NCBI RefSeq assembly: GCF_002221525.1
Contig: NZ_CP011028.1
Coordinates: 445,001-509,000, forward strand
Direction of reading: 5' to 3'
Source: Pseudoalteromonas espejiana DSM 9414
Lineage (GTDB): Bacteria; Pseudomonadota; Gammaproteobacteria; Enterobacterales; Alteromonadaceae
Length of the DNA stretch: 64,000 bases
Under the pieces are notes generated by a model that was not told where the DNA came from, ran no database searches, and worked only from the letters and a program-made list of their open reading frames with translations. The first letter of the stretch is position 1. The number at the start of each line of letters is the position of its first letter. The position numbers and the translations under genes are program-made. Below, in pieces: positions 1-64,000 of this stretch.

Positions 1-30
1 GCTGATTACAAAAGCAAACAAGCGAAGTAA
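1..30 (+). CDS. iscU: IscU C-terminal end (partial)
   Basis: The first ten codons read ADYKSKQAK and then a TAA stop. This resembles the C-terminus of the Fe-S scaffold IscU (E. coli IscU ends ADYKSKREAK, from memory). The gene is cut by the window start. It lies 9 bp upstream of iscA, the usual iscU-iscA order, so the call rests on the short tail plus synteny. Confidence 0.8.
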   Translation, partial: ADYKSKQAK

Positions 31-39
31 GAGAAACTC

Positions 40-363
40 ATGGCAGTGACATTGACAGATGCGGCAGCAAACCGCGTACAATCATTTTTAGCAAACCGCG
101 GTAAAGGTTTAGGCCTGCGCGTTGGCATTAAAACGACGGGCTGTTCAGGTCTTGCTTATGTACTAGAGTTTGTTGATGAGCTTAACGAAGACGATGAAAC
201 CTTCGCAGCTAAAGGCGTTACCTTAATTGTTGACGCCAAAAGCTTGGTTTACATTGATGGCACCGAGCTTGACTACACCAAAGAAGGCTTAAATGAAGGG
301 TTTAAATTTAATAATCCTAATCAAGCCGACGAGTGTGGTTGTGGCGAAAGCTTTACTGTTTAA
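40..363 (+). CDS. iscA: Iron-sulfur cluster assembly protein IscA
   Basis: A-type carrier of the housekeeping ISC pathway, which accepts Fe or Fe-S clusters and delivers them to apoproteins in the cytoplasm. The 107-residue length is standard. The three conserved cysteines are at residues 35 (TTGCSGL), 99 and 101 (ECGCGESF), exactly the family positions. The ATG has AAGAGAAA just upstream as a weak Shine-Dalgarno. It follows iscU by 9 bp and precedes hscB by 113 bp, where two hairpins are found. Regulation by IscR would be expected upstream, but that promoter is outside the window. Confidence 0.97.
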
Positions 364-380
364 GCTCAAACTTGTTTTGA

Positions 381-435
381 ATACCTAAGTTACTTGGGTA
401 TAAATAAGCCCTGCCAGTAATTGTAGGGCTTTGTT
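381..435 (+). terminator. Paired hairpins between iscA and hscB
   Basis: Two hairpins lie in the iscA-hscB gap. The first has arms at 381-389 and 393-401 (ATACCTAAG/CTTGGGTAT, one T-G wobble, 3-nt loop). The second has arms at 407-412 and 425-430 (AGCCCT/AGGGCT) followed by TTGTTATTTG. The second resembles a weak, leaky terminator or a processing hairpin. A partial stop here could lower hscBA-fdx expression relative to iscSUA. Function is inferred from structure only. Confidence 0.45.
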
Positions 436-476
436 ATTTGTGAAATTTGTTTTTCTAAATTTTATTGGTTGAAGCT

Positions 477-1004
477 ATGCGTTACTTTGAGTTATTTGCA
501 ATACCGGTTGATTACAATATTGACTTGGCAACAATAAATAAGCATTACCTAGAGCTGCAGCGCGCAGTGCACCCCGATCGTCATGCTAATGCGAGCAGTC
601 GCGATAAGCTTATGGCCGTACAAAGTACCGCTGAAATTAACGACGCACTACAAACTCTTAAGCACCCAGTAAAACGTGCTGAATATATGCTTAGTGAGCT
701 AGGTGTAGATATTCGTGCTGAGCAACAAACACTGCAAGATCCTATGTTCTTAATGCAGCAAATGGAGTTACGTGAAGAGTTAGAGGAGCTTGAATCAGCG
801 AGTGATCCTGATGTCGCTATCGCCAATTTTGAATCACAAATAAAGCAACTAAAAGCCCAATACAGTAATGAACTTGCCGAGCAACTTGCAAGTAACGACG
901 AGGCGCAATATCAACAAGCTGCTGACAACATTCGCAAATTAAAGTTTGTATATAAACTAAAAGACGAACTTGAGCGCATTGAAGACAGTTTATTTGACGA
1001 TTAA
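477..1004 (+). CDS. hscB: Fe-S co-chaperone HscB (J-domain)
   Basis: J-type co-chaperone that binds the IscU scaffold and stimulates the ATPase of HscA during cluster transfer. The N-terminal J domain has the HPD triad at residues 32-34 (AVHPDRH), and the C-terminal half contains the IscU-binding helical bundle ([13 protein letters not shown]). I chose ATG 477, giving MRYFELF and 175 aa, because it aligns with E. coli HscB; an in-frame TTG at 465 would add only MVEA. It lies 41 bp before hscA in the isc operon. Confidence 0.95.
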
Positions 1005-1045
1005 TTACTTGCTGCAAAGCGAGCAACACGAGTTTAAAGAGCATT

Positions 1046-2908
1046 ATGGCATTATTGCAAATTGCTGAGCCGGGGCAGAGCGCGGCACCACATGAACACA
1101 AATTAGCAATAGGTATTGACTTAGGCACCACTAATTCGCTGGTTGCGACGGTACAAAGTGGCGAAGCCCGCACATTAACAGATGACCTTGGCGCAGCGAT
1201 GTTACCATCGGTTGTGCGTTACCAAGCAGGTGGCATTACCGTAGGCAGTGATGCAGCACAGGCTGCAACACAAGACCCAGCAAATACACTTATTTCAGTT
1301 AAGCGCTTTTTAGGTAAAACACAGGCTGAAATTGAACAAAGCTACGGCCAGTTGCCGTACCAATTTTGCGAAGACAACGGCTCACTAGCTATTGAAACCG
1401 AAGCTGGAAAAATCAGCCCAGTAAAAGCATCTAGCCATATTTTAGCGGCGCTTAAAGCCCGTGCAGAGCAAAGCTTTGGTAACCAAGAAATTTTAGGCGC
1501 AGTAATTACTGTGCCTGCATACTTTGATGACGCACAGCGCCAAAGCACCAAAGACGCTGCAGAACTTGCAGGCATTAACGTATTACGTTTATTAAATGAG
1601 CCAACAGCCGCAGCCGTAGCTTACGGATTAGATTCGGGGCAAGAGGGCATCATTGCGGTATACGATTTAGGTGGCGGTACGTTTGATATTTCAATACTTC
1701 GCTTACATCAAGGTGTGTTTGAAGTTATGGCAACTGGCGGCGATTCAAGCTTAGGTGGCGATGATTTTGACTCATTATTAGTAGATTACTTTAAAAAACA
1801 AACTCAAGTAACGAGCTTATCTCCTTCAGTACTACGTTTGTTTATTAACAAAGCGAAAGCCTGTAAAGAAGCGTTAAGCCAATACGCTAAAGTAAATGTA
1901 GTGCTTGAGTTTGACGAGCAAAAACACACCGTAGAAGTAACCCGCGAAACCTTTGACGAGCTGGCTATGCCACTTGTTAAAAAGACGCTTCGTTCTTGTC
2001 GTCGTGCTGTAAAAGATGCCGGTATTGAAAACGAAGAAGTACTTCAAGTCGTTATGGTGGGCGGTTCTACACGTATGCCACTGGTTCGTAGTCAAGTAGA
2101 AAGCTTTTTTGAAAAAGAGCCACTTACCTCAATCGACCCTGACCGTGTAGTCGCACTCGGTGCTGCATTACAAGCTGATGTTTTGGTAGGTAATAAGCCA
2201 GATTCAGACATGTTATTACTTGATGTATTACCACTGTCGCTTGGCCTTGAAACCATGGGTGGATTAGTCGAAAAAATAATTCCACGCAATACCACAATAC
2301 CAGTTGCCCGCGCACAAGAGTTTACTACGTTTAAAGATGGCCAAACCGCCATGTCTTTACATGTGCTACAAGGTGAGCGCGAACTGGTTGACGATTGTCG
2401 CTCATTAGCTAAATTTAGCTTAAAAGGTATTCCGGCGATGGCCGCAGGTGCTGCGCACATTCGTGTTACCTTTAAAGTAGATGCTGATGGTTTGTTAAGT
2501 GTGTCAGCAATGGAAAAATCAACAGGCGTGCAAGCTGAGATTCAAGTTAAACCATCGTTTGGTTTATCTGATGACCAAGTAGCTAACATGCTTAAAGAGT
2601 CTATGAGCAACGCTAAAGACGACATGCAAGCGCGTATGCTTAAAGAGCAACAAGTAGAAGCATTACGTGTAATTGAAGCGCTTGAAGCGTCACTTGCTAC
2701 CGATGGTGATTTGCTGGATGATATTCAACTTGCTAACTTGAAAGCTGAAATAAGCGAACTTGCTAAAGTGCGCGAAACAGCACAGCAGCCAGGTGATATT
2801 AAAGCCGCAATTGAAAAAGTAGATAATGCTAGCAGCGATTTTGCCTCACGCAGAATGGATGCATCAATTAAAAAAGCCCTTACTGGGCAGTCAGTAGACA
2901 ACGTTTAA
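1046..2908 (+). CDS. hscA: Fe-S chaperone HscA (Hsp70 family)
   Basis: Specialised Hsp70 that binds the LPPVK motif of IscU and, with HscB, drives Fe-S cluster release by ATP hydrolysis. At 620 aa it is close to the E. coli length. The N-terminal nucleotide-binding domain shows [13 protein letters not shown] near residue 24, the phosphate loop [11 protein letters not shown] near 207, and [11 protein letters not shown] near 340. The substrate-binding domain follows from about 390. The start [15 protein letters not shown] matches the enterobacterial N-terminus. fdx follows 10 bp downstream, so the two are probably co-translated. Confidence 0.97.
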
Positions 2909-2918
2909 AGAGGTTAGA

Positions 2919-3257
2919 ATGCCACAAATTATTTTTCTTCCCCATCCGGAATTATGTCCTGACGGTGCAGCACTTGAAGCGCCAGCGGGCGAAACCGTCC
3001 TCGATGTGGCCCTTAAAAACGGCATTAGCATTCCACACGCATGTGAAAAATCGTGTGCATGTACCACGTGCCATTTAGTAATTCGTGAAGGCTTTGACTC
3101 GCTAGAAGAAAGCGATGAGCTTGAAGACGATATGCTAGATAAAGCATGGGGCCTAGAGTCAGAATCGCGCTTAGGTTGCCAAGCTATAATTAGAGACGAA
3201 GACTTAGTGGTTGAAATACCTAAGTACAATCTCAATATCGTTAATGAAGAGCACTAG
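2919..3257 (+). CDS. fdx: ISC [2Fe-2S] ferredoxin Fdx
   Basis: Adrenodoxin-type ferredoxin that supplies electrons for Fe-S assembly on IscU/IscS. At 112 aa it has the cluster ligands C42, C48, C51 (CEKSCACTTC) and C87 (RLGCQA), with the extra C46 typical of Isc ferredoxins. The start ATG is preceded by AGAGGTTAGA, a fair Shine-Dalgarno. It is the last isc gene here: no iscX follows, and a strong terminator lies 24 bp downstream. Confidence 0.97.
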   Translation: MPQIIFLPHPELCPDGAALEAPAGETVLDVALKNGISIPHACEKSCACTTCHLVIREGFDSLEESDELEDDMLDKAWGLESESRLGCQAIIRDEDLVVEIPKYNLNIVNEEH

Positions 3258-3280
3258 TTTTTAATTAACGAAAAAGTTTT

Positions 3281-3312
3281 AAAAGCCGCTGTTTGATACA
3301 GCGGCTTTTTTG
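3281..3312 (+). terminator. Rho-independent terminator after fdx
   Basis: The arms GCCGCTGT (3285-3292) and ACAGCGGC (3298-3305) form a perfect 8-bp stem with a 5-nt loop. Upstream A residues and a following T6 tract complete a canonical bidirectional-looking terminator. It closes the isc operon. Confidence 0.92.
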
Positions 3313-3319
3313 TTTTTAA

Positions 3320-4174
3320 GCACTGCGCGTGACAGTAAGCGCATAACTTGCTGGCGCGACGCGCAAAGCGCGTAATTTTATTGAGCTATTGTTTATTTTT
3401 AACAATAGAAGCTAATGCTTCTCACGTGAGCAAGCTCTACGTCTACAACGAAGTTATTAGCACTACGCATGACTGTAGGCGCACAGCTTGCTGGGACGAC
3501 GGGTAAAGCGCGTAATTTTATTGAGCTATTGTATATTTATAATAATAGAAGCTAATGCTTCTTACGTGAGCAAGCTCTACGTCTACAACAAAGTTTAGCA
3601 TTGCGCATTAATGTAAGCGCACAACTTGCTGGGACGACGCACTAAGCGCGTAATTTTATTGAGCTATTGCTTATTTTTAACAATAGTAGCTAATGCTTCT
3701 TACGTGAGCAAGCTCTTCGTCTACAACAAAGTTTAGCATTGCGCATGACTGTAGGCGCACAGCTTGCTGGCGCGACGCGCAAAGCGCGTAATTTAATTGA
3801 AGTTTATTTTTAACAATAGAAGTTAATACCTCTCACGTGAGCAAGCTCTACGTCTACAACGAAGTTATTAGCACTGCGCATGACTGTAGGCGCACAGCTT
3901 GCTGGCGCGACGCGCAAAGTGCGTAATTTTATTGAGCTATTGTTTATTTTTAACAATAAAAGCTAGCGCTTCTTACGTGAATACGCTTTTAGTCTAAAAC
4001 GAAGTTGAGCACTGCGTGTGACTGTAGGCGCACAGCTTGCTGGCGCGACGCGTAAAGCGCGTAATTTTATTGAGCTATTGCATATTTTTAATAATAGAAG
4101 CTAACGCTTCTCATGTGAGCAAGCTCTACGTCTACAACGAAGTTGATCATCGCATGCGATTGAAGGCGCACAGC
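3320..4174 (+). repeat. Tandem array of ~138-bp structured repeats (6 full + 1 partial)
   Basis: Units begin at about 3320, 3460, 3598, 3736, 3871 and 4009 (spacings 140, 138, 138, 135, 138), with a degraded seventh at ~4145-4174. Each full unit carries four palindromes in fixed order, shown here for unit 1. They are ACGCGC/GCGCGT (3359-3373), CTATTGTT/AACAATAG (3386-3408), AGAAGC/GCTTCT (3407-3422) and TCACGTGA (3422-3429). No coding frame is conserved. Some arms change together: unit 4 has AGAAGT/ACCTCT, a C-G to T-A pair swap. The array fills the fdx-gabD gap. This type of repeat is unknown to me by name; transcribed RNA, protein-binding array or mobile hairpin element are all possible. 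Confidence 0.85.
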
Positions 4175-4210
4175 ACAATTTTTAATTAAACGGTAATATG
4201 GAGGTGTATT

Positions 4211-5638
4211 TTGAGTAATCTTATTTTTTCTGACTCGTTTATTAATGGTGAATTTTATAAAACCAGCCAACGCTTTAGCGTTGACGACCCCGCTACCGAA
4301 AAAAGTATCGTTGAAGTAAGTGATATTGATGAGCAAGGTGTAAATAACGCAATAAGTGCTGCTCAAGGTGCCTTTGTAAAGTTAAAATCGACCAATGCGA
4401 CCGAGCGCAGTGAAACACTAATGCGTTGGTATGAGCTTGTAATTAAGCATAAGCAAACACTAGCAGAGCTTATGACAAAAGAGCAGGGAAAACCGCTCAA
4501 AGAGTCTTTAGGCGAAATAGATTACGGTGCTGGATTTATTAAATGGTTTGCAGAAGAAGCCAAGCGAAGCTACGGCGATGTGATCCCTCCAACCGACAAT
4601 AGCCACCGTTTAACCAGCTTTAAACAACCTGTAGGTGTTGTTGCAGGTATAACGCCATGGAACTTCCCTGTTGCTATGGTGACACGTAAAGTAGCCCCTG
4701 CGTACGCGGCAGGATGCAGCTTTATTTTAAAACCTTCTGAATATACGCCTTTGTGCGCTATTGCTTTGGCTTACCTTGCCGATCAGGCGGGTTTTGTTAA
4801 AGGTGCATTTAACGTGCTTGTATCTCAAGATGCAAAAACAGTAGGTAAAATGCTAACAGACTCTGAGGTTGTGCGTAAATTTACTTTTACCGGCTCCACT
4901 GGAGTGGGCAAACAGCTGCTTTCGCAATGTGCAGATACAATTAAACGAACATCTATGGAGCTTGGTGGTAATGCGCCGTTTATAATTTTTGATAATGCCG
5001 ATATAGACGAAGCAATTGAAGGCCTAATGGCTGCTAAATTTAGAAACAGCGGCCAAGCGTGTGTTGCTGCAAATCGTATTTTTATTCAGCGCGGAATTTT
5101 AGATGAAGTACTTAGTAAAATTTCACCAAGGGTAGCTGGGTTAAAAGTTGCCAATGGCTTTGATAAAGAGGTAGAGATTGGCCCGTTAATTTACCCTAAA
5201 GCTAAAGAAAAAGTACAGCAACTGGTAAAAGATGCACTTGATAAAGGTGCTAACCTAATTGGTGATAACAGTGATTTAGGTGGTAGTTTCCAAAACCCAC
5301 TTATTGTTACCAACGTGACAACCGACATGGATATATACCATGAAGAGGTTTTTGGCCCAGTATTAACGGTTATTCCTTTTGATGAAGAAAGCGAAGTACT
5401 TACTCTGGCTAATGATGTGCCTTATGGCTTAGCTGCTTACTTTTACAGTCAAAATATTAAGCAAATTTACCGCATTAGCGAAGGGCTTGAATTTGGCATG
5501 GTAGGTGTAAATGAAGGCGTTATATCAAACCCTGTCGCACCGTTTGGTGGTGTTAAGCAATCAGGATTAGGCCGAGAAGGTGCTCATCAAGGGCTCGATG
5601 AATACTTAGAAGAAAAATACGTTTGTATTAAAATTTAA
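4211..5638 (+). CDS. gabD: NAD(P)-dependent succinate-semialdehyde dehydrogenase
   Basis: Aldehyde dehydrogenase superfamily enzyme, most like GabD, which oxidises succinate semialdehyde to succinate in GABA degradation. At 475 aa it has GITPWNFP near residue 149, FTGSTGVGK near 228, general base E250 in MELGGNAPF, nucleophile C284 in GQACVAANR, and a GabD-like C-terminus (SGLGREGAHQG...YLEEKYVCIKI). The start is TTG with GGAGG at 4200-4204, six bases upstream. It appears monocistronic, with the repeat array in front and a terminator ~245 bp behind. Substrate choice among semialdehydes cannot be fixed by eye. Confidence 0.87.
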   Translation: MSNLIFSDSFINGEFYKTSQRFSVDDPATEKSIVEVSDIDEQGVNNAISAAQGAFVKLKSTNATERSETLMRWYELVIKHKQTLAELMTKEQGKPLKESLGEIDYGAGFIKWFAEEAKRSYGDVIPPTDNSHRLTSFKQPVGVVAGITPWNFPVAMVTRKVAPAYAAGCSFILKPSEYTPLCAIALAYLADQAGFVKGAFNVLVSQDAKTVGKMLTDSEVVRKFTFTGSTGVGKQLLSQCADTIKRTSMELGGNAPFIIFDNADIDEAIEGLMAAKFRNSGQACVAANRIFIQRGILDEVLSKISPRVAGLKVANGFDKEVEIGPLIYPKAKEKVQQLVKDALDKGANLIGDNSDLGGSFQNPLIVTNVTTDMDIYHEEVFGPVLTVIPFDEESEVLTLANDVPYGLAAYFYSQNIKQIYRISEGLEFGMVGVNEGVISNPVAPFGGVKQSGLGREGAHQGLDEYLEEKYVCIKI

Positions 5639-5934
5639 TACTAACCATACACGCAAAAGCGGTATTAGCAATGAGTTAATATTTACGTATTTATACACTT
5701 GTATTTTAAATTAAATATTTATTTTCAATTGGTTGAGTATACTTTATTAACCTAATGGGGTTATATAAACAGCACCTTTTTATTGCTAGATATAACCCTT
5801 AGTGCTACATTTACGGCATAATTTTTGTTTAAAAGTAATCAAAAATAACAGAATTTCTACTTGTAGAAATAACCCGTGTGTAAATGCCACCGCAAGGTGG
5901 CATTTTTTATGCTAAAAGTATTAGCGAAAAGAGG
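5639..5934. other. gabD / HD-GYP intergenic region with inverted repeats
   Basis: No gene is evident. The stretch holds an inverted repeat GGGTTATAT (5758-5766) / ATATAACCC (5790-5798) with a 23-nt spacer, a perfect palindromic hairpin ATTTCTAC/GTAGAAAT (5853-5870), and then the terminator at 5884. It lies between convergent genes, so these are more likely RNA 3'-end structures than operators. They could also belong to a small RNA ending at the terminator. Confidence 0.5.
5884..5909 (+). terminator. Terminator between convergent gabD and HD-GYP genes
   Basis: Arms ATGCCACC (5884-5891) and GGTGGCAT (5896-5903) form an 8-bp stem with a GCAA tetraloop followed by T6. It is canonical on the plus strand. 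Read from the minus strand it is the first hairpin after the HD-GYP stop at 5935, so it may serve both directions. Confidence 0.85.
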
Positions 5935-7596
5935 TTATTTTATAGGTGAGTAGCCAGGCAATGTTGTAAGATCAACATGATCGAGTTGCTCTGGATTAGC
6001 AAAATCATTAATGTACTGCTTATAAATTTCACACTCTACAAATACAGCAAAAATATCCGCATCTAGGTGGTTATCTTCGACCATTCGGCCCAAAATTGTT
6101 AAACATTCACTTACCGGTTTTGCTTTTTTGTAAGGTCTATCTACTGCAGACAGAGCTTCAAATATATCAGCAATAGCCATTAACCTTGCTGGAATCGACA
6201 TTTGATCTTTTGTAAGCCCTTGCGGGTAGCCAGTACCGTCGAGCTTTTCGTGGTGCCCTAATGCATACTCAGAAACATTACTTAAATGTTTAGGGAAGGG
6301 GAGTGTATCTAAAATACTTTTAGTTACATCCATATGGCGTTTCATTACCTCACGCTCGCCGAGTGTTAAGGTTCCGCGTCGAATTTGTAAGTTTTCTACT
6401 TCGTCTTCACTTAATAATGGAGTTTGCTTTTCGTTTATTACAAACTGATATTGTGATGCAATTCGGTCAATATTAGCCACATCTTCATCAGATAAAAACT
6501 CGCCACCTACGTTCACTCTTTGTAAAAATGCACGGTCTAAAGAAAGCTGTTTTAGTTCTGTGTCTAGCAGGCGCTCAAACTGTAATACTTCAATTGGCCT
6601 GTTGAGCTTCATTGCCGATATTATTTGTTTTTGGTAGTCGATTTCCAAGTCGCGTTTAATTATTTCAAACTTGGTGTCAATGTATTCAATACGATCAAAA
6701 ATAGTTTCTAACTTAGTCGACTTTTCCATTATGTGATCTGGGGTCGCTATTTTACCACAGTCATGGAGCCAGCCTGCAATATCAAGTTCATGACGGTCTG
6801 AGTCACTCATTACGAATGTGGCTAATGGACCCTTATCAGTATTATGTACAGCATCTGCAAGCATTAAGGTTAAAGCTGGCACGCGTTTACAGTGCCCACC
6901 GGTATGTGGGGACTTTTCATCAATTGCCATCGCAATGGTTTCTACAAAGGTAGAGAACAACTCTTCCATTCCTTTAATCAACGTTGAGTTGGTTAAAGAT
7001 ATAGCCCCTAATGAGGCAAATGAACGAATGAGTGTGACTAGCTCATCGCTAAAGGGGATGATGTTGCCGTGTTGATCTTTAACGTTGATCAGCTGGATCA
7101 CACCAATAATATCATCGGTATGATCTTTTAATGGAATTGTTAGCATAGATTGCGTGCGGTAGCCCGTGCGGGCATCCATGTTACGTGCTGCGCTCATATC
7201 AAAAGGAAGTGCGGCATACACGTCAGGAATATTTATAACGTCACCAGAGTTAACTGCATGTGCAACAATAGCGGTTTCGTTTTCTTTGCCATCTATAAAC
7301 AGATCTATATTTGGAAAGTCTACAGGCTCGCCTAATTCCCCTCCTAAGTAGAGGTTTAACGATTTATTAATAACAGTTTCAAACTTTAGCTGTTTATTCT
7401 CAGTAACAGAGTAAATAGTCCCTGCATCAGAGTGAGAGATAGACATAACTACTTTTAGAATTTCCTCAAGTAATTTACTTGCATCCTTTTCTGTTGTTAG
7501 CCTAATGCTAATATCAATAAAGTGATGAAGGTTTGTTCTATCTTTAATGTACTCTGACATATTTTTACTACTTTGTTTTGTGAATAAAGGCGCCAT
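5935..7596 (-). CDS. GAF - HD-GYP domain protein, probable c-di-GMP phosphodiesterase
   Basis: 553 aa, cytoplasmic, with no membrane segment. A GAF sensor domain spans about residues 28-205. An HD-GYP domain follows, with HD at 278-279 (LHDCGK) and HHEKLDGTGYP at 448-458, the residues needed for metal binding and c-di-GMP hydrolysis. About 169 residues separate the two motifs, far more than in compact HD-GYP domains, and the insert is helical and charged. ATG 7596 has AGGA five bases upstream and overlaps the cyclase gene by 29 bp; ATG 7560 (MSEYIKD) is the alternative. It is the last gene of the six-gene minus-strand operon, pairing c-di-GMP turnover with cAMP synthesis. Confidence 0.88.
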   Translation of the reverse strand: MAPLFTKQSSKNMSEYIKDRTNLHHFIDISIRLTTEKDASKLLEEILKVVMSISHSDAGTIYSVTENKQLKFETVINKSLNLYLGGELGEPVDFPNIDLFIDGKENETAIVAHAVNSGDVINIPDVYAALPFDMSAARNMDARTGYRTQSMLTIPLKDHTDDIIGVIQLINVKDQHGNIIPFSDELVTLIRSFASLGAISLTNSTLIKGMEELFSTFVETIAMAIDEKSPHTGGHCKRVPALTLMLADAVHNTDKGPLATFVMSDSDRHELDIAGWLHDCGKIATPDHIMEKSTKLETIFDRIEYIDTKFEIIKRDLEIDYQKQIISAMKLNRPIEVLQFERLLDTELKQLSLDRAFLQRVNVGGEFLSDEDVANIDRIASQYQFVINEKQTPLLSEDEVENLQIRRGTLTLGEREVMKRHMDVTKSILDTLPFPKHLSNVSEYALGHHEKLDGTGYPQGLTKDQMSIPARLMAIADIFEALSAVDRPYKKAKPVSECLTILGRMVEDNHLDADIFAVFVECEIYKQYINDFANPEQLDHVDLTTLPGYSPIK

Positions 7597-9781
7597 TCCA
7601 ATCCTGTGCTAAAGTTTGCAAATCGGTTTTTTTAATTCGGTTAATAAAAATGTGGTAAATGTGATCGCTCAGTAGAGCAGTGTCACTTAACTCTTCAAAT
7701 AGTGCTAATGCTTGTTGCCAATTTTTATTATTGTAATGCTGCATAGCGGTGAACGACTTTTTAATTTCAAGTAGATGGCTTTCATTCAGCTCTGCTGTAA
7801 AGTTTATAGGTTCGTAAAGCTCAGTCGCTTTTTCTTTACCAACTACTTGTACTTTATCAATTAAACGAAAAGTAATATGCGGGCAAGCCAACATTGTATC
7901 TTCAGTAACCAGAATAGCTACCCCGTAAAATTTGGTCAAGCTTTCTACTCTTGACCCTAAGTTAACCGCATCACCAAGTACCGTATACGCTTTTCGATAT
8001 ACTGAGCCCATATCGCCAACATTCATATCGCCTGTACTTAAGCCAATACCAATATTTATTGGTGGGAGCTGTTGTTGTGCAAACGCGTTATTAATACTAT
8101 CGAGCCCTTTAACCATAGCCATAGCAGCCTCTACACCATGCTGTGCATGCTTGCTATCTTCAAGCGGCGCATTCCAAAAAGCCATAACCATATCGCCTAC
8201 GTATTTATCTATAGTGCCGTTGTGAGCAAAAATAACCTCCGTAGTAGCAGAAAGATATTGATTTAAATAGTCACTTAATTGATTAGCTGTCATCCCTTCC
8301 GATAAAGGCGTAAAGCCTCTTATATCAGCAAATAATACGGTCATATTACGTTTAACGCTTTGTTGATTTAATTGATTACCTTGACGTATTAGCTGATCAA
8401 TATGATCGGGCGGTACATACTGGTTAAACATAGATTTAATTTTACGGCTATGCTTCATTTCTGCGATTGATCCTATAAAAACAAAGTACGCCGCTAATAA
8501 TGCTGTAAGCAATAAGGGGGTAAATAAAGGTAGGCTAATTTTTTGCACTGACCACAAATAAAAATTTATGAATACAATAAATGCAGCCACCCCAAGAGAA
8601 AGCAAAACAATATAACGCGCGCTTTTACGAAAGCTCAATACTGATAATAAGCAACCCGTAAGCGTAATAATTAACAGCGTAGCGCCTAAAGACCAATTGG
8701 GCTGCGAAGGTAAAATTTCTGGATGAAGTAACCCTTCAAAAATATTGGCATGCACTTCAACACCGGGATACTGTAACCCAACAGGTGTTGCTCTCAAATC
8801 AGCTAAACCTATTGCGGAGGTACCAATAAATACAACGCTCCCCTCTAATTGCTGCTCAGCTACTTTTTCTGTTAGTACGTCGGTTGCAGAATAATATTGA
8901 AAGCTTTTTGCACGGCCTTTATACGGTATAAAAATTTGACCGTATTCATCGGTTTGGATCCAGTGCTCATGAAATTTAACCCCTTCAAAAAAAGTAAGGC
9001 TACCTTGGGTACTGGCGCGTGTTTCTATACTGTTTGCTAGCGTATATAAACGAGCGGCCTCAAGCGCAAGGGAAGGGTACAGCTTATCACCTACTTTGTT
9101 TACAAGAGCGGCTTTACGAATAAACCCATCGTTTTCACTATGTGCGTTTATAAAGCCATTACCCGTCGCACTATTTTGCAATAGAGGTATATTTACAGTG
9201 GCGCCTAAAAACGCAGTTACTTGCGTGTTACTTTGCTCACTTTGCGGCCATACAATACTTGTATCTGGAAGAGGGTTACGTTGTTTGTAAGTATCGTTGT
9301 TTAATAAAAAGCCTAATACTGTATCGTTATTACTTAATGCTTTAGCAAAGGTTGTGTCTGCATCAACTTGCTGTTTAATATCATCTAGCGCTAAGTTATA
9401 TGAGCTTAATAAACCAGGCACCCTTGATTGAATTTGATTAATCGGGTTTATTTCTGGTTCTGAAAAAAATATATCAAATGCTATTACTATCACTCCAGCG
9501 TTAGTGAGCTTAGTCACAAGTTCAGCCATTTTTGCACGACTCCACGGGAAGCGACCCTGTTCCAACATGGTTTTTTCATCTATATCGATGATAATAACGG
9601 TTTCGTCTATCTTTCTAGGAGTGTTAGGTAGAGTGAGTAATAGCCTTGAGTCGTAAATAATGCCTTCAACTCGATTAAGCAACTTGGCCAATGCACCGGT
9701 AGAAAATAGCTCTATTGCAGCTATAAGTAGAGTAATGGCTAAGCCTATAAACAAGTGCCGATAAATTTTTGGAATATACAC
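7568..9781 (-). CDS. CHASE2-domain class III adenylate cyclase
   Basis: 737 aa membrane receptor cyclase. TM1 is at about residues 10-30, a periplasmic CHASE2 sensor domain at ~30-345, three further TM helices at ~365-447, then a class III cyclase domain at ~475-655. Metal-binding Asps are D486 (FADIRGF) and D530 (KYVGDMVMAF). The purine-selecting pair is K526 and T600 (YTVLGD), the combination expected for ATP, so cAMP is the likely product. The start is GTG, 15 bp after the MBL gene. CHASE2 cyclases often sit near FecR-domain proteins, as here. The helical tail after 670 is unassigned. The signal sensed is unknown. Confidence 0.9.
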   Translation of the reverse strand: MYIPKIYRHLFIGLAITLLIAAIELFSTGALAKLLNRVEGIIYDSRLLLTLPNTPRKIDETVIIIDIDEKTMLEQGRFPWSRAKMAELVTKLTNAGVIVIAFDIFFSEPEINPINQIQSRVPGLLSSYNLALDDIKQQVDADTTFAKALSNNDTVLGFLLNNDTYKQRNPLPDTSIVWPQSEQSNTQVTAFLGATVNIPLLQNSATGNGFINAHSENDGFIRKAALVNKVGDKLYPSLALEAARLYTLANSIETRASTQGSLTFFEGVKFHEHWIQTDEYGQIFIPYKGRAKSFQYYSATDVLTEKVAEQQLEGSVVFIGTSAIGLADLRATPVGLQYPGVEVHANIFEGLLHPEILPSQPNWSLGATLLIITLTGCLLSVLSFRKSARYIVLLSLGVAAFIVFINFYLWSVQKISLPLFTPLLLTALLAAYFVFIGSIAEMKHSRKIKSMFNQYVPPDHIDQLIRQGNQLNQQSVKRNMTVLFADIRGFTPLSEGMTANQLSDYLNQYLSATTEVIFAHNGTIDKYVGDMVMAFWNAPLEDSKHAQHGVEAAMAMVKGLDSINNAFAQQQLPPINIGIGLSTGDMNVGDMGSVYRKAYTVLGDAVNLGSRVESLTKFYGVAILVTEDTMLACPHITFRLIDKVQVVGKEKATELYEPINFTAELNESHLLEIKKSFTAMQHYNNKNWQQALALFEELSDTALLSDHIYHIFINRIKKTDLQTLAQDWNGAFIHKTK

Positions 9782-9795
9782 GCGAGAAATAACCG

Positions 9796-10644
9796 TTAAT
9801 CCTTTATTGGTGCAAAATCAAAAGTTCGGCCTTCTCTGGCGCACTCAATATTTATGTGTTTCCCATAGCTCGCTTGTAAATGCGCTTCTATTGCTAATAG
9901 CTCGTTATCGGTTCTTGCTGGATCGTGGCTTATTATGGCTAAATTTTTAACCTGTGCTTGAACTGCTAATTCGGCTACCTGTTTAAATGTGCTGTGTCCC
10001 CAGCCGTGCTTTAAAGGTAAATCATCATTTGTAAATTGAGCATCGTGAATTAGTAAGTCAGCGTCTTTTATAAACGCTGCCCATTGTGTAATGGTTGTTT
10101 TAACGGAGCCTGGTGGATCTAATTCGTTATCAGTTACATAAGCTATTTTTTTGCCGTCTGCATTTACACAATAAGCGGTTCCCCCTCCTGGGTGATTAAG
10201 TGGTGCAGTGAACACGCTAAAATTATTAATAGTAAAGGTGTTTTGTAAAGCAAGCTGGGTGTTTAGGGTAATACTTGCGGGCAAGTTTTGGTAATTAACA
10301 GGAAAAAAAGACCCTGACATTTGCGTTAAAATACCATTTTTACTCTGCTCGTCATCTACGTCACCAACTACAATCGTTATGTCACGGCCAGCTTGGTAAA
10401 TCGGCTTAAAAAAAGGAAAGCCTTGTATATGATCCCAGTGGTTATGCGTTAATAATATTGCAATGGGCGAAGATTGATTTAATAGTGTTTCACCAAGTTG
10501 GGCGATGCCTGTACCTGAGTCTAATATAAGGCTATCGCCATTAGATTGCTCCACATAAACGCAAGAGGTGTTGCCACCAAATAGGTGCGTATGCTTACCC
10601 GGTGAAGGCATAGAGCCTCTTACGCCATAAAATTCAACTTTCAT
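9796..10644 (-). CDS. MBL-fold metallo-hydrolase (RNase Z/PDE-like)
   Basis: 282 aa, soluble, no signal peptide. The N-terminus MKVEFYGVRGSMP followed by GGNTSC is typical of RNase Z/PhnP-like metallo-beta-lactamase-fold proteins. The first metal motif is LLTHNHWDHIQG near residue 88, with later ligands in HPGGGTAY, DNELD, HDAQF and ISHDPARTD. It starts 3 bp after the giant lipoprotein gene ends, so it is probably translationally coupled. Substrate is not predictable from motifs. Class II cAMP phosphodiesterases and tRNA/cyclic phosphodiesterases share this fold, so a role in removing the neighbouring cyclase's product is possible but unproven. Confidence 0.82.
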   Translation of the reverse strand: MKVEFYGVRGSMPSPGKHTHLFGGNTSCVYVEQSNGDSLILDSGTGIAQLGETLLNQSSPIAILLTHNHWDHIQGFPFFKPIYQAGRDITIVVGDVDDEQSKNGILTQMSGSFFPVNYQNLPASITLNTQLALQNTFTINNFSVFTAPLNHPGGGTAYCVNADGKKIAYVTDNELDPPGSVKTTITQWAAFIKDADLLIHDAQFTNDDLPLKHGWGHSTFKQVAELAVQAQVKNLAIISHDPARTDNELLAIEAHLQASYGKHINIECAREGRTFDFAPIKD

Positions 10645-10647
10645 AAT

Positions 10648-13600
10648 TTAAGGTTTGATTCCGTCGGGGTAAAAGTTAAATTTAGATACGCTGACGTTAT
10701 TTGAAGCATTATCAAAACACGTACTGCTTAGTACAATTTGGGTATCAGTTTGTAATAGCATTGATGTAAATGTGTGCGTGCTATCGCATTGCTCTGCTAG
10801 GTAGTAACCAAGAGCGCTTGTTCCAAATAAAGTGTCAATTGTGCCGTCAGCTAATATACGTGCAATCATGCCCTTTGATTCACTCATGCCAGATAGAACT
10901 ATATTGCCTGAAGTATCTAACGATGCATCAATCACTTTTGTATCGGAGCTTGGTGATAACTGATATTGCCCCACACCACTTGTGGCAAAGCTTGTATCTA
11001 AGCTGCCATCAGCAGCTAACTTTATAATAACTGCTTGATTAGGCGTTGTGCCTTCGTTTGCAATTAAGTAAAGATTTGCTGCGCTATCGGCCAATACTTT
11101 TGAAGCGCTATCAGTTATATCTGCAGTAATACGGGTATCTGTATAAGTAAATATTTCATTAGCATCATCGTCGACTTTTAGCATTATTAATTGTGAATCA
11201 CTGCCAGATACTTGCTTACCCGCTATAAATATATCTTTATTTATATCTATATAGAGTGTTTCAAAAAACTCATTGATGTTGCCGTAATAAGCCCCGCTGG
11301 TGCCAAAGCTATTCTCTAATTTGCCATCACTTTTTAACATAGTCGCAAATGAGCGGGTAACACTTAATGCATCAGTAAATGAGCCCACAGCAACAATATA
11401 GCCACCGCTATCTATAGCGACATCAGTAAAGTTTATATCGCTATTTAAAATATCTACCGTAGTGTAAATACCCTCAGTAGCAAAGCTGTCATCTAAGTAA
11501 CCATCTTGGTCTACTTTTGCTATAAAGCCTTCTTCAGTTAAACCATTTATTTGCGTTCCAGCAATGATGATACTGCCATCAGCAAGCTCTTTTAATGTAA
11601 CAGTTTTAAACGCTACATTTATGTTGAGCGCTTTAATTCCATCAATGCTAAAGCTGGTATCAAGAACTCCAGCACTCGTATAGCGAGTTAAAACCAGCTT
11701 ATTAGTTGTATTAAATTGTGCAACCGAGGCGCTTAAATATTTATTAGCTTGAGTGCCGTTTTGTAGCTGTAGTAAGCTCATTGACTGATCGTCTGAGCTA
11801 ATGGCTAAATTATTTATGCTTGTATAGCCATCAGTTGAAAAGTTGGTAAACAGGCTTGCATCATTAGTTACTGAGGTTATAAAAGGCTCATTAGTCGAGT
11901 CGTTAAATTTACCAGAGAGCCATACGCTATCATTTTCATCAATAGTCATAGCATTAGCTGATTGATTGCTGATGAAGTTTGAAATTATATTAACGCCCGA
12001 AACACCGTAACTCGTATCAAGCTCTCCGTTACTTACAGATACGCGGGCTGTAAATAGTTGCTCATTTTGGGTGGTATCAGAGGCTTCAATACCCGTAGTG
12101 CCTGAAAGTATTAGCTGATTACTCATCGGCGCATATTTTACGCCAGTAATTTGTGCACCGCCGTTACCAGTGCCAGAGTTTCCATCAATATTATAAATTG
12201 CGATACCTTCATTGCCAATATTCTCATCAATATCGCCATTGCTATCAATAGAGATCATCACAGCTTCTTTTTCACCTGATGAGCGAGTAATGTAACCTCC
12301 CAAATAAGCAGTAAAATTAACCGCGTCTATGCCAGCAATAGCAAGTAGCTCATCGTCACCTTCTTCATCAGATAAGTCTATTATAAGCGCATCGCCAGAG
12401 TTAAAGCTTCCGCTATTGTTGCCATCAGGAATAAGGTATCTGACAGTTGCATCTAAATCGTTTTCCTCACCTATGGTGCTTCCCACTACCAGTAACTCAG
12501 AGTTACCAAAGTTTTTAATTGCATGCGACTCGTCATCATCGTTATTTCCGCTTACATCAACAATACCTGGGCTACCCGCTTCAAAAGCGAGAGTTGACAC
12601 ATCGTATTTAAGAAATAAACTGTCTTTATCTAGGCCGTTTACCGAATAGCCTACGCCTTGTACTTTATTATCTGTGAATTCAAGGTCGTTTATTGCAGAT
12701 TCACTCGCAAGCGTTGTACATTTAGTACCTGAGTTGCCGTCACCTGAATTTGTACTAACAATACCAGTCACACTCATTTTTAATAAACACGCTTCGGTTT
12801 CTGTTCCATCAAAGCTTGAGTAGCCAATAAATAGCTCACCATTACCAGAGGTGATAGCAGTGCCTTTTTCATCTTCACCTAGGTCAATAGTTTTAAAACC
12901 AGTGCCATTAAATGCAGTGTTTACATCGCCGGTATTTGTGTAAGAGGCAACAATAATATCTGCGTCTGAGTTGTTATTGTAACCAACAAAATAAAGGTTG
13001 GTATTAAGCTCAATACTGTCGTTAAATTCACCGTCAGAAAAAACACGCGAAAGGTCTATTTGCCCACTTAGTGGCCGCCCAAACGTATTATCTTCCACGG
13101 GAATTAGTGGGTCTTCTTCGTCAATAATATTTACAGTAGCTGTTATAGTCGTGGTTTCATTTGGAGTGCCATCATCAGTAATATTAATATTTACAGTATG
13201 TTGTGTAGCCGTTTCATAATTGAATGGGCTAGTACCATTTGCACTTAATTCCCCGCTAGTGCTATTAATATTAAATAGCGCTGTTTCGCCGCCACTTAAG
13301 CTAAAGTTGAGAGTGTTACTTTCAATATCAGAGGCTGTAATAGAACCAACTACTTCACCATCTGTTGCATTTTCTCCAATAGAGAACGTTTGGTTGAGCG
13401 CTTCTGGGGCATCGTTAATTGGTGTAATAGTAATGGTTAAGTTACCTTGCACATCGTCGGTACTATCACTTAGCGTATAAGTAAGCGTTGCAACACCCTC
13501 GCTGTTTAAGGCCGGCGTGTATTTAACTTGGTTACTTTCAACACTTGCACTACCAATATCAGCTGTCACAGCGGTTATTGAAAGAGTATCGGTTACATCT

Positions 13601-16600
13601 ACATCGGTGTCGTTACTAATAACATCAATGGTTGTTTCGGGTGCGTCTTCATTAATAGTGGCAGTATCCGATATGGCAACTGGGGCATCGTTAACGGGAG
13701 TTACGGTAATAGTTAGCACGCCGCCGGCTGTATCTGTACCATCACTTAAGGTGTAATTAACGACAGCTTGGCCATTAAAGTCGGCTTCAGGTGTGTAAAC
13801 AATGTTACTACCAGAAACAGTTACTGAGCCGGTAATTGCATTTACTGAACTGATCGAAAGTGTATCGTTTTCTATATCCGTATCGTTACTCAGAACATTA
13901 ATACTGGTTGCTGCTGCATCTTCTAAAATAGAGGCGGTGTCGGGGTTTGCTACAGGGGCATCGTTTACTGGGGTAACCGTTATTGTTAACTGGCCAGTTG
14001 CCGTATCAGTGCCATCACTTAATGTGTAGTTTACAGTAGCTTGACCACTAAAGTTGGCAGCTGGCGTATAAATTACATTATTACCTGAGCTTGAAACCGA
14101 GCCAGTGCTTGCACTTGCAGCACTAATAGAGAGGGTGTTGCCCTCCACATCGGTGTCATTACTAAGCACATCAATACTTGTTGCAGCAGCATCTTCTAAA
14201 ATAGTAGCTGAATCTGCATTAGCCACAGGAGCATCGTTTACTGGTGATACTGTTATTGTTACTACGCCAGGTGCTGTATCTGTGCCATCAGATAAGGTGT
14301 AATTTACAATAGCCTGACCATTAAAGTCTTCACTCGGTGTGTAAACAACGTTGCTTCCAGACACCGTAACTGTTCCATTACCAGTAGTGGCACCACTGAT
14401 TGACAGTGTATCGTTTTCTATATCTGTGTCGTTAGCGAGCACGTTTATATTAGTTGCTGCTGCATCTTCCAAAATCGTTGCTGCGTCAGCGTTAGCTACC
14501 GGGGCATCGTTCACTGGGGTGACCGTTATTGTTAACTGGCCAGCTGCTGTATCGGTGCCATCACTTAGGGTGTAACTTACAGATGCTTGGCCATTAAAAT
14601 TAGCCGCTGGTGTATAAATTACATCAGTACCTGAGCTTGTAACGCTTCCCGATGTTGCACTGACAGCGCTGATAGAAAGCGTATCGTTTTCAACATCAGT
14701 ATCGTTAGCGAGTACGTTAATATTTGTTGCTGCGGCATCTTCTAAAATAGTGGCTGTATCAGCGTTAGCGATAGGTGCATCGTTAACTGACGTAATTGTT
14801 ATATTGAGCGTACCAGATGAAGCCGCATTCCCATCACTAATTGTGTAAGTAACAGTTGCAGTGCCATTGTAATCAGCTTGAGGAGTATACTGCACTTGAT
14901 TACCAACAATATCAGCGCTGCCTATGTCAGCTGAAACGGTTGTAATAGTGAGTGTGTCGTTTTCAATATCGGTATCGTTAGCAATAACATTTACAGTTGT
15001 GGCGTTATCTTCATTAATGGTGACTGTATCGGTATTTGCTATTGGTGTGTCGTTTACCGCTGTTACAGTAATACTAAGAATGCCTGTAGCTGTATCGGTG
15101 CCATCACTTACTGTGTAATTAATTGTTACTTGGCCGTTAAAGTTAGCCTCTGGCGTGTAAGCAAGGTTACTACCGGCTACAGAAACATTACCTGTAGTGG
15201 TAGTCGCGGCACTAATTGAAAGTGAGTCACTTTCAGGGTCTGTATCGTTGGCCAATACATTAATATTAGTGGTTACGGCATCCTCGAGGATGGTTGCTGA
15301 ATCAGGGTTAGCAACAGGGGCATCGTTAACGGGTGTAACTGTTACGGTTAATACACCGGCAGCCGTATCAGTTCCATCATTTAATGTGTAATTTACGATT
15401 GCTTGCCCATTAAAATTAGCCGCTGGTGTATAAATTAAATTATTGCCCGACACAGATACTGAACCCGAGCTTGTGTTTGCCTCACTAATAGAGAGCGTAT
15501 CGTTTTCTACATCTGTGTCGTTAGTAAGCACATTAATATTTGTCGCTGCGGCGTCTTCTAAAATAGTCGCTGCATCAGGGTTTGCAATGGGTGCATCGTT
15601 TACAGGCGTTACCGTTACAGTGAGTACGCCAGCTACGGTATCGGTGCCATCACTTACTGTGTAATTAATAATTGCTTGGCCGTTAAAGTTAGCCTCTGGC
15701 GTGTAAGCAAGGTTACTACCGGCTACAGAAACACTACCTGTAGTGGTAGTCGCGGCACTAATTGAAAGCGAGTCACTTTCAGGGTCTGTATCGTTGGCCA
15801 ATACATTAATATTAGTGGTTACGGCATCCTCGAGGATGGTTGCTGAGTCAGGGTTAGCAACAGGGGCATCGTTAACGGGTGTAATTGTGATGGTTAATAC
15901 ACCGGCAGCCGTATCAATGCCATCACTTAATGTGTAACTTACGGTTGCTTGCCCATTAAAATTAGCCGCTGGTGTATAAATTAAATTATTGCCCGACACA
16001 GATACTGAACCCGAACTTGTGTTTGCCTCACTAATAGAAAGCACATCGTTTTCTACATCTGTGTCGTTAGTAAGCACATTAATATTTGTCGCTGCGGCGT
16101 CTTCTAAAATAGTTGCTGTATCAGGGTTTGCAATGGGCGCATCGTTTACAGGCGTTACCGTTACAGTGAGTGCGCCAGCTGCTGTATCGGTGCCATCACT
16201 TATTGTGTAATTAATAATTGCTTGGCCGTTAAAGTTAGCCTCTGGTGTGTAAGCAAGGTTACTACCAGCCACAGAAACACTACCTGTAGTGGTGCTTGCT
16301 GTACTAATAGAGAGAGTGTTGCCATCCACATCGGTGTCGTTGATGAGTACATTAATATTTGTCGCAGCAGCGTCTTCTAAAATAGTCGCTGCATCTGGGT
16401 TAGCCACGGGAGTATCGTTAACGGGGGTAATCGTTACTGTAAGCGTACCTGTAGTACTTTGTGTACCGTCACTAATAGTGTAAGTAACGCTGGCAGTACC
16501 ATTATCGTTTGCAGCAGGTGTATATTGAATTTGGTTATTAACAATAGACACACTACCAACATCACTTACTGCTGAACTAATCGTTAAGTTATCACCATCT

Positions 16601-19263
16601 ATATCAGTATCATTACTTAGTACATTTATTAAACTTGCTTGTGCATCCTCAGCAATTGTAATGCTATCGGAATTTGCCACCGGTGCGTCATTAGTAGGGG
16701 ATATAGTTATTTGTAAATTGGCGCTGGCACTCGCCTCATTTCCATCTGATATTGTATAAGAGACAATGGCAACCCCATTACTGTTAGGGTTAGGGCTATA
16801 CTGAACTTTATTTTCAACAATCGATGCCGAACCAAATTCAGTCATAACATTTGTTATTGTTAAATTGTCACCGTCAATGTCGGTGTCATTCACAAGTACA
16901 TCAACCAAAATAGGCGCTGCATCTTCTACCATAGACGCACTATCAGCAGAGGCTACAGGTGTGTCATTTACGGGCAATATAGTAAGTGAAACGGTGCCAC
17001 GACTTGTTTGTGGCGCATCATTCGCAATGCCATCAGAAATTGTATAGGTTAGGGTCACTTCACCAAAGTAATTGGGCTCAGGTGTATACTCAATATTATT
17101 ATTTACAATTTGGGCTGTACCCACTGTGTTGCTAATACTTGTAAGTGTAATTGTATCGCCATTGGCATCAGTATCATTATCTAATACGTTAAGCGTTGCA
17201 GTAGGGCTGTCCTCAGGCAGTGTATATTGATCGTCATTTGCTTTTGCTGGTGAATTAGAACCCGTTTTGCTTAATACAACTTGCGCTGTTGCTGTTAAGC
17301 CTTGTTCATTTGAAACTAAGTAGGTGAAGCTATCTACATCTAATGCATCTGAATTGGGTTGATAGGTAAATGAGCCATCACTGCTTAATAGCAATGTGCC
17401 ACTTTGAACATCAACAACAGGCGTTTGATCAACCGTTAAGTCACCAGGTTCTATGTTTACATCATTTTTAAGTAAACCATTATCAGCAGAAACACTTAAA
17501 GTTTGATTATACTGAAATTGATACTCATCATTTTGAGCGACCGGGTTATCTGGTGTGCTATTGATTGTAAGTGTAACAGTTGCGGTTGCGGTTGCGCCAA
17601 AAGCATCAATTACTTGATATTGAAATTCATCAACGCCGTAATAGTTTGCATCTGGAATATACGAAAAACTACCATCAGTATCTAAAAGTAGCTGCCCATG
17701 AGTGGGGGAAATTACATAGCTATCATCAATGATAAAAGTATCATTATTAGGGTCTGTATCGTTTGCAAGTAATCCTTGGCTTGCATTAACAATAAGAGTT
17801 GTGTCTTCATCAACACTGTAGTTGTCGTTCGCAGTTGTTGGCGGACTATTTTGATCTAGCGCGTTAATAGTAACGCTTGCAGTAGCTTGTGCGCCTAAAG
17901 CATCAATAATACGGTACTCAAACGTATCAGTGCCTTGCATATTGGCACTTCCTACATACTCAAAGCTGCCATTACCATTAAGGGTGAGCGTGCCTTTAGT
18001 CGGTGAGCTAACTGCTGTTGTATCTACGGTAAGTAAATCTAGGTCTATGTCGCTGTCATTCGCTAATAACCCAGGTGCTGTTACTACTAAAGAACCGTCG
18101 GCGGTTATGTTATAGGTATTATCAAGTGCTATTGGCGCATCATTAACGGCATTAATAGTTATTTCTACAATGCCTGTGTCGGTCATGCCTAACTCATTGA
18201 TTACCTGATAGCTAAACGCGTCATTGCCATTAAAGTTGGTGCGGGGTGTATAAGTAAAGTCGCCATTTTCGCTTATTGTTATATTACCGTGTTGTGGGCT
18301 AACGGCTACAGTGCTGTTTACATTCAAAGTACCTTGATATTCATCGCTATCATTAATTAACACGTTGCCTTGTAATGCTTGGTCTTCATTAACGTCAAAT
18401 AAATCATTTGCTGCTTTTGGAGCAAAATTTAGCTCACCTCCAACAGGTGCCACATTAATTACTTCTGCAAAACCACTTTCGCCACTACCATCTATGCCTG
18501 TAATTAAAATTTGGTAACTTTTTTCAGTAAGCGTGTCGCTAATACTAAAGCTTGTATCCGCTATGCTTAAAAATTGCTGACCATTTTCGAGGGCATTTAC
18601 ATTATTGGTTGTTACGCCTGCTTCGGTAGCTAAATAAACGTTGTAACGGTTTAAGTTTTCGTTAGCTTGCCATGATAAGTTAATAGTTTGCCCATCTCGC
18701 TGCGCAGTAGTTCCTTCAATTTGGTACGGCTGCCAACTTACGGTTATCGCATCTGCAAGTACTTGGTTATTAAGATTATCAGTAACCCATATTTCTAGGC
18801 GTAGATCGCCAGGATCAACGCCGTAAAAATAAGGGCTAAGCCCTATAACCGATAGCTCAAATTCGCTACCACATGCTTGCGCGCATATCGGCAAGCTTTT
18901 ATTTACACTAGGCAGTACTAAATTCACTGCACTTATGCCATCAGGGTCTGAAACATTGAGTAAAAACGTTATATTGCCCTGAATAACTTCGTTTGACTGT
19001 GAAAGGGTAAATGATGCTAAAGAGTTCGCAAGTGTTGCCCCTACAACGCCCCTATTAGATGCTACAGCACCTGAAACTTGGGTTTTTGTTGTAACTGTTT
19101 GGCCTACCACACCGGTAAGATTAATTGTTTCAGTAGATGGAGTAGGTGAGACCTGCTCTACGGGAGCTTGTGCTGTATCTTGTTGTGAAGTTTCTTCAGA
19201 GCCTCCACAAGCGCTGAGCAAAAAAACCATTGAACCGAGCAAAAAAAGGTTTTTTGCTGTCAT
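10648..19263 (-). CDS. Giant cadherin-like repeat lipoprotein (2871 aa)
   Basis: The N-terminus has a lipoprotein signal with lipobox LLSAC and Gly next to the Cys, predicting outer-membrane sorting. A ~250-residue N-terminal region is followed by 18 tandem ~90-aa Ig/cadherin-like repeats (~280-1950). Their signature is VNDAPVA...ED....NVL.NDTD, with Asp-rich NDTD loops that suggest Ca2+ binding. A cadherin-like repeat (INDAPEALNQTFSIGEN) follows. The last ~800 residues carry delta-60/beta-propeller-like units (LDTSF...G). GGAG sits 8 bp before ATG 19263. It is probably a surface adhesin or scaffold; the FecR and Slam-like genes lie immediately upstream. Repeats 8-12 form near-identical pairs (see findings). 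Ligand unknown. Confidence 0.88.
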   Translation of the reverse strand: MTAKNLFLLGSMVFLLSACGGSEETSQQDTAQAPVEQVSPTPSTETINLTGVVGQTVTTKTQVSGAVASNRGVVGATLANSLASFTLSQSNEVIQGNITFLLNVSDPDGISAVNLVLPSVNKSLPICAQACGSEFELSVIGLSPYFYGVDPGDLRLEIWVTDNLNNQVLADAITVSWQPYQIEGTTAQRDGQTINLSWQANENLNRYNVYLATEAGVTTNNVNALENGQQFLSIADTSFSISDTLTEKSYQILITGIDGSGESGFAEVINVAPVGGELNFAPKAANDLFDVNEDQALQGNVLINDSDEYQGTLNVNSTVAVSPQHGNITISENGDFTYTPRTNFNGNDAFSYQVINELGMTDTGIVEITINAVNDAPIALDNTYNITADGSLVVTAPGLLANDSDIDLDLLTVDTTAVSSPTKGTLTLNGNGSFEYVGSANMQGTDTFEYRIIDALGAQATASVTINALDQNSPPTTANDNYSVDEDTTLIVNASQGLLANDTDPNNDTFIIDDSYVISPTHGQLLLDTDGSFSYIPDANYYGVDEFQYQVIDAFGATATATVTLTINSTPDNPVAQNDEYQFQYNQTLSVSADNGLLKNDVNIEPGDLTVDQTPVVDVQSGTLLLSSDGSFTYQPNSDALDVDSFTYLVSNEQGLTATAQVVLSKTGSNSPAKANDDQYTLPEDSPTATLNVLDNDTDANGDTITLTSISNTVGTAQIVNNNIEYTPEPNYFGEVTLTYTISDGIANDAPQTSRGTVSLTILPVNDTPVASADSASMVEDAAPILVDVLVNDTDIDGDNLTITNVMTEFGSASIVENKVQYSPNPNSNGVAIVSYTISDGNEASASANLQITISPTNDAPVANSDSITIAEDAQASLINVLSNDTDIDGDNLTISSAVSDVGSVSIVNNQIQYTPAANDNGTASVTYTISDGTQSTTGTLTVTITPVNDTPVANPDAATILEDAAATNINVLINDTDVDGNTLSISTASTTTGSVSVAGSNLAYTPEANFNGQAIINYTISDGTDTAAGALTVTVTPVNDAPIANPDTATILEDAAATNINVLTNDTDVENDVLSISEANTSSGSVSVSGNNLIYTPAANFNGQATVSYTLSDGIDTAAGVLTITITPVNDAPVANPDSATILEDAVTTNINVLANDTDPESDSLSISAATTTTGSVSVAGSNLAYTPEANFNGQAIINYTVSDGTDTVAGVLTVTVTPVNDAPIANPDAATILEDAAATNINVLTNDTDVENDTLSISEANTSSGSVSVSGNNLIYTPAANFNGQAIVNYTLNDGTDTAAGVLTVTVTPVNDAPVANPDSATILEDAVTTNINVLANDTDPESDSLSISAATTTTGNVSVAGSNLAYTPEANFNGQVTINYTVSDGTDTATGILSITVTAVNDTPIANTDTVTINEDNATTVNVIANDTDIENDTLTITTVSADIGSADIVGNQVQYTPQADYNGTATVTYTISDGNAASSGTLNITITSVNDAPIANADTATILEDAAATNINVLANDTDVENDTLSISAVSATSGSVTSSGTDVIYTPAANFNGQASVSYTLSDGTDTAAGQLTITVTPVNDAPVANADAATILEDAAATNINVLANDTDIENDTLSISGATTGNGTVTVSGSNVVYTPSEDFNGQAIVNYTLSDGTDTAPGVVTITVSPVNDAPVANADSATILEDAAATSIDVLSNDTDVEGNTLSISAASASTGSVSSSGNNVIYTPAANFSGQATVNYTLSDGTDTATGQLTITVTPVNDAPVANPDTASILEDAAATSINVLSNDTDIENDTLSISSVNAITGSVTVSGSNIVYTPEADFNGQAVVNYTLSDGTDTAGGVLTITVTPVNDAPVAISDTATINEDAPETTIDVISNDTDVDVTDTLSITAVTADIGSASVESNQVKYTPALNSEGVATLTYTLSDSTDDVQGNLTITITPINDAPEALNQTFSIGENATDGEVVGSITASDIESNTLNFSLSGGETALFNINSTSGELSANGTSPFNYETATQHTVNINITDDGTPNETTTITATVNIIDEEDPLIPVEDNTFGRPLSGQIDLSRVFSDGEFNDSIELNTNLYFVGYNNNSDADIIVASYTNTGDVNTAFNGTGFKTIDLGEDEKGTAITSGNGELFIGYSSFDGTETEACLLKMSVTGIVSTNSGDGNSGTKCTTLASESAINDLEFTDNKVQGVGYSVNGLDKDSLFLKYDVSTLAFEAGSPGIVDVSGNNDDDESHAIKNFGNSELLVVGSTIGEENDLDATVRYLIPDGNNSGSFNSGDALIIDLSDEEGDDELLAIAGIDAVNFTAYLGGYITRSSGEKEAVMISIDSNGDIDENIGNEGIAIYNIDGNSGTGNGGAQITGVKYAPMSNQLILSGTTGIEASDTTQNEQLFTARVSVSNGELDTSYGVSGVNIISNFISNQSANAMTIDENDSVWLSGKFNDSTNEPFITSVTNDASLFTNFSTDGYTSINNLAISSDDQSMSLLQLQNGTQANKYLSASVAQFNTTNKLVLTRYTSAGVLDTSFSIDGIKALNINVAFKTVTLKELADGSIIIAGTQINGLTEEGFIAKVDQDGYLDDSFATEGIYTTVDILNSDINFTDVAIDSGGYIVAVGSFTDALSVTRSFATMLKSDGKLENSFGTSGAYYGNINEFFETLYIDINKDIFIAGKQVSGSDSQLIMLKVDDDANEIFTYTDTRITADITDSASKVLADSAANLYLIANEGTTPNQAVIIKLAADGSLDTSFATSGVGQYQLSPSSDTKVIDASLDTSGNIVLSGMSESKGMIARILADGTIDTLFGTSALGYYLAEQCDSTHTFTSMLLQTDTQIVLSSTCFDNASNNVSVSKFNFYPDGIKP
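14900..16760 (-). repeat. Higher-order 546-bp repeats inside the giant gene
   Basis: The same segment recurs at 15131, 15677 and 16223, a period of exactly 546 bp, or two ~91-codon modules. Copies at 15131 and 15677 differ at only about twenty positions by eye, including synonymous sites. This points to recent in-frame duplication or gene conversion rather than old divergence held by selection. The boundaries given are approximate. Confidence 0.8.
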
Positions 19264-19300
19264 TCTACATACTCCAATAAAAGCTTAATATTCAAAATTC

Positions 19301-20431
19301 TTAAGGTTCTAATCTAAAGTCACCACCGGCATTTATAGCAGGGTTACTTATTTCTTCTAGGCTAAAATCACCGGTAATAGTGTCTATGTCATTTAAAAAA
19401 ACGGCGTCAATTTCGCCGGTCGCTTTATTGTTATTATGAGAGGCAAATGTGATAGCTAAATCTAACTTAGTTAAATCAATAAGGCCGCTGTATGCTGCGT
19501 ACCAGTTTCCACCTGCATCGTTAAAACTAATTTCACCATCAGGTACAGTGCCATTATCAAAATCTACCGACATTGACATAGTAAAATCACTCACCTCACC
19601 CAAGCTTGATGACACATCAAAGCTTGTCGCTTGGTAATTAAATACACCTTGACGCTCTGCTATTTGGTCAATTAATGATGCATTACTGACTGCCTGAAAT
19701 TGTTGCTCTGCGTACACATCTGCTATTGATGTATCGGCATCGGTAGTATTTTCTGAAGTATTATTTTGCGCCAATGACTGCTGCTCAGGTTGTTGTTCTG
19801 CGTTATTGTCATCGTCTATAGGTGCAAAAGTTTGAGTAAATACTGCTGGTGCTTGCGTAGTTTTAATTACATCGCCCAAAGCGGTAACTTGCGCAAAAGA
19901 AAAAGGCTCATTGCTACCAAGTGATACAACGCTTTGATCGTCAAGTGTAAGGTCAATTGCGCCATCCCAAACCGCAACATACATATCACCTTCTACAAGT
20001 TGTAGTTCAAAGTGAGTGCCTCGAATACCAATTGAGCCAACAGGGGTTTTTACATTATAAGAGCCACCGTTCTTTTTAATAACACCCGAGATAGAGCGCA
20101 AGCCACCTTTTATTAGTTCTATAGAAGCAGAACCTTGCTGAGTTGCATTATCAAACTCATAGTTCGCAATATTTAGCTCCGAGTTTTCTTTTAGTGCTAT
20201 TAGGCCACCGTCAGACATAGAAAACTGTGCCTTACTTTTTTCACCTGTGGTTATTCTATCAACACCAAACACGGTATCCCTTCGTTTTAGAGTTCTTTGT
20301 TGAGCCGAACTTGCGTCAGTGGCCAGTACATCTCCTCGCGCCAAAATAGTTTTACCTGCAGCCGTATTACTTGCCTGAGAGGTAAAGCTCACACTAAGTA
20401 AGGTGGTTAATGCCAAAATTAAATGTTTCAT
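19301..20431 (-). CDS. FecR-domain periplasmic protein
   Basis: 376 aa with a Sec signal peptide (cleavage near ASNTAAG). The FecR domain spans about residues 25-165: ARGDVLATD, RDTVFGVDRITTGEKSKAQF, SDGGLIALKENSEL, a Gly-rich GGLRSISGVIKKN and GSIGIRGTHFEL. The rest is an acidic Q/N-rich linker and a C-terminal beta-rich part with no family I recognise. Unlike classical FecR it lacks an obvious inner-membrane helix after the signal. AAGG lies upstream of the ATG. It sits between the beta-barrel and giant lipoprotein genes and upstream of the CHASE2 cyclase. FecR proteins relay outer-membrane signals, so it may link the barrel or lipoprotein to CHASE2; this is inference. Confidence 0.87.
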   Translation of the reverse strand: MKHLILALTTLLSVSFTSQASNTAAGKTILARGDVLATDASSAQQRTLKRRDTVFGVDRITTGEKSKAQFSMSDGGLIALKENSELNIANYEFDNATQQGSASIELIKGGLRSISGVIKKNGGSYNVKTPVGSIGIRGTHFELQLVEGDMYVAVWDGAIDLTLDDQSVVSLGSNEPFSFAQVTALGDVIKTTQAPAVFTQTFAPIDDDNNAEQQPEQQSLAQNNTSENTTDADTSIADVYAEQQFQAVSNASLIDQIAERQGVFNYQATSFDVSSSLGEVSDFTMSMSVDFDNGTVPDGEISFNDAGGNWYAAYSGLIDLTKLDLAITFASHNNNKATGEIDAVFLNDIDTITGDFSLEEISNPAINAGGDFRLEP

Positions 20432-20443
20432 AAATACCTTAAA

Positions 20444-21769
20444 TTAGAATGAGTAACTTGCGCTTAAATTGGTGTCAAAGCGGTCGTATTCGAACAAAGA
20501 AATGTCACTTGTTTTATCTTGATAGTTTAGCGCTAACTGTAGCGCCAAGCTTTTATTGACCAAGTAGCGTACTGAGCTAGAAAGAATTAAGAGGTTGTCG
20601 CTGCGGGTCTGTAAAAACAGTGGGTGGTCGTCTTGATATTCAATCCATTGATACCCAGTTTGTGCGGATAGTTGCCACTGCTGGGCTAGTAGCGCACTCA
20701 CTTGATAATAAACACCGCTAATATTTCGGGCGTTAAAGTCACCCTCATTAATGTTAGCGCTTTCATTTTTAAAGTTAGCACTTACACTCTGGTACCACCT
20801 TTTAGATAAGTAGCTTGCACCTATATTAAGCGTGTAAAATGAGTTGTCTAACTTCTCATCAAATGTATTGTTCATAGCACCTAATGTGAGTGAGCCAAAT
20901 ACACTCAATTGTTTGTCTAACTCGTAGCTTGCACCAGCTGTTAGTGATGTTTCTGTTCTGTATAGCTCACCATCTAACAATAAAGGCGTAATACCAGCTT
21001 GCACATACCACAGGGTTTGTTCTAATTGTTGTTGGTAGCGCCCTGTTATATTTGTATTTATACGGTCATATTCAGATAGTTCATTAAATTTATACCAGTC
21101 AGTAGATATACCCAATGAAAGTGCACTGCGTTGATCAAGTGGGTGAGAGTAACGGCCTTTATAGTTTAGTTTTATATAGTTATCGTCGCTGCTTTTACTT
21201 GCTGGAGATAACAAAAACTCGCCTAAATTAGGGATTAATATAGTATCTTCTGATGTACCAGCATTAACATTGCCATCCATACCGTAAGCAATTTCAACAT
21301 TTTGATTATATGAACGCCCAGCTAAGCGTTGTTTAAGCTGTGAGGTTTCCAATAATTTGCGTGCAGCCACTTTTACTCTTTCAGGAGAAGCACTGGTATT
21401 AATTAGTACGGATGCTTGTGAATTAGCCGCAGGTAAGTTGTTGGCTGCAATATAAGATTTTACTAAATATAAGCGAGCCTCATACCACTGCGGCTTAGCT
21501 TCTATTACACGCTCAAAAGCAAATACAGCTGGTGCTGAAAGCCCAGAGTTAAGTGCCGAAACACCTAATAGGTAATCAAAGTCAGGCTCGCCTAGGTATT
21601 TATAATTTTTTTGGCTACGTTTATAAGCCTCATCGTAGTGTTTTTGCGAAATTAAATATTGCAGTTCACCAAGTAGCTTTACATACGAGATATTATTTTG
21701 GGCTTTTACATTTAAGCTAATAAAAGAAAAGTAACCAAGTAAAAAAATAAGAAAAGCTTGTTTGATCAT
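20444..21769 (-). CDS. TPR - outer-membrane beta-barrel protein (Slam-like)
   Basis: 441 aa from ATG 21769, chosen because MIKQAFLIFLLGYFSFI...VKA is a signal peptide; an ATG at 21844 would add 25 residues ahead of it. Residues ~30-140 are TPR-like helices (YDEAYKRSQKNYKYLGEPDFDYLL, AVFAFERVIEAKPQWYEAR). From ~165 alternating strands form a predicted ~14-strand barrel, starting IAYGMDGNVNAG and ending SASYSF with terminal Phe. Signal, TPR and DUF560-like barrel is the layout of Slam surface-lipoprotein exporters. It is first in the minus-strand operon, 12 bp before fecR. The Slam assignment is by architecture, not alignment. Confidence 0.75.
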   Translation of the reverse strand: MIKQAFLIFLLGYFSFISLNVKAQNNISYVKLLGELQYLISQKHYDEAYKRSQKNYKYLGEPDFDYLLGVSALNSGLSAPAVFAFERVIEAKPQWYEARLYLVKSYIAANNLPAANSQASVLINTSASPERVKVAARKLLETSQLKQRLAGRSYNQNVEIAYGMDGNVNAGTSEDTILIPNLGEFLLSPASKSSDDNYIKLNYKGRYSHPLDQRSALSLGISTDWYKFNELSEYDRINTNITGRYQQQLEQTLWYVQAGITPLLLDGELYRTETSLTAGASYELDKQLSVFGSLTLGAMNNTFDEKLDNSFYTLNIGASYLSKRWYQSVSANFKNESANINEGDFNARNISGVYYQVSALLAQQWQLSAQTGYQWIEYQDDHPLFLQTRSDNLLILSSSVRYLVNKSLALQLALNYQDKTSDISLFEYDRFDTNLSASYSF

Positions 21770-22007
21770 GCTTGTTGGAATGTCCCGTGAAATAAGTGGA
21801 GGCCTGCTAATACTAAATACTATTAAACAATAATAAGGTAGCACTTTCTGTTTATATGTAAAGCATATTGACGTATTATTATACGGTTGTTAACAATGAT
21901 TTGACATGGATAAATATAGATTAAGAAATATAAGAAGCATTAAAATATAATGAATTAATAAAGGAATTTATAAAGGGATTAACAAAGAATAACTAGAAGG
22001 GAAAAAA
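21770..22007. other. Upstream region of the six-gene operon
   Basis: 238 bp of AT-rich sequence between the Slam-like gene start and tRNA-His, both on the minus strand. The operon promoter should be here, but I see no clear sigma-70 pair. A read-through contribution from the tRNA transcript is also possible because no strong terminator separates them. Confidence 0.4.
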
Positions 22008-22084
22008 TGGGGCGATTGACGGGGCTTGAACCCGCGACAACCGGAATCACAATCCGGGGCTCTACCAACTGAGCTACAACCGCC
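22008..22084 (-). tRNA. tRNA-His (GTG anticodon)
   Basis: 77 nt on the minus strand, with encoded CCA (22008-22010), C73, a 7-bp acceptor GCGGTTG/CAATCGC (one G-T pair), and the extra G-1 diagnostic of tRNA-His. The D arm AGCTCAGTTGGTAGAGC, the anticodon loop TTGTGAT and the T arm with GGTTCAAGCC are all present. Confidence 0.97.
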
Positions 22085-22366
22085 ACTACACACCTCGATT
22101 GGTGTGGCGCGCATAATACATAAAATTATAAATGTTGTGAAGCCCAAATATAAAAAAAACTAAAAAAAATAAATATTTCATAAAATTAGTTTGTTATCAG
22201 TAAAGGTTCATAAATAGCATGTAGCATTTAAATCCAGCCAAAATGGCTAAAAAAGCATAAAAACCACGCGTAAGTAGTGAAAATTCATTATTTAATGAGA
22301 ATAAAATGTAAATTAATGTATACTCACTTGCGGGAAATTGCTTAATAAAAACTATTTGGAGTTACT
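22085..22366. other. tRNA-His / mscS intergenic region
   Basis: 282 bp, divergent between tRNA-His (minus) and mscS (plus). A TATACT hexamer at 22319-22324, about 45 bp before the mscS ATG, is a possible -10. No good -35 partner is seen. No gene or hairpin of note. Confidence 0.35.
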
Positions 22367-23185
22367 ATGGATTCAATACTTAATTGGCTAAACGAAAACT
22401 CAGGCCTGATTTTACATTATGGTATTCAAGCGGTTATTGCGCTTGTGATCTTTTTACTTGGTAGTCGTATTGCTAAGTTTTGTGCTGGTTTAACAGAAAA
22501 AACCTTTGATAAAAAGAAAGTAGATAAAGCGGTTGGCTCGTTTGTATCTAGTATAGTTTATGCAATTGTATTTGCTGCGACTATTTTAATGGCGCTTTCG
22601 CAAATAGGCATCGAAACTACTTCTTTCATTGCTATTTTAGGTGCTGCTGGTTTAGCTGTGGGCTTAGCACTACAGGGTTCACTATCTAACTTCGCATCTG
22701 GCGTATTAATTATTTTACTTCGTCCATTTAAATCTGGTGAGTTTGTTGAAGCTGGTGGTAAAATGGGCACAGTTAAAAAAATCGAAATATTCTCAACTGA
22801 ACTCCGTACTCCAGATAACAAAGTAATTATTGTACCTAACTCACAAATTATGTCGGGTGCTATTACTAACTTCTCAAGAGAATCTACTCGTCGTATCGAT
22901 TTAGTTATCGGAGTTGGTTATGATGCAGACCTACGTCAAGCAAAAGAAGTATTAAAGTCTGTACTTGATGCAGAAACACGCTTGCTAAAAGACCCAGCGT
23001 ATACAGTAGCTGTAAATGAGCTTGGCGATTCAAGCGTTAACTTTGTAGTTCGCCCTTGGGTAAATTCTGCAGATTATTGGCCGACTTACTGGTCATTAAT
23101 GGAAAATATTAAAATTGCATTAGACGATGCTGATATTGCAATTCCATTTCCACAAATGGATGTTCACTTGCACAAGCAAGACTAA
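22367..23185 (+). CDS. mscS: Small-conductance mechanosensitive channel MscS
   Basis: Homoheptameric inner-membrane channel that opens under membrane tension and releases solutes during hypo-osmotic shock. At 272 aa it is close to E. coli MscS (286). TM1 is ~15-38, TM2 ~60-82, and the pore helix TM3 ~90-125 with the Gly/Ala pattern GAAGLAVGLALQGSLSNFASGV. The beta domain follows (FVEAGGKMGTVKKIEIFSTELRTPDNK, VPNSQI), then a cytoplasmic alpha/beta domain. GGAG lies 7 bp upstream of the ATG. The DUF481 gene follows 28 bp later, so they may be co-transcribed. Confidence 0.93.
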   Translation: MDSILNWLNENSGLILHYGIQAVIALVIFLLGSRIAKFCAGLTEKTFDKKKVDKAVGSFVSSIVYAIVFAATILMALSQIGIETTSFIAILGAAGLAVGLALQGSLSNFASGVLIILLRPFKSGEFVEAGGKMGTVKKIEIFSTELRTPDNKVIIVPNSQIMSGAITNFSRESTRRIDLVIGVGYDADLRQAKEVLKSVLDAETRLLKDPAYTVAVNELGDSSVNFVVRPWVNSADYWPTYWSLMENIKIALDDADIAIPFPQMDVHLHKQD

Positions 23186-23213
23186 TTTTTAGTTATAGAT
23201 AGGTTATTTTTAA

Positions 23214-23996
23214 ATGAAATTGAAGCTTTTAACACTTTTAGTTGCAGCGTCTGCTGCAACTAACGCATTCGCTGAAGACGCAGAGAAAAAAACGTGGGAA
23301 GTAACAAGTGAGCTTGGTGCTATTGTTACTAGTGGTAATACAGAGACAACGACCCTAAAAGGTGGCCTTAAAGTATTGCATCACTTAGAAAACTGGAACA
23401 ACGAGTACAAAATTGACGGTATCTATAAAGAAGACGAAATAGAGAACGATCAAGGTGAAGACGAAAAACAACGTACAAACGAAAAGTACTCAGCATCTGC
23501 GCAAGGTAATTACAAATTAAATGAAAAGAATTCTCATTTATTCATTTATGGTTCACACGTTTCAGACTACTTTGGCGCGTATAGAACTGAATCTGTAATT
23601 TCTGCGGGTTACGGCTTACGCTTAATTGACCAGCCAGATATGTGGTTAAATGCAGAGTTTGGTCCAGGTTACAAATTTTTTGAATACTCAGACGACAGTA
23701 CTCAAGAAGATGATAACGGTAACCTACTAGCTGGCGAAAGCGACAGTGAAGTAATTGCTTTAGGTAAGCTTGATTACAACTGGCAGATTTCTGATAGTGC
23801 ACGTTTTACTCAACTTGTATCGGTTGAGTACGGTGATTCAAACACCAAAACACGTTCAGAAACTGCTTTGTTAGCGAAAATTAATGGCTCACTACAAATG
23901 AAAGTTGCTTTTAACGTAACCAACAACTCAGATGTTGCTGATGACGAAGAAAGCACAGATACAGAGACATCATTAACGCTTGTTTACAGTTTTTAA
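23214..23996 (+). CDS. DUF481 (YdiY-like) outer-membrane protein
   Basis: 260 aa. The signal peptide MKLKLLTLLVAASAATNAFA is followed by a DUF481 domain that begins WEVTSELGAIVTSGNTETTT, the usual first strand of this family, and ends with aromatic strand TSLTLVYSF. It is rich in Asp/Glu turns (DDSTQEDDNGN), typical of marine porin-like barrels. The function of DUF481 proteins is not established. It is followed by a strong terminator, closing the mscS unit. Confidence 0.85.
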   Translation: MKLKLLTLLVAASAATNAFAEDAEKKTWEVTSELGAIVTSGNTETTTLKGGLKVLHHLENWNNEYKIDGIYKEDEIENDQGEDEKQRTNEKYSASAQGNYKLNEKNSHLFIYGSHVSDYFGAYRTESVISAGYGLRLIDQPDMWLNAEFGPGYKFFEYSDDSTQEDDNGNLLAGESDSEVIALGKLDYNWQISDSARFTQLVSVEYGDSNTKTRSETALLAKINGSLQMKVAFNVTNNSDVADDEESTDTETSLTLVYSF

Positions 23997-24030
23997 TCAA
24001 ACACGCTTATTTAATGACATTTAAGTGACA

Positions 24031-24054
24031 AAAGGGACGAAAGTCCCTTTTTTA
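24031..24054 (+). terminator. Terminator after the DUF481 gene
   Basis: AAAGGGAC (24031-24038) and GTCCCTTT (24043-24050) enclose a GAAA tetraloop and run into T residues. This is a strong intrinsic terminator separating mscS/DUF481 from the polysaccharide locus. Confidence 0.92.
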
Positions 24055-24118
24055 TTTGCAAAGTTTTAATGTATCATACCCTCCAATTTTGGTTGTAGAC
24101 CTAGGGAAATACCTACTC

Positions 24119-26797
24119 GTGAATGTTTTTACACAATTTTTTAGTGCTTTTATTCTACTTTGTAGTTTTAGTGCTTTGGCTTTTACGCCAACAGCCTCGC
24201 AAATTGAGCAATTTAAAAAACTGCCAAAATCTCAGCAAGAAGCCCTAGCAAAGCAGTACGGTGTAGATGTTTCTACAATTACCGGTGCAAATCAATCAAG
24301 CGACGAAAACTCAAACGAGCCGCAGTCTACTATCGGCGAACGTCCAGAAAAAGAGCAAGAAGACTTAACTGACGAAGAGCGCTTTAAGCCAAAAACAGAT
24401 GAATTAAAACCGTACGGTTATGAGTTGTTTGCAGGCGAACCAACCACCTTCATGCCAAGTGAAAACGCGGCCGTTCCAGATACCTATATTGTAGGCCCTG
24501 GCGATCAGCTAAAAATTAACTTTTACGGAAAAGAAAGTGATAGCTTTGATGTAACAGTTGACCGCGAAGGTCGCATAAGTATTCCTGATTTAAGCCCTGT
24601 AGAAGCAGTGGGTTTAACTTTTGCCGAAATTAAAGAACTCATTAAAGTAAAAGTAGAACAAGAAGTAATAGGTGTAAAAGCCTTTGTATCACTGGGTCAG
24701 CTGCGTAGTATGCGCATTTTAGTATTAGGTGAGGCATACAAACCAGGCAGTTACAGCGTATCGTCATTAACAACAGTATCGCATGCTTTATTTGTTAGCG
24801 GTGGTGTGTCTGAAATTGCTTCATTACGTAATATACAGGTAAAACGTGCGGGTGAAACGGTTGCTAACTTCGACCTTTATGACTTACTTATTAAAGGTGA
24901 TAGCAGTAACGATATCGTGTTAAAGCCTGGCGATGTTGTTTTTGTGCCACCTGTAGGTGCGCAAGTTACTGTAGATGGTTTAGTTAAACGCCCAGCTATA
25001 TTTGAGCTAAAAAATGGTGAGTCTGCAAAACAATTACTAACAATGGCAGGTGGCTTAAAACCGGGGGCTTACGCCAAAAATGCCGTGGTAGAGCGTTTTA
25101 ATTTTGATCGCAAAGAAGTACTATCAGTTGATTTTACTAAGCCTCAAATAAACTACATACCTCAAGATGGCGACCGCATACGCTTTAACTCTGTAAGCTC
25201 TCAATACCAAAATTCTGTTAGCTTAATTGGTGCAGTAGCACGCCCAGGTAACTATCAATGGTATCAAGGCAAGCGCATTTCAGATGTTTTAAAATCAGTG
25301 CGCGGTGATTTACTACCACAAGCCGATTTAAGCTACGGCTTAGTTATACGCGAAATCAACATAAGCGGCGACATAGAAGCGCACCAGTTTGATGTGGCAC
25401 AAGCCATTATTAAAAATCCTGAAAATAACCTAGCGCTAAAAGCGAATGATAAAATTATTGTATTCAGCCGCTTTGAAGAGAAAGAAGCTGAAAAATCAGC
25501 ACTTGCTAATATGGCCTTAAGTCAAGAACAACAAGAACAACAGCTAAAGGCTGAGCAATGGCATACATATCAGCAAAAAGAGTTTGAAAAATACATTGGT
25601 ATAAATCAAGAAGAAGAGGAGTTTATTTTCGAAGAAAATAAAGCCCTTACCCTTGCTGAAATGTCAAAACGTAAAGCTAAAGAAGAAGCCGAGCTTGAAT
25701 TAAAACCAGAAGACTACGCTTTATTTAGCCGCCATAACTTACTAGCTCCACTTATAGCTAAATTTAAGCAACAGGCCTCTGTTAATCAGGCTATTCAGCT
25801 TGTAGAAATTAGCGGTAACGTTACATTCCCGGGTGTTTACCCGTTAATGGTCGGTGGTGACGTGCGTGATTTAGTAACCGCTGGCGGCGGTTTGCTCGAA
25901 TCTGCGTACGTAAAGCAAGCCGAAATTACCCGTATTGTTGCAAGTGATGCGTCTAAAATAGAGCATTTACGTTTAGATCTTGAAAGTGCAATGCGTGGTG
26001 ATTCACAAAGCAATATTACACTGCAAAGTAAAGATAGCATTAACGTATTTGCTATTCCGAATTGGCAAGAAAACGTAAAAGTTGAGCTTAAAGGTGAGCT
26101 AAGATTCCCTGGTACTTATACTATTCGCCGCGGTGAAACACTAACCGAGTTACTCGAGCGCGCTGGGGGCTTCTCTGAGTTTGCAGAACAAAAAGCAGCA
26201 ATATTTACACGTGCCTCTATAAAAGAGCAAGAGCAAGAACAACTAGCCCGCTTATCAACAGAGCTACGCCGTGATATTGCATCAAAGAGCTTTCAAAATT
26301 CAGTAAGCAGTAACACACTTTCGTACGACGAAATGAACATGCTACTAAATGATTTAGCAAGCGTAGAAGCCGTAGGGCGTTTGGTAATTGATTTACCGTT
26401 AATTGTTGATAACAAGCAAAACTTAGTACTTCAAGACGGAGATGTTTTATATGTACCAAGTAAACGTGATTCAATTAGCGTAATCGGTGAAGTTAATTAC
26501 TCAACATCACACCTATATAAAACAGGTGTTAGTGTTGATGAGTACATTGATTTAAGTGGCGGCCTTAAAGAACGTGCTAATGAAGATAGCATTTATATTA
26601 TTAAAGCTAATGGCTCTGTAAAAATCCCGAACACAGGGGGCTGGTTTGCTGCTAATAACTCAGAGCAGTTAGAGCCAGGAGATACAATTGTGATCCCAAT
26701 GGATGCAAGTCATATGGATAAGCTAACGCTATGGAGCACGGCAACGCAGATTATGTACCAATTAGGTGTAGCGGTAGCTGCGATAAGTGGTATTTAA
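24119..26797 (+). CDS. Large SLBB-domain polysaccharide export protein (WbfF/OtnA-like)
   Basis: 892 aa from GTG 24119, chosen because it places the signal peptide VNVFTQFFSAFILLCSFSALA at the N-terminus; an upstream TTG at 24056 adds 21 non-signal residues. After a Q/E-rich segment comes a Poly_export domain (TYIVGPGDQLKINFYGKE), then several SLBB domains (VLGEAYKPGSYSV, VDGLVKRPAIFEL, LIGAVARPGNYQW, ISGNVTFPGVYPL, KGELRFPGTYTIR, VIGEVNYS). A charged ~100-residue insert lies mid-protein (EEEEFIFEENKALT). It is over twice the size of Wza, with a C-terminal hydrophobic helix. It resembles the Vibrio WbfF/OtnA class, with wzz next door. It probably forms the outer-membrane exit for the first glycan. 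Confidence 0.83.
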   Translation: MNVFTQFFSAFILLCSFSALAFTPTASQIEQFKKLPKSQQEALAKQYGVDVSTITGANQSSDENSNEPQSTIGERPEKEQEDLTDEERFKPKTDELKPYGYELFAGEPTTFMPSENAAVPDTYIVGPGDQLKINFYGKESDSFDVTVDREGRISIPDLSPVEAVGLTFAEIKELIKVKVEQEVIGVKAFVSLGQLRSMRILVLGEAYKPGSYSVSSLTTVSHALFVSGGVSEIASLRNIQVKRAGETVANFDLYDLLIKGDSSNDIVLKPGDVVFVPPVGAQVTVDGLVKRPAIFELKNGESAKQLLTMAGGLKPGAYAKNAVVERFNFDRKEVLSVDFTKPQINYIPQDGDRIRFNSVSSQYQNSVSLIGAVARPGNYQWYQGKRISDVLKSVRGDLLPQADLSYGLVIREINISGDIEAHQFDVAQAIIKNPENNLALKANDKIIVFSRFEEKEAEKSALANMALSQEQQEQQLKAEQWHTYQQKEFEKYIGINQEEEEFIFEENKALTLAEMSKRKAKEEAELELKPEDYALFSRHNLLAPLIAKFKQQASVNQAIQLVEISGNVTFPGVYPLMVGGDVRDLVTAGGGLLESAYVKQAEITRIVASDASKIEHLRLDLESAMRGDSQSNITLQSKDSINVFAIPNWQENVKVELKGELRFPGTYTIRRGETLTELLERAGGFSEFAEQKAAIFTRASIKEQEQEQLARLSTELRRDIASKSFQNSVSSNTLSYDEMNMLLNDLASVEAVGRLVIDLPLIVDNKQNLVLQDGDVLYVPSKRDSISVIGEVNYSTSHLYKTGVSVDEYIDLSGGLKERANEDSIYIIKANGSVKIPNTGGWFAANNSEQLEPGDTIVIPMDASHMDKLTLWSTATQIMYQLGVAVAAISGI

Positions 26798-26802
26798 GCG
26801 CT

Positions 26803-26821
26803 AGGTTTAAAATAAACCTTT
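26803..26821 (+). terminator. Weak hairpin after the SLBB gene
   Basis: AGGTTTA (26803-26809) and TAAACCT (26813-26819) form a 7-bp AT-rich stem with an AAA loop and only two trailing Ts. It is probably leaky, allowing read-through to wzz. Confidence 0.4.
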
Positions 26822-26915
26822 AGACGGTATATCAGGTGTTACTGGTTGCGGGGAACCGGAGAAGCTCTTAACCCGAAAACAATAACTTGACGTGATAATT
26901 CATGTTATACAATTT

Positions 26916-26971
26916 TGATAGCTGATAGCTGATAGCTGATAGCTGATAGCTGATAGCTGATAGCTGATAGC
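26916..26971 (+). repeat. Heptanucleotide microsatellite (TGATAGC)x8
   Basis: Eight perfect head-to-tail copies of TGATAGC cover 56 bp, ending 18 bp before the wzz ATG. A TTGACG hexamer at 26887-26892 lies just upstream. A 7-bp unit in a non-coding leader will change spacing, not frame, as copies are gained or lost. This fits a phase-variable promoter or leader, but no function is shown. Confidence 0.95.
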
Positions 26972-26989
26972 CTAAATTATGAGATTTTA

Positions 26990-27961
26990 ATGGAAAATAA
27001 CCTAAACAATATAATTACAGCAAATGAGCCTAAGGCTGCCTACGAAGTTGCAGATGACGAAATAGATCTGCGAGAAATACTTAGTGCTATTTGGCAAGGT
27101 AAATGGGTTATTATTACAATAACAATCATGTTCTCAGTAGCATTTACTTTGTACGCAATAAAGCAGCCAAATGTTTATAAATCAGAGGTGCTTTTGGTAC
27201 CTGCGGAAGAAGATCAAAAAGGTGGATTAGGAGCCTTGGCTGGACAATTTGGAGGTTTAGCGAGCTTAGCTGGTGTTAGTTTAAATAGTGGCAGTATCGA
27301 TAAAACTCAAATGGCTTTACAAGTGCTAAAGTCACGCAAATTCACAAATGATTTCATTCAAAAGTATAATATTTTACCAGAACTAATGGCTGCTGAAGGA
27401 TGGGGTCAGGAAAATAATGAGGTAATTTATAACCAAGGACTTTACTTAAGTAGTGAGAATAAATGGGTACGTGAAGTTACTCCACCTTTAAAATCAGAGC
27501 CTTCAATGCAGGAAGCTTATATTGAGTTTAGTAAGATTCTAAATGTTAACGTAAATAAAGAAAATGGCATGGTAGTAATATCTATTGAGCACGTGTCGCC
27601 TTCTGTAGCACAGCGCTGGGTAAATTGGTTGGTACAGGATATTAATCAAACAATGAAAGAGCGTGATGTACTAGAGGCTAATAAAAGTACGGACTTTTTA
27701 ATTAAACAAATACAAGAAACTAAGATTGCTGATATTCGCTCAGTACTTTACAAGCTAGTTGAAGAGCAAACTAAAACTATCATGTTCGCTAGTGTACGTG
27801 ATGAGTATGTTTTCAAAACAATTGATCCAGCAATAGTTCCTGAAAAAAAATTCAAACCTAACAGGGCTATTATTTGTATTTTAGGTTTTATATTGGGTTT
27901 GCTTATTAGCAGTGTCTATGTATTGATTAGACATTTTATAAAACAGGATAGTCGAGCTTAA
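26990..27961 (+). CDS. wzz: Wzz-family polysaccharide chain-length determinant
   Basis: 323 aa inner-membrane co-polymerase. A cytoplasmic N-terminus (DEIDLREILSAIWQGKW) precedes TM1 (~38-57). A large periplasmic domain holds LVPAEEDQKGGLGALAGQFGGLASLAGV, and TM2 is at ~293-315 after the proline-containing VPEKKFKPNRA. No kinase domain is attached. It sets glycan chain length with the Wzy at 29039. Start ATG 26990 has only a weak GAGATTT site. It is preceded by the TGATAGC tract, so its expression is the most likely thing to vary with repeat number. Confidence 0.9.
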   Translation: MENNLNNIITANEPKAAYEVADDEIDLREILSAIWQGKWVIITITIMFSVAFTLYAIKQPNVYKSEVLLVPAEEDQKGGLGALAGQFGGLASLAGVSLNSGSIDKTQMALQVLKSRKFTNDFIQKYNILPELMAAEGWGQENNEVIYNQGLYLSSENKWVREVTPPLKSEPSMQEAYIEFSKILNVNVNKENGMVVISIEHVSPSVAQRWVNWLVQDINQTMKERDVLEANKSTDFLIKQIQETKIADIRSVLYKLVEEQTKTIMFASVRDEYVFKTIDPAIVPEKKFKPNRAIICILGFILGLLISSVYVLIRHFIKQDSRA

Positions 27962-28078
27962 GCTAAATACATTAGACTTAGCTGAACGGATGGAATAGGT
28001 TATTTTAAAGGCTACCGTAGAGCCTTTAAGCTAGCTTTCGTGAATTTATTAGCATATTAGATTAATTGGATATTTTAA

Positions 28079-29014
28079 TTGTTTACTAAAAGTTTTAAAT
28101 CAAAAAGAGAAGCATTAAAGCAAAATAAAATATATGTCTTTTGCCCAGATGAATGTGTTTCTAATATTGAAGAAATTATTAATTCTCATTCATTTGAGCT
28201 TGTAATTAATGACTTCTCATTAGCCGATTTTACTGAAAAAGTTATATGCCATTACAGAAGTGCTCAGTTAACAGATACGCAACGTGACTTTCTAGTTAGG
28301 GCTACTGAGAGTGGTGCGTGGGTTGAACCTTTAGTTAGTTACCTTGATGCTAGGCTAAAATATACAGAAGTTCGTTTGTTGCACAGTAGTTACTTCTTAC
28401 ATCAAAAAGCATTTTCAATTTTATCTAATAAAAGGACTCAAATTACTAAGAGAATTTTAGATGTAGTAAGTTCTATATTTTTACTTATTGTTACGTTACC
28501 GCTTTCTTTAATTGCAGCATTGCTTATTAAACTAGAAAGCCCTGGGCCTATTTTATATAAACAAAAAAGAACAGGTCAGTATAATGAAGAGTTTAAAGTT
28601 TATAAATTTAGGTCGATGAGAAGTGATGCAGAAAAAAATGGTGCTCAATGGGCCTGTAAAAACGATGCAAGAGTCACAAGAGTAGGTAACTTTATACGTA
28701 AAACACGTATTGATGAAATACCTCAGCTAATAAATGTTCTACAGGGAAGTATGTCAATCGTTGGGCCAAGACCTGAGCGAGAGATTTTTATTCAAGATCT
28801 TGAAAAAGAAATTCCATATTACCGTTTCCGTCATGCAGTAAAGCCAGGTGTTACTGGCTTAGCGCAAGTTAGTTACCCATATGGCGCATCAGTAGAAGAC
28901 GCTATCTGGAAACATAAATACGATATTCATTATATCAAGCATCACTCTACAATATTAGATTTAAAAATTCTTATGCTTACAGTTAAAACTGTAATTTTTG
29001 GTATGGGCCGCTAG
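28079..29014 (+). CDS. Undecaprenyl-phosphate sugar-1-phosphate transferase (WbaP/PssY-type)
   Basis: Polyprenyl-phosphate hexose-1-phosphate transferase that starts glycan assembly on undecaprenyl phosphate. A ~120-residue soluble N-terminal region comes first. A membrane (re-entrant) helix follows at ~132-155, then the catalytic domain: KLESPGPILYKQKRTG, FKVYKFRSM, NDARVTRVGNFIRKTRIDEIPQ, GSMSIVGPRPERE and KPGVTGLAQVSY. The 311-aa protein starts at TTG 28079 and lacks the multi-TM N-terminus of full WbaP. It lies 117 bp after wzz, and the ligase/polymerase gene follows by 24 bp. The exact sugar cannot be read from sequence. Confidence 0.88.
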   Translation: MFTKSFKSKREALKQNKIYVFCPDECVSNIEEIINSHSFELVINDFSLADFTEKVICHYRSAQLTDTQRDFLVRATESGAWVEPLVSYLDARLKYTEVRLLHSSYFLHQKAFSILSNKRTQITKRILDVVSSIFLLIVTLPLSLIAALLIKLESPGPILYKQKRTGQYNEEFKVYKFRSMRSDAEKNGAQWACKNDARVTRVGNFIRKTRIDEIPQLINVLQGSMSIVGPRPEREIFIQDLEKEIPYYRFRHAVKPGVTGLAQVSYPYGASVEDAIWKHKYDIHYIKHHSTILDLKILMLTVKTVIFGMGR

Positions 29015-29038
29015 CAGCGTAAAAGGTTAAATCTATAA

Positions 29039-30205
29039 ATGCAGCTTCATAAAGCCGTTAAAAAAAATAAATTAGGCTTAAATAGAACACTAAGCGCAAT
29101 ATTTATAAGCATTTTAATTTTCTCGATTTATAATCGAACATTTTCGCTTGGTTTGGATATGCGTTTTATAGTTTTTCCGGTTTTCATTTCAAGCTTGATT
29201 CTTGCTATGCTAGTAAAAGTAAAATTTAATGAGTGGAAAGTACCTACTTGCGCTATTTTACTAGCATTATTACTTATAATTATAATAATTCAAGACCAGG
29301 TTGCTTGGCAATTTTCTGATCTTGATAAGAATACGACTGTATATAAAAATGTAATTATTTTGTATATATATAACTTTCTAATAGCTATTTATCTCTTTCT
29401 AAATAAGAAATATTTAAATGATAAAGTGCTAATTAATTCGGTGCTCTTATCAAGTCTTTTTTTGTCTCTTTCTTGCTTGTTTCAAGCTATTACTGGCAAT
29501 TTACCGTTTGTATCGATAGGGTCTTCCGGTGAAGTATTTGAAGATAAACTATCGTTGCTAGGCGTAAGGCCATCAGGTTATGCACATGATCCAAACTATA
29601 CTTCACTACTAATGGTTTTTAGTATTTATATTATTTTTAGTATAAAAAAAACTATTTTTAACAGGGCTCTGCTAATAGTATGTTTGTTTACCCTTTTTGC
29701 CTCAGGCTCAAAAACTGTTTTATTAATCAGTGCCTTCTTATTGGTCAGGTTAATATTTATTAAATTAAAAATTAAAGTAATTTTTAATTTAGGCTTCATA
29801 ATCTCTATTTTGTTCAGTGCTTTAATTGTCTTTTCTATTTTTGAACAATTATCAACATTTTCTCAGCGATTAGTTATGTGGCGATTAGCACTAGATGGGT
29901 TTTACGAAAGGCCGGTAATAGGTTACGGGATAACAGGAGTAAGGAGTTTACTCGAATTAAGTATGCGCTATGTGCAACCGCATAATGGTTGGCTAGCTAT
30001 ACTGGTAGATCATGGGGCGGTATTATTTACAATAATAGTAACTGGCTTCACGTATATGTTACTTAATACTAAAATAAGAGCTAATAGGTATTTAATTATA
30101 ATTTTTTGTTTCCTGTCACTATCCAATGAAATGTGGGTTTACCCTTATTGGATTTTATTTTTTGTAGTCCCATTTGTATTTAATCTCGGTGATAAACGTG
30201 CCTAA
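29039..30205 (+). CDS. O-antigen ligase/polymerase family membrane protein (Wzy-like)
   Basis: 388 aa with about ten to eleven TM helices and a long periplasmic loop near residues 265-330. That loop carries RLVMWRLALDGFYERPVIGYG and VQPHNGWLAI, the pattern of the O-antigen ligase/Wzy superfamily, with GSKTVLL in the preceding helix. Wzy polymerases and WaaL ligases look alike. The presence of wzz, an initiating transferase and a flippase in the same locus favours Wzy. It is AT-rich like the adjacent glycosyltransferases. Confidence 0.78.
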   Translation: MQLHKAVKKNKLGLNRTLSAIFISILIFSIYNRTFSLGLDMRFIVFPVFISSLILAMLVKVKFNEWKVPTCAILLALLLIIIIIQDQVAWQFSDLDKNTTVYKNVIILYIYNFLIAIYLFLNKKYLNDKVLINSVLLSSLFLSLSCLFQAITGNLPFVSIGSSGEVFEDKLSLLGVRPSGYAHDPNYTSLLMVFSIYIIFSIKKTIFNRALLIVCLFTLFASGSKTVLLISAFLLVRLIFIKLKIKVIFNLGFIISILFSALIVFSIFEQLSTFSQRLVMWRLALDGFYERPVIGYGITGVRSLLELSMRYVQPHNGWLAILVDHGAVLFTIIVTGFTYMLLNTKIRANRYLIIIFCFLSLSNEMWVYPYWILFFVVPFVFNLGDKRA

Positions 30206-31094
30206 CAATAAACCTTTAGTAAGTGTGTATATACCTTCCCATTATCGGCCAGATGCTCTCGGTAGATCCCTTCATTCTGTTTTAGATCAAACCTATAGCA
30301 ATATTGAAGTCATTGTAGTGCTTGACGGTTTATGTGAAAAATCAATATCTCTATTAGAGTCTGTATCAAAAGAAGATAGTAGATTAATCTACACCTTTAA
30401 TAAAAAGCCTCTAGGTGCCTGTAATGCACGAAATCGAGCAATAGAGCTTGCAAAAGGCGATTTTATAACGGGTTTAGATGATGATGATGTAATGAAGTCA
30501 AATTGCATAGAAGCCTATATGAAAAACTGGTCTGAAGATTTCTCTTTTATATGCGGTAGTTATGACTTTATTGGGGAAGTAGCAAATAATTTGACAGGTG
30601 AGTCTTTCACAATTACTGAGAAAGATCTTGTAAAAATGAACGCTGTTGGTAATCAAATTTTTACTCGAATAGAAACGTTAAAGGCAGTAATGTTCGATGA
30701 AAATTTAAATGCATGGCAAGATTATGACTGCTGGTTAAGAATTTTAAAAATAACAGGAAAAAGTTCACTAAAGCTGGGCGAAAGGCTCTATTTGGTTGAT
30801 GTAGACCCAAATAGAGAAAGTATTACAACTCGTTCCAATGCATCCAAAGGGGCTATTCAATTTTTGCAGAAGCATGCCAGTTTATATGATGGAAAATTTC
30901 ACTTATGGCTTTTTAATGATCTGGCTAATAGGAGGCAGCCGATTCCCTTTTGGTTGGTTTTATCTTTATTAGGGACTTCGCTGTTTTATAGAGGATTGTA
31001 CTTAAGTTTAAAGCACTCCTGTTTTTATAAATATGTTATTAGCTGTAGGAATCTTTTTACTATGATAGTAAACAAATTTAGAGGTCAATCTTGA
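30198..31094 (+). CDS. Family 2 glycosyltransferase
   Basis: 298 aa GT-A enzyme. It has the N-terminal PLVSVYIPSHYRPDALGRSL, the nucleotide-binding VVLDG, and a DxD-type motif GLDDDDVM near residue 92. A C-terminal hydrophobic amphipathic stretch suggests membrane association. I chose GTG 30198 because GGTGA lies seven bases upstream and the protein then starts at the usual place; TTG 30174 has no ribosome site. It overlaps the end of the previous gene by 8 bp. Donor and acceptor unknown. Confidence 0.83.
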   Translation: MPNNKPLVSVYIPSHYRPDALGRSLHSVLDQTYSNIEVIVVLDGLCEKSISLLESVSKEDSRLIYTFNKKPLGACNARNRAIELAKGDFITGLDDDDVMKSNCIEAYMKNWSEDFSFICGSYDFIGEVANNLTGESFTITEKDLVKMNAVGNQIFTRIETLKAVMFDENLNAWQDYDCWLRILKITGKSSLKLGERLYLVDVDPNRESITTRSNASKGAIQFLQKHASLYDGKFHLWLFNDLANRRQPIPFWLVLSLLGTSLFYRGLYLSLKHSCFYKYVISCRNLFTMIVNKFRGQS

Positions 31095-32200
31095 AAATTT
31101 TACATGTCCTAAACTCAGATGGTGTTGGTGGTGCAGAAATATTACTCCGACGTATGGTAGATTCAAGTAAATTTGAGAACGAAGTAATGCTATTGTGGAA
31201 ACATAATAATAGGCAAGAGAACTTTTGGTCTGGTCGTAATTTTAAATATGTAACGAACTCATTTTTCGGTTTATATGCACTAATTTGTGCATTAATAAGA
31301 CTACCTGCAGCTATAAAAAATTCAAGCCCTGATTGTTTACAGTCTCAATTAAAAGGGGCTGATATAATTCTTTGTTTGTTATTTTTATTCAAACGAGTAA
31401 ATAAAACTGGGAAATATATTGTTGTGATACATAATAGTTATTCATTTTATTATGGGGGAAGTGTTAAAAATAAATTGGTTGGACAAGTACATAAATTTTT
31501 AATTAACAGGTACGCTGATGAAATTATTGGTGTCTCAAGGCAAGATATTGATAAATTTGAGAAAGCATTTGGAAATAAGTATTCTGTTATAGAAAATGGC
31601 ATAAATTTTAAGGGATTAGAGCCTAAAAAAAGTTTTGATTTAGAAGAAAATAAATTAAAGATAGCTTGTGTTGGTAATGTTAAATTTAGAAAAGGTTATG
31701 ATAAACTTCAGAAATTGAAAGAGTCAATTGATAAATCAAATGTTTTTAAAGGTGTAGTGATTGAATTAACTATTGCGGGAGCTATAGAAAGTGAGCAGCT
31801 GAAACTGAAAGTTGAGTCCTTAGTGGGAAGTTATTTTAAAATAAATTTTCTAGGCAAGGTTGAGGACGTGAATTCAGTATTGAGGGAGGCTGACTTGTTT
31901 TTATCTTTATCAAGAGAGGAAGGACTGCCTATTTCAGTTTTAGAAGCCAATGCTTTGCAGCTACCATTTTTAATTTCGAATATTCCTGCACATAAGTTAA
32001 TTGTACCTCAGCAAATCCAAAAAGATGTTTTGTTCACTAATGAAAGTGAACTGTGCACCCTTTTAGAAAATATTTTTGAAAAGACAGAGTTGAGAGTTTT
32101 AATTGCTACTAAGCAATTCCAGCAAGTTAATCAAAGATTTGACTTTGACATGATGATGGAAAAATACCAAAGTATTTATTCTGGGGCTGAATGTATATGA
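31091..32200 (+). CDS. Family 4 glycosyltransferase
   Basis: 369 aa GT-B enzyme. The N-terminal domain starts MKILHVLNSDGVGGAEILLRRM. The C-terminal domain contains VGNVKFRKGYDKL and the retaining-GT4 acceptor/donor motif SREEGLPISVLEANAL (EX7E-type). The start is TTG 31091 in an overlap with the preceding stop, with AGAGG upstream. It belongs to the run of transferases building the first glycan's repeat unit. Specificity unknown. Confidence 0.83.
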   Translation: MKILHVLNSDGVGGAEILLRRMVDSSKFENEVMLLWKHNNRQENFWSGRNFKYVTNSFFGLYALICALIRLPAAIKNSSPDCLQSQLKGADIILCLLFLFKRVNKTGKYIVVIHNSYSFYYGGSVKNKLVGQVHKFLINRYADEIIGVSRQDIDKFEKAFGNKYSVIENGINFKGLEPKKSFDLEENKLKIACVGNVKFRKGYDKLQKLKESIDKSNVFKGVVIELTIAGAIESEQLKLKVESLVGSYFKINFLGKVEDVNSVLREADLFLSLSREEGLPISVLEANALQLPFLISNIPAHKLIVPQQIQKDVLFTNESELCTLLENIFEKTELRVLIATKQFQQVNQRFDFDMMMEKYQSIYSGAECI

Positions 32201-33228
32201 GGGTATTAATTGTTACTAACTCACAGTCTGGTGGGGGGGCTGAAGTTATTGTTAATACCCTTTCTATGGAGTTATCTAAACTTCAAGAATTGGATATTCA
32301 TACTTTTTATTTGAAAGATACTGAGTCTGCATTTTGGCGATTCACTGCATTTTTTAAAATGTTATATGTAATTTTTAAGTTAAAGCCTAAAGTTATACAG
32401 TCTCACTTATTTTTTCCAAGCATTTTATCAATTTTTCTCTCTAACTTTTTTTCTTTTAAAACCCAAGTTGTTGTACATAGTATTTCAGAAATAGATTCAA
32501 CTAACCTTGGTGCTAAAATAGCAAAGTATATTTACAGAAAAGCAGATATGATTGTATGTATTTCATCTAAAATGCTTGAATTAGCACAGGTGTTATTTCA
32601 AAAATCTACGGTTTGTTTAATAAATAACCCTCATGATTTTAAAAAATATTTGAGGCTTTCAAATACAAGAGTCCAGTTACCAGCTAGCCAGTACTTTGTA
32701 TATGTGGGAAGATTGACCGCCTCAAAAAGAGTTGATCAACTAATAAAAGCTATATCAAAGACTAAGGGTGATAAAAAGTTAATAATCGTAGGTGATGGTG
32801 AAGAAAAATCTAATTTAAAGGAATTAGCCCTACAGCAGGGTGTTGATGAAAATGTCTACTTTTTAGGACGGTTATCGAACCCTTACCCCTATATTAAAAA
32901 TGCAAAAGCGATGCTTTTAGCCTCTGAGTTTGAAGGTTACCCTAACTGCCTAATAGAAGCGCTAGGGCTTGGAGTCCCGGTTATTACTTCTAATTGTCAA
33001 ACCGGGCCAGCAGAAATTTTAGGTGTAAGTTATAACGACGATAGTTTAAGAATAACAAATCAAAAATGTATAATATTCCCTGTGGGTGATAGTTGTGCGT
33101 TAGGTAAAGCTATTGAATCTGAGGAGTATTTAAAAGCTGAGCCGTTTATTTTACAAGGTATGGTTAGCCACTTATCTTTAAAGCCAATTGTTACAAAGTA
33201 TATTAGTGCTATTAAATCTCTCTGTTAA
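32191..33228 (+). CDS. Family 4 glycosyltransferase
   Basis: 345 aa GT-B protein. It has VLIVTNSQSGGGAEVIVNTL at the N-terminus, then YVGRLTASKRVDQLIKAI, VGDGEEKSNLKELA and the EX7E-type motif SEFEGYPNCLIEALGLGVPVI. ATG 32191 is preceded by GGGG at a short distance; ATG 32197 gives the classical ATGA overlap and is equally possible. It is the last transferase before the Fuc4NAc genes, with a 381-bp gap after it. Confidence 0.84.
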   Translation: MYMRVLIVTNSQSGGGAEVIVNTLSMELSKLQELDIHTFYLKDTESAFWRFTAFFKMLYVIFKLKPKVIQSHLFFPSILSIFLSNFFSFKTQVVVHSISEIDSTNLGAKIAKYIYRKADMIVCISSKMLELAQVLFQKSTVCLINNPHDFKKYLRLSNTRVQLPASQYFVYVGRLTASKRVDQLIKAISKTKGDKKLIIVGDGEEKSNLKELALQQGVDENVYFLGRLSNPYPYIKNAKAMLLASEFEGYPNCLIEALGLGVPVITSNCQTGPAEILGVSYNDDSLRITNQKCIIFPVGDSCALGKAIESEEYLKAEPFILQGMVSHLSLKPIVTKYISAIKSLC

Positions 33229-33609
33229 TACGATGCAGCTTGTAATTGTTTTGGCAAATCAAAATGTTTACTCTATTACTCCTAGGAATCAGATTATTCC
33301 TGTTTAGTATAAACGCTGAAACTGTAGTTTCTTATAGGTTGTGTGATTATTCGATTATAAATAGTCTGGTCAGAGTAACTTTTTAAGTTACTCATATGGC
33401 AAGTTTTAAATACCAACATTGCTAGTTTTATAGTCATGTTTGCTTGAAATAACTTCATGATATTTAATAATGCTTGGCGATAAGGAAAACTAGATAATTT
33501 TAAAAACAATACCAAGGCATTTCGTTTACCTCAGAAATTTTATTTGTATAGAGTAAACTAAATTGGTCATTATTTTTACAAATTCAATTAAAGGTTTCTA
33601 AATATTAAA
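33229..33609. other. Intergenic region before rmlB
   Basis: 381 bp without a credible gene. It holds a perfect hairpin GAGTAACTT (33373-33381) / AAGTTACTC (33385-33393) with a TTT loop but no T tract on either side, so it is not a standard terminator. A promoter for the rmlB-wzx run is likely here. I could not identify its -10/-35 with confidence. Confidence 0.45.
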
Positions 33610-34677
33610 ATGAAAATACTCATAACTGGCGGTGCGGGCTTTATAGGCTCTGCTGTAATTCGCCACATTATAGAAAACACCAATGATTCAGTCATTAATC
33701 TCGATAAGTTAACTTATGCTGGTAATTTAGAATCATTAAACTCGGTTGCTAACGATGAACGCTACGTATTCGAACAAGTTGATATATGTGATCGTACTGA
33801 GCTTGACCGTGTTTTTAAAACACATAAGCCAGATGCAGTAATGCATTTGGCTGCTGAGAGTCATGTTGACCGTTCAATCACTGGACCTGCCGAATTTATA
33901 CAAACTAATATTGTAGGCACTTATAACTTATTAGAAGCTGCTCGTGAATACTGGAATACATTAAATGAGGGTGATAAAAAATCGTTTAGGTTTCATCACA
34001 TCTCAACTGACGAGGTATATGGTGATCTCCCGCACCCAGACGAGCAAGAAGGTGAGCTTCCATTATTCACCGAGCAAACGGCTTATTCACCAAGCAGCCC
34101 TTATTCTGCAAGTAAAGCATCAAGTGATCATTTAGTACGAGCTTGGTTACGAACATATGGGTTACCTACTATCGTAACTAATTGCTCGAATAATTATGGG
34201 CCTTACCACTTTCCTGAGAAATTAATTCCTTTAGTGATACTTAATGCGCTAGAAGGTAAGAACTTGCCTATTTATGGTAAAGGCGATCAAATTCGTGATT
34301 GGCTATATGTAGAAGATCATGCACGTGCTTTACACAAAGTGGTAACTGAAGGTGTTGTTGGAGAGACTTATAATGTTGGCGGTCATAATGAAAAGCAGAA
34401 TATAGAGGTAGTACAAACTATTTGCAGTATATTAGATACTTTAGTTCCAAAGCCAACTAAATATGCTGACCAAATTACCTATGTATCAGACCGCCCTGGC
34501 CATGATAGACGCTACGCCATCGACTCGTCAAAAATGAGTGAAGAGCTTAATTGGGAGCCTATAGAAACATTTGAAACAGGGCTTCGTAAAACAATTGAGT
34601 GGTATTTGTCTAACAAACAGTGGTGCAAAAACGTTCAGAATGGCTCTTACCAGCGTGAACGGCTTGGCGAATTATAA
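33610..34677 (+). CDS. rffG: dTDP-glucose 4,6-dehydratase RmlB/RffG
   Basis: SDR enzyme converting dTDP-glucose to dTDP-4-keto-6-deoxyglucose. At 355 aa it has [10 protein letters not shown] at the N-terminus, [12 protein letters not shown], the catalytic [11 protein letters not shown], and the YSASK active site (Tyr-X3-Lys) near residue 167. The downstream genes rffH, wecD, wecE and wecF show the product is diverted to dTDP-Fuc4NAc rather than rhamnose: no rmlC or rmlD is present. rmlA follows 13 bp later. Confidence 0.95.
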
Positions 34678-34690
34678 AAGGAGTAATTTA

Positions 34691-35566
34691 ATGAAAGGAA
34701 TAATTTTAGCCGGTGGCTCAGGCACGCGCTTATACCCAATTACTATGGGTGTATCAAAGCAACTTCTGCCAATTTACGATAAGCCAATGATCTATTATCC
34801 GTTATCAGTTTTAATGTTAGCGGGAATACGTGAAATATTAATTATTACGACTCCTGAGGATAGTGATTCATTTAAGCGTTTACTCGGTGATGGTTCTCAA
34901 TTTGGTATTGATCTTAGTTACGCAATCCAACCTAACCCAGACGGATTAGCCCAGGCATTTATTCTAGGTGAAGACTTTATTGGAAACGATGACGTGTGCT
35001 TAGTTCTTGGGGATAACATTTTTTATGGTCAAGGATTTAGTCCCAAGTTAAAGCACGCTGTTGAGAATGCTAAAACGGGCCAAGGCGCAACAGTTTTTGG
35101 TTACCAGGTAAAAGATCCCGAGCGTTTTGGGGTTGTTGAGTTTGATGAAAATCAAAAAGCAGTTTCTATTGAAGAAAAACCGGCCAACCCTAAATCTGAT
35201 TTAGCTGTAACAGGGTTGTATTTTTATGATAACTCTGTAGTTAAATTAGCAAAACAAGTTGAGCCTTCTCATCGAGGAGAGTTAGAAATTACTTGTCTTA
35301 ATGAGATGTATTTAAAGAAGAATAAGCTAAATGTTGAAATACTGGGCCGTGGTTTTGCGTGGTTAGATACTGGTACTCATGAAAGTTTATTAGAAGCAGC
35401 ACAGTTTGTTGAAACAATAGAAAAACGTCAAGGTTACAAAATAGCGTGTTTAGAAGAGATTGGTTTTAATAATGGCTGGCTAACAAAGCATAAAATGCAG
35501 GAGTTGGCTGCTCCTATGCTGAAAAATAGCTATGGTAAGTATTTAATGGATTTAATATCAAAGTAA
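34691..35566 (+). CDS. rffH: Glucose-1-phosphate thymidylyltransferase RmlA/RffH
   Basis: Makes dTDP-glucose from glucose-1-phosphate and dTTP, feeding RmlB. 291 aa from ATG 34691, which has AAGGAG upstream and yields the canonical [16 protein letters not shown]; a longer in-frame extension to 34571 overlaps rmlB and lacks family similarity. Other motifs are [25 protein letters not shown] and [13 protein letters not shown]. The stop overlaps the wecD start by one base. Confidence 0.95.
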
Positions 35567-36258
35567 TGAATAACTATTTTTCTCAAAGAGAATGGGATAG
35601 TCAGTTTTTCGAGCGTAAAATATTTGCGTTAGAGCTACTTACCCCAGAAATAAAAAGTAATGACTGGCCTATAAATTCACTTATAACTACAAAAGCTAGT
35701 TCAACAGATTACTTAAGCTTAAATATTATTAATGAGCATTGCTTTAGTTTTGTTGAAGGCGAGTTAGTCTTTAAAAAAAATATCAAGGAAACCTCAATAG
35801 CTTTTACAAGCTTTGAAGCCCATATAGCTAATCACGACTCTATTGAAGAGCTTAACTGTATAGTTCGTAACTTGTATATTAACAGTCGTTTTCGAGAGCC
35901 TTGGTTTTCTGCGCAAGAGCGAGACAGCTTTTACCAAAAATGGGTTGAAAATGCCGTCCTATCAAAGTTTGATGATTGTTGCCTAGTAATCAAAAATGAT
36001 GATGACATATCTGGTTTTGTAACAGTCAGGATCCAAGAGGAAGAGGCAACAATAGGGCTTATTGGTGTTGCATTACCCTATCAAGGTCAGGGCTTAGGCA
36101 AAAAGCTACTCGCGCTTGTTGAAAGTTATTGCATTGCTAAAAAGGCTAATGTGATCAAGGTTGCAACACAAACAAGTAATATTTCGGCTGCAAATTTATA
36201 TAGCAAAAATGGTTTTGCTATAGCTGATATTTCGTATTGGTTCTACAAACAGGTTTAA
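35566..36258 (+). CDS. wecD: dTDP-4-amino-4,6-dideoxygalactose N-acetyltransferase WecD
   Basis: GNAT-fold enzyme expected to acetylate dTDP-Fuc4N to dTDP-Fuc4NAc with acetyl-CoA. At 230 aa it is near E. coli WecD (224). The N-terminal half is the poorly conserved WecD-type domain. The C-terminal GNAT core has the acetyl-CoA P-loop VALPYQGQGLGKKLL near residue 170 and the typical NLYSKNGFAI tail. It lies between rffH and wecE exactly as in the enterobacterial common antigen cluster, and that order supports the assignment. Confidence 0.86.
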   Translation: MNNYFSQREWDSQFFERKIFALELLTPEIKSNDWPINSLITTKASSTDYLSLNIINEHCFSFVEGELVFKKNIKETSIAFTSFEAHIANHDSIEELNCIVRNLYINSRFREPWFSAQERDSFYQKWVENAVLSKFDDCCLVIKNDDDISGFVTVRIQEEEATIGLIGVALPYQGQGLGKKLLALVESYCIAKKANVIKVATQTSNISAANLYSKNGFAIADISYWFYKQV

Positions 36259-36260
36259 AG

Positions 36261-37391
36261 ATGATCCCTTTCAATGTGCCTCCTAAAACAGGCAGTGAGT
36301 TAAAATACATAGAGCAAGCTATTAACTCTGATAAGTTATGTGGTGATGGTCACTTTTCAAAAAAATGTGAAGCATGGATAGAAAGTAACTTTAATACCAC
36401 AAAGGCACTGCTAACGCCGTCGTGTACTGCAGCTCTTGAGCTTGCAGCTATTCTTATAGATATAAAAGCGGGTGACGAAGTCATCATGCCTTCATATACT
36501 TTTGTATCGACCGCTAATGCATTTGCATTACGAGGCGCTAAAATAGTTTTCATTGATGTACGTCCAGATACCATGAATATGGATGAGTCATTAATTGAAG
36601 CCGCTATAACCTCAAACACACGCGCTATAGTACCGGTTCATTATGCTGGGGTAGCGTGTGAAATGGATACAATATTAACAATCGCAAAAAAATATAAACT
36701 TTGGGTAATAGAAGATGCAGCTCAAGGCGTAATGTCTACATATAAAAGTCAAGCATTAGGTGCTATTGGGCACATAGGTTGTTTTAGTTTTCATGAAACT
36801 AAAAACTACTCTTCAGGCGGTGAAGGAGGAGCAATTTTAATTAATACACCAGAATTAGTTGAAAGAGCAGAAATTATTCGCGAAAAAGGAACAAATCGTA
36901 GTCAGTTTTTGCACGGCTTAGTAGATAAATATACTTGGCAAGATATAGGTTCGAGCTTTTTACCAAGTGAGTTGCAGGCGGCATACTTATTCGCACAACT
37001 TGAAAATGCAGAGGCTATAAATAATTATCGACTATCAATTTGGGATTATTATTATGGTGAACTTAGCCAAGTTATAAACTCAGATAAATTGCCTTATATT
37101 CCTAATAACATAAAGCATAACGCGCATATGTTTTATATAAAATTAGACTCTGATGAAGAACGAACAGAGTTTATAAATTACATGAAAAAGGAATGTATCA
37201 CCACGCCATTCCACTATGTGCCACTACACTCAAGTCCTGCTGGATTAGTTTTAGGGGAGTTTGTAGGTAATGATATTTACACTACTCATGAGAGTTCAAA
37301 GTTAGTTCGCTTGCCAATGTACTTCGCTATGCCCCATATTGCTCAAGAACACGTTATTAATGCGGTTAAAGGGTTCTTTAGTGACGACTAA
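36261..37391 (+). CDS. wecE: dTDP-4-amino-4,6-dideoxygalactose transaminase WecE
   Basis: PLP-dependent DegT/DnrJ-family aminotransferase that converts dTDP-4-keto-6-deoxyglucose to dTDP-Fuc4N. 376 aa from ATG 36261 (MIPFNVPP), matching E. coli WecE, with identical blocks such as PGDEVIMPS-like GDEVIMPSYTFVSTANAF, VPVHYAGVACEMDT, VEDAAQGVMSTYK-like EDAAQGVMSTYK and REKGTNRSQF. The PLP lysine is in SFHETKNYSSGGEGG. It is strongly conserved, unlike the transferases around it. It overlaps wecF by 11 bp. Confidence 0.95.
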   Translation: MIPFNVPPKTGSELKYIEQAINSDKLCGDGHFSKKCEAWIESNFNTTKALLTPSCTAALELAAILIDIKAGDEVIMPSYTFVSTANAFALRGAKIVFIDVRPDTMNMDESLIEAAITSNTRAIVPVHYAGVACEMDTILTIAKKYKLWVIEDAAQGVMSTYKSQALGAIGHIGCFSFHETKNYSSGGEGGAILINTPELVERAEIIREKGTNRSQFLHGLVDKYTWQDIGSSFLPSELQAAYLFAQLENAEAINNYRLSIWDYYYGELSQVINSDKLPYIPNNIKHNAHMFYIKLDSDEERTEFINYMKKECITTPFHYVPLHSSPAGLVLGEFVGNDIYTTHESSKLVRLPMYFAMPHIAQEHVINAVKGFFSDD

Positions 37392-38424
37392 AAAAATATT
37401 ACATGTAGCAGAGTGCGATAAATTTATTCCTCCATACATAAGATTTATAAATAAAAATTTTAATAGTGATGAACATGAATTTCTAATTAAAAATGGAATG
37501 GCTAATGATGAGCTTGAATATGCTAAGAATATCTGTTTGACAGGGAGCTCATCTGCATCAAAGGTAAATCACCATATTCAGTTAATAATAAAAATGCACC
37601 GAGCTGATAAAATTATATTACATAGTTTAATGGATATAAAAATGGTTCAAATACTGAGTGTTATGCCTTGGTTGCTTAAAAAGTGTTATTGGATGATATG
37701 GGGAGCAGACTTATATGCTTATCAATTAAAGCGTGTCACTCTCAAAGAAAAAATAAATGAGTTTTTAAGATACAGGGTGATAAGTCGGCTCGGGCATTTA
37801 GTTACATATTTAGAAGGAGATGTAGCCCTTGCAAAAGACTGGTATGGAGCAAAAGGAACTTACCATGAGTGCTTAATGTATACGAGTAACCTATACAAAA
37901 AATATAAACTTCCCACAGTTGATAAGGTGAGGGTAAATATTCAAGTAGGCAACTCAGCCGATCCGAGTAATAATCATATAGAGGCGTTGGAAAAGTTATT
38001 ACCATTTAAACATCAAGATATATGTATCTATGTACCTTTGTCGTATGGGCATCAAGAATATGCGAAGCAAGTAATAAAGCAAGGCAAAGAATGGTTTGGT
38101 GATAAGTTTAAACCCCTTACAGATTTTATGCCATTTGATGATTATTTGTTATTTTTAAGCTCAATTGATATTGCCTTTTTTAATCATAAACGCCAGCAAG
38201 CCATGGGCAATACAATAACTTTATTAGGCCTTGGTAAAACGGTTTACTTGCGAAGTGAAACCACGCAATGGCATTTTTTTGCAGAGAAAGGTGTTAACGT
38301 TGGCAATATTGAAAAGATCAGTAATTTAGATTGCTACAAATCACATAAAAATATTGAAATCATAAAAAATTACTTTTCTTCAGAGAACTATAAAAATCAA
38401 CTTTCCCAATTATTTGATAAGTAA
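37381..38424 (+). CDS. wecF: Fuc4NAc transferase WecF (GT56)
   Basis: Transfers Fuc4NAc from dTDP-Fuc4NAc to the lipid-linked saccharide in enterobacterial common antigen synthesis. 347 aa from GTG 37381, which has AAAGGG seven bases upstream inside the wecE end. Family hallmarks are MIWGADLYAY, VQVGNSADPSNNHIEAL and the C-terminal KRQQAMGNTITLLGLGKTVYLR. Similarity to E. coli WecF is moderate outside these motifs. The acceptor here may differ, since no wecA, wecB, wecC or wecG gene is present in the window. Confidence 0.87.
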   Translation: MTTKKILHVAECDKFIPPYIRFINKNFNSDEHEFLIKNGMANDELEYAKNICLTGSSSASKVNHHIQLIIKMHRADKIILHSLMDIKMVQILSVMPWLLKKCYWMIWGADLYAYQLKRVTLKEKINEFLRYRVISRLGHLVTYLEGDVALAKDWYGAKGTYHECLMYTSNLYKKYKLPTVDKVRVNIQVGNSADPSNNHIEALEKLLPFKHQDICIYVPLSYGHQEYAKQVIKQGKEWFGDKFKPLTDFMPFDDYLLFLSSIDIAFFNHKRQQAMGNTITLLGLGKTVYLRSETTQWHFFAEKGVNVGNIEKISNLDCYKSHKNIEIIKNYFSSENYKNQLSQLFDK

Positions 38425-38505
38425 CTACTTCAAAATCTTTAATAGTCATTGTTTTTTAAATAATACTCTATTGGGGGTTGCTCGCATGATGGAACGTAAA
38501 AAAAT

Positions 38506-39927
38506 ATGACCCCAAAAAAAATCCTGTCTTTTGCATTGGGCCCAGTGGGCGGTGCTCTCTTAGGTTTTGTTAGTTTGCCAATTATCACTTGGTTTTTTTC
38601 TCAGGAAGATATTGGCCGTATAGCTATGCTTAATGTAGTGGTAGGTTTTTGCACACTCCTTTTTAGCTTAGGACTAGATCAAGCGTATGTACGTGAATTC
38701 CACGAAGTTAGTAATAAGCCAGCCCTATTTAAGGCGTCATTCTCTCCTGGCTTAACCTTATTAATTTTTAGCTTATGTGTACTACTTAGCTTCGATAATG
38801 CAATTTCGTTATGGTTATTTGAGGTTGATAGCAAATTACTTAGCCTGTTAGTCGCTTTAGCTGTTTTATGTGCTTTTATGTCTAGGTTTTTATCTTTAAT
38901 TTTGCGAATGAATGAACAAGGCTTTGCCTATTCAATGAGTCAGCTACTTCCCAAGCTACTTTTAATCATTATTATCTTAGGTTATGTTTTATTTTCGGTT
39001 AATAAAAATATTACCAACCTCGTAATAGCCAATGTTGCAGCTATATTACTCGTTTTTTTTATATACGCGTTGAATACAAGAAAGGAGTGGATTGCAGGAC
39101 TTAAGGAAAAGCTAGACCCTAGCCAATTAAAAGGTCTGTTAAGCTTTGGTATGCCGCTAATTTTTGGCAGTTTAGCGTTTTGGGGACTAACCGCATCAGA
39201 TAAAATATTATTAAAAGAGCTCTCAAATTACGAACAATTAGGGATTTACTCTGTAGCTGTTAGTTTTGCCGCCGCTGCAACCATTATTCAAAGTGTTTTC
39301 TCAACTGTTTGGGTTCCCGTTGTGTATAAATGGGCTGCAGCTAACGAAAACCTTGATAAAATATTCAAAGTAAACCGATATGTATTATTGGTAGTAATTA
39401 TTTTATTTTGTTTGGCTGGCATACTTTCAGCTATAGTGACGTTTATACTTCCTGATAGTTACAAGGCCGTTCAATGGATTTTAGTTCCGTGTTTAGGGTA
39501 CCCATTACTTTATACCCTATCTGAAACAAGCGTTGTAGGTTTGGGTATTACTCGGCGCACGGGGTTTTCAATGCTTGCATCTGTAATTGCTTTTGGAGTT
39601 AACTTGTTAGGAAACGTATGGCTAATTCCTAAGCATGGTGCAATAGGTGCAGCTATAAGTACGTGTTTTTCTTTTTGGATATTTTTTATATTAAGAACTG
39701 AGTTTTCTATCTATTTTTGGAAAGCAATCCCTAGGTTAGGCATGTATATTTATACAACCCTATTGGTGCTTGGCTCTGTTATACATGCATTATATGCTAA
39801 CAGTTTACAAAACTACTTTACGCTATATTGGTGTCTGATATTAATGAGTTTATTTTTCTTTTTTAAAGATGAAATTTTTGAAAGTAAAAGCTTTATTAAA
39901 AATAAAATCTCTGGAATGAAGTCTTAG
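38506..39927 (+). CDS. wzx: Lipid-linked oligosaccharide flippase (Wzx)
   Basis: 473 aa with about 12-14 TM helices, polysaccharide biosynthesis/MOP superfamily. N-terminal KILSFALGPVGGALLGFVSLPIITWFF and LFSLGLDQAYVREF are typical of Wzx. It should move the finished lipid-linked repeat unit to the periplasmic face for the Wzy at 29039. It occupies the position of wzxE relative to wecE/wecF. It is the last gene of the first locus, and a nuclease remnant and a dead IS follow. Confidence 0.87.
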   Translation: MTPKKILSFALGPVGGALLGFVSLPIITWFFSQEDIGRIAMLNVVVGFCTLLFSLGLDQAYVREFHEVSNKPALFKASFSPGLTLLIFSLCVLLSFDNAISLWLFEVDSKLLSLLVALAVLCAFMSRFLSLILRMNEQGFAYSMSQLLPKLLLIIIILGYVLFSVNKNITNLVIANVAAILLVFFIYALNTRKEWIAGLKEKLDPSQLKGLLSFGMPLIFGSLAFWGLTASDKILLKELSNYEQLGIYSVAVSFAAAATIIQSVFSTVWVPVVYKWAAANENLDKIFKVNRYVLLVVIILFCLAGILSAIVTFILPDSYKAVQWILVPCLGYPLLYTLSETSVVGLGITRRTGFSMLASVIAFGVNLLGNVWLIPKHGAIGAAISTCFSFWIFFILRTEFSIYFWKAIPRLGMYIYTTLLVLGSVIHALYANSLQNYFTLYWCLILMSLFFFFKDEIFESKSFIKNKISGMKS

Positions 39928-40144
39928 CAAGTTTTTTTGTTACAACAGTTAGGTTAACCATAAACAAATACGCAAACGTTTTTACCGTTAGCCTGATATC
40001 AATTATTCCAGAACGCCATTATAAAAAGTATTTAATTACATTTAATGGCTTTTTCTAAGCCGAAGTCGCCTAAATCAAGTGTTTAATTCACCACTATTTA
40101 AAGTAATAGCTTATTACCGCTAAATGCCCTTTAAATTAAGATTT

Positions 40145-40374
40145 TTACTTACTTATCTCTATTTTAACCTCATTTCCCAACACCTCTTTGTATTTATTTA
40201 CCATTGTTGTTTTTGCATTATTATCACCATACACAATTTTTATATGGCTTGGCTTTTTACGCATACCGGTTATAAATTTAACTAATCCATTTTGATCGGC
40301 ATGTGCGCTGTAACAACTAATGGTGTGCACCTGCGCGTTAATTGTAATACGTGTATCCTTATAAAAACATACCC
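40145..40374 (-). pseudogene. C-terminal stump of a beta-CASP MBL-fold nuclease
   Basis: Reading the minus strand leftwards from the IS edge at 40375, one open frame gives FYKDTRITINAQVHTISCYSAHADQ and continues to GDNNAKTTMVNKYKEVLG and a TAA at 40145. The blocks V-TI-SAHAD and IKIVYGD are those of the C-terminus of beta-CASP RNA/DNA-processing metallo-beta-lactamases. The whole catalytic N-terminal part is missing, and the break coincides with the IS left end. It is a gene remnant left by insertion plus adjacent deletion. Confidence 0.75.
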
Positions 40375-40439
40375 TGGACTTCCCATAGTTTGCTAGACAC
40401 CTAGTGAGTTACATTCTAACTTCTAAAAAGAAGTGTTTT

Positions 40440-40718
40440 ATGAGGAAAGGCAAGCGTTATACCCAAGAGTTTAAAGAAGCGGCTGTTAAACAAATTACTG
40501 AGCGTGGATATTCAGTTGCTGAAGTCGCTGAACGATTAGATATTTGCACCAAAACGTTATATCACTGGCGAAGCCAATTATCAGATAAACCTAAATCCGT
40601 TCAATCATCCGATGAAAAACTGAAGGTCGCCAAATTAGAGGCTGAGTTAAAACGTGTCACGGAGGAACGAGACATTTTAATAAAGGCCGTAAGGTACTTT
40701 GCCTGCAACCCCGAGTAA
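40440..40718 (+). CDS. IS3-family transposase OrfA
   Basis: 92 aa from ATG 40440 (MRKGKRYTQEFKEAAV). The helix-turn-helix is at ~20-50 (YSVAEVAERLDICTKTLYHW), followed by a leucine-zipper-like coiled coil (KLKVAKLEAELKRVTEERDIL). It binds the IS ends and normally joins orfB by -1 frameshift. It ends RYFACNPE after the usual ERDIL-KAV-YFA block, where the family normally shifts frame. A TTG-initiated extension upstream to 40404 is unlikely. Confidence 0.85.
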   Translation: MRKGKRYTQEFKEAAVKQITERGYSVAEVAERLDICTKTLYHWRSQLSDKPKSVQSSDEKLKVAKLEAELKRVTEERDILIKAVRYFACNPE

Positions 40719-40765
40719 AGTAAGGCTTCATTCGTGATCACCAAGATGAATTTTCTATCACGGCG

Positions 40766-41515
40766 ATGTACCGCCTTTTTAAGCTACACAGAAGTGGTTT
40801 TTATGCGTGGTTAAAAAAGCCCTTAAGCGATAGAGCTCTTGAATATAATCGTTTGTTGAAGCTCATTAAAGAGTTTTATGTAGCCAGTGGTGGCACGTAT
40901 GGTTGCCCTTGGATACATGCAGACTTGCGTGAAGCAGGTGAGCATTGCACCATAAACCTTGTTGCGAAGATCATGCGACAACATAAGCTTAAAGCGCAAA
41001 TTGGATATAAGCGTCGCAATTTTAGAGGCGGTAAGGCATCGCGGATTGCAGATAACTTATTAGCGCGTCAATTTAACCCGCCAGCGCCGAACCAGTCGTG
41101 GGTGAGCGACATAACTTATATAAGAACCTATGAAGGTTTTTTATATGTGGCAACAGTGATGGATTTATTCTCTCGGCGTATTGTGGGCTGGTCGATGGAT
41201 AAAAATATGAATCAGCAGCTGGTGATAAATGCACTTAAGGTAGCCAATACGGCAGCGCTTACTATCTCGCATTTTTGAAAGAATATAACCTTGTACCTTC
41301 GATGAGTCGAGCTGGGAACTGTCATGATAATGCAGTTGCGGAAAGCTTTATTGCGACAATTAAAAAGCGAACAATTAAGCGTAAGATATACTCGACACGC
41401 GAAGATGCGAAAGCTGAGATATTTAATTTTATAGAAATGTTTTACAATCCAAAAAAGCGCTATTCACACAGGCGGTGTTTCACCTGCTAAGTTTGAAGAA
41501 GCGTACTATTCTGAG
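40766..41515 (+). pseudogene. IS3-family transposase OrfB, broken
   Basis: The first part (40766-41278) has the HTH_21-like N-terminus and the start of the DDE integrase domain: WVSDITYI carrying the first Asp, then MDLFSRRIVGWS. After NALKVANTAAL the sequence jumps directly to FLKEYNLVPSMSR in another frame. The segment that carries HSDQGSQYTS, with the second catalytic Asp, is deleted. The last part keeps the Glu (NAVAESFIATIKK). It then loses frame by a 2-bp CA contraction near 41466 relative to the copy at 59099. The enzyme cannot be active. Confidence 0.85.
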
Positions 41516-41616
41516 TTAAAAGCTGTCTAGTGAAAGCTGGGAAGTCCACTGCATTTATTTTTTAAGAGTAAAATTAAAAGTAGAGCTAAACAGTAATTTA
41601 AGCAAAATTTAGGTGT

Positions 41617-41685
41617 GTTGTAGCAGCGGCTTTATGCCGCGTTAAAGCAATAAGACCAAACGCGAGATAAGTTTGTCGCTACTTG
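41617..41685 (+). repeat. Hairpin repeat family B, copy 1
   Basis: Begins GTTGTAGCAGCGGC and contains stem GCGGC/GCCGC around TTTAT, then a spacer with CAAACGCGAGATAAGTTTG and a closing GTCGCTACTT. Copies 2 and 3 share this order. The stem bases differ between copies in a paired manner (GCGGC/GCCGC versus GTGG/CCAC). Confidence 0.75.
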
Positions 41686-41768
41686 TAAGTTTTTTTCATT
41701 CACTTCGCTTTCACTCCTTCATGTGCAAAAAATAAAGGTATTATTCACCAAGAGGCTAAGAGGGCGCA

Positions 41769-41834
41769 CCGAAGCAGTGGCTTTATACCACGTTAAAAAA
41801 TAAGCCCAAACGCGAGGTAAACTTGCTGCTACTC
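41769..41834 (+). repeat. Hairpin repeat family B, copy 2
   Basis: Runs from CCGAAGCAGTGGC to GCTGCTACTC. The stem is GTGG/CCAC around CTTTATA. The spacer CAAACGCGAGGTAAACTTG matches copy 1 with few changes. 152 bp separate the starts of copies 1 and 2. Confidence 0.72.
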
Positions 41835-41959
41835 ACGTGTGTATAAGCTGCTTTATATTAAATAGGCATAAACGGATATGAAAAATACAATTACTGCTGT
41901 TAACAAAGTAAGTGTACATTTACCTTAAAAGACTATTTACTTAAGAAACTTAAATTGTT

Positions 41960-41965
41960 TATAAT
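41960..41965 (+). promoter_or_regulatory. Candidate rfaH -10 element
   Basis: A perfect TATAAT. The hexamer 17 bp upstream (TTACTT, 41937-41942) matches the -35 consensus poorly. The local sequence is very AT-rich, so chance occurrence is possible. Confidence 0.35.
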
Positions 41966-42024
41966 TATGTGCTGTTAAAAATAATGTTGTGTTTGTTGCA
42001 ATTGTGTGTGTAGTAAGGATTGCT

Positions 42025-42507
42025 ATGAAGGGTTGGTATTTAGTTACATGTAGGCCTCGCCAAGAAGAGCGAGCAGCCACCAACTTACTTAATCAAGGCA
42101 TTGAAGTTTTTTATCCAAAATTAACCACCGAAAAACTCATCAAAGGCAGGCGAACTGTTAAACAGTCTGCTCTGTTTCCAAGCTATTTATTTATTTGCTT
42201 AGAGTCTCAAAACGGTAACTTTTCTGCTGTAAAAAATACACGTGGAGTGATTGGGTTTGTTACTTATGGCGCCCGTTACCAAGTTGTGCCAGATTGTCTT
42301 ATAGAACAACTCAAATGTGAGCGCATAGAGTCTGCCGAATCAACAATACCTAAAGCAGGTGATACCGTAAGCGTAAACAACAACGCGTTTAACAATGTTT
42401 CAGCAATATATAAAGAGCCTGATGGCGACATGCGTAGTATTTTACTTATTAACTTACTTAATCAAAAAATTGAGGTAAGTGTAGATAACAAAGATATCAA
42501 ACAGTGA
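42025..42507 (+). CDS. rfaH: Transcription antiterminator RfaH
   Basis: NusG paralog recruited to RNA polymerase paused at ops sites, which suppresses pausing and termination in long surface-glycan operons. 160 aa from ATG 42025 (MKGWYLVTCRPRQEERA), with AAGGA five bases upstream; an upstream in-frame start at 41989 adds 12 unrelated residues. The NGN domain has YPKLTTEKLIKGRRTV and LFPSYLFI. The C-terminal domain EPDGDMRSILLINLLNQKI is very close to E. coli RfaH rather than NusG. It sits directly upstream of an ops-like element and wza. Confidence 0.93.
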   Translation: MKGWYLVTCRPRQEERAATNLLNQGIEVFYPKLTTEKLIKGRRTVKQSALFPSYLFICLESQNGNFSAVKNTRGVIGFVTYGARYQVVPDCLIEQLKCERIESAESTIPKAGDTVSVNNNAFNNVSAIYKEPDGDMRSILLINLLNQKIEVSVDNKDIKQ

Positions 42508-42566
42508 GGTTAAAGGTTGTAGCGAAGTTACGCCTTAACACCTAAAAAGTTAAGTAATATCAGTAC

Positions 42567-42598
42567 GTAGGAACTGCAACCTAGGGGCGGAAGCGTGC
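42567..42598 (+). promoter_or_regulatory. JUMPstart / ops-like element for RfaH
   Basis: Positions 42587-42598 read GCGGAAGCGTGC, one mismatch from the enteric ops core GCGGTAGCGTGC (recalled consensus). The preceding bases GGAACTGCAACCTAGGG resemble the JUMPstart half that precedes ops. It lies on the coding strand, 80 bp after the rfaH stop and ~370 bp before wza, the expected transcribed-leader position. The T-to-A change falls in the pause-hairpin loop region, so it may weaken or retune recognition. Confidence 0.7.
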
Positions 42599-42697
42599 CC
42601 GAAGGGCTAGATAAGCAAAAAAATTTGCTTTCAAGCTGGAGCGAGAGGAGCTCTGCGACGAACTGGAACGTGAAGCGTGCCCAATGGCTGGCGCCTT

Positions 42698-42738
42698 GTA
42701 GACGCACAACTTGTTGGCGTAATGGGCGAAGCCCATAA
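42698..42738 (+). repeat. Isolated copy of the 138-bp repeat's first module
   Basis: TGTAGACGCACAACTTGTTG followed by GCGTAATGGGCGAAGCCCATAA aligns base for base with TGTAGGCGCACAGCTTGCTG and the hairpin block of the 3320-4174 array. The stem here is ATGGGC/GCCCAT instead of ACGCGC/GCGCGT, with both arms changed together. Confidence 0.72.
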
Positions 42739-42739
42739 T

Positions 42740-42805
42740 AGTTGTAGCAACGGCTATAAACCGCGTAAAAATTAAATACTGCAAGGTAAACTTACTGCAT
42801 TACTT
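42740..42805 (+). repeat. Hairpin repeat family B, copy 3
   Basis: Starts GTTGTAGCAACGGC and ends TACTGCATTACTT. The stem CGG/CCG sits around CTATAAA, and CAAGGTAAACTTACTG matches the copy 2 spacer. It directly abuts the stray family A module, as if the two were one composite element. Confidence 0.65.
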
Positions 42806-42969
42806 CAATAGTATCATTTTTAAAATTTGGTTAATTTAATCAATACGGTTAAATGATTCAAGCTTGCGCGTAAACAGACCTCATGCTTTAATTACATCGC
42901 TAAAAAAAATAAGTACTCACCAAGGTTGGTGAGCAAGAGCAATATTTAAAATAATTTTGGGATTCTACA

Positions 42970-44085
42970 ATGGCGTTAAGCTGTAAATCACTCGCAACTT
43001 CTCTCGTAATGCTAGCAATATCAGGATGTACAATAGTACCCGGTAGCCATTTTGAAGGCATAGACTCAGGCGAACAAACATATAACCTTGAGCAAGATCT
43101 CGAAAAAGTAAACATTCAAATTATTGACTCTCAGCTTTTAAATACACAAAAGCTAGCGCAAGCAGCTGCTAAGCCAATCTCCAGCAACGCAGGTGTTAGT
43201 ACTAGCAGCTACGAATATAAAATTGGTGTAGGCGATGTATTAACAATAGGCGTGTGGGATCATCCCGAACTCACAATACCAGCAGGTACACAAAGAACTG
43301 CGGAGTTTGATGGCTTTAGGGTACAACAAGATGGCACAATTACTTATGCGTATGCGCCTAGTATACCAGCCGCAGGAAAGACAATAAGCCAAGTGCGTGA
43401 CGACTTAGTAAAGCGCCTAAGCCGAGTAATAGAAAACCCACAAGTAGATGTGAAAATAGTGGGCTTTAAAAGTCAAAAAACATATATTACAGGTGAAGTA
43501 AAGCAACCAGGGATATACCCAGTCACAGAGAATCCGCTTACCCTCATTGACGCACTAAACCAAGCCGGTGGTTTAACAGAAGCTGCCGATTGGCGCACAG
43601 TTACTTTTACCCGAGGCGATAATACTGAAGTTATTCAACTTGATAATTTTTATGCCCACGGCGATATTTCGCAAAACCGTTTATTACAGCACGGCGATAT
43701 TGTGCATGTAAGCCGTAACGATGCGCAAAAAGTATTTGTACTTGGCGATGTTAAAAAAGCAGGTTCAGTAACCCTTAATCGCTATGGTTTAAATTTAGCC
43801 GAAGCATTAAGTGATTCGGGCGGTCTAAACGAAGCAACAGCAGATGCAAACGGCGTATTTGTACTGCGTAAAAGTAACATAGAGCGAACAGGCTATTTTG
43901 CAAGCGTATATCAGCTACATGCAAAAAATATTGCGGCTATGGTATTAGCGGAGCAGTTTGAACTGCAGCCAAGCGATATTGTATATGTAACTTCTGCACC
44001 ACTTGCACGTTGGAACCGTGTAATCAGCTTATTGTTACCGTCTATAGCTACCGTTGATAGTGTAGATGATATCACTGCAAACTAA
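42970..44085 (+). CDS. wza: Outer-membrane polysaccharide exporter Wza
   Basis: Octameric outer-membrane lipoprotein channel for capsule/exopolysaccharide. At 371 aa it has lipobox AISGC with Cys20. The Poly_export domain begins YKIGVGDVLTIGVWDHPELT near residue 82, with SLBB domains at TYITGEVKQPGIYPV and VFVLGDVKKAGSVTL. A C-terminal segment PLARWNRVISLLLPS provides the amphipathic outer-membrane helix. It is first in a wza-wzb-wzc operon, ten bases before wzb, and under the upstream ops-like site. Confidence 0.94.
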   Translation: MALSCKSLATSLVMLAISGCTIVPGSHFEGIDSGEQTYNLEQDLEKVNIQIIDSQLLNTQKLAQAAAKPISSNAGVSTSSYEYKIGVGDVLTIGVWDHPELTIPAGTQRTAEFDGFRVQQDGTITYAYAPSIPAAGKTISQVRDDLVKRLSRVIENPQVDVKIVGFKSQKTYITGEVKQPGIYPVTENPLTLIDALNQAGGLTEAADWRTVTFTRGDNTEVIQLDNFYAHGDISQNRLLQHGDIVHVSRNDAQKVFVLGDVKKAGSVTLNRYGLNLAEALSDSGGLNEATADANGVFVLRKSNIERTGYFASVYQLHAKNIAAMVLAEQFELQPSDIVYVTSAPLARWNRVISLLLPSIATVDSVDDITAN

Positions 44086-44094
44086 AGGTAAAAA

Positions 44095-44529
44095 ATGTTT
44101 GATTCAGTTTTAGTAGTATGTGCGGGCAATATATGCCGCAGCCCTACCGGTGAGTATGTGTTAAAGCAAAAGCTTGAAGGTAAAAATATTAAAGTATCGT
44201 CAGCCGGGTTAACTGCACTTGAAGGTAAACCTGCCGATGCCACAGCAAAGCAAATTGCACAAGCTAATGGTGTAAATATGGATGCCCACCAAGGGCGCCA
44301 ATTAACATCAGCTTTGGTAGCGCAAAACAGCGTTATTTTAGTAATGGAAGAACGCCATTTAAACGATGTACACGGCCGTTACCCCGAGGCACGCGGTAAA
44401 ACCTTTTTATTAGGCAAATGGATTAACAGCGCCGAAATACCCGACCCATACCGCCAGAGCGCAGAAGCTTTTGAACACGTGTATACATTAATCGATAGCG
44501 CATGCAGCGCTTGGCAAAAGTATTTATAA
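44095..44529 (+). CDS. wzb: Low-molecular-weight protein tyrosine phosphatase Wzb
   Basis: 144 aa cytoplasmic phosphatase that dephosphorylates the tyrosine-rich tail of Wzc, cycling its oligomeric state during polymer export. The CX5R signature is C9-R15 (VCAGNICRSPTGEY), and the general-acid Asp is in IPDPYRQS. It lies between wza and wzc, 3 bp before wzc, as in group 1 capsule operons. Confidence 0.95.
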   Translation: MFDSVLVVCAGNICRSPTGEYVLKQKLEGKNIKVSSAGLTALEGKPADATAKQIAQANGVNMDAHQGRQLTSALVAQNSVILVMEERHLNDVHGRYPEARGKTFLLGKWINSAEIPDPYRQSAEAFEHVYTLIDSACSAWQKYL

Positions 44530-44532
44530 GGA

Positions 44533-46767
44533 ATGGCTAATTTAATGACTGCCCAGCCTAGTAATAAAAGTAATAACACGCAGCCCACTCAAGAAATCGA
44601 CCTAATGGCACTACTTGGAGCATTGCTCGACCGTAAATATTTTATAGCCGGTATAACCGCTTTATTTATGTTTGTAGGTATTGTTTATGCTGTATTAAGT
44701 ACACCGGTTTACCAAGCCACAACCATGATACAAGTGGAAGATGGCGGCGCATCTGTCCCTGGGTTTGATGACATGGCTGGCATGTTCGAAAGTACATCGG
44801 CCGCAGTAACAGAAATAGAGCTCCTTAAATCGCGCAGTGTAATTGGTGAAGCAGTAGATACACTAAAGCTTGATATTACAGCTGAGCCTAAGCTCTTCCC
44901 GTTTATTGGTAATCGCGCTTATCGTAAATTTATGTCAATGAGCGAGGGCGACCTAGCCGAGGCAAGCTTTGGTGCAAGCAGCTACGCCTGGGGCGGCGAA
45001 AGTATAAATATATTTAGGTTTGACGTACCTCGTACTGCTATAAACCGAGGGTTTACGCTTGTAGCACAAACAAATAATGGTGTGGCGCTTTTAAATAGTG
45101 ATGGCAACCAAATACTCGCTGGTAAAGTGGGTGAGGAGCTTACCAATGGCAAGTTTAACTTAACAGTACGCGAGCTTAACGCACGCCCAGGTACAGAGTT
45201 TATAGTAACTCGTAAAGATCGCTTAAATACAATACTTGATTTACAAGCAGCCATTGGCGCAAGCGAAAAAGGTAAAGACTCAGGCATAATTAATTTAAGT
45301 TTACAAAGCACAAAACCAAGCTACGCCGAAAAAGTACTTGATAAAGTAGCCGCTATTTATGTACGCCGCAACGTTGAGCGTAATAGTGCAGAGGCACAAA
45401 AGTCGCTCGAATTTTTAGAAGTGCAATTACCTGAGATTAAAAAGCAACTTGAATACGCCGAGCAACGTTTTAACGATTATCAAATAAAGCGCCAGTCTAT
45501 AAACATAACACTTGAGACCCAAGGTGTACTTGAGCAAGTAGTAAAGCTTGAAACCAAATTACAAGAGCTAAATTTAAAACGTTTAGAACTTGGCCGTAAA
45601 TTTAAAAAAAACCACCCGTCATACCAAGGTATTATTGAGCAAATTCAAGCAGTAGAAAAACAAAAAGATCAGCTAATTGGCGAGGTGGGTAGCCTACCCG
45701 AAACTCAACAAGAGCTACTACGTTTAAAGCGCGATGTTGAGGTCAGTAATCAAATTTACACCTTGCTACTTAGCAAAACCCAAGAGCTCGATATAGTGCG
45801 TGCTGGTACCGTAGGTAATGTTCGTGTTATCGACTACGCAGAGGTAAACATCAGCAAGCCGGTAAAACCAAAAAAAGCATTAATAGTGGTTATGGCAACT
45901 ATGCTAGGCGGTATGTTGAGCGTTGCCATTGTGCTTATACAAAAAGCAATGCACAAAGGAGTAGAAGACCCAAGCGAGATAGAAGCCATAGGCATACCTG
46001 TTTACGCAAGTGTACCGCACTCAGACCACCAAGATAAGCTAACGGGTTTTGCAAAAGCGCGTAAAATTAAAACGGCAAAAGCAAAAACTATACTCGCGCT
46101 CGATAACCCTGCGGACCTTTCTATAGAGGCGCTCCGTAGCCTACGCACAAGCTTACACTTTGCGATGATGGAAGCTAAAAACAACATTATTGCTATATCG
46201 GGCCCAAGCCCAGGTGTGGGTAAATCGTTTATATCGGTTAACTTAGCCACGGTGCTGGCACAAAGCGGTAAAAAAGTACTGATTATTGATGCCGATATGC
46301 GCAAAGGCTATTTGCAAACACAGTTTGGCTTAAAATGGGATGACGGCCTAAGTGATTACTTATCGGGCCGTTTAAACTTAGTGCAAGTTATCAAAACAAC
46401 CAAAGTAGAAGGCCTAAGTGTAATTACCCGCGGGCAAATACCACCAAACCCGTCAGAGTTGTTAATGCACAGCAACTTTAGCAAATTGGTTGAAGAGGTA
46501 AGCGCTGCTTACGATATAGTAATTATAGATACACCGCCAATACTTGCAGTAACCGACCCGGCCATTGTCAGTGCTCATACAGGCACCACATTGCTAGTGG
46601 CTCGTTTTGGGCAAAACCACTTACGCGAAATAGAGCTCACCCGTAATCGTTTTGAGCAAAATGGAATAGATGTAAAAGGGCTAGTCTTTAATGGTGTAGT
46701 TAAAAAGGCTAGCAATGCTTATGGGTATTACGGTTATTACAACTATGAATATAAGAGTGATAAGTAG
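44533..46767 (+). CDS. wzc: Polysaccharide co-polymerase tyrosine autokinase Wzc
   Basis: 744 aa. TM1 is at ~33-56, a large periplasmic Wzz/GNVR domain follows with coiled coil (residues ~270-420), and TM2 is at ~455-480 after KPVKPKKA. The cytoplasmic BY-kinase has Walker A GPSPGVGKS, Walker A' VLIIDADMRKG and Walker B IVIIDTPP. The C-terminal Tyr cluster is AYGYYGYYNYEYKSDK, the autophosphorylation sites and Wzb substrate. It works with Wza and Wzb in capsule-like export. Confidence 0.95.
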   Translation: MANLMTAQPSNKSNNTQPTQEIDLMALLGALLDRKYFIAGITALFMFVGIVYAVLSTPVYQATTMIQVEDGGASVPGFDDMAGMFESTSAAVTEIELLKSRSVIGEAVDTLKLDITAEPKLFPFIGNRAYRKFMSMSEGDLAEASFGASSYAWGGESINIFRFDVPRTAINRGFTLVAQTNNGVALLNSDGNQILAGKVGEELTNGKFNLTVRELNARPGTEFIVTRKDRLNTILDLQAAIGASEKGKDSGIINLSLQSTKPSYAEKVLDKVAAIYVRRNVERNSAEAQKSLEFLEVQLPEIKKQLEYAEQRFNDYQIKRQSINITLETQGVLEQVVKLETKLQELNLKRLELGRKFKKNHPSYQGIIEQIQAVEKQKDQLIGEVGSLPETQQELLRLKRDVEVSNQIYTLLLSKTQELDIVRAGTVGNVRVIDYAEVNISKPVKPKKALIVVMATMLGGMLSVAIVLIQKAMHKGVEDPSEIEAIGIPVYASVPHSDHQDKLTGFAKARKIKTAKAKTILALDNPADLSIEALRSLRTSLHFAMMEAKNNIIAISGPSPGVGKSFISVNLATVLAQSGKKVLIIDADMRKGYLQTQFGLKWDDGLSDYLSGRLNLVQVIKTTKVEGLSVITRGQIPPNPSELLMHSNFSKLVEEVSAAYDIVIIDTPPILAVTDPAIVSAHTGTTLLVARFGQNHLREIELTRNRFEQNGIDVKGLVFNGVVKKASNAYGYYGYYNYEYKSDK

Positions 46768-47124
46768 TTTTTGGGGCCTATTGGGCACTTTTTATAAAAA
46801 TTACTAAATCAAGTAATTACAATGAGGTAGCCTAAATTGACTGTCTCAAAATGGAAAAAAGTGTCTCAGGGGGGAGTTTTATCCCTGAGGTGCACACTTG
46901 CTAAAACACAAGTTCATTTGTTTGTAATAGTAGTGTATTTAACTATAAAGGCCACTAAAACTCTAAATGTAGCGCTCACCCAAAAGATTATAAAGGGTTG
47001 TTAAACACTACTAATATTAGGCTAGCTTTCATATCACGCTTTTCAATAAAACAAATTTTCAATTTAACATTTACAAGTTCGAAGTTACACGCTCGAAGAT
47101 GTATAACTAGATAAGAGAGTACAT
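46768..47124. other. wzc / tviB intergenic region
   Basis: 357 bp, no gene. It contains TGTCTCA twice (near 46853 and 46863) and a hairpin CTCAGGG (46865-46871) / CCCTGAG (46883-46889) flanked by GTGT and ACAC that extend the pairing. No T tract follows, so this is not a normal terminator. Either an internal promoter or RfaH-assisted read-through must serve tviB. Confidence 0.5.
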
Positions 47125-48405
47125 ATGCACGATTCATTAACGGACCTAAAAATTGGCATTATAGGCTTAGGCTATGTTGGCCTACCATTAGCAGTTGAAT
47201 TTGGTAAAAAGTTCCCTGTTTTAGGTTTCGATATAAATCAAGGGCGAATAGCCCAGTTACAATTAGGCCATGACTCTACCCTTGAAGTAAGTGACGAAGA
47301 GCTTGAAAATTCACCACAACTTGGTTTTTCCTCATCTGTTGCAGATTTAGAAAGTTGTAATGTATACATTGTTACCGTACCCACGCCTATTGATGAGCAT
47401 AAACAACCTGATTTAACACCGCTGATTAAAGCCAGCGAAATGCTAGGTAAAGTAGTTAAAAAAGACGACATAATAATTTACGAGTCTACGGTTTATCCTG
47501 GCGCAACAGAAGAGGCATGTCTACCAGTCGTTGAGCGTGTATCTGGCCTCGTATTTAATAAAGATTTTTTTGCCGGCTACTCACCAGAGCGTATAAATCC
47601 AGGCGATAAAGAGCACCGCGTAACTAACATATTAAAAGTGACGAGTGGTTCGAACCTCGAAATAGCAGAAAAAGTTGATCAGCTGTATAAATCAGTTATC
47701 ACTGCGGGCACACATAAAGCTAGCTCGATTAGAGTAGCAGAGGCAGCAAAAGTTATCGAAAATACTCAGCGCGATGTAAATATTGCTTTAATTAATGAGC
47801 TGTCGATTATTTTTAATAAGTTAGATATCGACACGCTCGAAGTATTAGAAGCGGCTGGCACTAAGTGGAACTTTTTACCGTTTCGCCCAGGCCTAGTGGG
47901 TGGACACTGTATTGGTGTAGATCCGTATTATTTAACACATAAAGCTCAAAGCGTAGGCTACCACCCAGAAATGATTTTAGCGGGCCGCCGTTTAAACGAT
48001 GGCATGGGTAAACATGTTGTGTCTGAACTAGTTAAAAGTATGCTTAAAAAGCGTATCCATGTAGATGGTGCAAATGTGCTTATTATGGGCTTAACCTTTA
48101 AAGAAAACTGCCCAGATTTACGCAATACAAAAGTGGTCGATATAGTAAGCGAGCTCAAAGAATATAACATTAACGTAGACATAGTAGACCCATGGTGCTC
48201 AAACGATGAAGCTGAGCGTGAATATGGTTTAAGTTTAACCACAGAGCATAAGCAAAGTAACTACGATGCAATCATTCTTGCTGTAGGCCATAGCGAATTT
48301 AAACAAATGGGTACTGAGCAAATTCGTGCACTAGGTAAAGCAGAACACGTACTTTACGACCTAAAATACGTACTACCTAAGCAAAATGTAGATATGCGTT
48401 TATAA
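47125..48405 (+). CDS. tviB: UDP-N-acetyl-D-hexosamine 6-dehydrogenase (TviB/WbpO type)
   Basis: NAD-dependent UDP-sugar dehydrogenase that oxidises UDP-GalNAc (or UDP-GlcNAc) to the uronic acid. At 426 aa it has a Rossmann N-terminus [47 protein letters not shown], catalytic Lys in [15 protein letters not shown], and the nucleophile Cys in [13 protein letters not shown]. With the epimerase next door it should make UDP-GalNAcA, the Vi-antigen/P. aeruginosa O6 route. A hairpin terminator follows the stop. Confidence 0.91.
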
Positions 48406-48413
48406 CGCAGTAT

Positions 48414-48437
48414 GCGCGGGTTTCTCCCGCGCTTTTA
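48414..48437 (+). terminator. Intra-operon terminator between tviB and tviC
   Basis: GCGCGGG (48414-48420) and CCCGCGC (48426-48432) make a GC-rich 7-bp stem with loop TTTCT and T4 behind. It is strong by structure yet sits between two genes of one pathway, so read-through would depend on antitermination or a separate tviC promoter. Confidence 0.82.
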
Positions 48438-48516
48438 AATTAGATAGCATATGCCACGCACAATTAATAACTTAAACGTTGTTAGTTCAATATCCAGAGA
48501 TTATATAGGGACGCAC

Positions 48517-49551
48517 ATGACGCGCTACGCACAAATTAAAACCGAGCTACTTTCATCACCTAAAACCTGGTTAGTAACAGGCGTAGCTGGTTTTATTGGC
48601 TCTAACCTTTTGGAGCATTTATTAAAATTAAATCAAAAAGTAGTGGGGCTTGATAACTTTGCAACGGGCCATCAACATAATCTTGATGAAGTAAAAGGCT
48701 TGGTTACTTCTGAACAATGGCAAGGTTTTAACTTTGTTGAAGGCGATATTCGTAATTACCAAGATTGCGAAACAGTGTTAGCTAATAACGGTAACGGCGT
48801 TGACTACGTATTACACCAAGCTGCCCTTGGCTCGGTACCACGCTCAATTGCGGACCCTTTAACAACTAATGCGGCTAATATCAGCGGCTTTTTAAATATG
48901 TTACAGGCAGCAAAAGAGGCTAACGTAAAAAGCTTTACCTATGCAGCAAGTAGCTCTACATACGGCGACCATCCGGCACTACCTAAAGTTGAAGAGAACA
49001 TCGGTAATCCATTATCCCCTTACGCAGTAACCAAATATGTAAATGAAGTGTACGCGGGTGTATATGCCAAAACATATGGCTTTAAAGCCATTGGCTTACG
49101 TTACTTTAATGTTTTTGGGCAGCGCCAAGACCCTAATGGTGCTTACGCAGCGGTAATTCCTAAGTGGACTGCCGATATGATTAAAGGGGAGGATGTGTTT
49201 ATTAATGGCGATGGTGAAACAAGTCGCGACTTTTGCTTTATCGAAAATACAGTACAAATGAATATTCTTGCTGCAACAGCAGAAGATAAAGCTAAAGATA
49301 ACGTATATAACGTTGCCGTAGGTGACCGGACAACACTTAACGATTTATACAAATCTATACAGTCTGCTCTTAAAGAGTGCAATATTAATGCGACCCAAGA
49401 TCCAATATATCGTGACTTTAGAGCAGGTGACGTACGACATTCTCAAGCTGATGTGAGTAAAGCCGTTAATAACCTAGGGTACGTCCCTGAGTACAAAATA
49501 ATACAAGGTATTAGTAAGGTAATGCCATGGTATGTTAAGTTTATTAGATAA
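48517..49551 (+). CDS. tviC: UDP-GlcNAc C4-epimerase (TviC/WbpP type)
   Basis: SDR epimerase interconverting UDP-GlcNAc and UDP-GalNAc (or their uronic acids). 344 aa from ATG 48517 ([11 protein letters not shown]), with AGGGA six bases upstream; an upstream in-frame start at 48451 adds 22 residues foreign to the family. Motifs are [38 protein letters not shown] and [11 protein letters not shown] (Tyr-X3-Lys). The whole length resembles P. aeruginosa WbpP. It supplies the 4-epimer for TviB. Confidence 0.93.
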
Positions 49552-49597
49552 AAATTATTTCTTTTCCTGAGAGTAGCTGAGCGTTGAATATCATAAT

Positions 49598-51070
49598 ATG
49601 AAAGTAAAATATAATGTAATAGCTAATTTTATCGGCCAGTTTTATGTTATGACTGTTGGTATATTAGCGCTGCCATATTATCTTAAATATTTAGGAAGTG
49701 AAGCTTATGGTCTTGTAGCATTTTTTACAATGTTGACATCTATGATGATGTTATTGGACGCTGGAATAATACCAACTGTAACCAGAGAGTCAGCAAGGTT
49801 AAATAATGATAAAGCAAAACTTAAATCAACTATAAGAGTAATCGAGTATTTTCTTTTACCAATCACTTTAATTACAGCATTTGGCGTGTATTTTTTAAGT
49901 GGTAAATTAACTAATAATTGGGTTGATTTCGCTACATTGGATTTTTCATCAGTAGAAAATAGTATCAAAATTATGGGGTTCATTATTGCAATAAGGTGGT
50001 TTGGTTCTGTCTACCAAGGTGTATTAATGGGTTTAGAGTATCAAGTCTGGGTCAATTCTTACAAAATAGTGATTTCAACTTTTAGAACGATAGTTGCTTT
50101 ATTGTTAATAGTCTATATAAACGATGATATAACAACTTATTTTTTGTATCAGCTGCTTGTTGCAATAGCGGAGCTATTGGCAGTTATGCTCAAAACTTAT
50201 TTAGCTTTAGGTATCAAATATAAAGCTAAACCAAGTTTCCAAATATTGAGAGAGATGTTGCCATTCATATTTTCAACGGGCTTTACAACTATAAGTTGGA
50301 CGCTTTATATACAATTCGATAAGTTGTTATTATCTAGTTTTCTAAATTTAGCAGAATATGGTTATTATGTCATAGTTGTAGTTTTAGCTGGAGCTGTAAT
50401 GAAGTTTTCCACCCCGTTTACTCAAGCAATGTTACCAAAAATGACTAGTTTAAAGAGTAAAAATGATATTGTAGGGTTCAATAAATTCTATAGAAAGGGA
50501 ACTAGAACTGTAGCAATGCTGATTATTCCAATAACTGCTATGATGTCGTTTTATTCATCGGAGTTACTTTACTCTTGGACTGGAAATATGGAGCTAGCTA
50601 ACTGGGGGGATGGGATATTAAAGTGGTATGTATTGGGGACAGGGTTAGCAGCTCTAAATATATTTCAATATTATATACAGTATGCGTCGGGAAATTTAAG
50701 ATTTCATGTTCTATATAATACAATTTTGCCTCTAGTTGGAGTACCGTCATTGTATTTTATTATACATCTCAATGGCGCGCAAGGAGCTGCATACTTTTGG
50801 TTTTTTGTTCATTTTTCAACCTTTTTAATCTGGAATAAAATTGTACACGATAAGTTTATTCCAGGCCTACATTATCAGTGGCTATTTAGGGATATTCTGC
50901 CTTATACGTTAGTAACATCTGCCTGTATATTGCTTTTTAACTTAGTTAATATTGAGTTTTTTTCTTATAGCCAATTTGAAATTTTTGTCCTATTAATTTT
51001 TTTAGGTTTAATCAATCTTTTACTAAATTTAGCTGTTTATTTCTTTACTACAAAAAAGGCTCTTATATGA
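49598..51070 (+). CDS. Second lipid-linked oligosaccharide flippase (Wzx)
   Basis: 490 aa with about 12-14 TM helices and the N-terminal pattern VIANFIGQFYVMTVGILALPYYLKYLG of MOP-family Wzx flippases. It is unrelated in detail to the Wzx at 38506, which fits a different glycan unit. Marked AT-richness starts here and persists to about 59600, a common sign of laterally acquired O-unit genes. Its stop overlaps the next GT gene by 4 bp. Confidence 0.87.
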   Translation: MKVKYNVIANFIGQFYVMTVGILALPYYLKYLGSEAYGLVAFFTMLTSMMMLLDAGIIPTVTRESARLNNDKAKLKSTIRVIEYFLLPITLITAFGVYFLSGKLTNNWVDFATLDFSSVENSIKIMGFIIAIRWFGSVYQGVLMGLEYQVWVNSYKIVISTFRTIVALLLIVYINDDITTYFLYQLLVAIAELLAVMLKTYLALGIKYKAKPSFQILREMLPFIFSTGFTTISWTLYIQFDKLLLSSFLNLAEYGYYVIVVVLAGAVMKFSTPFTQAMLPKMTSLKSKNDIVGFNKFYRKGTRTVAMLIIPITAMMSFYSSELLYSWTGNMELANWGDGILKWYVLGTGLAALNIFQYYIQYASGNLRFHVLYNTILPLVGVPSLYFIIHLNGAQGAAYFWFFVHFSTFLIWNKIVHDKFIPGLHYQWLFRDILPYTLVTSACILLFNLVNIEFFSYSQFEIFVLLIFLGLINLLLNLAVYFFTTKKALI

Positions 51071-51960
51071 AATGTATAACCGTTATCACTACAACATATA
51101 ACCGAGGTTATTGTTTACATCAATTATACGAGTCTCTGAAGAAGCAGGAATATAAAAAGTTTCAATGGTTAGTTATTGATGATGGTTCTAATGACAATAC
51201 TAAAGAGTTAATTCAAGGCTATATAGATGAAAATAGTATCGATATTGAATATCATTACCATCAGAACATTGGTATGACAGCCTCTAGGAATATTGGTTAT
51301 GAATTAGCTAAAACAGAATTAAGTGTTATTATCGATTCAGATGATTGGTTAGAATCTAATGCACTTAATAATATTATTGATTGTTGGGAAGAAAAAAAAT
51401 CTGATAATATCGCAGGCATAATAGCATTAAACCAAAAACGGGATGAGAGCTTTGATGAAGTTAAGTTACTTCCAGACATAAAACAGCTTAAATTCAGAGA
51501 TTTGCACGATATATATCGTTACGGTAAGGATGCCAAGCTAATTTATCGAACTGACATAGCAAAAAAGTACCCTTACCCCACATTTGAAGGGGAAAGAAGC
51601 TTTCCTGCTAGCTTCAAATTTAGAGCAATTGATGAAAAGTATGATTTAGTGACGATGAATAAGGTAGTCTGTATAGTTGACTTTAATCAAAATGGACAAA
51701 CTTTTGATAGAATAAAGCAATACAAAACTAACCCTAAAGGATATGCTTTTTATAGAAATGAAATGATGAGAATATCAAAAAATAAAAGGTTCATACTCAA
51801 GCAAGCAATTCATTATATATCTTCATCATTTTTTGCTAAAGACTATATGTTTTTGTTTAAAGCATCAAAAAAGCTATACGTCGTTTCAGTTCTTCCTTTA
51901 GGTATTATGTTTCATTTATATATAAGGAACACCAAAAGACGCTCTTTAAAGTTCAAATAA
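51067..51960 (+). CDS. Family 2 glycosyltransferase
   Basis: 297 aa GT-A protein. It has ITVITTTYNRGYCLHQLYESL, LVIDDGSNDNTKELI, and the catalytic-metal motif IDSDDWLES near residue 94, followed by a C-terminal hydrophobic region. ATG overlaps the wzx stop (ATGA). It ends 82 bp before the GGTAAA microsatellite. Donor unknown. Confidence 0.84.
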   Translation: MKCITVITTTYNRGYCLHQLYESLKKQEYKKFQWLVIDDGSNDNTKELIQGYIDENSIDIEYHYHQNIGMTASRNIGYELAKTELSVIIDSDDWLESNALNNIIDCWEEKKSDNIAGIIALNQKRDESFDEVKLLPDIKQLKFRDLHDIYRYGKDAKLIYRTDIAKKYPYPTFEGERSFPASFKFRAIDEKYDLVTMNKVVCIVDFNQNGQTFDRIKQYKTNPKGYAFYRNEMMRISKNKRFILKQAIHYISSSFFAKDYMFLFKASKKLYVVSVLPLGIMFHLYIRNTKRRSLKFK

Positions 51961-53708
51961 TTACACGCTTTGATATTTGACTTCGGTTGCCAATACATAA
52001 TAGACATAGATATTAGACAAGATATACCCTGTACAATTATTGGGTAAAGGTAAAGGTAAAGGGAAAGGTAAAGGTAAAGGTAAAGGTAAAGGTAAAGGTA
52101 AAGGTAAAGGTAAAGGTAAAGGTAAAGGTAAAGGTAAAGGTAAAGGTAAAGGTAAAGGTAAAGGTAAAGGTAAAGGTAAAGGTAAAGGTAAAGGTAAAGG
52201 TAAAGGTAAAGGTAAAGGTAAAGGTAAAGGTAAAGGTAAAGGTAAAGGTAAAGGTAAAGGTAAAGGTAAAGGTAAAGGTAAAGGTAAAGGTAAAGGTAAA
52301 GGTAAAGGTAAAGGTAAAGGTAAAGGTAAAGGTAAAGGTAAAGGTAAAGGTAAAGGTAAAGGTAAAGGTAAAGGTAAAGGTAAAGGTAAAGGTAAAGGTA
52401 AAGGTAAAGGTAAAGGTAAAGGTAAAGGTAAAGGTAAAGGTAAAGGTAAAGGTAAAGGTAAAGGTAAAGGTAAAGGTAAAGGTAAAGGTAAAGGTAAAGG
52501 TAAAGGTAAAGGTAAAGGTAAAGGTAAAGGTAAAGGTAAAGGTAAAGGTAAAGGTAAAGGTAAAGGTAAAGGTAAAGCATTAAGTTGATATATATGGCTT
52601 ATATTTTGTAAAATGTATTTTTATATGGGAGAATTTCTCTGAGCATTAAATCAGTCCTCTGAGTATGGCTACTTATTTGACATAGTATGCCCCAATAAAG
52701 GTAAAGCTTTCGCCTTATTTCTCCGAGTTAAATATTGTCTATCTAATAGTGTATTTAATGGTTACAAAGAATTAGTTGAATTGTGTTAGCGCGAGCACGA
52801 AATAAATTCTTTCAGTACCAGATACAATCAATGTATATGCGCTAGATATTGGATTAAATAGTCTTAATCCTTATGCAGACTTGTATAACACAGGTATTCA
52901 TCCTTACAAATTATGACATTTCCCTTTCAATATCAGAATATTATTGCAAGACAGCTTATTACGCATTTGAAAATCACTTTTAGTAAATGTAACAACATTT
53001 ACTTTTTTTCAGAAAATGAATAAAAGCTAATGATTGTCTCGGTTATAGTGAACGTATATAACTTTTCAGTATAAGATCTCAGTAAAGTGTATCCACGGAT
53101 GACAATTCAAAATTATTAAGTTTTCGAAACTTTCATTCGGTATATTAAGTGGTGACCTATTTTTGGGGGGCTGATCTGATAAAGATCGAGTACAACAAAA
53201 CAAAGAATATCACTGTGCTGGGATAAGAATTAATGATCAGCAGGTAGATATCTATATGAAAGGTAGAACGTTAACTTCAACGTAGTTTTTGATCTTTTTC
53301 ACGGGCTTTAGAGCGATAAATGTGAATTCATAAGTATATTAATCGAATTCATAAGTGCTGAACACTGTTCTGTTCAGTAAGGAAGTGGCATTCCTGTAAA
53401 CACATGGACGTTTTGGGTGTTAGTTTTCACATAAATGATGCGGTGGTGATAGATTTACTTGCTTTTACTGATTGTATTTATAGCCACTTACAATATGCTA
53501 AGGAAGTCTATAGGGCCATGCTGAAGTTAGCTATCCATAATATAGCAGCTAAAAATAAGTTACATAGGGTTAGAATAACTGGTTATTACTGACTTAACTA
53601 GCTAGAAGAAAAGCTATAGGTTTATAGTCAGGGTTAAGTTGCTAATATCAGACCATGGAATACACGTTATGTTTTGTAGTAATGTTTTAATTTATTTAGA
53701 AGGGCGTT
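51961..53708. other. 1.75-kb gene-poor region between transferase genes
   Basis: Beyond the GGTAAA tract, 52577-53708 has no convincing gene; the longest plus-strand frame (53404-53592, 62 aa) matches nothing I know. It holds GAATTCATAAGT twice (~53322, ~53346), an inverted repeat CTGAACA/TGTTCAG near 53358, and an extra AAAGGTAAAGC at ~52694 like the tract's last unit. It looks like decayed DNA left by gene loss inside a glycan cluster. Confidence 0.55.
52043..52576 (+). repeat. Hexanucleotide microsatellite (GGTAAA)x89
   Basis: 534 bp, 89 uninterrupted units, of which only the fourth (GGGAAA, 52061-52066) differs. Because the unit equals two codons it is open in two plus frames and all three minus frames, so it creates long (GK)n and (YL)n reading frames with no other coding signal. 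Each unit junction reads AAAGG, like a Shine-Dalgarno core. Assembly error in copy number is possible. Confidence 0.97.
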
Positions 53709-54794
53709 ATGGAGAAAATAGCTTTTATAATTAATAGCTTCGGAGGAGGCGGTGCTGAAAAGGTAACACAGCAATTATTGGAGTACATATTATCAACTAA
53801 TAGTGCCGAAATACATCTTGTGTTGTTAAATAATGACGATATTGAATACGAACTACCGAGTCAAGTCATTGTACATAGGCTTGGAGGAAAAAGTATTCGC
53901 TATGTCGAATACTTTCTTCTTCTATGGAAAGCCTTGAAATTAGCTAATTTATTATCAGCAAATAAGATTGATCACTCTATCTCTATGTTGTTTAGAGCTA
54001 ATGTTTGTAATGTTATGTCTAAGCTATTTGGGAATAAAAACCAAATAGTGATTTCTGAACGCAGTTTTAGTAATTTTAATTCTGGAAATAATCTTTTAAT
54101 AAATAAGTTGATTACATTCTTTTATAGCAAGGCTGATAGGATAATTGCTATTTCACATGGTATAAAAGAATCACTTGTAAGTGATTTTCACTTGAATGCT
54201 AGTAAAATTATTGTCATTCATAATCCTGTTAAATTAAATCGATATAGCGTATTACCAGTACAAAAAGAGAATGTCGAGTATATTTCAGTTGGCCGACTTA
54301 TTAGTTTAAAAAATCATGAATTACTGATAAAGGCATTTTCAGCTTGTGTAGATATTAACCCTAAAGCAAAATTGATAATATTAGGAGATGGGCCGTTAAA
54401 AGAAAAACTGCAGGGTTTAGTATGTAGCTTAAGCTTACAAAACCATGTGACTTTGACTGGATTTGTAGAAAACCCTGGTGAATATCTCAAGCAATCTGAT
54501 ATTTTCGTTTTTAGTTCCTTAGTTGAGGGTTTTGGTAATGCGATAACCGAAGCTATGAGCTATGGTTTGCCTGTAATTTCAACTAATTGCCCATCTGGCC
54601 CTTCAGAGATACTATCTGGCGGAGATTATGGAGTTTTGGTCAAAAATGATAATGTCGAAGAGCTTAGTCGATCTATGATTAAACTAATGGAGAGTTTAGA
54701 GCTTAGACAGCATTATTCATTAATGTCACAGAAAAGAGTCTTAGACTTTGAAATATCTAAGATTGCGGAAAAATACATAAAGACGATTCGATAA
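53709..54794 (+). CDS. Family 4 glycosyltransferase
   Basis: 361 aa GT-B enzyme. It starts KIAFIINSFGGGGAEKVTQQLL, then ISVGRLISLKNHELLIKAF, LGDGPLKEKL and the EX7E-type SLVEGFGNAITEAMSYGLPVI. AGAAGGG lies upstream of the ATG. As the first gene after the gene-poor stretch, it probably has its own promoter or depends on long read-through. Specificity unknown. Confidence 0.85.
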   Translation: MEKIAFIINSFGGGGAEKVTQQLLEYILSTNSAEIHLVLLNNDDIEYELPSQVIVHRLGGKSIRYVEYFLLLWKALKLANLLSANKIDHSISMLFRANVCNVMSKLFGNKNQIVISERSFSNFNSGNNLLINKLITFFYSKADRIIAISHGIKESLVSDFHLNASKIIVIHNPVKLNRYSVLPVQKENVEYISVGRLISLKNHELLIKAFSACVDINPKAKLIILGDGPLKEKLQGLVCSLSLQNHVTLTGFVENPGEYLKQSDIFVFSSLVEGFGNAITEAMSYGLPVISTNCPSGPSEILSGGDYGVLVKNDNVEELSRSMIKLMESLELRQHYSLMSQKRVLDFEISKIAEKYIKTIR

Positions 54795-54824
54795 ATAGTA
54801 AAAGTAGGGTACATTGGCTCTTAT

Positions 54825-55943
54825 ATGAAAAAGATTCTTCACATTGTTGGCAAGATGAATTTAGGTGGTACAGAAACTTACATAATGAACCTATTTAGGG
54901 GAGTTAATAAGAAAAATTACACATTCGATTTCCTTACTTATTATTCAGAAGGGGAAGAAGGTTACTATGATAAGGAAATACAGGATCTCGGTGGTAATAT
55001 ATATAAGATAGCCCCGTTTAACTTTAGAAATGCGGTGTCTTTTATTAGATCCATAAGGAGGATCATTAAGGAGGGGGAATATGATGTAGTCCATGCCCAT
55101 ACAACTTATAACATGGGCTTTGCTTTATACGCTGCTTATAAAGAGAATGTTAATATTAGGATTGCTCACTCTCATAATACAAGCATTGGTGAGCGAAAAT
55201 CACTCCCTCACTACATATATAGAAAGATAATGCATTTTTCTATAAATAATTATGCAACTCACTATTTTGCATGTAGTTTAGCCGCTGCAAATCATATGTT
55301 CACAAAGTTTAATGTTGAGTCAAATAGTTACTCTTACCTACCAAATGCAGTAGAGCTGGAAAGCTTTTTATCGATAAAAGAAAATAATCTGAGAAAAGAT
55401 CTCAACATCCACCCAAAAACTAAGATTATTGGCCATGTCGGACGATTTGGAAAAGCAAAAAATCATGATTTTATTATAGATATATTTAATGAGCTTACCT
55501 CAATTGAAGATAACTATTGTTTGATTTTAATTGGAGAAGGTGCATCGAAATCAAATATACAGGAAAGAGTGAACATTTTAGGTTTGAATGACCGAGTGAG
55601 GTTTTTAGGCCAACGCAATGACATACCGGATTTAATGTCTATTATCGATGTTTTTATTCTTCCATCACTATATGAAGGATTTGGTATTGTTCTTTTAGAA
55701 GCTCAGGCAAGTGGCTTGCCATGTGTTGTTTCTGAAAATATTCAACCAGAGCCTGACATGAAGCTGGGACTAATTCATAGAGTCGAATTACAGAATAAAA
55801 AACAATGGCTCTTATGTATAAAGAAATTAGCACATGAGTCAAAAATGCCTATCAGTACTAGAGAACTAGCTATAAAAAACAGCAACTTTATTTTATCAAA
55901 GGTTCTAGATAAGTTAACTAATACTTATGAGAGCAGAAAGTGA
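54825..55943 (+). CDS. Family 4 glycosyltransferase (capsular/EpsF-like)
   Basis: 372 aa GT-B enzyme. N-terminal KILHIVGKMNLGGTETYIMNLFRGV, VHAHTTYNMGFALYAA and RIAHSHNT are typical of the EpsF/CapM-like GT4 group. Then come GHVGRFGKAKNHDF, LIGEGASKSNIQ and the EX7E motif SLYEGFGIVLLEAQASGLP. It overlaps the next gene by 4 bp (GTGA). Specificity unknown. Confidence 0.86.
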   Translation: MKKILHIVGKMNLGGTETYIMNLFRGVNKKNYTFDFLTYYSEGEEGYYDKEIQDLGGNIYKIAPFNFRNAVSFIRSIRRIIKEGEYDVVHAHTTYNMGFALYAAYKENVNIRIAHSHNTSIGERKSLPHYIYRKIMHFSINNYATHYFACSLAAANHMFTKFNVESNSYSYLPNAVELESFLSIKENNLRKDLNIHPKTKIIGHVGRFGKAKNHDFIIDIFNELTSIEDNYCLILIGEGASKSNIQERVNILGLNDRVRFLGQRNDIPDLMSIIDVFILPSLYEGFGIVLLEAQASGLPCVVSENIQPEPDMKLGLIHRVELQNKKQWLLCIKKLAHESKMPISTRELAIKNSNFILSKVLDKLTNTYESRK

Positions 55944-57151
55944 ATAAGTTAAAAATATTAATTGTTATGAAAACTATGAATATTGGTGGAGCTGAGAGGA
56001 GCTTAATAGGCTTACTCTCCTCGATAGACTATGAGAAGTGTGATGTATCTTTAAAGTTATTTCATCATGAAGGGGATTTTTTGCCATTAATCCCCGCACC
56101 GGTAAAAATTATCCCTAATGATCCTCTATATTCAAACTATGAACGACCACTTCGAAAAGTACTTTTCAGTAAATACTTTAGGTTTGGTGTTGCCCGCCTA
56201 ATTGGTAAGATCGAATGCTATATTTATCGTAAGCGTAATAAAATACCTTACAGCTCTTGGATAGCCCAGCAGTATACCCATAAAAATATAATTAATAAGT
56301 TGCCTCAGATCCCTGGGAATTATGATATGGCGATCAATTTCTTAGGAGTTCCTGATGTAGTCTGCAAAAAGGTTGTAGCCAAAATTAGGCTAGGTTGGGT
56401 TCATACAGATTATGAACAATTATCTGTCAATGAAGAGCTAGATATTAGAGTTTACTCTGAGCTCGATTATATTATAAACGTCTCAAAAGATTGTAATGAA
56501 ATTTTCAAACTAAAATATCCTTCCTTAAATCATAAAGCTAAAGTTATTGAAAATATACTTTCTAAAAAATCAATAGTTAAACAGTCTAATTTAAATGTTG
56601 CAATGGAGGATATGCCGCGTGTAATTAGCGAGCAAATTATTCTCTCAATAGGTCGATATTGCAGGGCGAAAAATTTTGACAACATACCGAAGATTGCTAA
56701 AAATCTTCTTGAATACGGTTGCCGTTTTAAATGGTATATAATAGGTTATGGTTCAGAAGAAGATATTATAAGAGATAATATTGATAAACTAGGACTTAGC
56801 GACGTAGTTATACTGTTAGGAAAAAAGGCAAACCCTTACCCATATATTAAGAAATGCGATATATATGTGCAACCTTCTCGTTATGAGGGGAAATCTGTTA
56901 CCGTTAGAGAGGCTCAAATTTTAGGTAAGCCAGTTGTAATAACAGACTACGCTACAGCGCCTAGCCAAATTAATAATGGGGTTGATGGCATAATTGTCCC
57001 CATGGAAAACACAAAGTGTGCTTTGCAGTTGTCAAAAATTATGTCCGATAAAATTTTATTGTCAAAATTAGCGAAGTATTGTGATAGTGCAGATTTTGGA
57101 AATGAAGAAGAAATCAACACACTTTATAAATTAGCTGGAAAGGTACAATGA
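55940..57151 (+). CDS. Family 4 glycosyltransferase
   Basis: 403 aa GT-B enzyme from GTG 55940. It has KILIVMKTMNIGGAERSLIGLL, LGWVHTDYEQL, the sugar-nucleotide region ILSIGRYCRAKNFDNI, and the EX7E-type PSRYEGKSVTVREAQILGKPVV. The motif GKSVT..EAQ is typical of transferases in capsular clusters. It overlaps genes at both ends by 4 bp, so it is translationally coupled in a four-gene run. Specificity unknown. Confidence 0.85.
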   Translation: MNKLKILIVMKTMNIGGAERSLIGLLSSIDYEKCDVSLKLFHHEGDFLPLIPAPVKIIPNDPLYSNYERPLRKVLFSKYFRFGVARLIGKIECYIYRKRNKIPYSSWIAQQYTHKNIINKLPQIPGNYDMAINFLGVPDVVCKKVVAKIRLGWVHTDYEQLSVNEELDIRVYSELDYIINVSKDCNEIFKLKYPSLNHKAKVIENILSKKSIVKQSNLNVAMEDMPRVISEQIILSIGRYCRAKNFDNIPKIAKNLLEYGCRFKWYIIGYGSEEDIIRDNIDKLGLSDVVILLGKKANPYPYIKKCDIYVQPSRYEGKSVTVREAQILGKPVVITDYATAPSQINNGVDGIIVPMENTKCALQLSKIMSDKILLSKLAKYCDSADFGNEEEINTLYKLAGKVQ

Positions 57152-57690
57152 AAAGAATTTACTCTATTTTATACCATCTTACATCACCACTATTACCGAC
57201 ATCTTACTTTCGTTTGAATGCTTATGGTCGATCATATCATGTGTCAATTGGCCTGAAAATTCGACGCTTTTTATGTTCTAAGATAATAACTAATTGTGGT
57301 AATAATATAAACATTGAGAAATTTGCAAAATTTAACTCAAATATTAGTATTGGGAACAATTCAGGAATCGGTTACAAGGCTCAAGTAGGACCGCAAACAC
57401 ACATTGGTGACAATGTTATGATGGGGCCTGAGGTTGTTGTTTATACACGTAATCATGCAATTGATCGTGTTGATATACCTATGTGTCAGCAAGGCTTCAA
57501 AGAAATAGCTCCTGTATACATCGAGGATGATGTATGGATAGGTAGAAGAGTGATTATTTTACCGGGGGTTTCGATTGGAAAAGGTTGTGTATTAGGCGCA
57601 GGTAGTGTAATTGCTAAAGATATACCACCTTATTCTATTGTAGTTGGTAACCCTGGGAAAGTAATTCGGAATAGGCTGGCTGGGAGCTAG
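57148..57690 (+). CDS. Hexapeptide-repeat O-acyltransferase
   Basis: 180 aa left-handed beta-helix acetyltransferase (CysE/WcaF/maltose-acetyltransferase group). Hexapeptide turns run from about residue 50 (IEKFAKFNSNISIGNNSGIG). The catalytic His is in YTRNHAID, and the C-terminal coil reads VYIEDDVWIGRRVIILPG, GKGCVLGAGSVI and VVGNPGKVIR. It probably O-acetylates a sugar of the second glycan. ATG overlaps the preceding stop. Confidence 0.88.
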   Translation: MKRIYSILYHLTSPLLPTSYFRLNAYGRSYHVSIGLKIRRFLCSKIITNCGNNINIEKFAKFNSNISIGNNSGIGYKAQVGPQTHIGDNVMMGPEVVVYTRNHAIDRVDIPMCQQGFKEIAPVYIEDDVWIGRRVIILPGVSIGKGCVLGAGSVIAKDIPPYSIVVGNPGKVIRNRLAGS

Positions 57691-57732
57691 TTAGCCGTTA
57701 TTATTAGTATATGACGTATAGGACTATAAACG

Positions 57733-58818
57733 TTGCTATTTTATATAATTCTATTTTTTATTTGGGTTTTCTCATTTTTAACTGATTTTTCAGATGAAAA
57801 AGGAAACAAAACATTTTTCTTTCTATTAAGTATGATTTTTTTAACAGTATTAATTGGTAGTAGATTAGAGTTTAATGATACTGAGAGCTACATTTATAAC
57901 TTTTTAAGGTTAGAACAAAATAGCAATTTTAAAAACGTATTTATTATTAGTGAGTTAGGAGATAACCCTTTATTTTATAATTTGCAACTCTTTTTTAAGA
58001 AATATATTTCTGTTGATCCTTATTTATTCATCTTTTTAAATGCTTCTATTATTAGCTTTTCGTTCATGCAGTTTTTTCGTAAAGCAAGTGTATCAATATC
58101 TTCATCATTTTTGATTTTTTCATGTTTTGGATTGCTTTTATTAAGTATGGCTGCGATGAAGCAAGTGTTGGCAATGGCTGTTGGTATTTGGTTTTTTTAC
58201 GACTATTGTGTTAATAATAGACTGAAATACTTGTGGGCTCTGATATTAGCTATATTTATACACCCTTTTATATCATTTTACTTAGTCTTTCTATTTATAG
58301 GGGATAATATTTGGAGTAGACGGAAACTTATTTTATTTTTGTTCCTATTGATTTCTGGACCTATTATTTCTGGAAGTATTTCAAATATATTAGAGGTTTT
58401 GAGTTTAATAAGTGTCAATTATAATATGGATTACATAGAAGGCACTAAGGGGGGGAGTTTTGTTAGGCTAAGTGTTTACGCCGTGACACCGATACTTTTT
58501 TATATATATCGTGATTATATAAATCAATATAGTAGTAAGTTAGTAATCGTTTCTGGTAATTGCTCCATTATCTCATTCCTCTTTTTTTACTATGGTACTT
58601 TTCAGGCTGCTAATATGTTTTCTCGGCTTTCTTCTTATTTCGATATAGTGTCAATAATTGGTTTGGTTTGGATATTACACAAAGCACCAATGAGTACATT
58701 CACTAGAACTATTGCTTTTATTTCTATGTACATACTATACCCTCTATTTTTATATTATGAGTTAGTTTTAAAGCGCGGGTTTACCTATATTAGCCATTTA
58801 AATTATATATTTACCTAA
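57733..58818 (+). CDS. EpsG-family polymerase (Wzy)
   Basis: 361 aa with about ten TM helices. The early LIGSRLEFNDTESYIYNF and later DNPLFYNLQLFFKKY are the conserved loops of EpsG-type Wzy proteins. The start is TTG 57733 with AGGA ten bases upstream. It should polymerise the repeat units flipped by the Wzx at 49598 under Wzc control. Very AT-rich. An IS remnant and a decayed stretch follow. Confidence 0.8.
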   Translation: MLFYIILFFIWVFSFLTDFSDEKGNKTFFFLLSMIFLTVLIGSRLEFNDTESYIYNFLRLEQNSNFKNVFIISELGDNPLFYNLQLFFKKYISVDPYLFIFLNASIISFSFMQFFRKASVSISSSFLIFSCFGLLLLSMAAMKQVLAMAVGIWFFYDYCVNNRLKYLWALILAIFIHPFISFYLVFLFIGDNIWSRRKLILFLFLLISGPIISGSISNILEVLSLISVNYNMDYIEGTKGGSFVRLSVYAVTPILFYIYRDYINQYSSKLVIVSGNCSIISFLFFYYGTFQAANMFSRLSSYFDIVSIIGLVWILHKAPMSTFTRTIAFISMYILYPLFLYYELVLKRGFTYISHLNYIFT

Positions 58819-59604
58819 CCTCACAAAGTTACAGTACCATTGACATAAGATAAACTATATAGAAGTGCTCATATATACCACCTATCACTATATGTAATAA
58901 ACAGAGCTGTATACCCGCCTACTAGGCATTTAAAGTACCATGGTAATAAATTGTTTAGAACAGCGATTTTCAGCTAATATAAGTGTTTGCCTGTCTTTCT
59001 GTATGGGAGAGCGACACTAAACAACTCGATACGCGAAGATGCGAAAGCTGAGATATTTAATTTTATAGAAATGTTTTACAATCCAAAAAAGCGCTATTCA
59101 CACACAGGCGGTGTTTCACCTGCTAAGTTTGAAGAAGCGTACTATTATGAGTTAAAAGCTGTCTAGTGAAAGCTGGGAAGTCCAGTAGAGGAAAACCGAC
59201 AGTACTTGATAGTCATTATACAAATTTGAAATGTCGTTAACGTTTATGACGTTATAAAGTTATGTAATGTATGAGTATGCCTGAAACTATTAGGATAACG
59301 GGCCAATGGAGCGATCTCATAGCAACGGTTAAACGGAATGGATGTTAAAGATTGGATATGTAAACTTTAAAGGTGCTAAATTCGGGTTTAGTGATTATAT
59401 CAACTGATATTACAATATCGCTAGGCGCACTATTATGATGCTGGCTTAGCGCCGAAAGCAAGTAGAGGGCTGTAATTACACAATAAGTGCGTTGGTTAAT
59501 CCTTATATTCAATGTAAGGAGGATCTTTGAAACCATGCAGTATCTTCATAAAAGACACATTTATTTAAGTGAAATAGTATTATTGATGAAGGAGAATTAT
59601 TGTT
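58819..59604. other. Decayed intergenic region with IS fragment
   Basis: 786 bp, no credible gene; a 63-aa minus-strand frame at 59345-59536 resembles nothing known. The IS right-end fragment at 59024-59184 is the only recognisable item. The flanks are AT-rich and contain no terminator that I can see. AAGGAG at 59589-59594 is the ribosome site of the next gene. Confidence 0.5.
59024..59184 (+). mobile_element. 161-bp IS3-family right-end remnant
   Basis: From ACTCGATACGCGAAG to GGGAAGTCCA it matches the last part of the IS at 40375-41548 almost exactly. It keeps the intact orfB ending (KKRYSHTGGVSPAKFEEAYY...ELKAV), where the longer copy has a 2-bp CA loss. It is truncated on the left with no inverted repeat there. 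Same orientation as the main copy. Confidence 0.92.
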
Positions 59605-60735
59605 TTGAAACATTATTTATTTGTCGCAAACTCCCCATTTACAATTACGAACTTTAGGAAAGAGCTCGTATTTTCATTGATATCAGAGGGGGGGAAAGTC
59701 TCAATTTTGTGCCCTAATGACTGTAATTTATTAGACAGCTCCAGTCAAAAACAGGATTTTATAAATAATGGAGTCGATTTTTATAACTTAAATGTTGATA
59801 GAGCTGGAATGAATCCTCTGGTGGACTTAATGATGTTTTTGAAAATAATAAGAACTATCAAGAAAGTAAATCCAAGCATAATACTAAATTATACTATAAA
59901 GCCAACAATTTATTCATCACTAGCAGGGGGGATTTTGGGGAAGAAATTTATTTATTCTAATATAACAGGAATGGGATATGCCTTCACTGATAAATGTTTA
60001 AAAGCTAAGCTGTTATCAGTCGTTATTAAACTACAGTATAAATTATCTCTGTATTTTAATAACAAAGTGTTTTTTCAAAATCCTGATGATTTAAGGTTTT
60101 TTGCTAAAAATCAGCTAATTCGTAGTGATAAAGCAGTATTGATTAATGGTTCTGGCGTTGATATCGACTACTTTAAAAATACAATTCATACTAAAATTAA
60201 GGTTATAAGGTTTTTATTTGTCGGCAGGCTACTTAGGGATAAAGGCGTTTTTGAGTATATTGAAGCTGCTAAGATAATAAAGAGGAGCTATCCAGATGCT
60301 GAGTTTTTGATCGCAGGTGCATTTGACTCGAACCCTTCTGCAATATCAGAGGCTGAAATGCAAAAACACATAGGATCAGGCTTGATTTCTTATCTGGGCA
60401 ACGTTAGAGACATAAAGTGTGTGTATCAAAATGCTGATGTGTTTATATTACCCTCTTACCGAGAGGGAACACCTCGTTCAACGTTAGAGGCTATGTCTAT
60501 GGAAATGCCCATAATAACTACTGACGCACCAGGGTGTAGAGAGACAGTCAAAGAAGGATACAATGGCTACCTAGTTCCGACAAAAAATGTAGAAGAGTTA
60601 GCAACAGCAATGGAAAGGTTTATTGTTAATAGGAGCTTAATAAAAATTATGGGTTATAATAGCCGTAAAATTGTAGTGGAAAAGTATGATGTAAAAAAAG
60701 TCAATAAGGCAATAATTGAGACGCTGATCTTATAA
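59605..60735 (+). CDS. Family 4 glycosyltransferase (PglA/WbpS-like)
   Basis: 376 aa GT-B enzyme. Its N-terminus HYLFVANSPFTITNFRKEL is followed by ILNYTIKPTIYSSLAG and NITGMGYAFTD, the pattern of PglA-like transferases that add HexNAc to a lipid-linked first sugar. Then come FLFVGRLLRDKGVFEYIEA and PSYREGTPRSTLEAMSM. The start is TTG 59605, ten bases after GGAG. It lies upstream of the initiating transferase at 61684, so it may add the second sugar. Confidence 0.85.
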   Translation: MKHYLFVANSPFTITNFRKELVFSLISEGGKVSILCPNDCNLLDSSSQKQDFINNGVDFYNLNVDRAGMNPLVDLMMFLKIIRTIKKVNPSIILNYTIKPTIYSSLAGGILGKKFIYSNITGMGYAFTDKCLKAKLLSVVIKLQYKLSLYFNNKVFFQNPDDLRFFAKNQLIRSDKAVLINGSGVDIDYFKNTIHTKIKVIRFLFVGRLLRDKGVFEYIEAAKIIKRSYPDAEFLIAGAFDSNPSAISEAEMQKHIGSGLISYLGNVRDIKCVYQNADVFILPSYREGTPRSTLEAMSMEMPIITTDAPGCRETVKEGYNGYLVPTKNVEELATAMERFIVNRSLIKIMGYNSRKIVVEKYDVKKVNKAIIETLIL

Positions 60736-60757
60736 CCATGATCTTAAGGGGGCTAAC

Positions 60758-61672
60758 TTGAGGTTATTAATAACAGGTGGGAGTGGTTTCATTGGTCGTC
60801 ACTTGACGAATTCACTTATTGGCTATGAAGCAGATATATGCTTTGTTGAGAGGGAGTGTGTGCCTAGAGAAGCGGTTGAAACTATTACGTATAAATACTT
60901 TTTATCAGAAAGCTTTCAAGATTATAATTTTGATGCGTTGATACACTTGGCAGGTGCCGCTCACGAAGCTTACTCAGATAAAGAGGCTTATAGCTTAAAT
61001 GTTGACTTGTCAAAAAAGGTCTTAACTAAAGCTTCATGGTTGGGTATTCCTAAAGTTATTTACTTAAGTACAGCAAATGTATACTTAAATAACAAGGGGA
61101 AAGCTAATGTTTTTTCAACATTACATAATGTGAGTAGACTTAATAATACCACTAAAACCAAATTAGAAGCTGAGCAATATGTTAAAGAAAGTAGTTTAAC
61201 CTATACAATTATTCGCAGTCCATTAGTTTATGGTGAAGGGGTTAAAGCAAATTTTTCATCACTAATGCGTCTTATTAATAAAGGGTTACCACTGCCCTTT
61301 AGAGCAATAAAAAATAATAAGCGAAGCTTAGTCTCTGTTTATAACTTAGTTGATTTAATAAAAGTGTGTATTGAGCATCCCAAAGCAGCTAATCAGGAGT
61401 TTTTAGTTAGTGATGATAATGATATGTCTACAGCTGAAATGGTGGCATTAATGGCAAAAGTACAAAATAAAAAAAATATCGCTTTACCAGTGCCTATTTG
61501 GTGTTTTAAGTTAGCAGGAAAGCTGCTAAATAAAGCTGACGTCATAAATAGGCTTACGGGCTCCCTTCAGCTAGATATAACCCATACAAAAAACACGCTT
61601 AATTGGACGCCTCCATACTCCGTTGAGCATGGTTTCGAATTAGCAGCTAAAAAGTCTACACGAGATAATTAA
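60758..61672 (+). CDS. NAD-dependent epimerase/reductase (WbpV-like), catalytic Tyr absent
   Basis: 304 aa extended SDR from TTG 60758 with AAGGGGG upstream. The cofactor motif ITGGSGFIGRHL is intact, as are LIHLAGAAHE and YLSTANVY. The usual Tyr-X3-Lys site is changed: the block reads NNTTKTKLEAEQ, where the position four before the conserved Lys is Thr. By context with WbpM downstream, it would reduce the 4-keto-6-deoxy sugar to UDP-QuiNAc or UDP-FucNAc. Activity is doubtful unless another residue substitutes. It is 11 bp from the next gene. Confidence 0.78.
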   Translation: MRLLITGGSGFIGRHLTNSLIGYEADICFVERECVPREAVETITYKYFLSESFQDYNFDALIHLAGAAHEAYSDKEAYSLNVDLSKKVLTKASWLGIPKVIYLSTANVYLNNKGKANVFSTLHNVSRLNNTTKTKLEAEQYVKESSLTYTIIRSPLVYGEGVKANFSSLMRLINKGLPLPFRAIKNNKRSLVSVYNLVDLIKVCIEHPKAANQEFLVSDDNDMSTAEMVALMAKVQNKKNIALPVPIWCFKLAGKLLNKADVINRLTGSLQLDITHTKNTLNWTPPYSVEHGFELAAKKSTRDN

Positions 61673-61683
61673 TGGATTTATAA

Positions 61684-62232
61684 ATGATACGTTTACTCGA
61701 TTTTTGGTTTTCACTTTTTGGATTGTTATTTGCAATGCCATTTTTAGTGATTTTATATATTATTGGTTTATTTGATACTGGTTCACCTATATTTATGCAG
61801 GAGCGTGTTGGTCGAAATAAAAAACCATTCACATTGGTTAAGTTCAGGACTATGACTATTGGTACTGCATCGGTCGCAAGTCACTTAGCAAGAACAGCAT
61901 CAATCACCTCATTTGGTAACTTTTTACGTAAAACTAAGCTTGATGAGCTTCCACAGTTGTGGAATGTTTTAAAAGGTGAAATGAGTTTAGTCGGCCCTCG
62001 ACCAGGTTTGTTTAACCAAGAGGAGTTAACTCAAGCACGTGAAGCTAAAAATGTGTTTGCAGTGCGCCCTGGGATTACTGGTTTAGCACAAGTTAGCGAA
62101 ATCGATATGTCTACCCCTGAACTACTTGCTAAAACTGATCGTGAAATGATTGATACACTCACAATTAGTAATTACTTTAAATACATACTAATGACAGTTA
62201 CTGGTAGTGGTAGTGGGGATAGGGTTAAATAA
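61684..62232 (+). CDS. Small undecaprenyl-phosphate sugar-1-phosphate transferase (PglC-like)
   Basis: 182 aa monotopic phosphoglycosyl transferase. A single membrane helix is at residues ~5-30. Then come [64 protein letters not shown] and [15 protein letters not shown]. It is the initiating enzyme for the second locus and much smaller than the one at 28079. Beside the WbpV/WbpM pair, it probably uses a UDP-linked 6-deoxy-HexNAc. Confidence 0.9.
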
Positions 62233-62567
62233 GGCCAACTAGCTATAATAGTAAAATGGCCCCAATTATATATTATACTGGGGATGCTTTTTTTAATTTT
62301 TGACTAACTAATCCAAACAGTTATTTGAAAATGAGTCTCAGGCAAAGACATTTATGAGACACATTTTACCATCATTTATTACACCAATAGTGATATCCAT
62401 GGTATTTATAACCGTTGTAATTAAGCGCTATTATTTTTTCTATTTACTCAATAAATAAACTTATTTAAAGCTAATTACACTAGTTTGTTATTTGGTATAG
62501 TTACCATGTTGTTAATTTTTATACAATACTGGCTTAACCTCGTATTTACACCACAAAGGAACGTGTT
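62233..62567. other. Intergenic region before the wbpM-like gene
   Basis: 335 bp, no gene. CCCCA (62260-62264) and TGGGG (62279-62283) form a weak hairpin followed after a few bases by T7, a possible terminator. Further on GAGTCTCAGG and GAGACACATTTT (62335-62370) recall the TGTCTCA elements at 46853. The wbpM-like gene has AAAGGA (62555-62560) seven bases before its ATG. Confidence 0.45.
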
Positions 62568-64000
62568 ATGGATAGTTTCATTCGCTCTATTTTAAACGCC
62601 TCGCGTGTTAAAAAACGAATCATTACATTGTGTATTGATTCGTTTTTTATTGTATTGGCGTTTTGGCTAGCGCTAATTGTGAGGCTTGATAGCTTAGCGC
62701 CACTCCAGCGTTTAGATAATTGGCTTTTATTAGTAGTGTTAATACCGGTTAGCTTATATACATTTGTAAGTTTAGGCTTATATCGTGCTGTACTTAGGTA
62801 CATGAACTCGCAAGCGATCTGGGCTATTGTCATCGGGACGGTAATAACAACAATCAGCTTGGTTTTAATCGCCTTTTTTATTGGTATTGACATACCACGT
62901 ACAATGCCGTTTATATTTGCGTGGTTATGTTTGTTAACCGTTGGCGGATCACGAATATTGGTTCGCGCGATGATTAGCAAGATGACAACCAGTAATAAAG
63001 AGTCTGTTATTATTTATGGCGCAGGCTCTGCTGGGCGGCAGCTAGCTACTGCTTTAGGTGCTGGGCCAGAGTATTTTGTGAAGGCCTTTATTGACGATGA
63101 TTTAACTAAGCATGGCTCAATAATCCAAGGCATACCTGTCGTGTGCTTCAAAGATATTTACGAGCTAGTAAATAAGCGTAAAGTAAGCAAAGTGTTATTA
63201 GCGCTCCCAAGTGCAACACGCTCCCGCCGAAAAGAAATACTCTCTCAATTAGAGCCTTTAGCTATTAATGTACTTTCAATGCCTGGCATGGCTGATGTTG
63301 TTGAAGGCAAAGCAAAGCTTGCGGAAATAGCTGAAGTGGGTGTTGAAGATTTACTTGGTCGCGATCCAGTAGAACCAAATATTGATTTAATGACTGCGAA
63401 TATTGAAAATAAAGTAGTTATGGTTACAGGTGCAGGAGGTTCTATTGGCTCTGAACTATGTAGGCAAATAGTTAAACAAAAACCAACAAAATTAGTTTTA
63501 TTTGAACAAAGTGAATTTGCTCTATATTCAATTGAAAAAGAGCTTTGTGAATACATTACCAATAACAGTCTAAATATAGAACTAGTGCCTATAATGGGCT
63601 CTGTTCAACGTATTAATCGTATTGAAACTGTATTGGTGGCATTTGGTGTTCAAACGGTTTATCACGCTGCTGCTTATAAACATGTTCCTTTAGTTGAGCA
63701 TAATGTAGTAGAAGGTGTACGTAATAATGTGTTTGGCACTTACTACGCAGCAAAAGCAGCGGTAAATGCAAAGGTTGAGACTTTTGTGCTTATATCAACA
63801 GATAAAGCAGTACGCCCAACGAATGTAATGGGGGCGACTAAGCGTATGGCAGAGCTTGCGCTGCAAGGGTTAGCGCAAGAGCAAGGTGTAAAACATAAAA
63901 CACGTTTTTGTATGGTACGCTTTGGCAATGTACTGGGGTCGAGTGGCTCTGTAGTACCATTATTTCGTAGGCAAATAAAAGAAGGTGGGCCAATAACCCT
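62568..64000 (+). CDS. UDP-GlcNAc 4,6-dehydratase, WbpM/CapD family (partial, runs off end)
   Basis: 477 codons are visible, and the 3' end lies beyond the window. Four TM helices occupy about residues 15-140. A CoA-binding-like domain (IIYGAGSAGRQLATAL) and the SDR domain (VMVTGAGGSIGSELCRQIV near residue 285) follow. The active site reads LISTDKAVRPTNVMGATKR, with Met in place of the usual Tyr, as in WbpM. It makes the UDP-4-keto-6-deoxy-HexNAc precursor of QuiNAc/FucNAc/bacillosamine. ATG 62568 has AAAGGA upstream. It completes the WbpV-transferase-WbpM trio. Confidence 0.93.
   Translation, partial: MDSFIRSILNASRVKKRIITLCIDSFFIVLAFWLALIVRLDSLAPLQRLDNWLLLVVLIPVSLYTFVSLGLYRAVLRYMNSQAIWAIVIGTVITTISLVLIAFFIGIDIPRTMPFIFAWLCLLTVGGSRILVRAMISKMTTSNKESVIIYGAGSAGRQLATALGAGPEYFVKAFIDDDLTKHGSIIQGIPVVCFKDIYELVNKRKVSKVLLALPSATRSRRKEILSQLEPLAINVLSMPGMADVVEGKAKLAEIAEVGVEDLLGRDPVEPNIDLMTANIENKVVMVTGAGGSIGSELCRQIVKQKPTKLVLFEQSEFALYSIEKELCEYITNNSLNIELVPIMGSVQRINRIETVLVAFGVQTVYHAAAYKHVPLVEHNVVEGVRNNVFGTYYAAKAAVNAKVETFVLISTDKAVRPTNVMGATKRMAELALQGLAQEQGVKHKTRFCMVRFGNVLGSSGSVVPLFRRQIKEGGPIT

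Follow-up and report, generated by a model that had tools for sequence, protein, structure and literature searches.

A candidate outer-membrane-to-cAMP signalling operon in Pseudoalteromonas espejiana and its relatives

Organization of the locus

The window analysed here is a stretch of 64 000 nucleotides from contig NZ_CP011028.1 of Pseudoalteromonas espejiana DSM 9414. Its ORF list contains six consecutive ORFs on the minus strand, which are given below with two flanking features.

20444..21769, minus strand: outer-membrane protein (OMP), 441 residues, with a periplasmic TPR-like region and a C-terminal β-barrel, from a family related to Slam/type XI secretion system (T11SS) proteins on family-profile evidence
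19301..20431, minus strand: secreted FecR-domain protein, 376 residues, with a signal peptide and a Pfam FecR domain
10648..19263, minus strand: giant lipoprotein, 2871 residues, with a lipobox (Cys19), a base, repeats and a delta-60 (DUF5122) region
9796..10644, minus strand: metallo-β-lactamase-fold hydrolase (MBL), 282 residues, with HNHWDH at residue 67, a probable cAMP phosphodiesterase from what holds its slot in relatives
7568..9781, minus strand: CHASE2 receptor adenylate cyclase (class III), 737 residues, from Pfam and catalytic residues
5935..7596, minus strand: GAF-HD-GYP protein, 553 residues, a probable cAMP-regulated c-di-GMP phosphodiesterase, with HD at residue 278 and HHEKLDGTGYP at residue 448
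5882..5905, plus strand: hairpin of ten pairs, about 30 bp past the last gene, with a terminator score for the converging plus strand
21878..21907, minus strand: promoter-like site upstream of the OMP gene, a 10/12 match to the consensus and assigned by this match only

The genes are separated by gaps of 12, 37, 3 and 14 bp, followed by an overlap of 29 bp, in exact agreement with the ORF coordinates. The start of the OMP gene was taken as the ATG at 21769 rather than the GTG at 21844 of the mechanical ORF, a choice that leaves the gaps unaffected. The six minus-strand genes, their spacing and their domain content, as described in the original prediction, agree with the ORF coordinates and with Pfam.

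When read on the operon strand, the hairpin has a tail with three T only; it is a weak candidate for a terminator that is possibly common to both strands. Promoter-like sites around 21878..21907 are rarer in the region than in its shuffles. No CRP site is found from the operon to the next gene upstream, and the window as a whole holds 16 such sites against 24 expected. A tRNA-His lies immediately upstream of the operon, and the same tRNA is near the operon in two of the 25 relatives scanned, both Pseudoalteromonas (several of these stretches begin too near the operon to tell). An origin as a tRNA-borne island was considered and dropped, as the window holds no second tRNA-His 3′ end at up to three mismatches.

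Conservation of the gene order

Conservation was surveyed in 147 Alteromonadaceae genomes that were not selected by CHASE2. The FecR gene is present in 44 and CHASE2 in 52, and every one of the 44 FecR genomes also carries CHASE2. FecR occupies 54 places (seven of 61 rows were removed as extra stretches of the same gene or, in one fragmented assembly, a neighbouring frame), of which 41 are within 30 kb of CHASE2 and always on the same strand. The gene order is invariant across the 36 loci that combine the OMP, FecR and CHASE2. On the same strand in these loci are the giant (32 loci), the MBL (26) and the HD-GYP protein (22), with all six genes in 20; the four loci missing the giant belong to one genus, and the MBL is missing from ten. 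Parts of the operon are rearranged or apart in genomes G046 and G079, and CHASE2 is located outside the operon in genus g44. The trio of OMP, FecR protein and CHASE2 cyclase also occurs in Burkholderiales, on alphaproteobacterial plasmids and in Synergistales. In the Burkholderiales, alphaproteobacterial and Synergistales stretches, as in one Alteromonadaceae genus, the operon shows no giant.

The order is more than a chance arrangement, since it comes back in Alteromonadaceae genomes sampled without regard to CHASE2. The association of FecR with CHASE2 and the constant order in 36 loci bear out the earlier proposal that the genes form one functional unit. As a refuting result the original prediction had named a survey in which the signalling genes seldom occur with the surface genes; this was not what the genomes showed.

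The outer-membrane protein family

The OMP had been described as a TPR/β-barrel protein. The barrel stands, with Pfam matches to BBP2_2 and Phage_OMP, whereas no Pfam TPR is called in the window's own copy; TPR models do match most of its relatives (TPR_19 in 33 of 42 family members). A profile search of the PDB with the OMP gave, among the 60 of 64 matches listed, TPR or designed repeat proteins (some of them fusions) and one barrel (3dwo).

Profile comparisons in both directions connect the family to Slam proteins. With a profile built from Alteromonadaceae OMPs only, the five Slams fetched are all retrieved (E values from 4e-22 to 2e-8) without any further ORF, and in the reverse direction 48 of 92 operon OMPs are matched. 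The Pfam SlipAM/Slam model (PF04575) matches 13 of the 42 family members at E ≤ 0.01, and three Burkholderiales OMPs (L051, L052 and L067) over nearly its full length at 54–59 bits against a cut-off of 22. Among the rest of the ten OMPs scanned singly, L069 scores 20 bits, under the cut-off, and six have no match. Of two further OMPs, L071 from Synergistales scores 46 bits on a portion of the barrel and L061 has no match. The window's own OMP has no match to PF04575, and a profile that combines this OMP with five near relatives fails to find the Slams. The relationship to Slam/T11SS proteins is placed at the level of the family only, where the two-way match supports kinship with exporters of surface lipoproteins and to that extent the earlier description of the OMP as a likely exporter. 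When plasmids were searched with the L052 OMP, no relative from rhizobia turned up; the single match was an Acinetobacter plasmid protein annotated as a surface lipoprotein assembly modifier.

The giant lipoprotein and the FecR protein

The giant carries the lipobox LSAC and consists of a conserved N-terminal base of about 290 residues, about 18 repeats (Pfam identifies 18 Big_9/cadherin-like repeats, of the cadherin-like/tandem-95 type) and a distal delta-60 region recognized as DUF5122. A large protein follows FecR in 32 of the 36 loci, and a simple lipobox pattern is found in 22 of the 31 listed besides that of the window. The lipidated base is conserved among the giants of relatives and the length of the stalk is highly variable, from 0 to 31 repeats detected, an arrangement predicted from the sequences that is new here. 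Both cadherin-like and CshA/BapA-type repeats are found among the giants. In Oceanobacter and Thalassolituus the place of the giant is occupied by lipoproteins of 591 and 882 residues. The eight-stranded (TbpBBD) cargo barrel PF01298 was found in none of the giants scanned, where a barrel of other sequence is possible.

The FecR protein matches Pfam FecR (PF04773) with 65 bits. It has an N-terminal signal peptide with no hydrophobic segment after it, and Pfam finds neither a sigma factor nor a TonB receptor among the six genes. On these grounds it looks unlike the membrane-spanning anti-sigma FecR regulators of FecI-type sigma factors; the relay of outer-membrane signals first assigned to it is kept in the proposed chain. 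A PDB profile search with the protein gave no match. PF01298 is also absent from 25 FecR proteins, and the idea that the FecR C-terminus is a T11SS cargo barrel was dropped: hhalign to TbpBBD cargo gave probabilities of 2–4%, with reversed controls reaching 5%. In G046 and G079 long proteins begin with FecR (1639 residues, and 2216 residues and open-ended, respectively). A fusion of FecR to the giant is not claimed, because these proteins carry no cadherin-like repeat according to the repeat profile of the window.

The cyclase, the hydrolase and the effector slot

In the window's cyclase Pfam recognizes CHASE2 (190 bits) and a class III cyclase domain (71 bits), and residues K526, T600, D486, D530, N607 and R611 are present, the full set looked for in a CHASE2 class III adenylate cyclase. 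We take the Lys/Thr pair to be of the adenine type, the two Asp residues to bind metal and the Asn and Arg to be catalytic; the adenylate-type Lys and Thr and the metal, Asn and Arg residues are invariant in all 23 cyclases aligned. The protein has hydrophobic segments at residues 10–28, 364–382, 391–409 and 419–437, and a weaker one at 88–106; it is placed in the inner membrane, with its CHASE2 domain taken as periplasmic. Pfam finds GAF and HD_5 in the HD-GYP protein of the window, which has both phosphodiesterase motifs (HD and HHExxDGxGYP); a Synergistales fusion has HHQKWNGSGYA at the latter position. The adenylate-type residues of the cyclase and the catalytic motif of the HD-GYP protein are consistent with the two second-messenger enzymes that had been predicted.

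The MBL matches the metallo-β-lactamase Pfam domain. It has no PF02112 match, and its score with the cyclic-nucleotide phosphodiesterase model NF041851 is 35 bits against a cut-off of 400, so that neither mark of a class II cAMP phosphodiesterase is present; RNase Z models reach 73 bits. In L145 an MBL between the GAF-HD-GYP and cyclase genes matches PF02112 (47.6 bits, cut-off 23.7) and has yeast PDE1 as its nearest PDB chain; its scores with PF12706 (73 bits) and RNase Z (62 bits) are better still, and the OMP and FecR genes are far from this locus. Synergistales have an MBL joined to GAF-HD-GYP in one protein, recognized by Pfam in L071 and from the sequence in L070, and in Ensifer an MBL also adjoins a CHASE2 cyclase. 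The hydrolase is probably a cAMP phosphodiesterase and so part of the cAMP cycle, a role that the original prediction did not include.

PDB matches of the HD-GYP domain include PmGH and a cGAMP phosphodiesterase, so that c-di-GMP is a probable substrate. Those of the GAF domain are cyclic-nucleotide GAF domains and PmGH. The NKFDE signature of cyclic-nucleotide GAF domains is NKXnFX3DE; among 17 aligned GAF domains N171 and F182 are invariant, the Lys and the DE spacing are not kept, and the signature is incomplete. GAF-HD-GYP proteins occur in 44 of the 147 genomes, 43 of which have CHASE2 (G121 has the orthologue without it), and in 34 of the 44 the gene is within 5 kb of CHASE2. A protein with MscS and cNMP_binding domains fills the slot in L109 and L110 and also in L052 and L067 from Burkholderiales, and L140 has a similar sequence there. 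What follows the cyclase is a swappable effector gene whose product probably reads cAMP, which is new here. A parallel rise of cAMP and fall of c-di-GMP had been proposed; the cyclic-nucleotide GAF matches and the swappable slot suggest instead that cAMP probably lies upstream and acts on the HD-GYP protein.

Comparison with known systems

Parts of the operon resemble systems in print, compared here by their descriptions. In Campylobacterota, a cluster of CHASE2 adenylate cyclase, FecR, TPR protein and cAMP phosphodiesterase is put forward as a pathway, in a section without a functional test (PMC9239204). The CHASE2 cyclase and FecR of that cluster are present in the window, TPR is found in most relatives rather than in the window's OMP, and the hydrolase, here only a probable phosphodiesterase, may be of the same kind. 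Unlike in the cluster as described, the TPR protein here belongs to a Slam-related barrel family, and the operon further includes a giant lipoprotein and a GAF-HD-GYP effector. In the Sinorhizobium meliloti cascade NsrA–CyaD1/CyaD2/CyaK–Clr, as far as described, an outer-membrane barrel likewise lies upstream of CHASE2 adenylate cyclases with a FecR gene nearby, whereas the effector is the regulator Clr; this FecR gene (smc02177, near cyaD1) is reported as dispensable for perceiving the shoot signal. In one pSymB record a FecR gene adjoins an unannotated CHASE2 cyclase-like sequence, read in two frames. The statement that no named system has this set is right in part only, since a core of this kind and a barrel–CHASE2 link are in print; the Slam kinship, the base and stalk of the giant, the swappable effector and the probable identity of the MBL appear to be new.

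Slam/T11SS proteins share with the OMP family the TPR and barrel architecture as well as profile similarity. As a rule their cargo has an eight-stranded barrel at its C-terminus (PMC12282271), whereas here the giant finishes in the delta-60 region, the canonical cargo barrel domain was not found and the neighbours are FecR and a cyclase. A word search of the available text of two T11SS papers (PMC8406197 and PMC12282271) gave no mention of FecR, cyclase, Pseudoalteromonas or Alteromonad-. The BiofilmReg operon of Burkholderiales similarly pairs a FecR-domain protein, which carries LysM, with a CHASE2 sensor; there CHASE2 drives a histidine kinase, the operon as described has no OMP or cyclase, and the biofilm phenotype is that of BiofilmReg (PMC5192318).

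Proposed pathway and alternatives

On balance we favour the view that the block is an outer-membrane-to-cAMP signalling operon. The OMP would bring the giant to the outside of the cell, or anchor its base there, and the occupancy or secretion state of the OMP–giant complex would be relayed to CHASE2 by way of the FecR protein; contact, tension or a ligand may be the stimulus. The cyclase would make cAMP, the MBL would break it down, and the HD-GYP enzyme, on binding cAMP with its GAF domain, would lower c-di-GMP; some relatives would use the MscS-type channel with its cyclic-nucleotide domain in place of this final step. More tentatively, and with somewhat less than even chances, the Slam/T11SS-superfamily OMP may double as the receptor, with the displayed lipoprotein as an interchangeable feeler (conserved base, variable stalk and changing tip) that is read via FecR and CHASE2 into cAMP and on to swappable effectors.

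Signalling of the FecI/FecR/FecA kind would likewise use an OMP and a FecR domain to relay a surface signal and is suggested by the PF04773 domain, but the lack of a sigma factor and a TonB receptor among the six genes and the form of the FecR protein make it very improbable; the output here is taken to be cAMP. The OMP could instead be a pure receptor like NsrA, the giant reaching the surface otherwise and only presenting or filtering ligands. The NsrA barrel is described as needed to activate CHASE2 cyclases, the trio occurs where no giant is visible, and among the giants scanned none has the cargo barrel usual for T11SS. The two-way Slam match, the large and often lipobox-bearing protein after FecR and the shorter lipoproteins in its slot argue against this reading, which we regard as unlikely while giving it appreciable weight.

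The cyclase and HD-GYP protein might also be co-regulated with an adhesin yet independent of it, tuning its expression or release globally with no signal from the adhesin itself. HD-GYP proteins and cAMP often tune adhesion, and the repeats of the giants are typical of adhesins. The OMP–FecR–cyclase core nevertheless persists where no adhesin is seen alongside, and the FecR–CHASE2 pairing holds with a GGDEF-EAL output (L146) or a histidine kinase (PMC5192318). Because the pairing persists with other outputs, FecR and CHASE2 are suggested to form a receptor pair, and an adhesin operon of this kind seems quite improbable. Finally, the MBL could be an RNA or other phosphodiesterase outside the cAMP pathway that is carried by chance, as its higher RNase Z scores and its absence from ten loci would allow; the PF02112-matching MBL in its place in L145, the fusion to GAF-HD-GYP and the Ensifer neighbour make this doubtful.

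How Gram-negative cells read contacts of their surface proteins is a long-standing question, and according to PMC5192318 it was not known what CHASE2 domains recognize. The operon points to a FecR protein, a Slam-related OMP and a lipoprotein as likely upstream partners of CHASE2, and to a phosphodiesterase and a cAMP-read effector as likely downstream partners. It also suggests a direct wire from cAMP to c-di-GMP and that T11SS-type proteins take part in sensing. Should the OMP indeed be receptor and exporter at once, a secretion pore would do the work of the TonB receptor in surface signalling, and a second messenger that of the sigma factor. The full chain is accessible to testing in culturable marine bacteria, among natural variants that each miss one part: no giant, no MBL, or a channel in place of the HD-GYP protein.

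The operon and its conservation

The six genes encode, in transcription order, an outer-membrane barrel protein (OMP; 441 aa), a FecR protein, a giant lipoprotein (2871 aa), a metallo-β-lactamase-fold hydrolase (MBL; 282 aa), a CHASE2 cyclase and a GAF-HD-GYP protein. The ORF coordinates and Pfam matches (β-barrel OMP; FecR; about 18 cadherin-like repeats with DUF5122 in the giant; MBL; CHASE2 with class III cyclase; GAF with HD-GYP) bear out the genes, positions and domains of the original prediction, as well as the intergenic distances of 12, 37, 3 and 14 bp followed by a 29 bp overlap. The features of the region are as follows.

5935–21769, minus strand: six ORFs of the operon
19402–19418, minus strand: terminator-like hairpin with seven T, in the 3′-terminal part of the FecR gene, shortly before the giant
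22011–22083, minus strand: tRNA-His gene, directly upstream of the operon and in the same direction
About 30 bp past the last operon gene: hairpin with a terminator score on the plus strand and a poorer one on the operon's strand

The internal hairpin could set stoichiometry or be a chance occurrence. The upstream tRNA-His gene is also present in two related loci (L002 and L003), and no duplicated tRNA-His 3′ end was found within the window. The GC content of the window falls to about 0.31–0.33 at 28001–34000 and 50001–60000, and the GC skew is 0.38 at 52–54 kb.

The six-gene block is a real unit. A search with the CHASE2 cyclase protein returned 79 loci, a set thus selected by CHASE2, and all six gene types were found in 38 of them (in Pseudoalteromonas, Colwellia, Pseudocolwellia, Rheinheimera, Algicola, Psychrosphaera and one gammaproteobacterial MAG); in some of these the giant or another gene is split over more than one frame, and contig ends cut a number of the remaining loci. 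Because of this selection, a second survey sampled the family evenly and comprised 147 genomes. Of these, 44 carry FecR relatives, 52 carry CHASE2 and 44 carry both (Fisher 1e-29, which overstates independence as the genomes are related, yet the 44 FecR genomes span 25 of 52 genera). A CHASE2 gene lies within 30 kb of 41 of the 54 FecR places, on the same strand in all 41.

Gene order was read from 60 retrieved survey stretches. OMP, FecR and CHASE2 occur together in 36 of the 44 FecR genomes (with the OMP of L111 in two frames), and the order is identical across all 36 loci. The OMP is present in 36, the giant (counted as any ORF of 700 aa or more that follows FecR) in 32, the MBL in 26 and all six genes in 20, while HD-GYP is on the same strand in 22 and on the opposite strand in five; the four loci that lack the giant are all of one genus, g58. 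This constant order and the nearness of FecR to CHASE2 support the predicted unit. The other eight FecR genomes fit the pattern less well. The operon of G118 is probably divided between contigs at the giant, and G049 and G093 are fragmented assemblies. Three genomes of genus g44 (G056, G097 and G153) have OMP–FecR–giant, with CHASE2 not in the operon. Parts are rearranged or apart in G046 and G079, where FecR forms the N-terminal start of a long protein.

Proposed surface components

The window giant has a lipobox at Cys19, and a simple pattern detects one in 22 of the 31 other survey giants. Its base of about 290 aa is matched in 25 of these 31, and is unmatched in L100, L110, L127 and the giants of G069, G095 and G126. 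The stalk carries between 0 and 31 repeats by the window's repeat profile, and unbroken survey giants range from 857 to 7995 aa, the longest (G069; stretches L123 and L124) having 31 detected repeats. In the window, the repeat motif is spaced by 90–92 residues in 13 of 14 cases and some repeat pairs are 80–91% identical. The delta-60 (DUF5122) region is shared with the giants of a P. luteoviolacea (L024) and a Rheinheimera (L033), and is absent by Pfam from the giants of L101 and L108. A constant base with variable length and tip would fit a feeler whose base contacts machinery.

The window OMP matches generic barrel models only. When ten of its relatives were scanned singly against PF04575 (SlipAM), the barrel model of the type XI secretion (Slam) proteins, three from Burkholderiales matched over nearly their full length at 54–59 bits (cut-off 22), L069 scored 20 bits and six had no match. 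A Synergistales OMP matched part of the model (46 bits) and that of the Solemya symbiont (L061) did not match. In a joint scan of 42 family members, 13 matched PF04575 at E ≤ 0.01 and nine matched the Slam TPR model. An Alteromonadaceae-only OMP profile recovered five of five Slams from two other genomes (E of 4e-22 to 2e-8; two matches run from the TPR region onward, three from the end of that region through the barrel); among ORFs of 250 aa or longer it hit nothing else. In the reverse test, the hits of a Slam profile were all operon OMPs, 48 of 92. The link to Slam runs through the wider OMP family, since a narrow profile of the window OMP and five close relatives missed the Slams.

Cyclase and effectors

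The CHASE2 protein, the single CHASE2 match in the P. espejiana genome, has one N-terminal hydrophobic segment, three later ones and a weaker one at 88–106. The adenylate-type residues Lys526 and Thr600 of the cyclase, and its metal and transition-state residues, are invariant in all 23 aligned homologues. The GAF-HD-GYP protein retains HD and HHEKLDGTGYP; its orthologues occur once each in 44 of the 147 survey genomes (E ≤ 1e-90), 43 of which have CHASE2. In 34 of 44 cases a CHASE2 gene lies no more than 5 kb away, encoded on the same strand in 23 and on the opposite strand in 11. For six of these 11 the survey gives no FecR match near that CHASE2; in the two inspected (L147 and L148), GAF-HD-GYP adjoins another, shorter CHASE2 cyclase.

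Other loci hold different genes beside the cyclase. An MscS-type channel with a cyclic-nucleotide-binding domain directly follows it in L109, L110 and the Burkholderiales loci L052 and L067, and in L140 as judged from like sequence; a CRP-type regulator precedes it in Thiothrix (L050) and a cyclic-nucleotide-binding protein adjoins it in L061. Neither HD-GYP nor an MscS/cNMP-type channel was seen next to the cyclase in seven of the 36 survey loci. Where nameable, the gene in this slot thus tends to be a putative cAMP reader, and the GAF domain is therefore a likely cAMP site in the operon's HD-GYP protein. Its PDB matches are PDE5, PDE2A, PDE10A, an adenylate cyclase GAF (1ykd) and PmGH; the domain retains only part of the classical NKFDE motif.

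The identity of the MBL cannot be fixed by sequence alone. It scores 73 bits with RNase Z models and 35 bits with a cyclic-nucleotide phosphodiesterase model, and the names among 120 listed of 7315 homologues are 'MBL fold metallo-hydrolase', 'phosphoribosyl 1,2-cyclic phosphodiesterase' and, once, 'Ribonuclease BN'. Gene position speaks for a role in the cAMP cycle, because of three arrangements. In Synergistales a single polypeptide of about 670 aa joins MBL and GAF-HD-GYP, and in L071 it lies between the OMP and the cyclase; in Ensifer the MBL gene overlaps the 3′ end of a CHASE2 cyclase gene; and in G079, with OMP and FecR elsewhere, GAF-HD-GYP and the cyclase flank an MBL that matches the class-II cAMP phosphodiesterase family (PF02112, 47.6 bits; nearest PDB chain yeast PDE1), although its scores with PF12706 and with RNase Z models are higher still.

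Proposed pathway and FecR–CHASE2 pairing

The best reading of these sequences is an outer-membrane-to-cAMP signalling operon, in which an OMP related to Slam, together with a lipoprotein feeler at the surface, would give rise to a cAMP signal inside, and a putative cAMP-read HD-GYP enzyme would close the pathway on c-di-GMP. The contact or tension sensing originally proposed is a guess. That no named system has this set holds in that the core is of a known kind without a name, but the core itself is already in print: PMC9239204, a paper in which the word HD-GYP occurs six times, reports that most CHASE2 cyclases of Campylobacterota cluster with a cAMP phosphodiesterase, FecR and a TPR protein, and proposes one pathway. 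CHASE2 cyclase and FecR are common to that cluster and the operon. In the literature covered that pairs CHASE2 with FecR, which includes few subscription papers, no Slam-type protein or giant lipoprotein is added; the giant at the surface, the kinship of the OMP with Slam and the exchangeable effectors are provisionally the new part.

In Sinorhizobium meliloti, NsrA is described as an outer-membrane barrel required for activation of CHASE2 cyclases by a protein signal; smc02177, near cyaD1 and with a FecR domain, is there not needed to perceive the shoot signal, which counts against a general sensory role of FecR. The window FecR has an N-terminal signal peptide (by eye) and no hydrophobic segment further on. 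Since FecR also accompanies CHASE2 proteins with kinase or GGDEF-EAL output, FecR-domain proteins may generally act as partners or ligands of CHASE2, in putative contact with it. In the BiofilmReg operon, as described in PMC5192318, FecR partners a CHASE2 histidine kinase. In L146 (G066) a CHASE2-GGDEF-EAL protein has a neighbour that is FecR-like and whose N-terminus looks, by eye, like LysM, a predicted c-di-GMP version of the pair.

The OMP–FecR–CHASE2 cyclase set is also found in Alcaligenaceae/Burkholderiaceae loci, on Shinella and Paracoccus plasmids and in Synergistales (L071), where FecR leads the set. A second type of FecR–CHASE2 pair, with a FecR of 242–257 aa and no OMP seen beside it, occurs in L136–L139; the FecR start resembles a twin-arginine signal in L136 and L139, and in L136 the CHASE2 partner is a cyclase. 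On Ensifer and Shinella plasmids (L149 and L150), FecR and a CHASE2 cyclase adjoin NHLP bacteriocin-export genes and a cyclic-nucleotide-binding protein.
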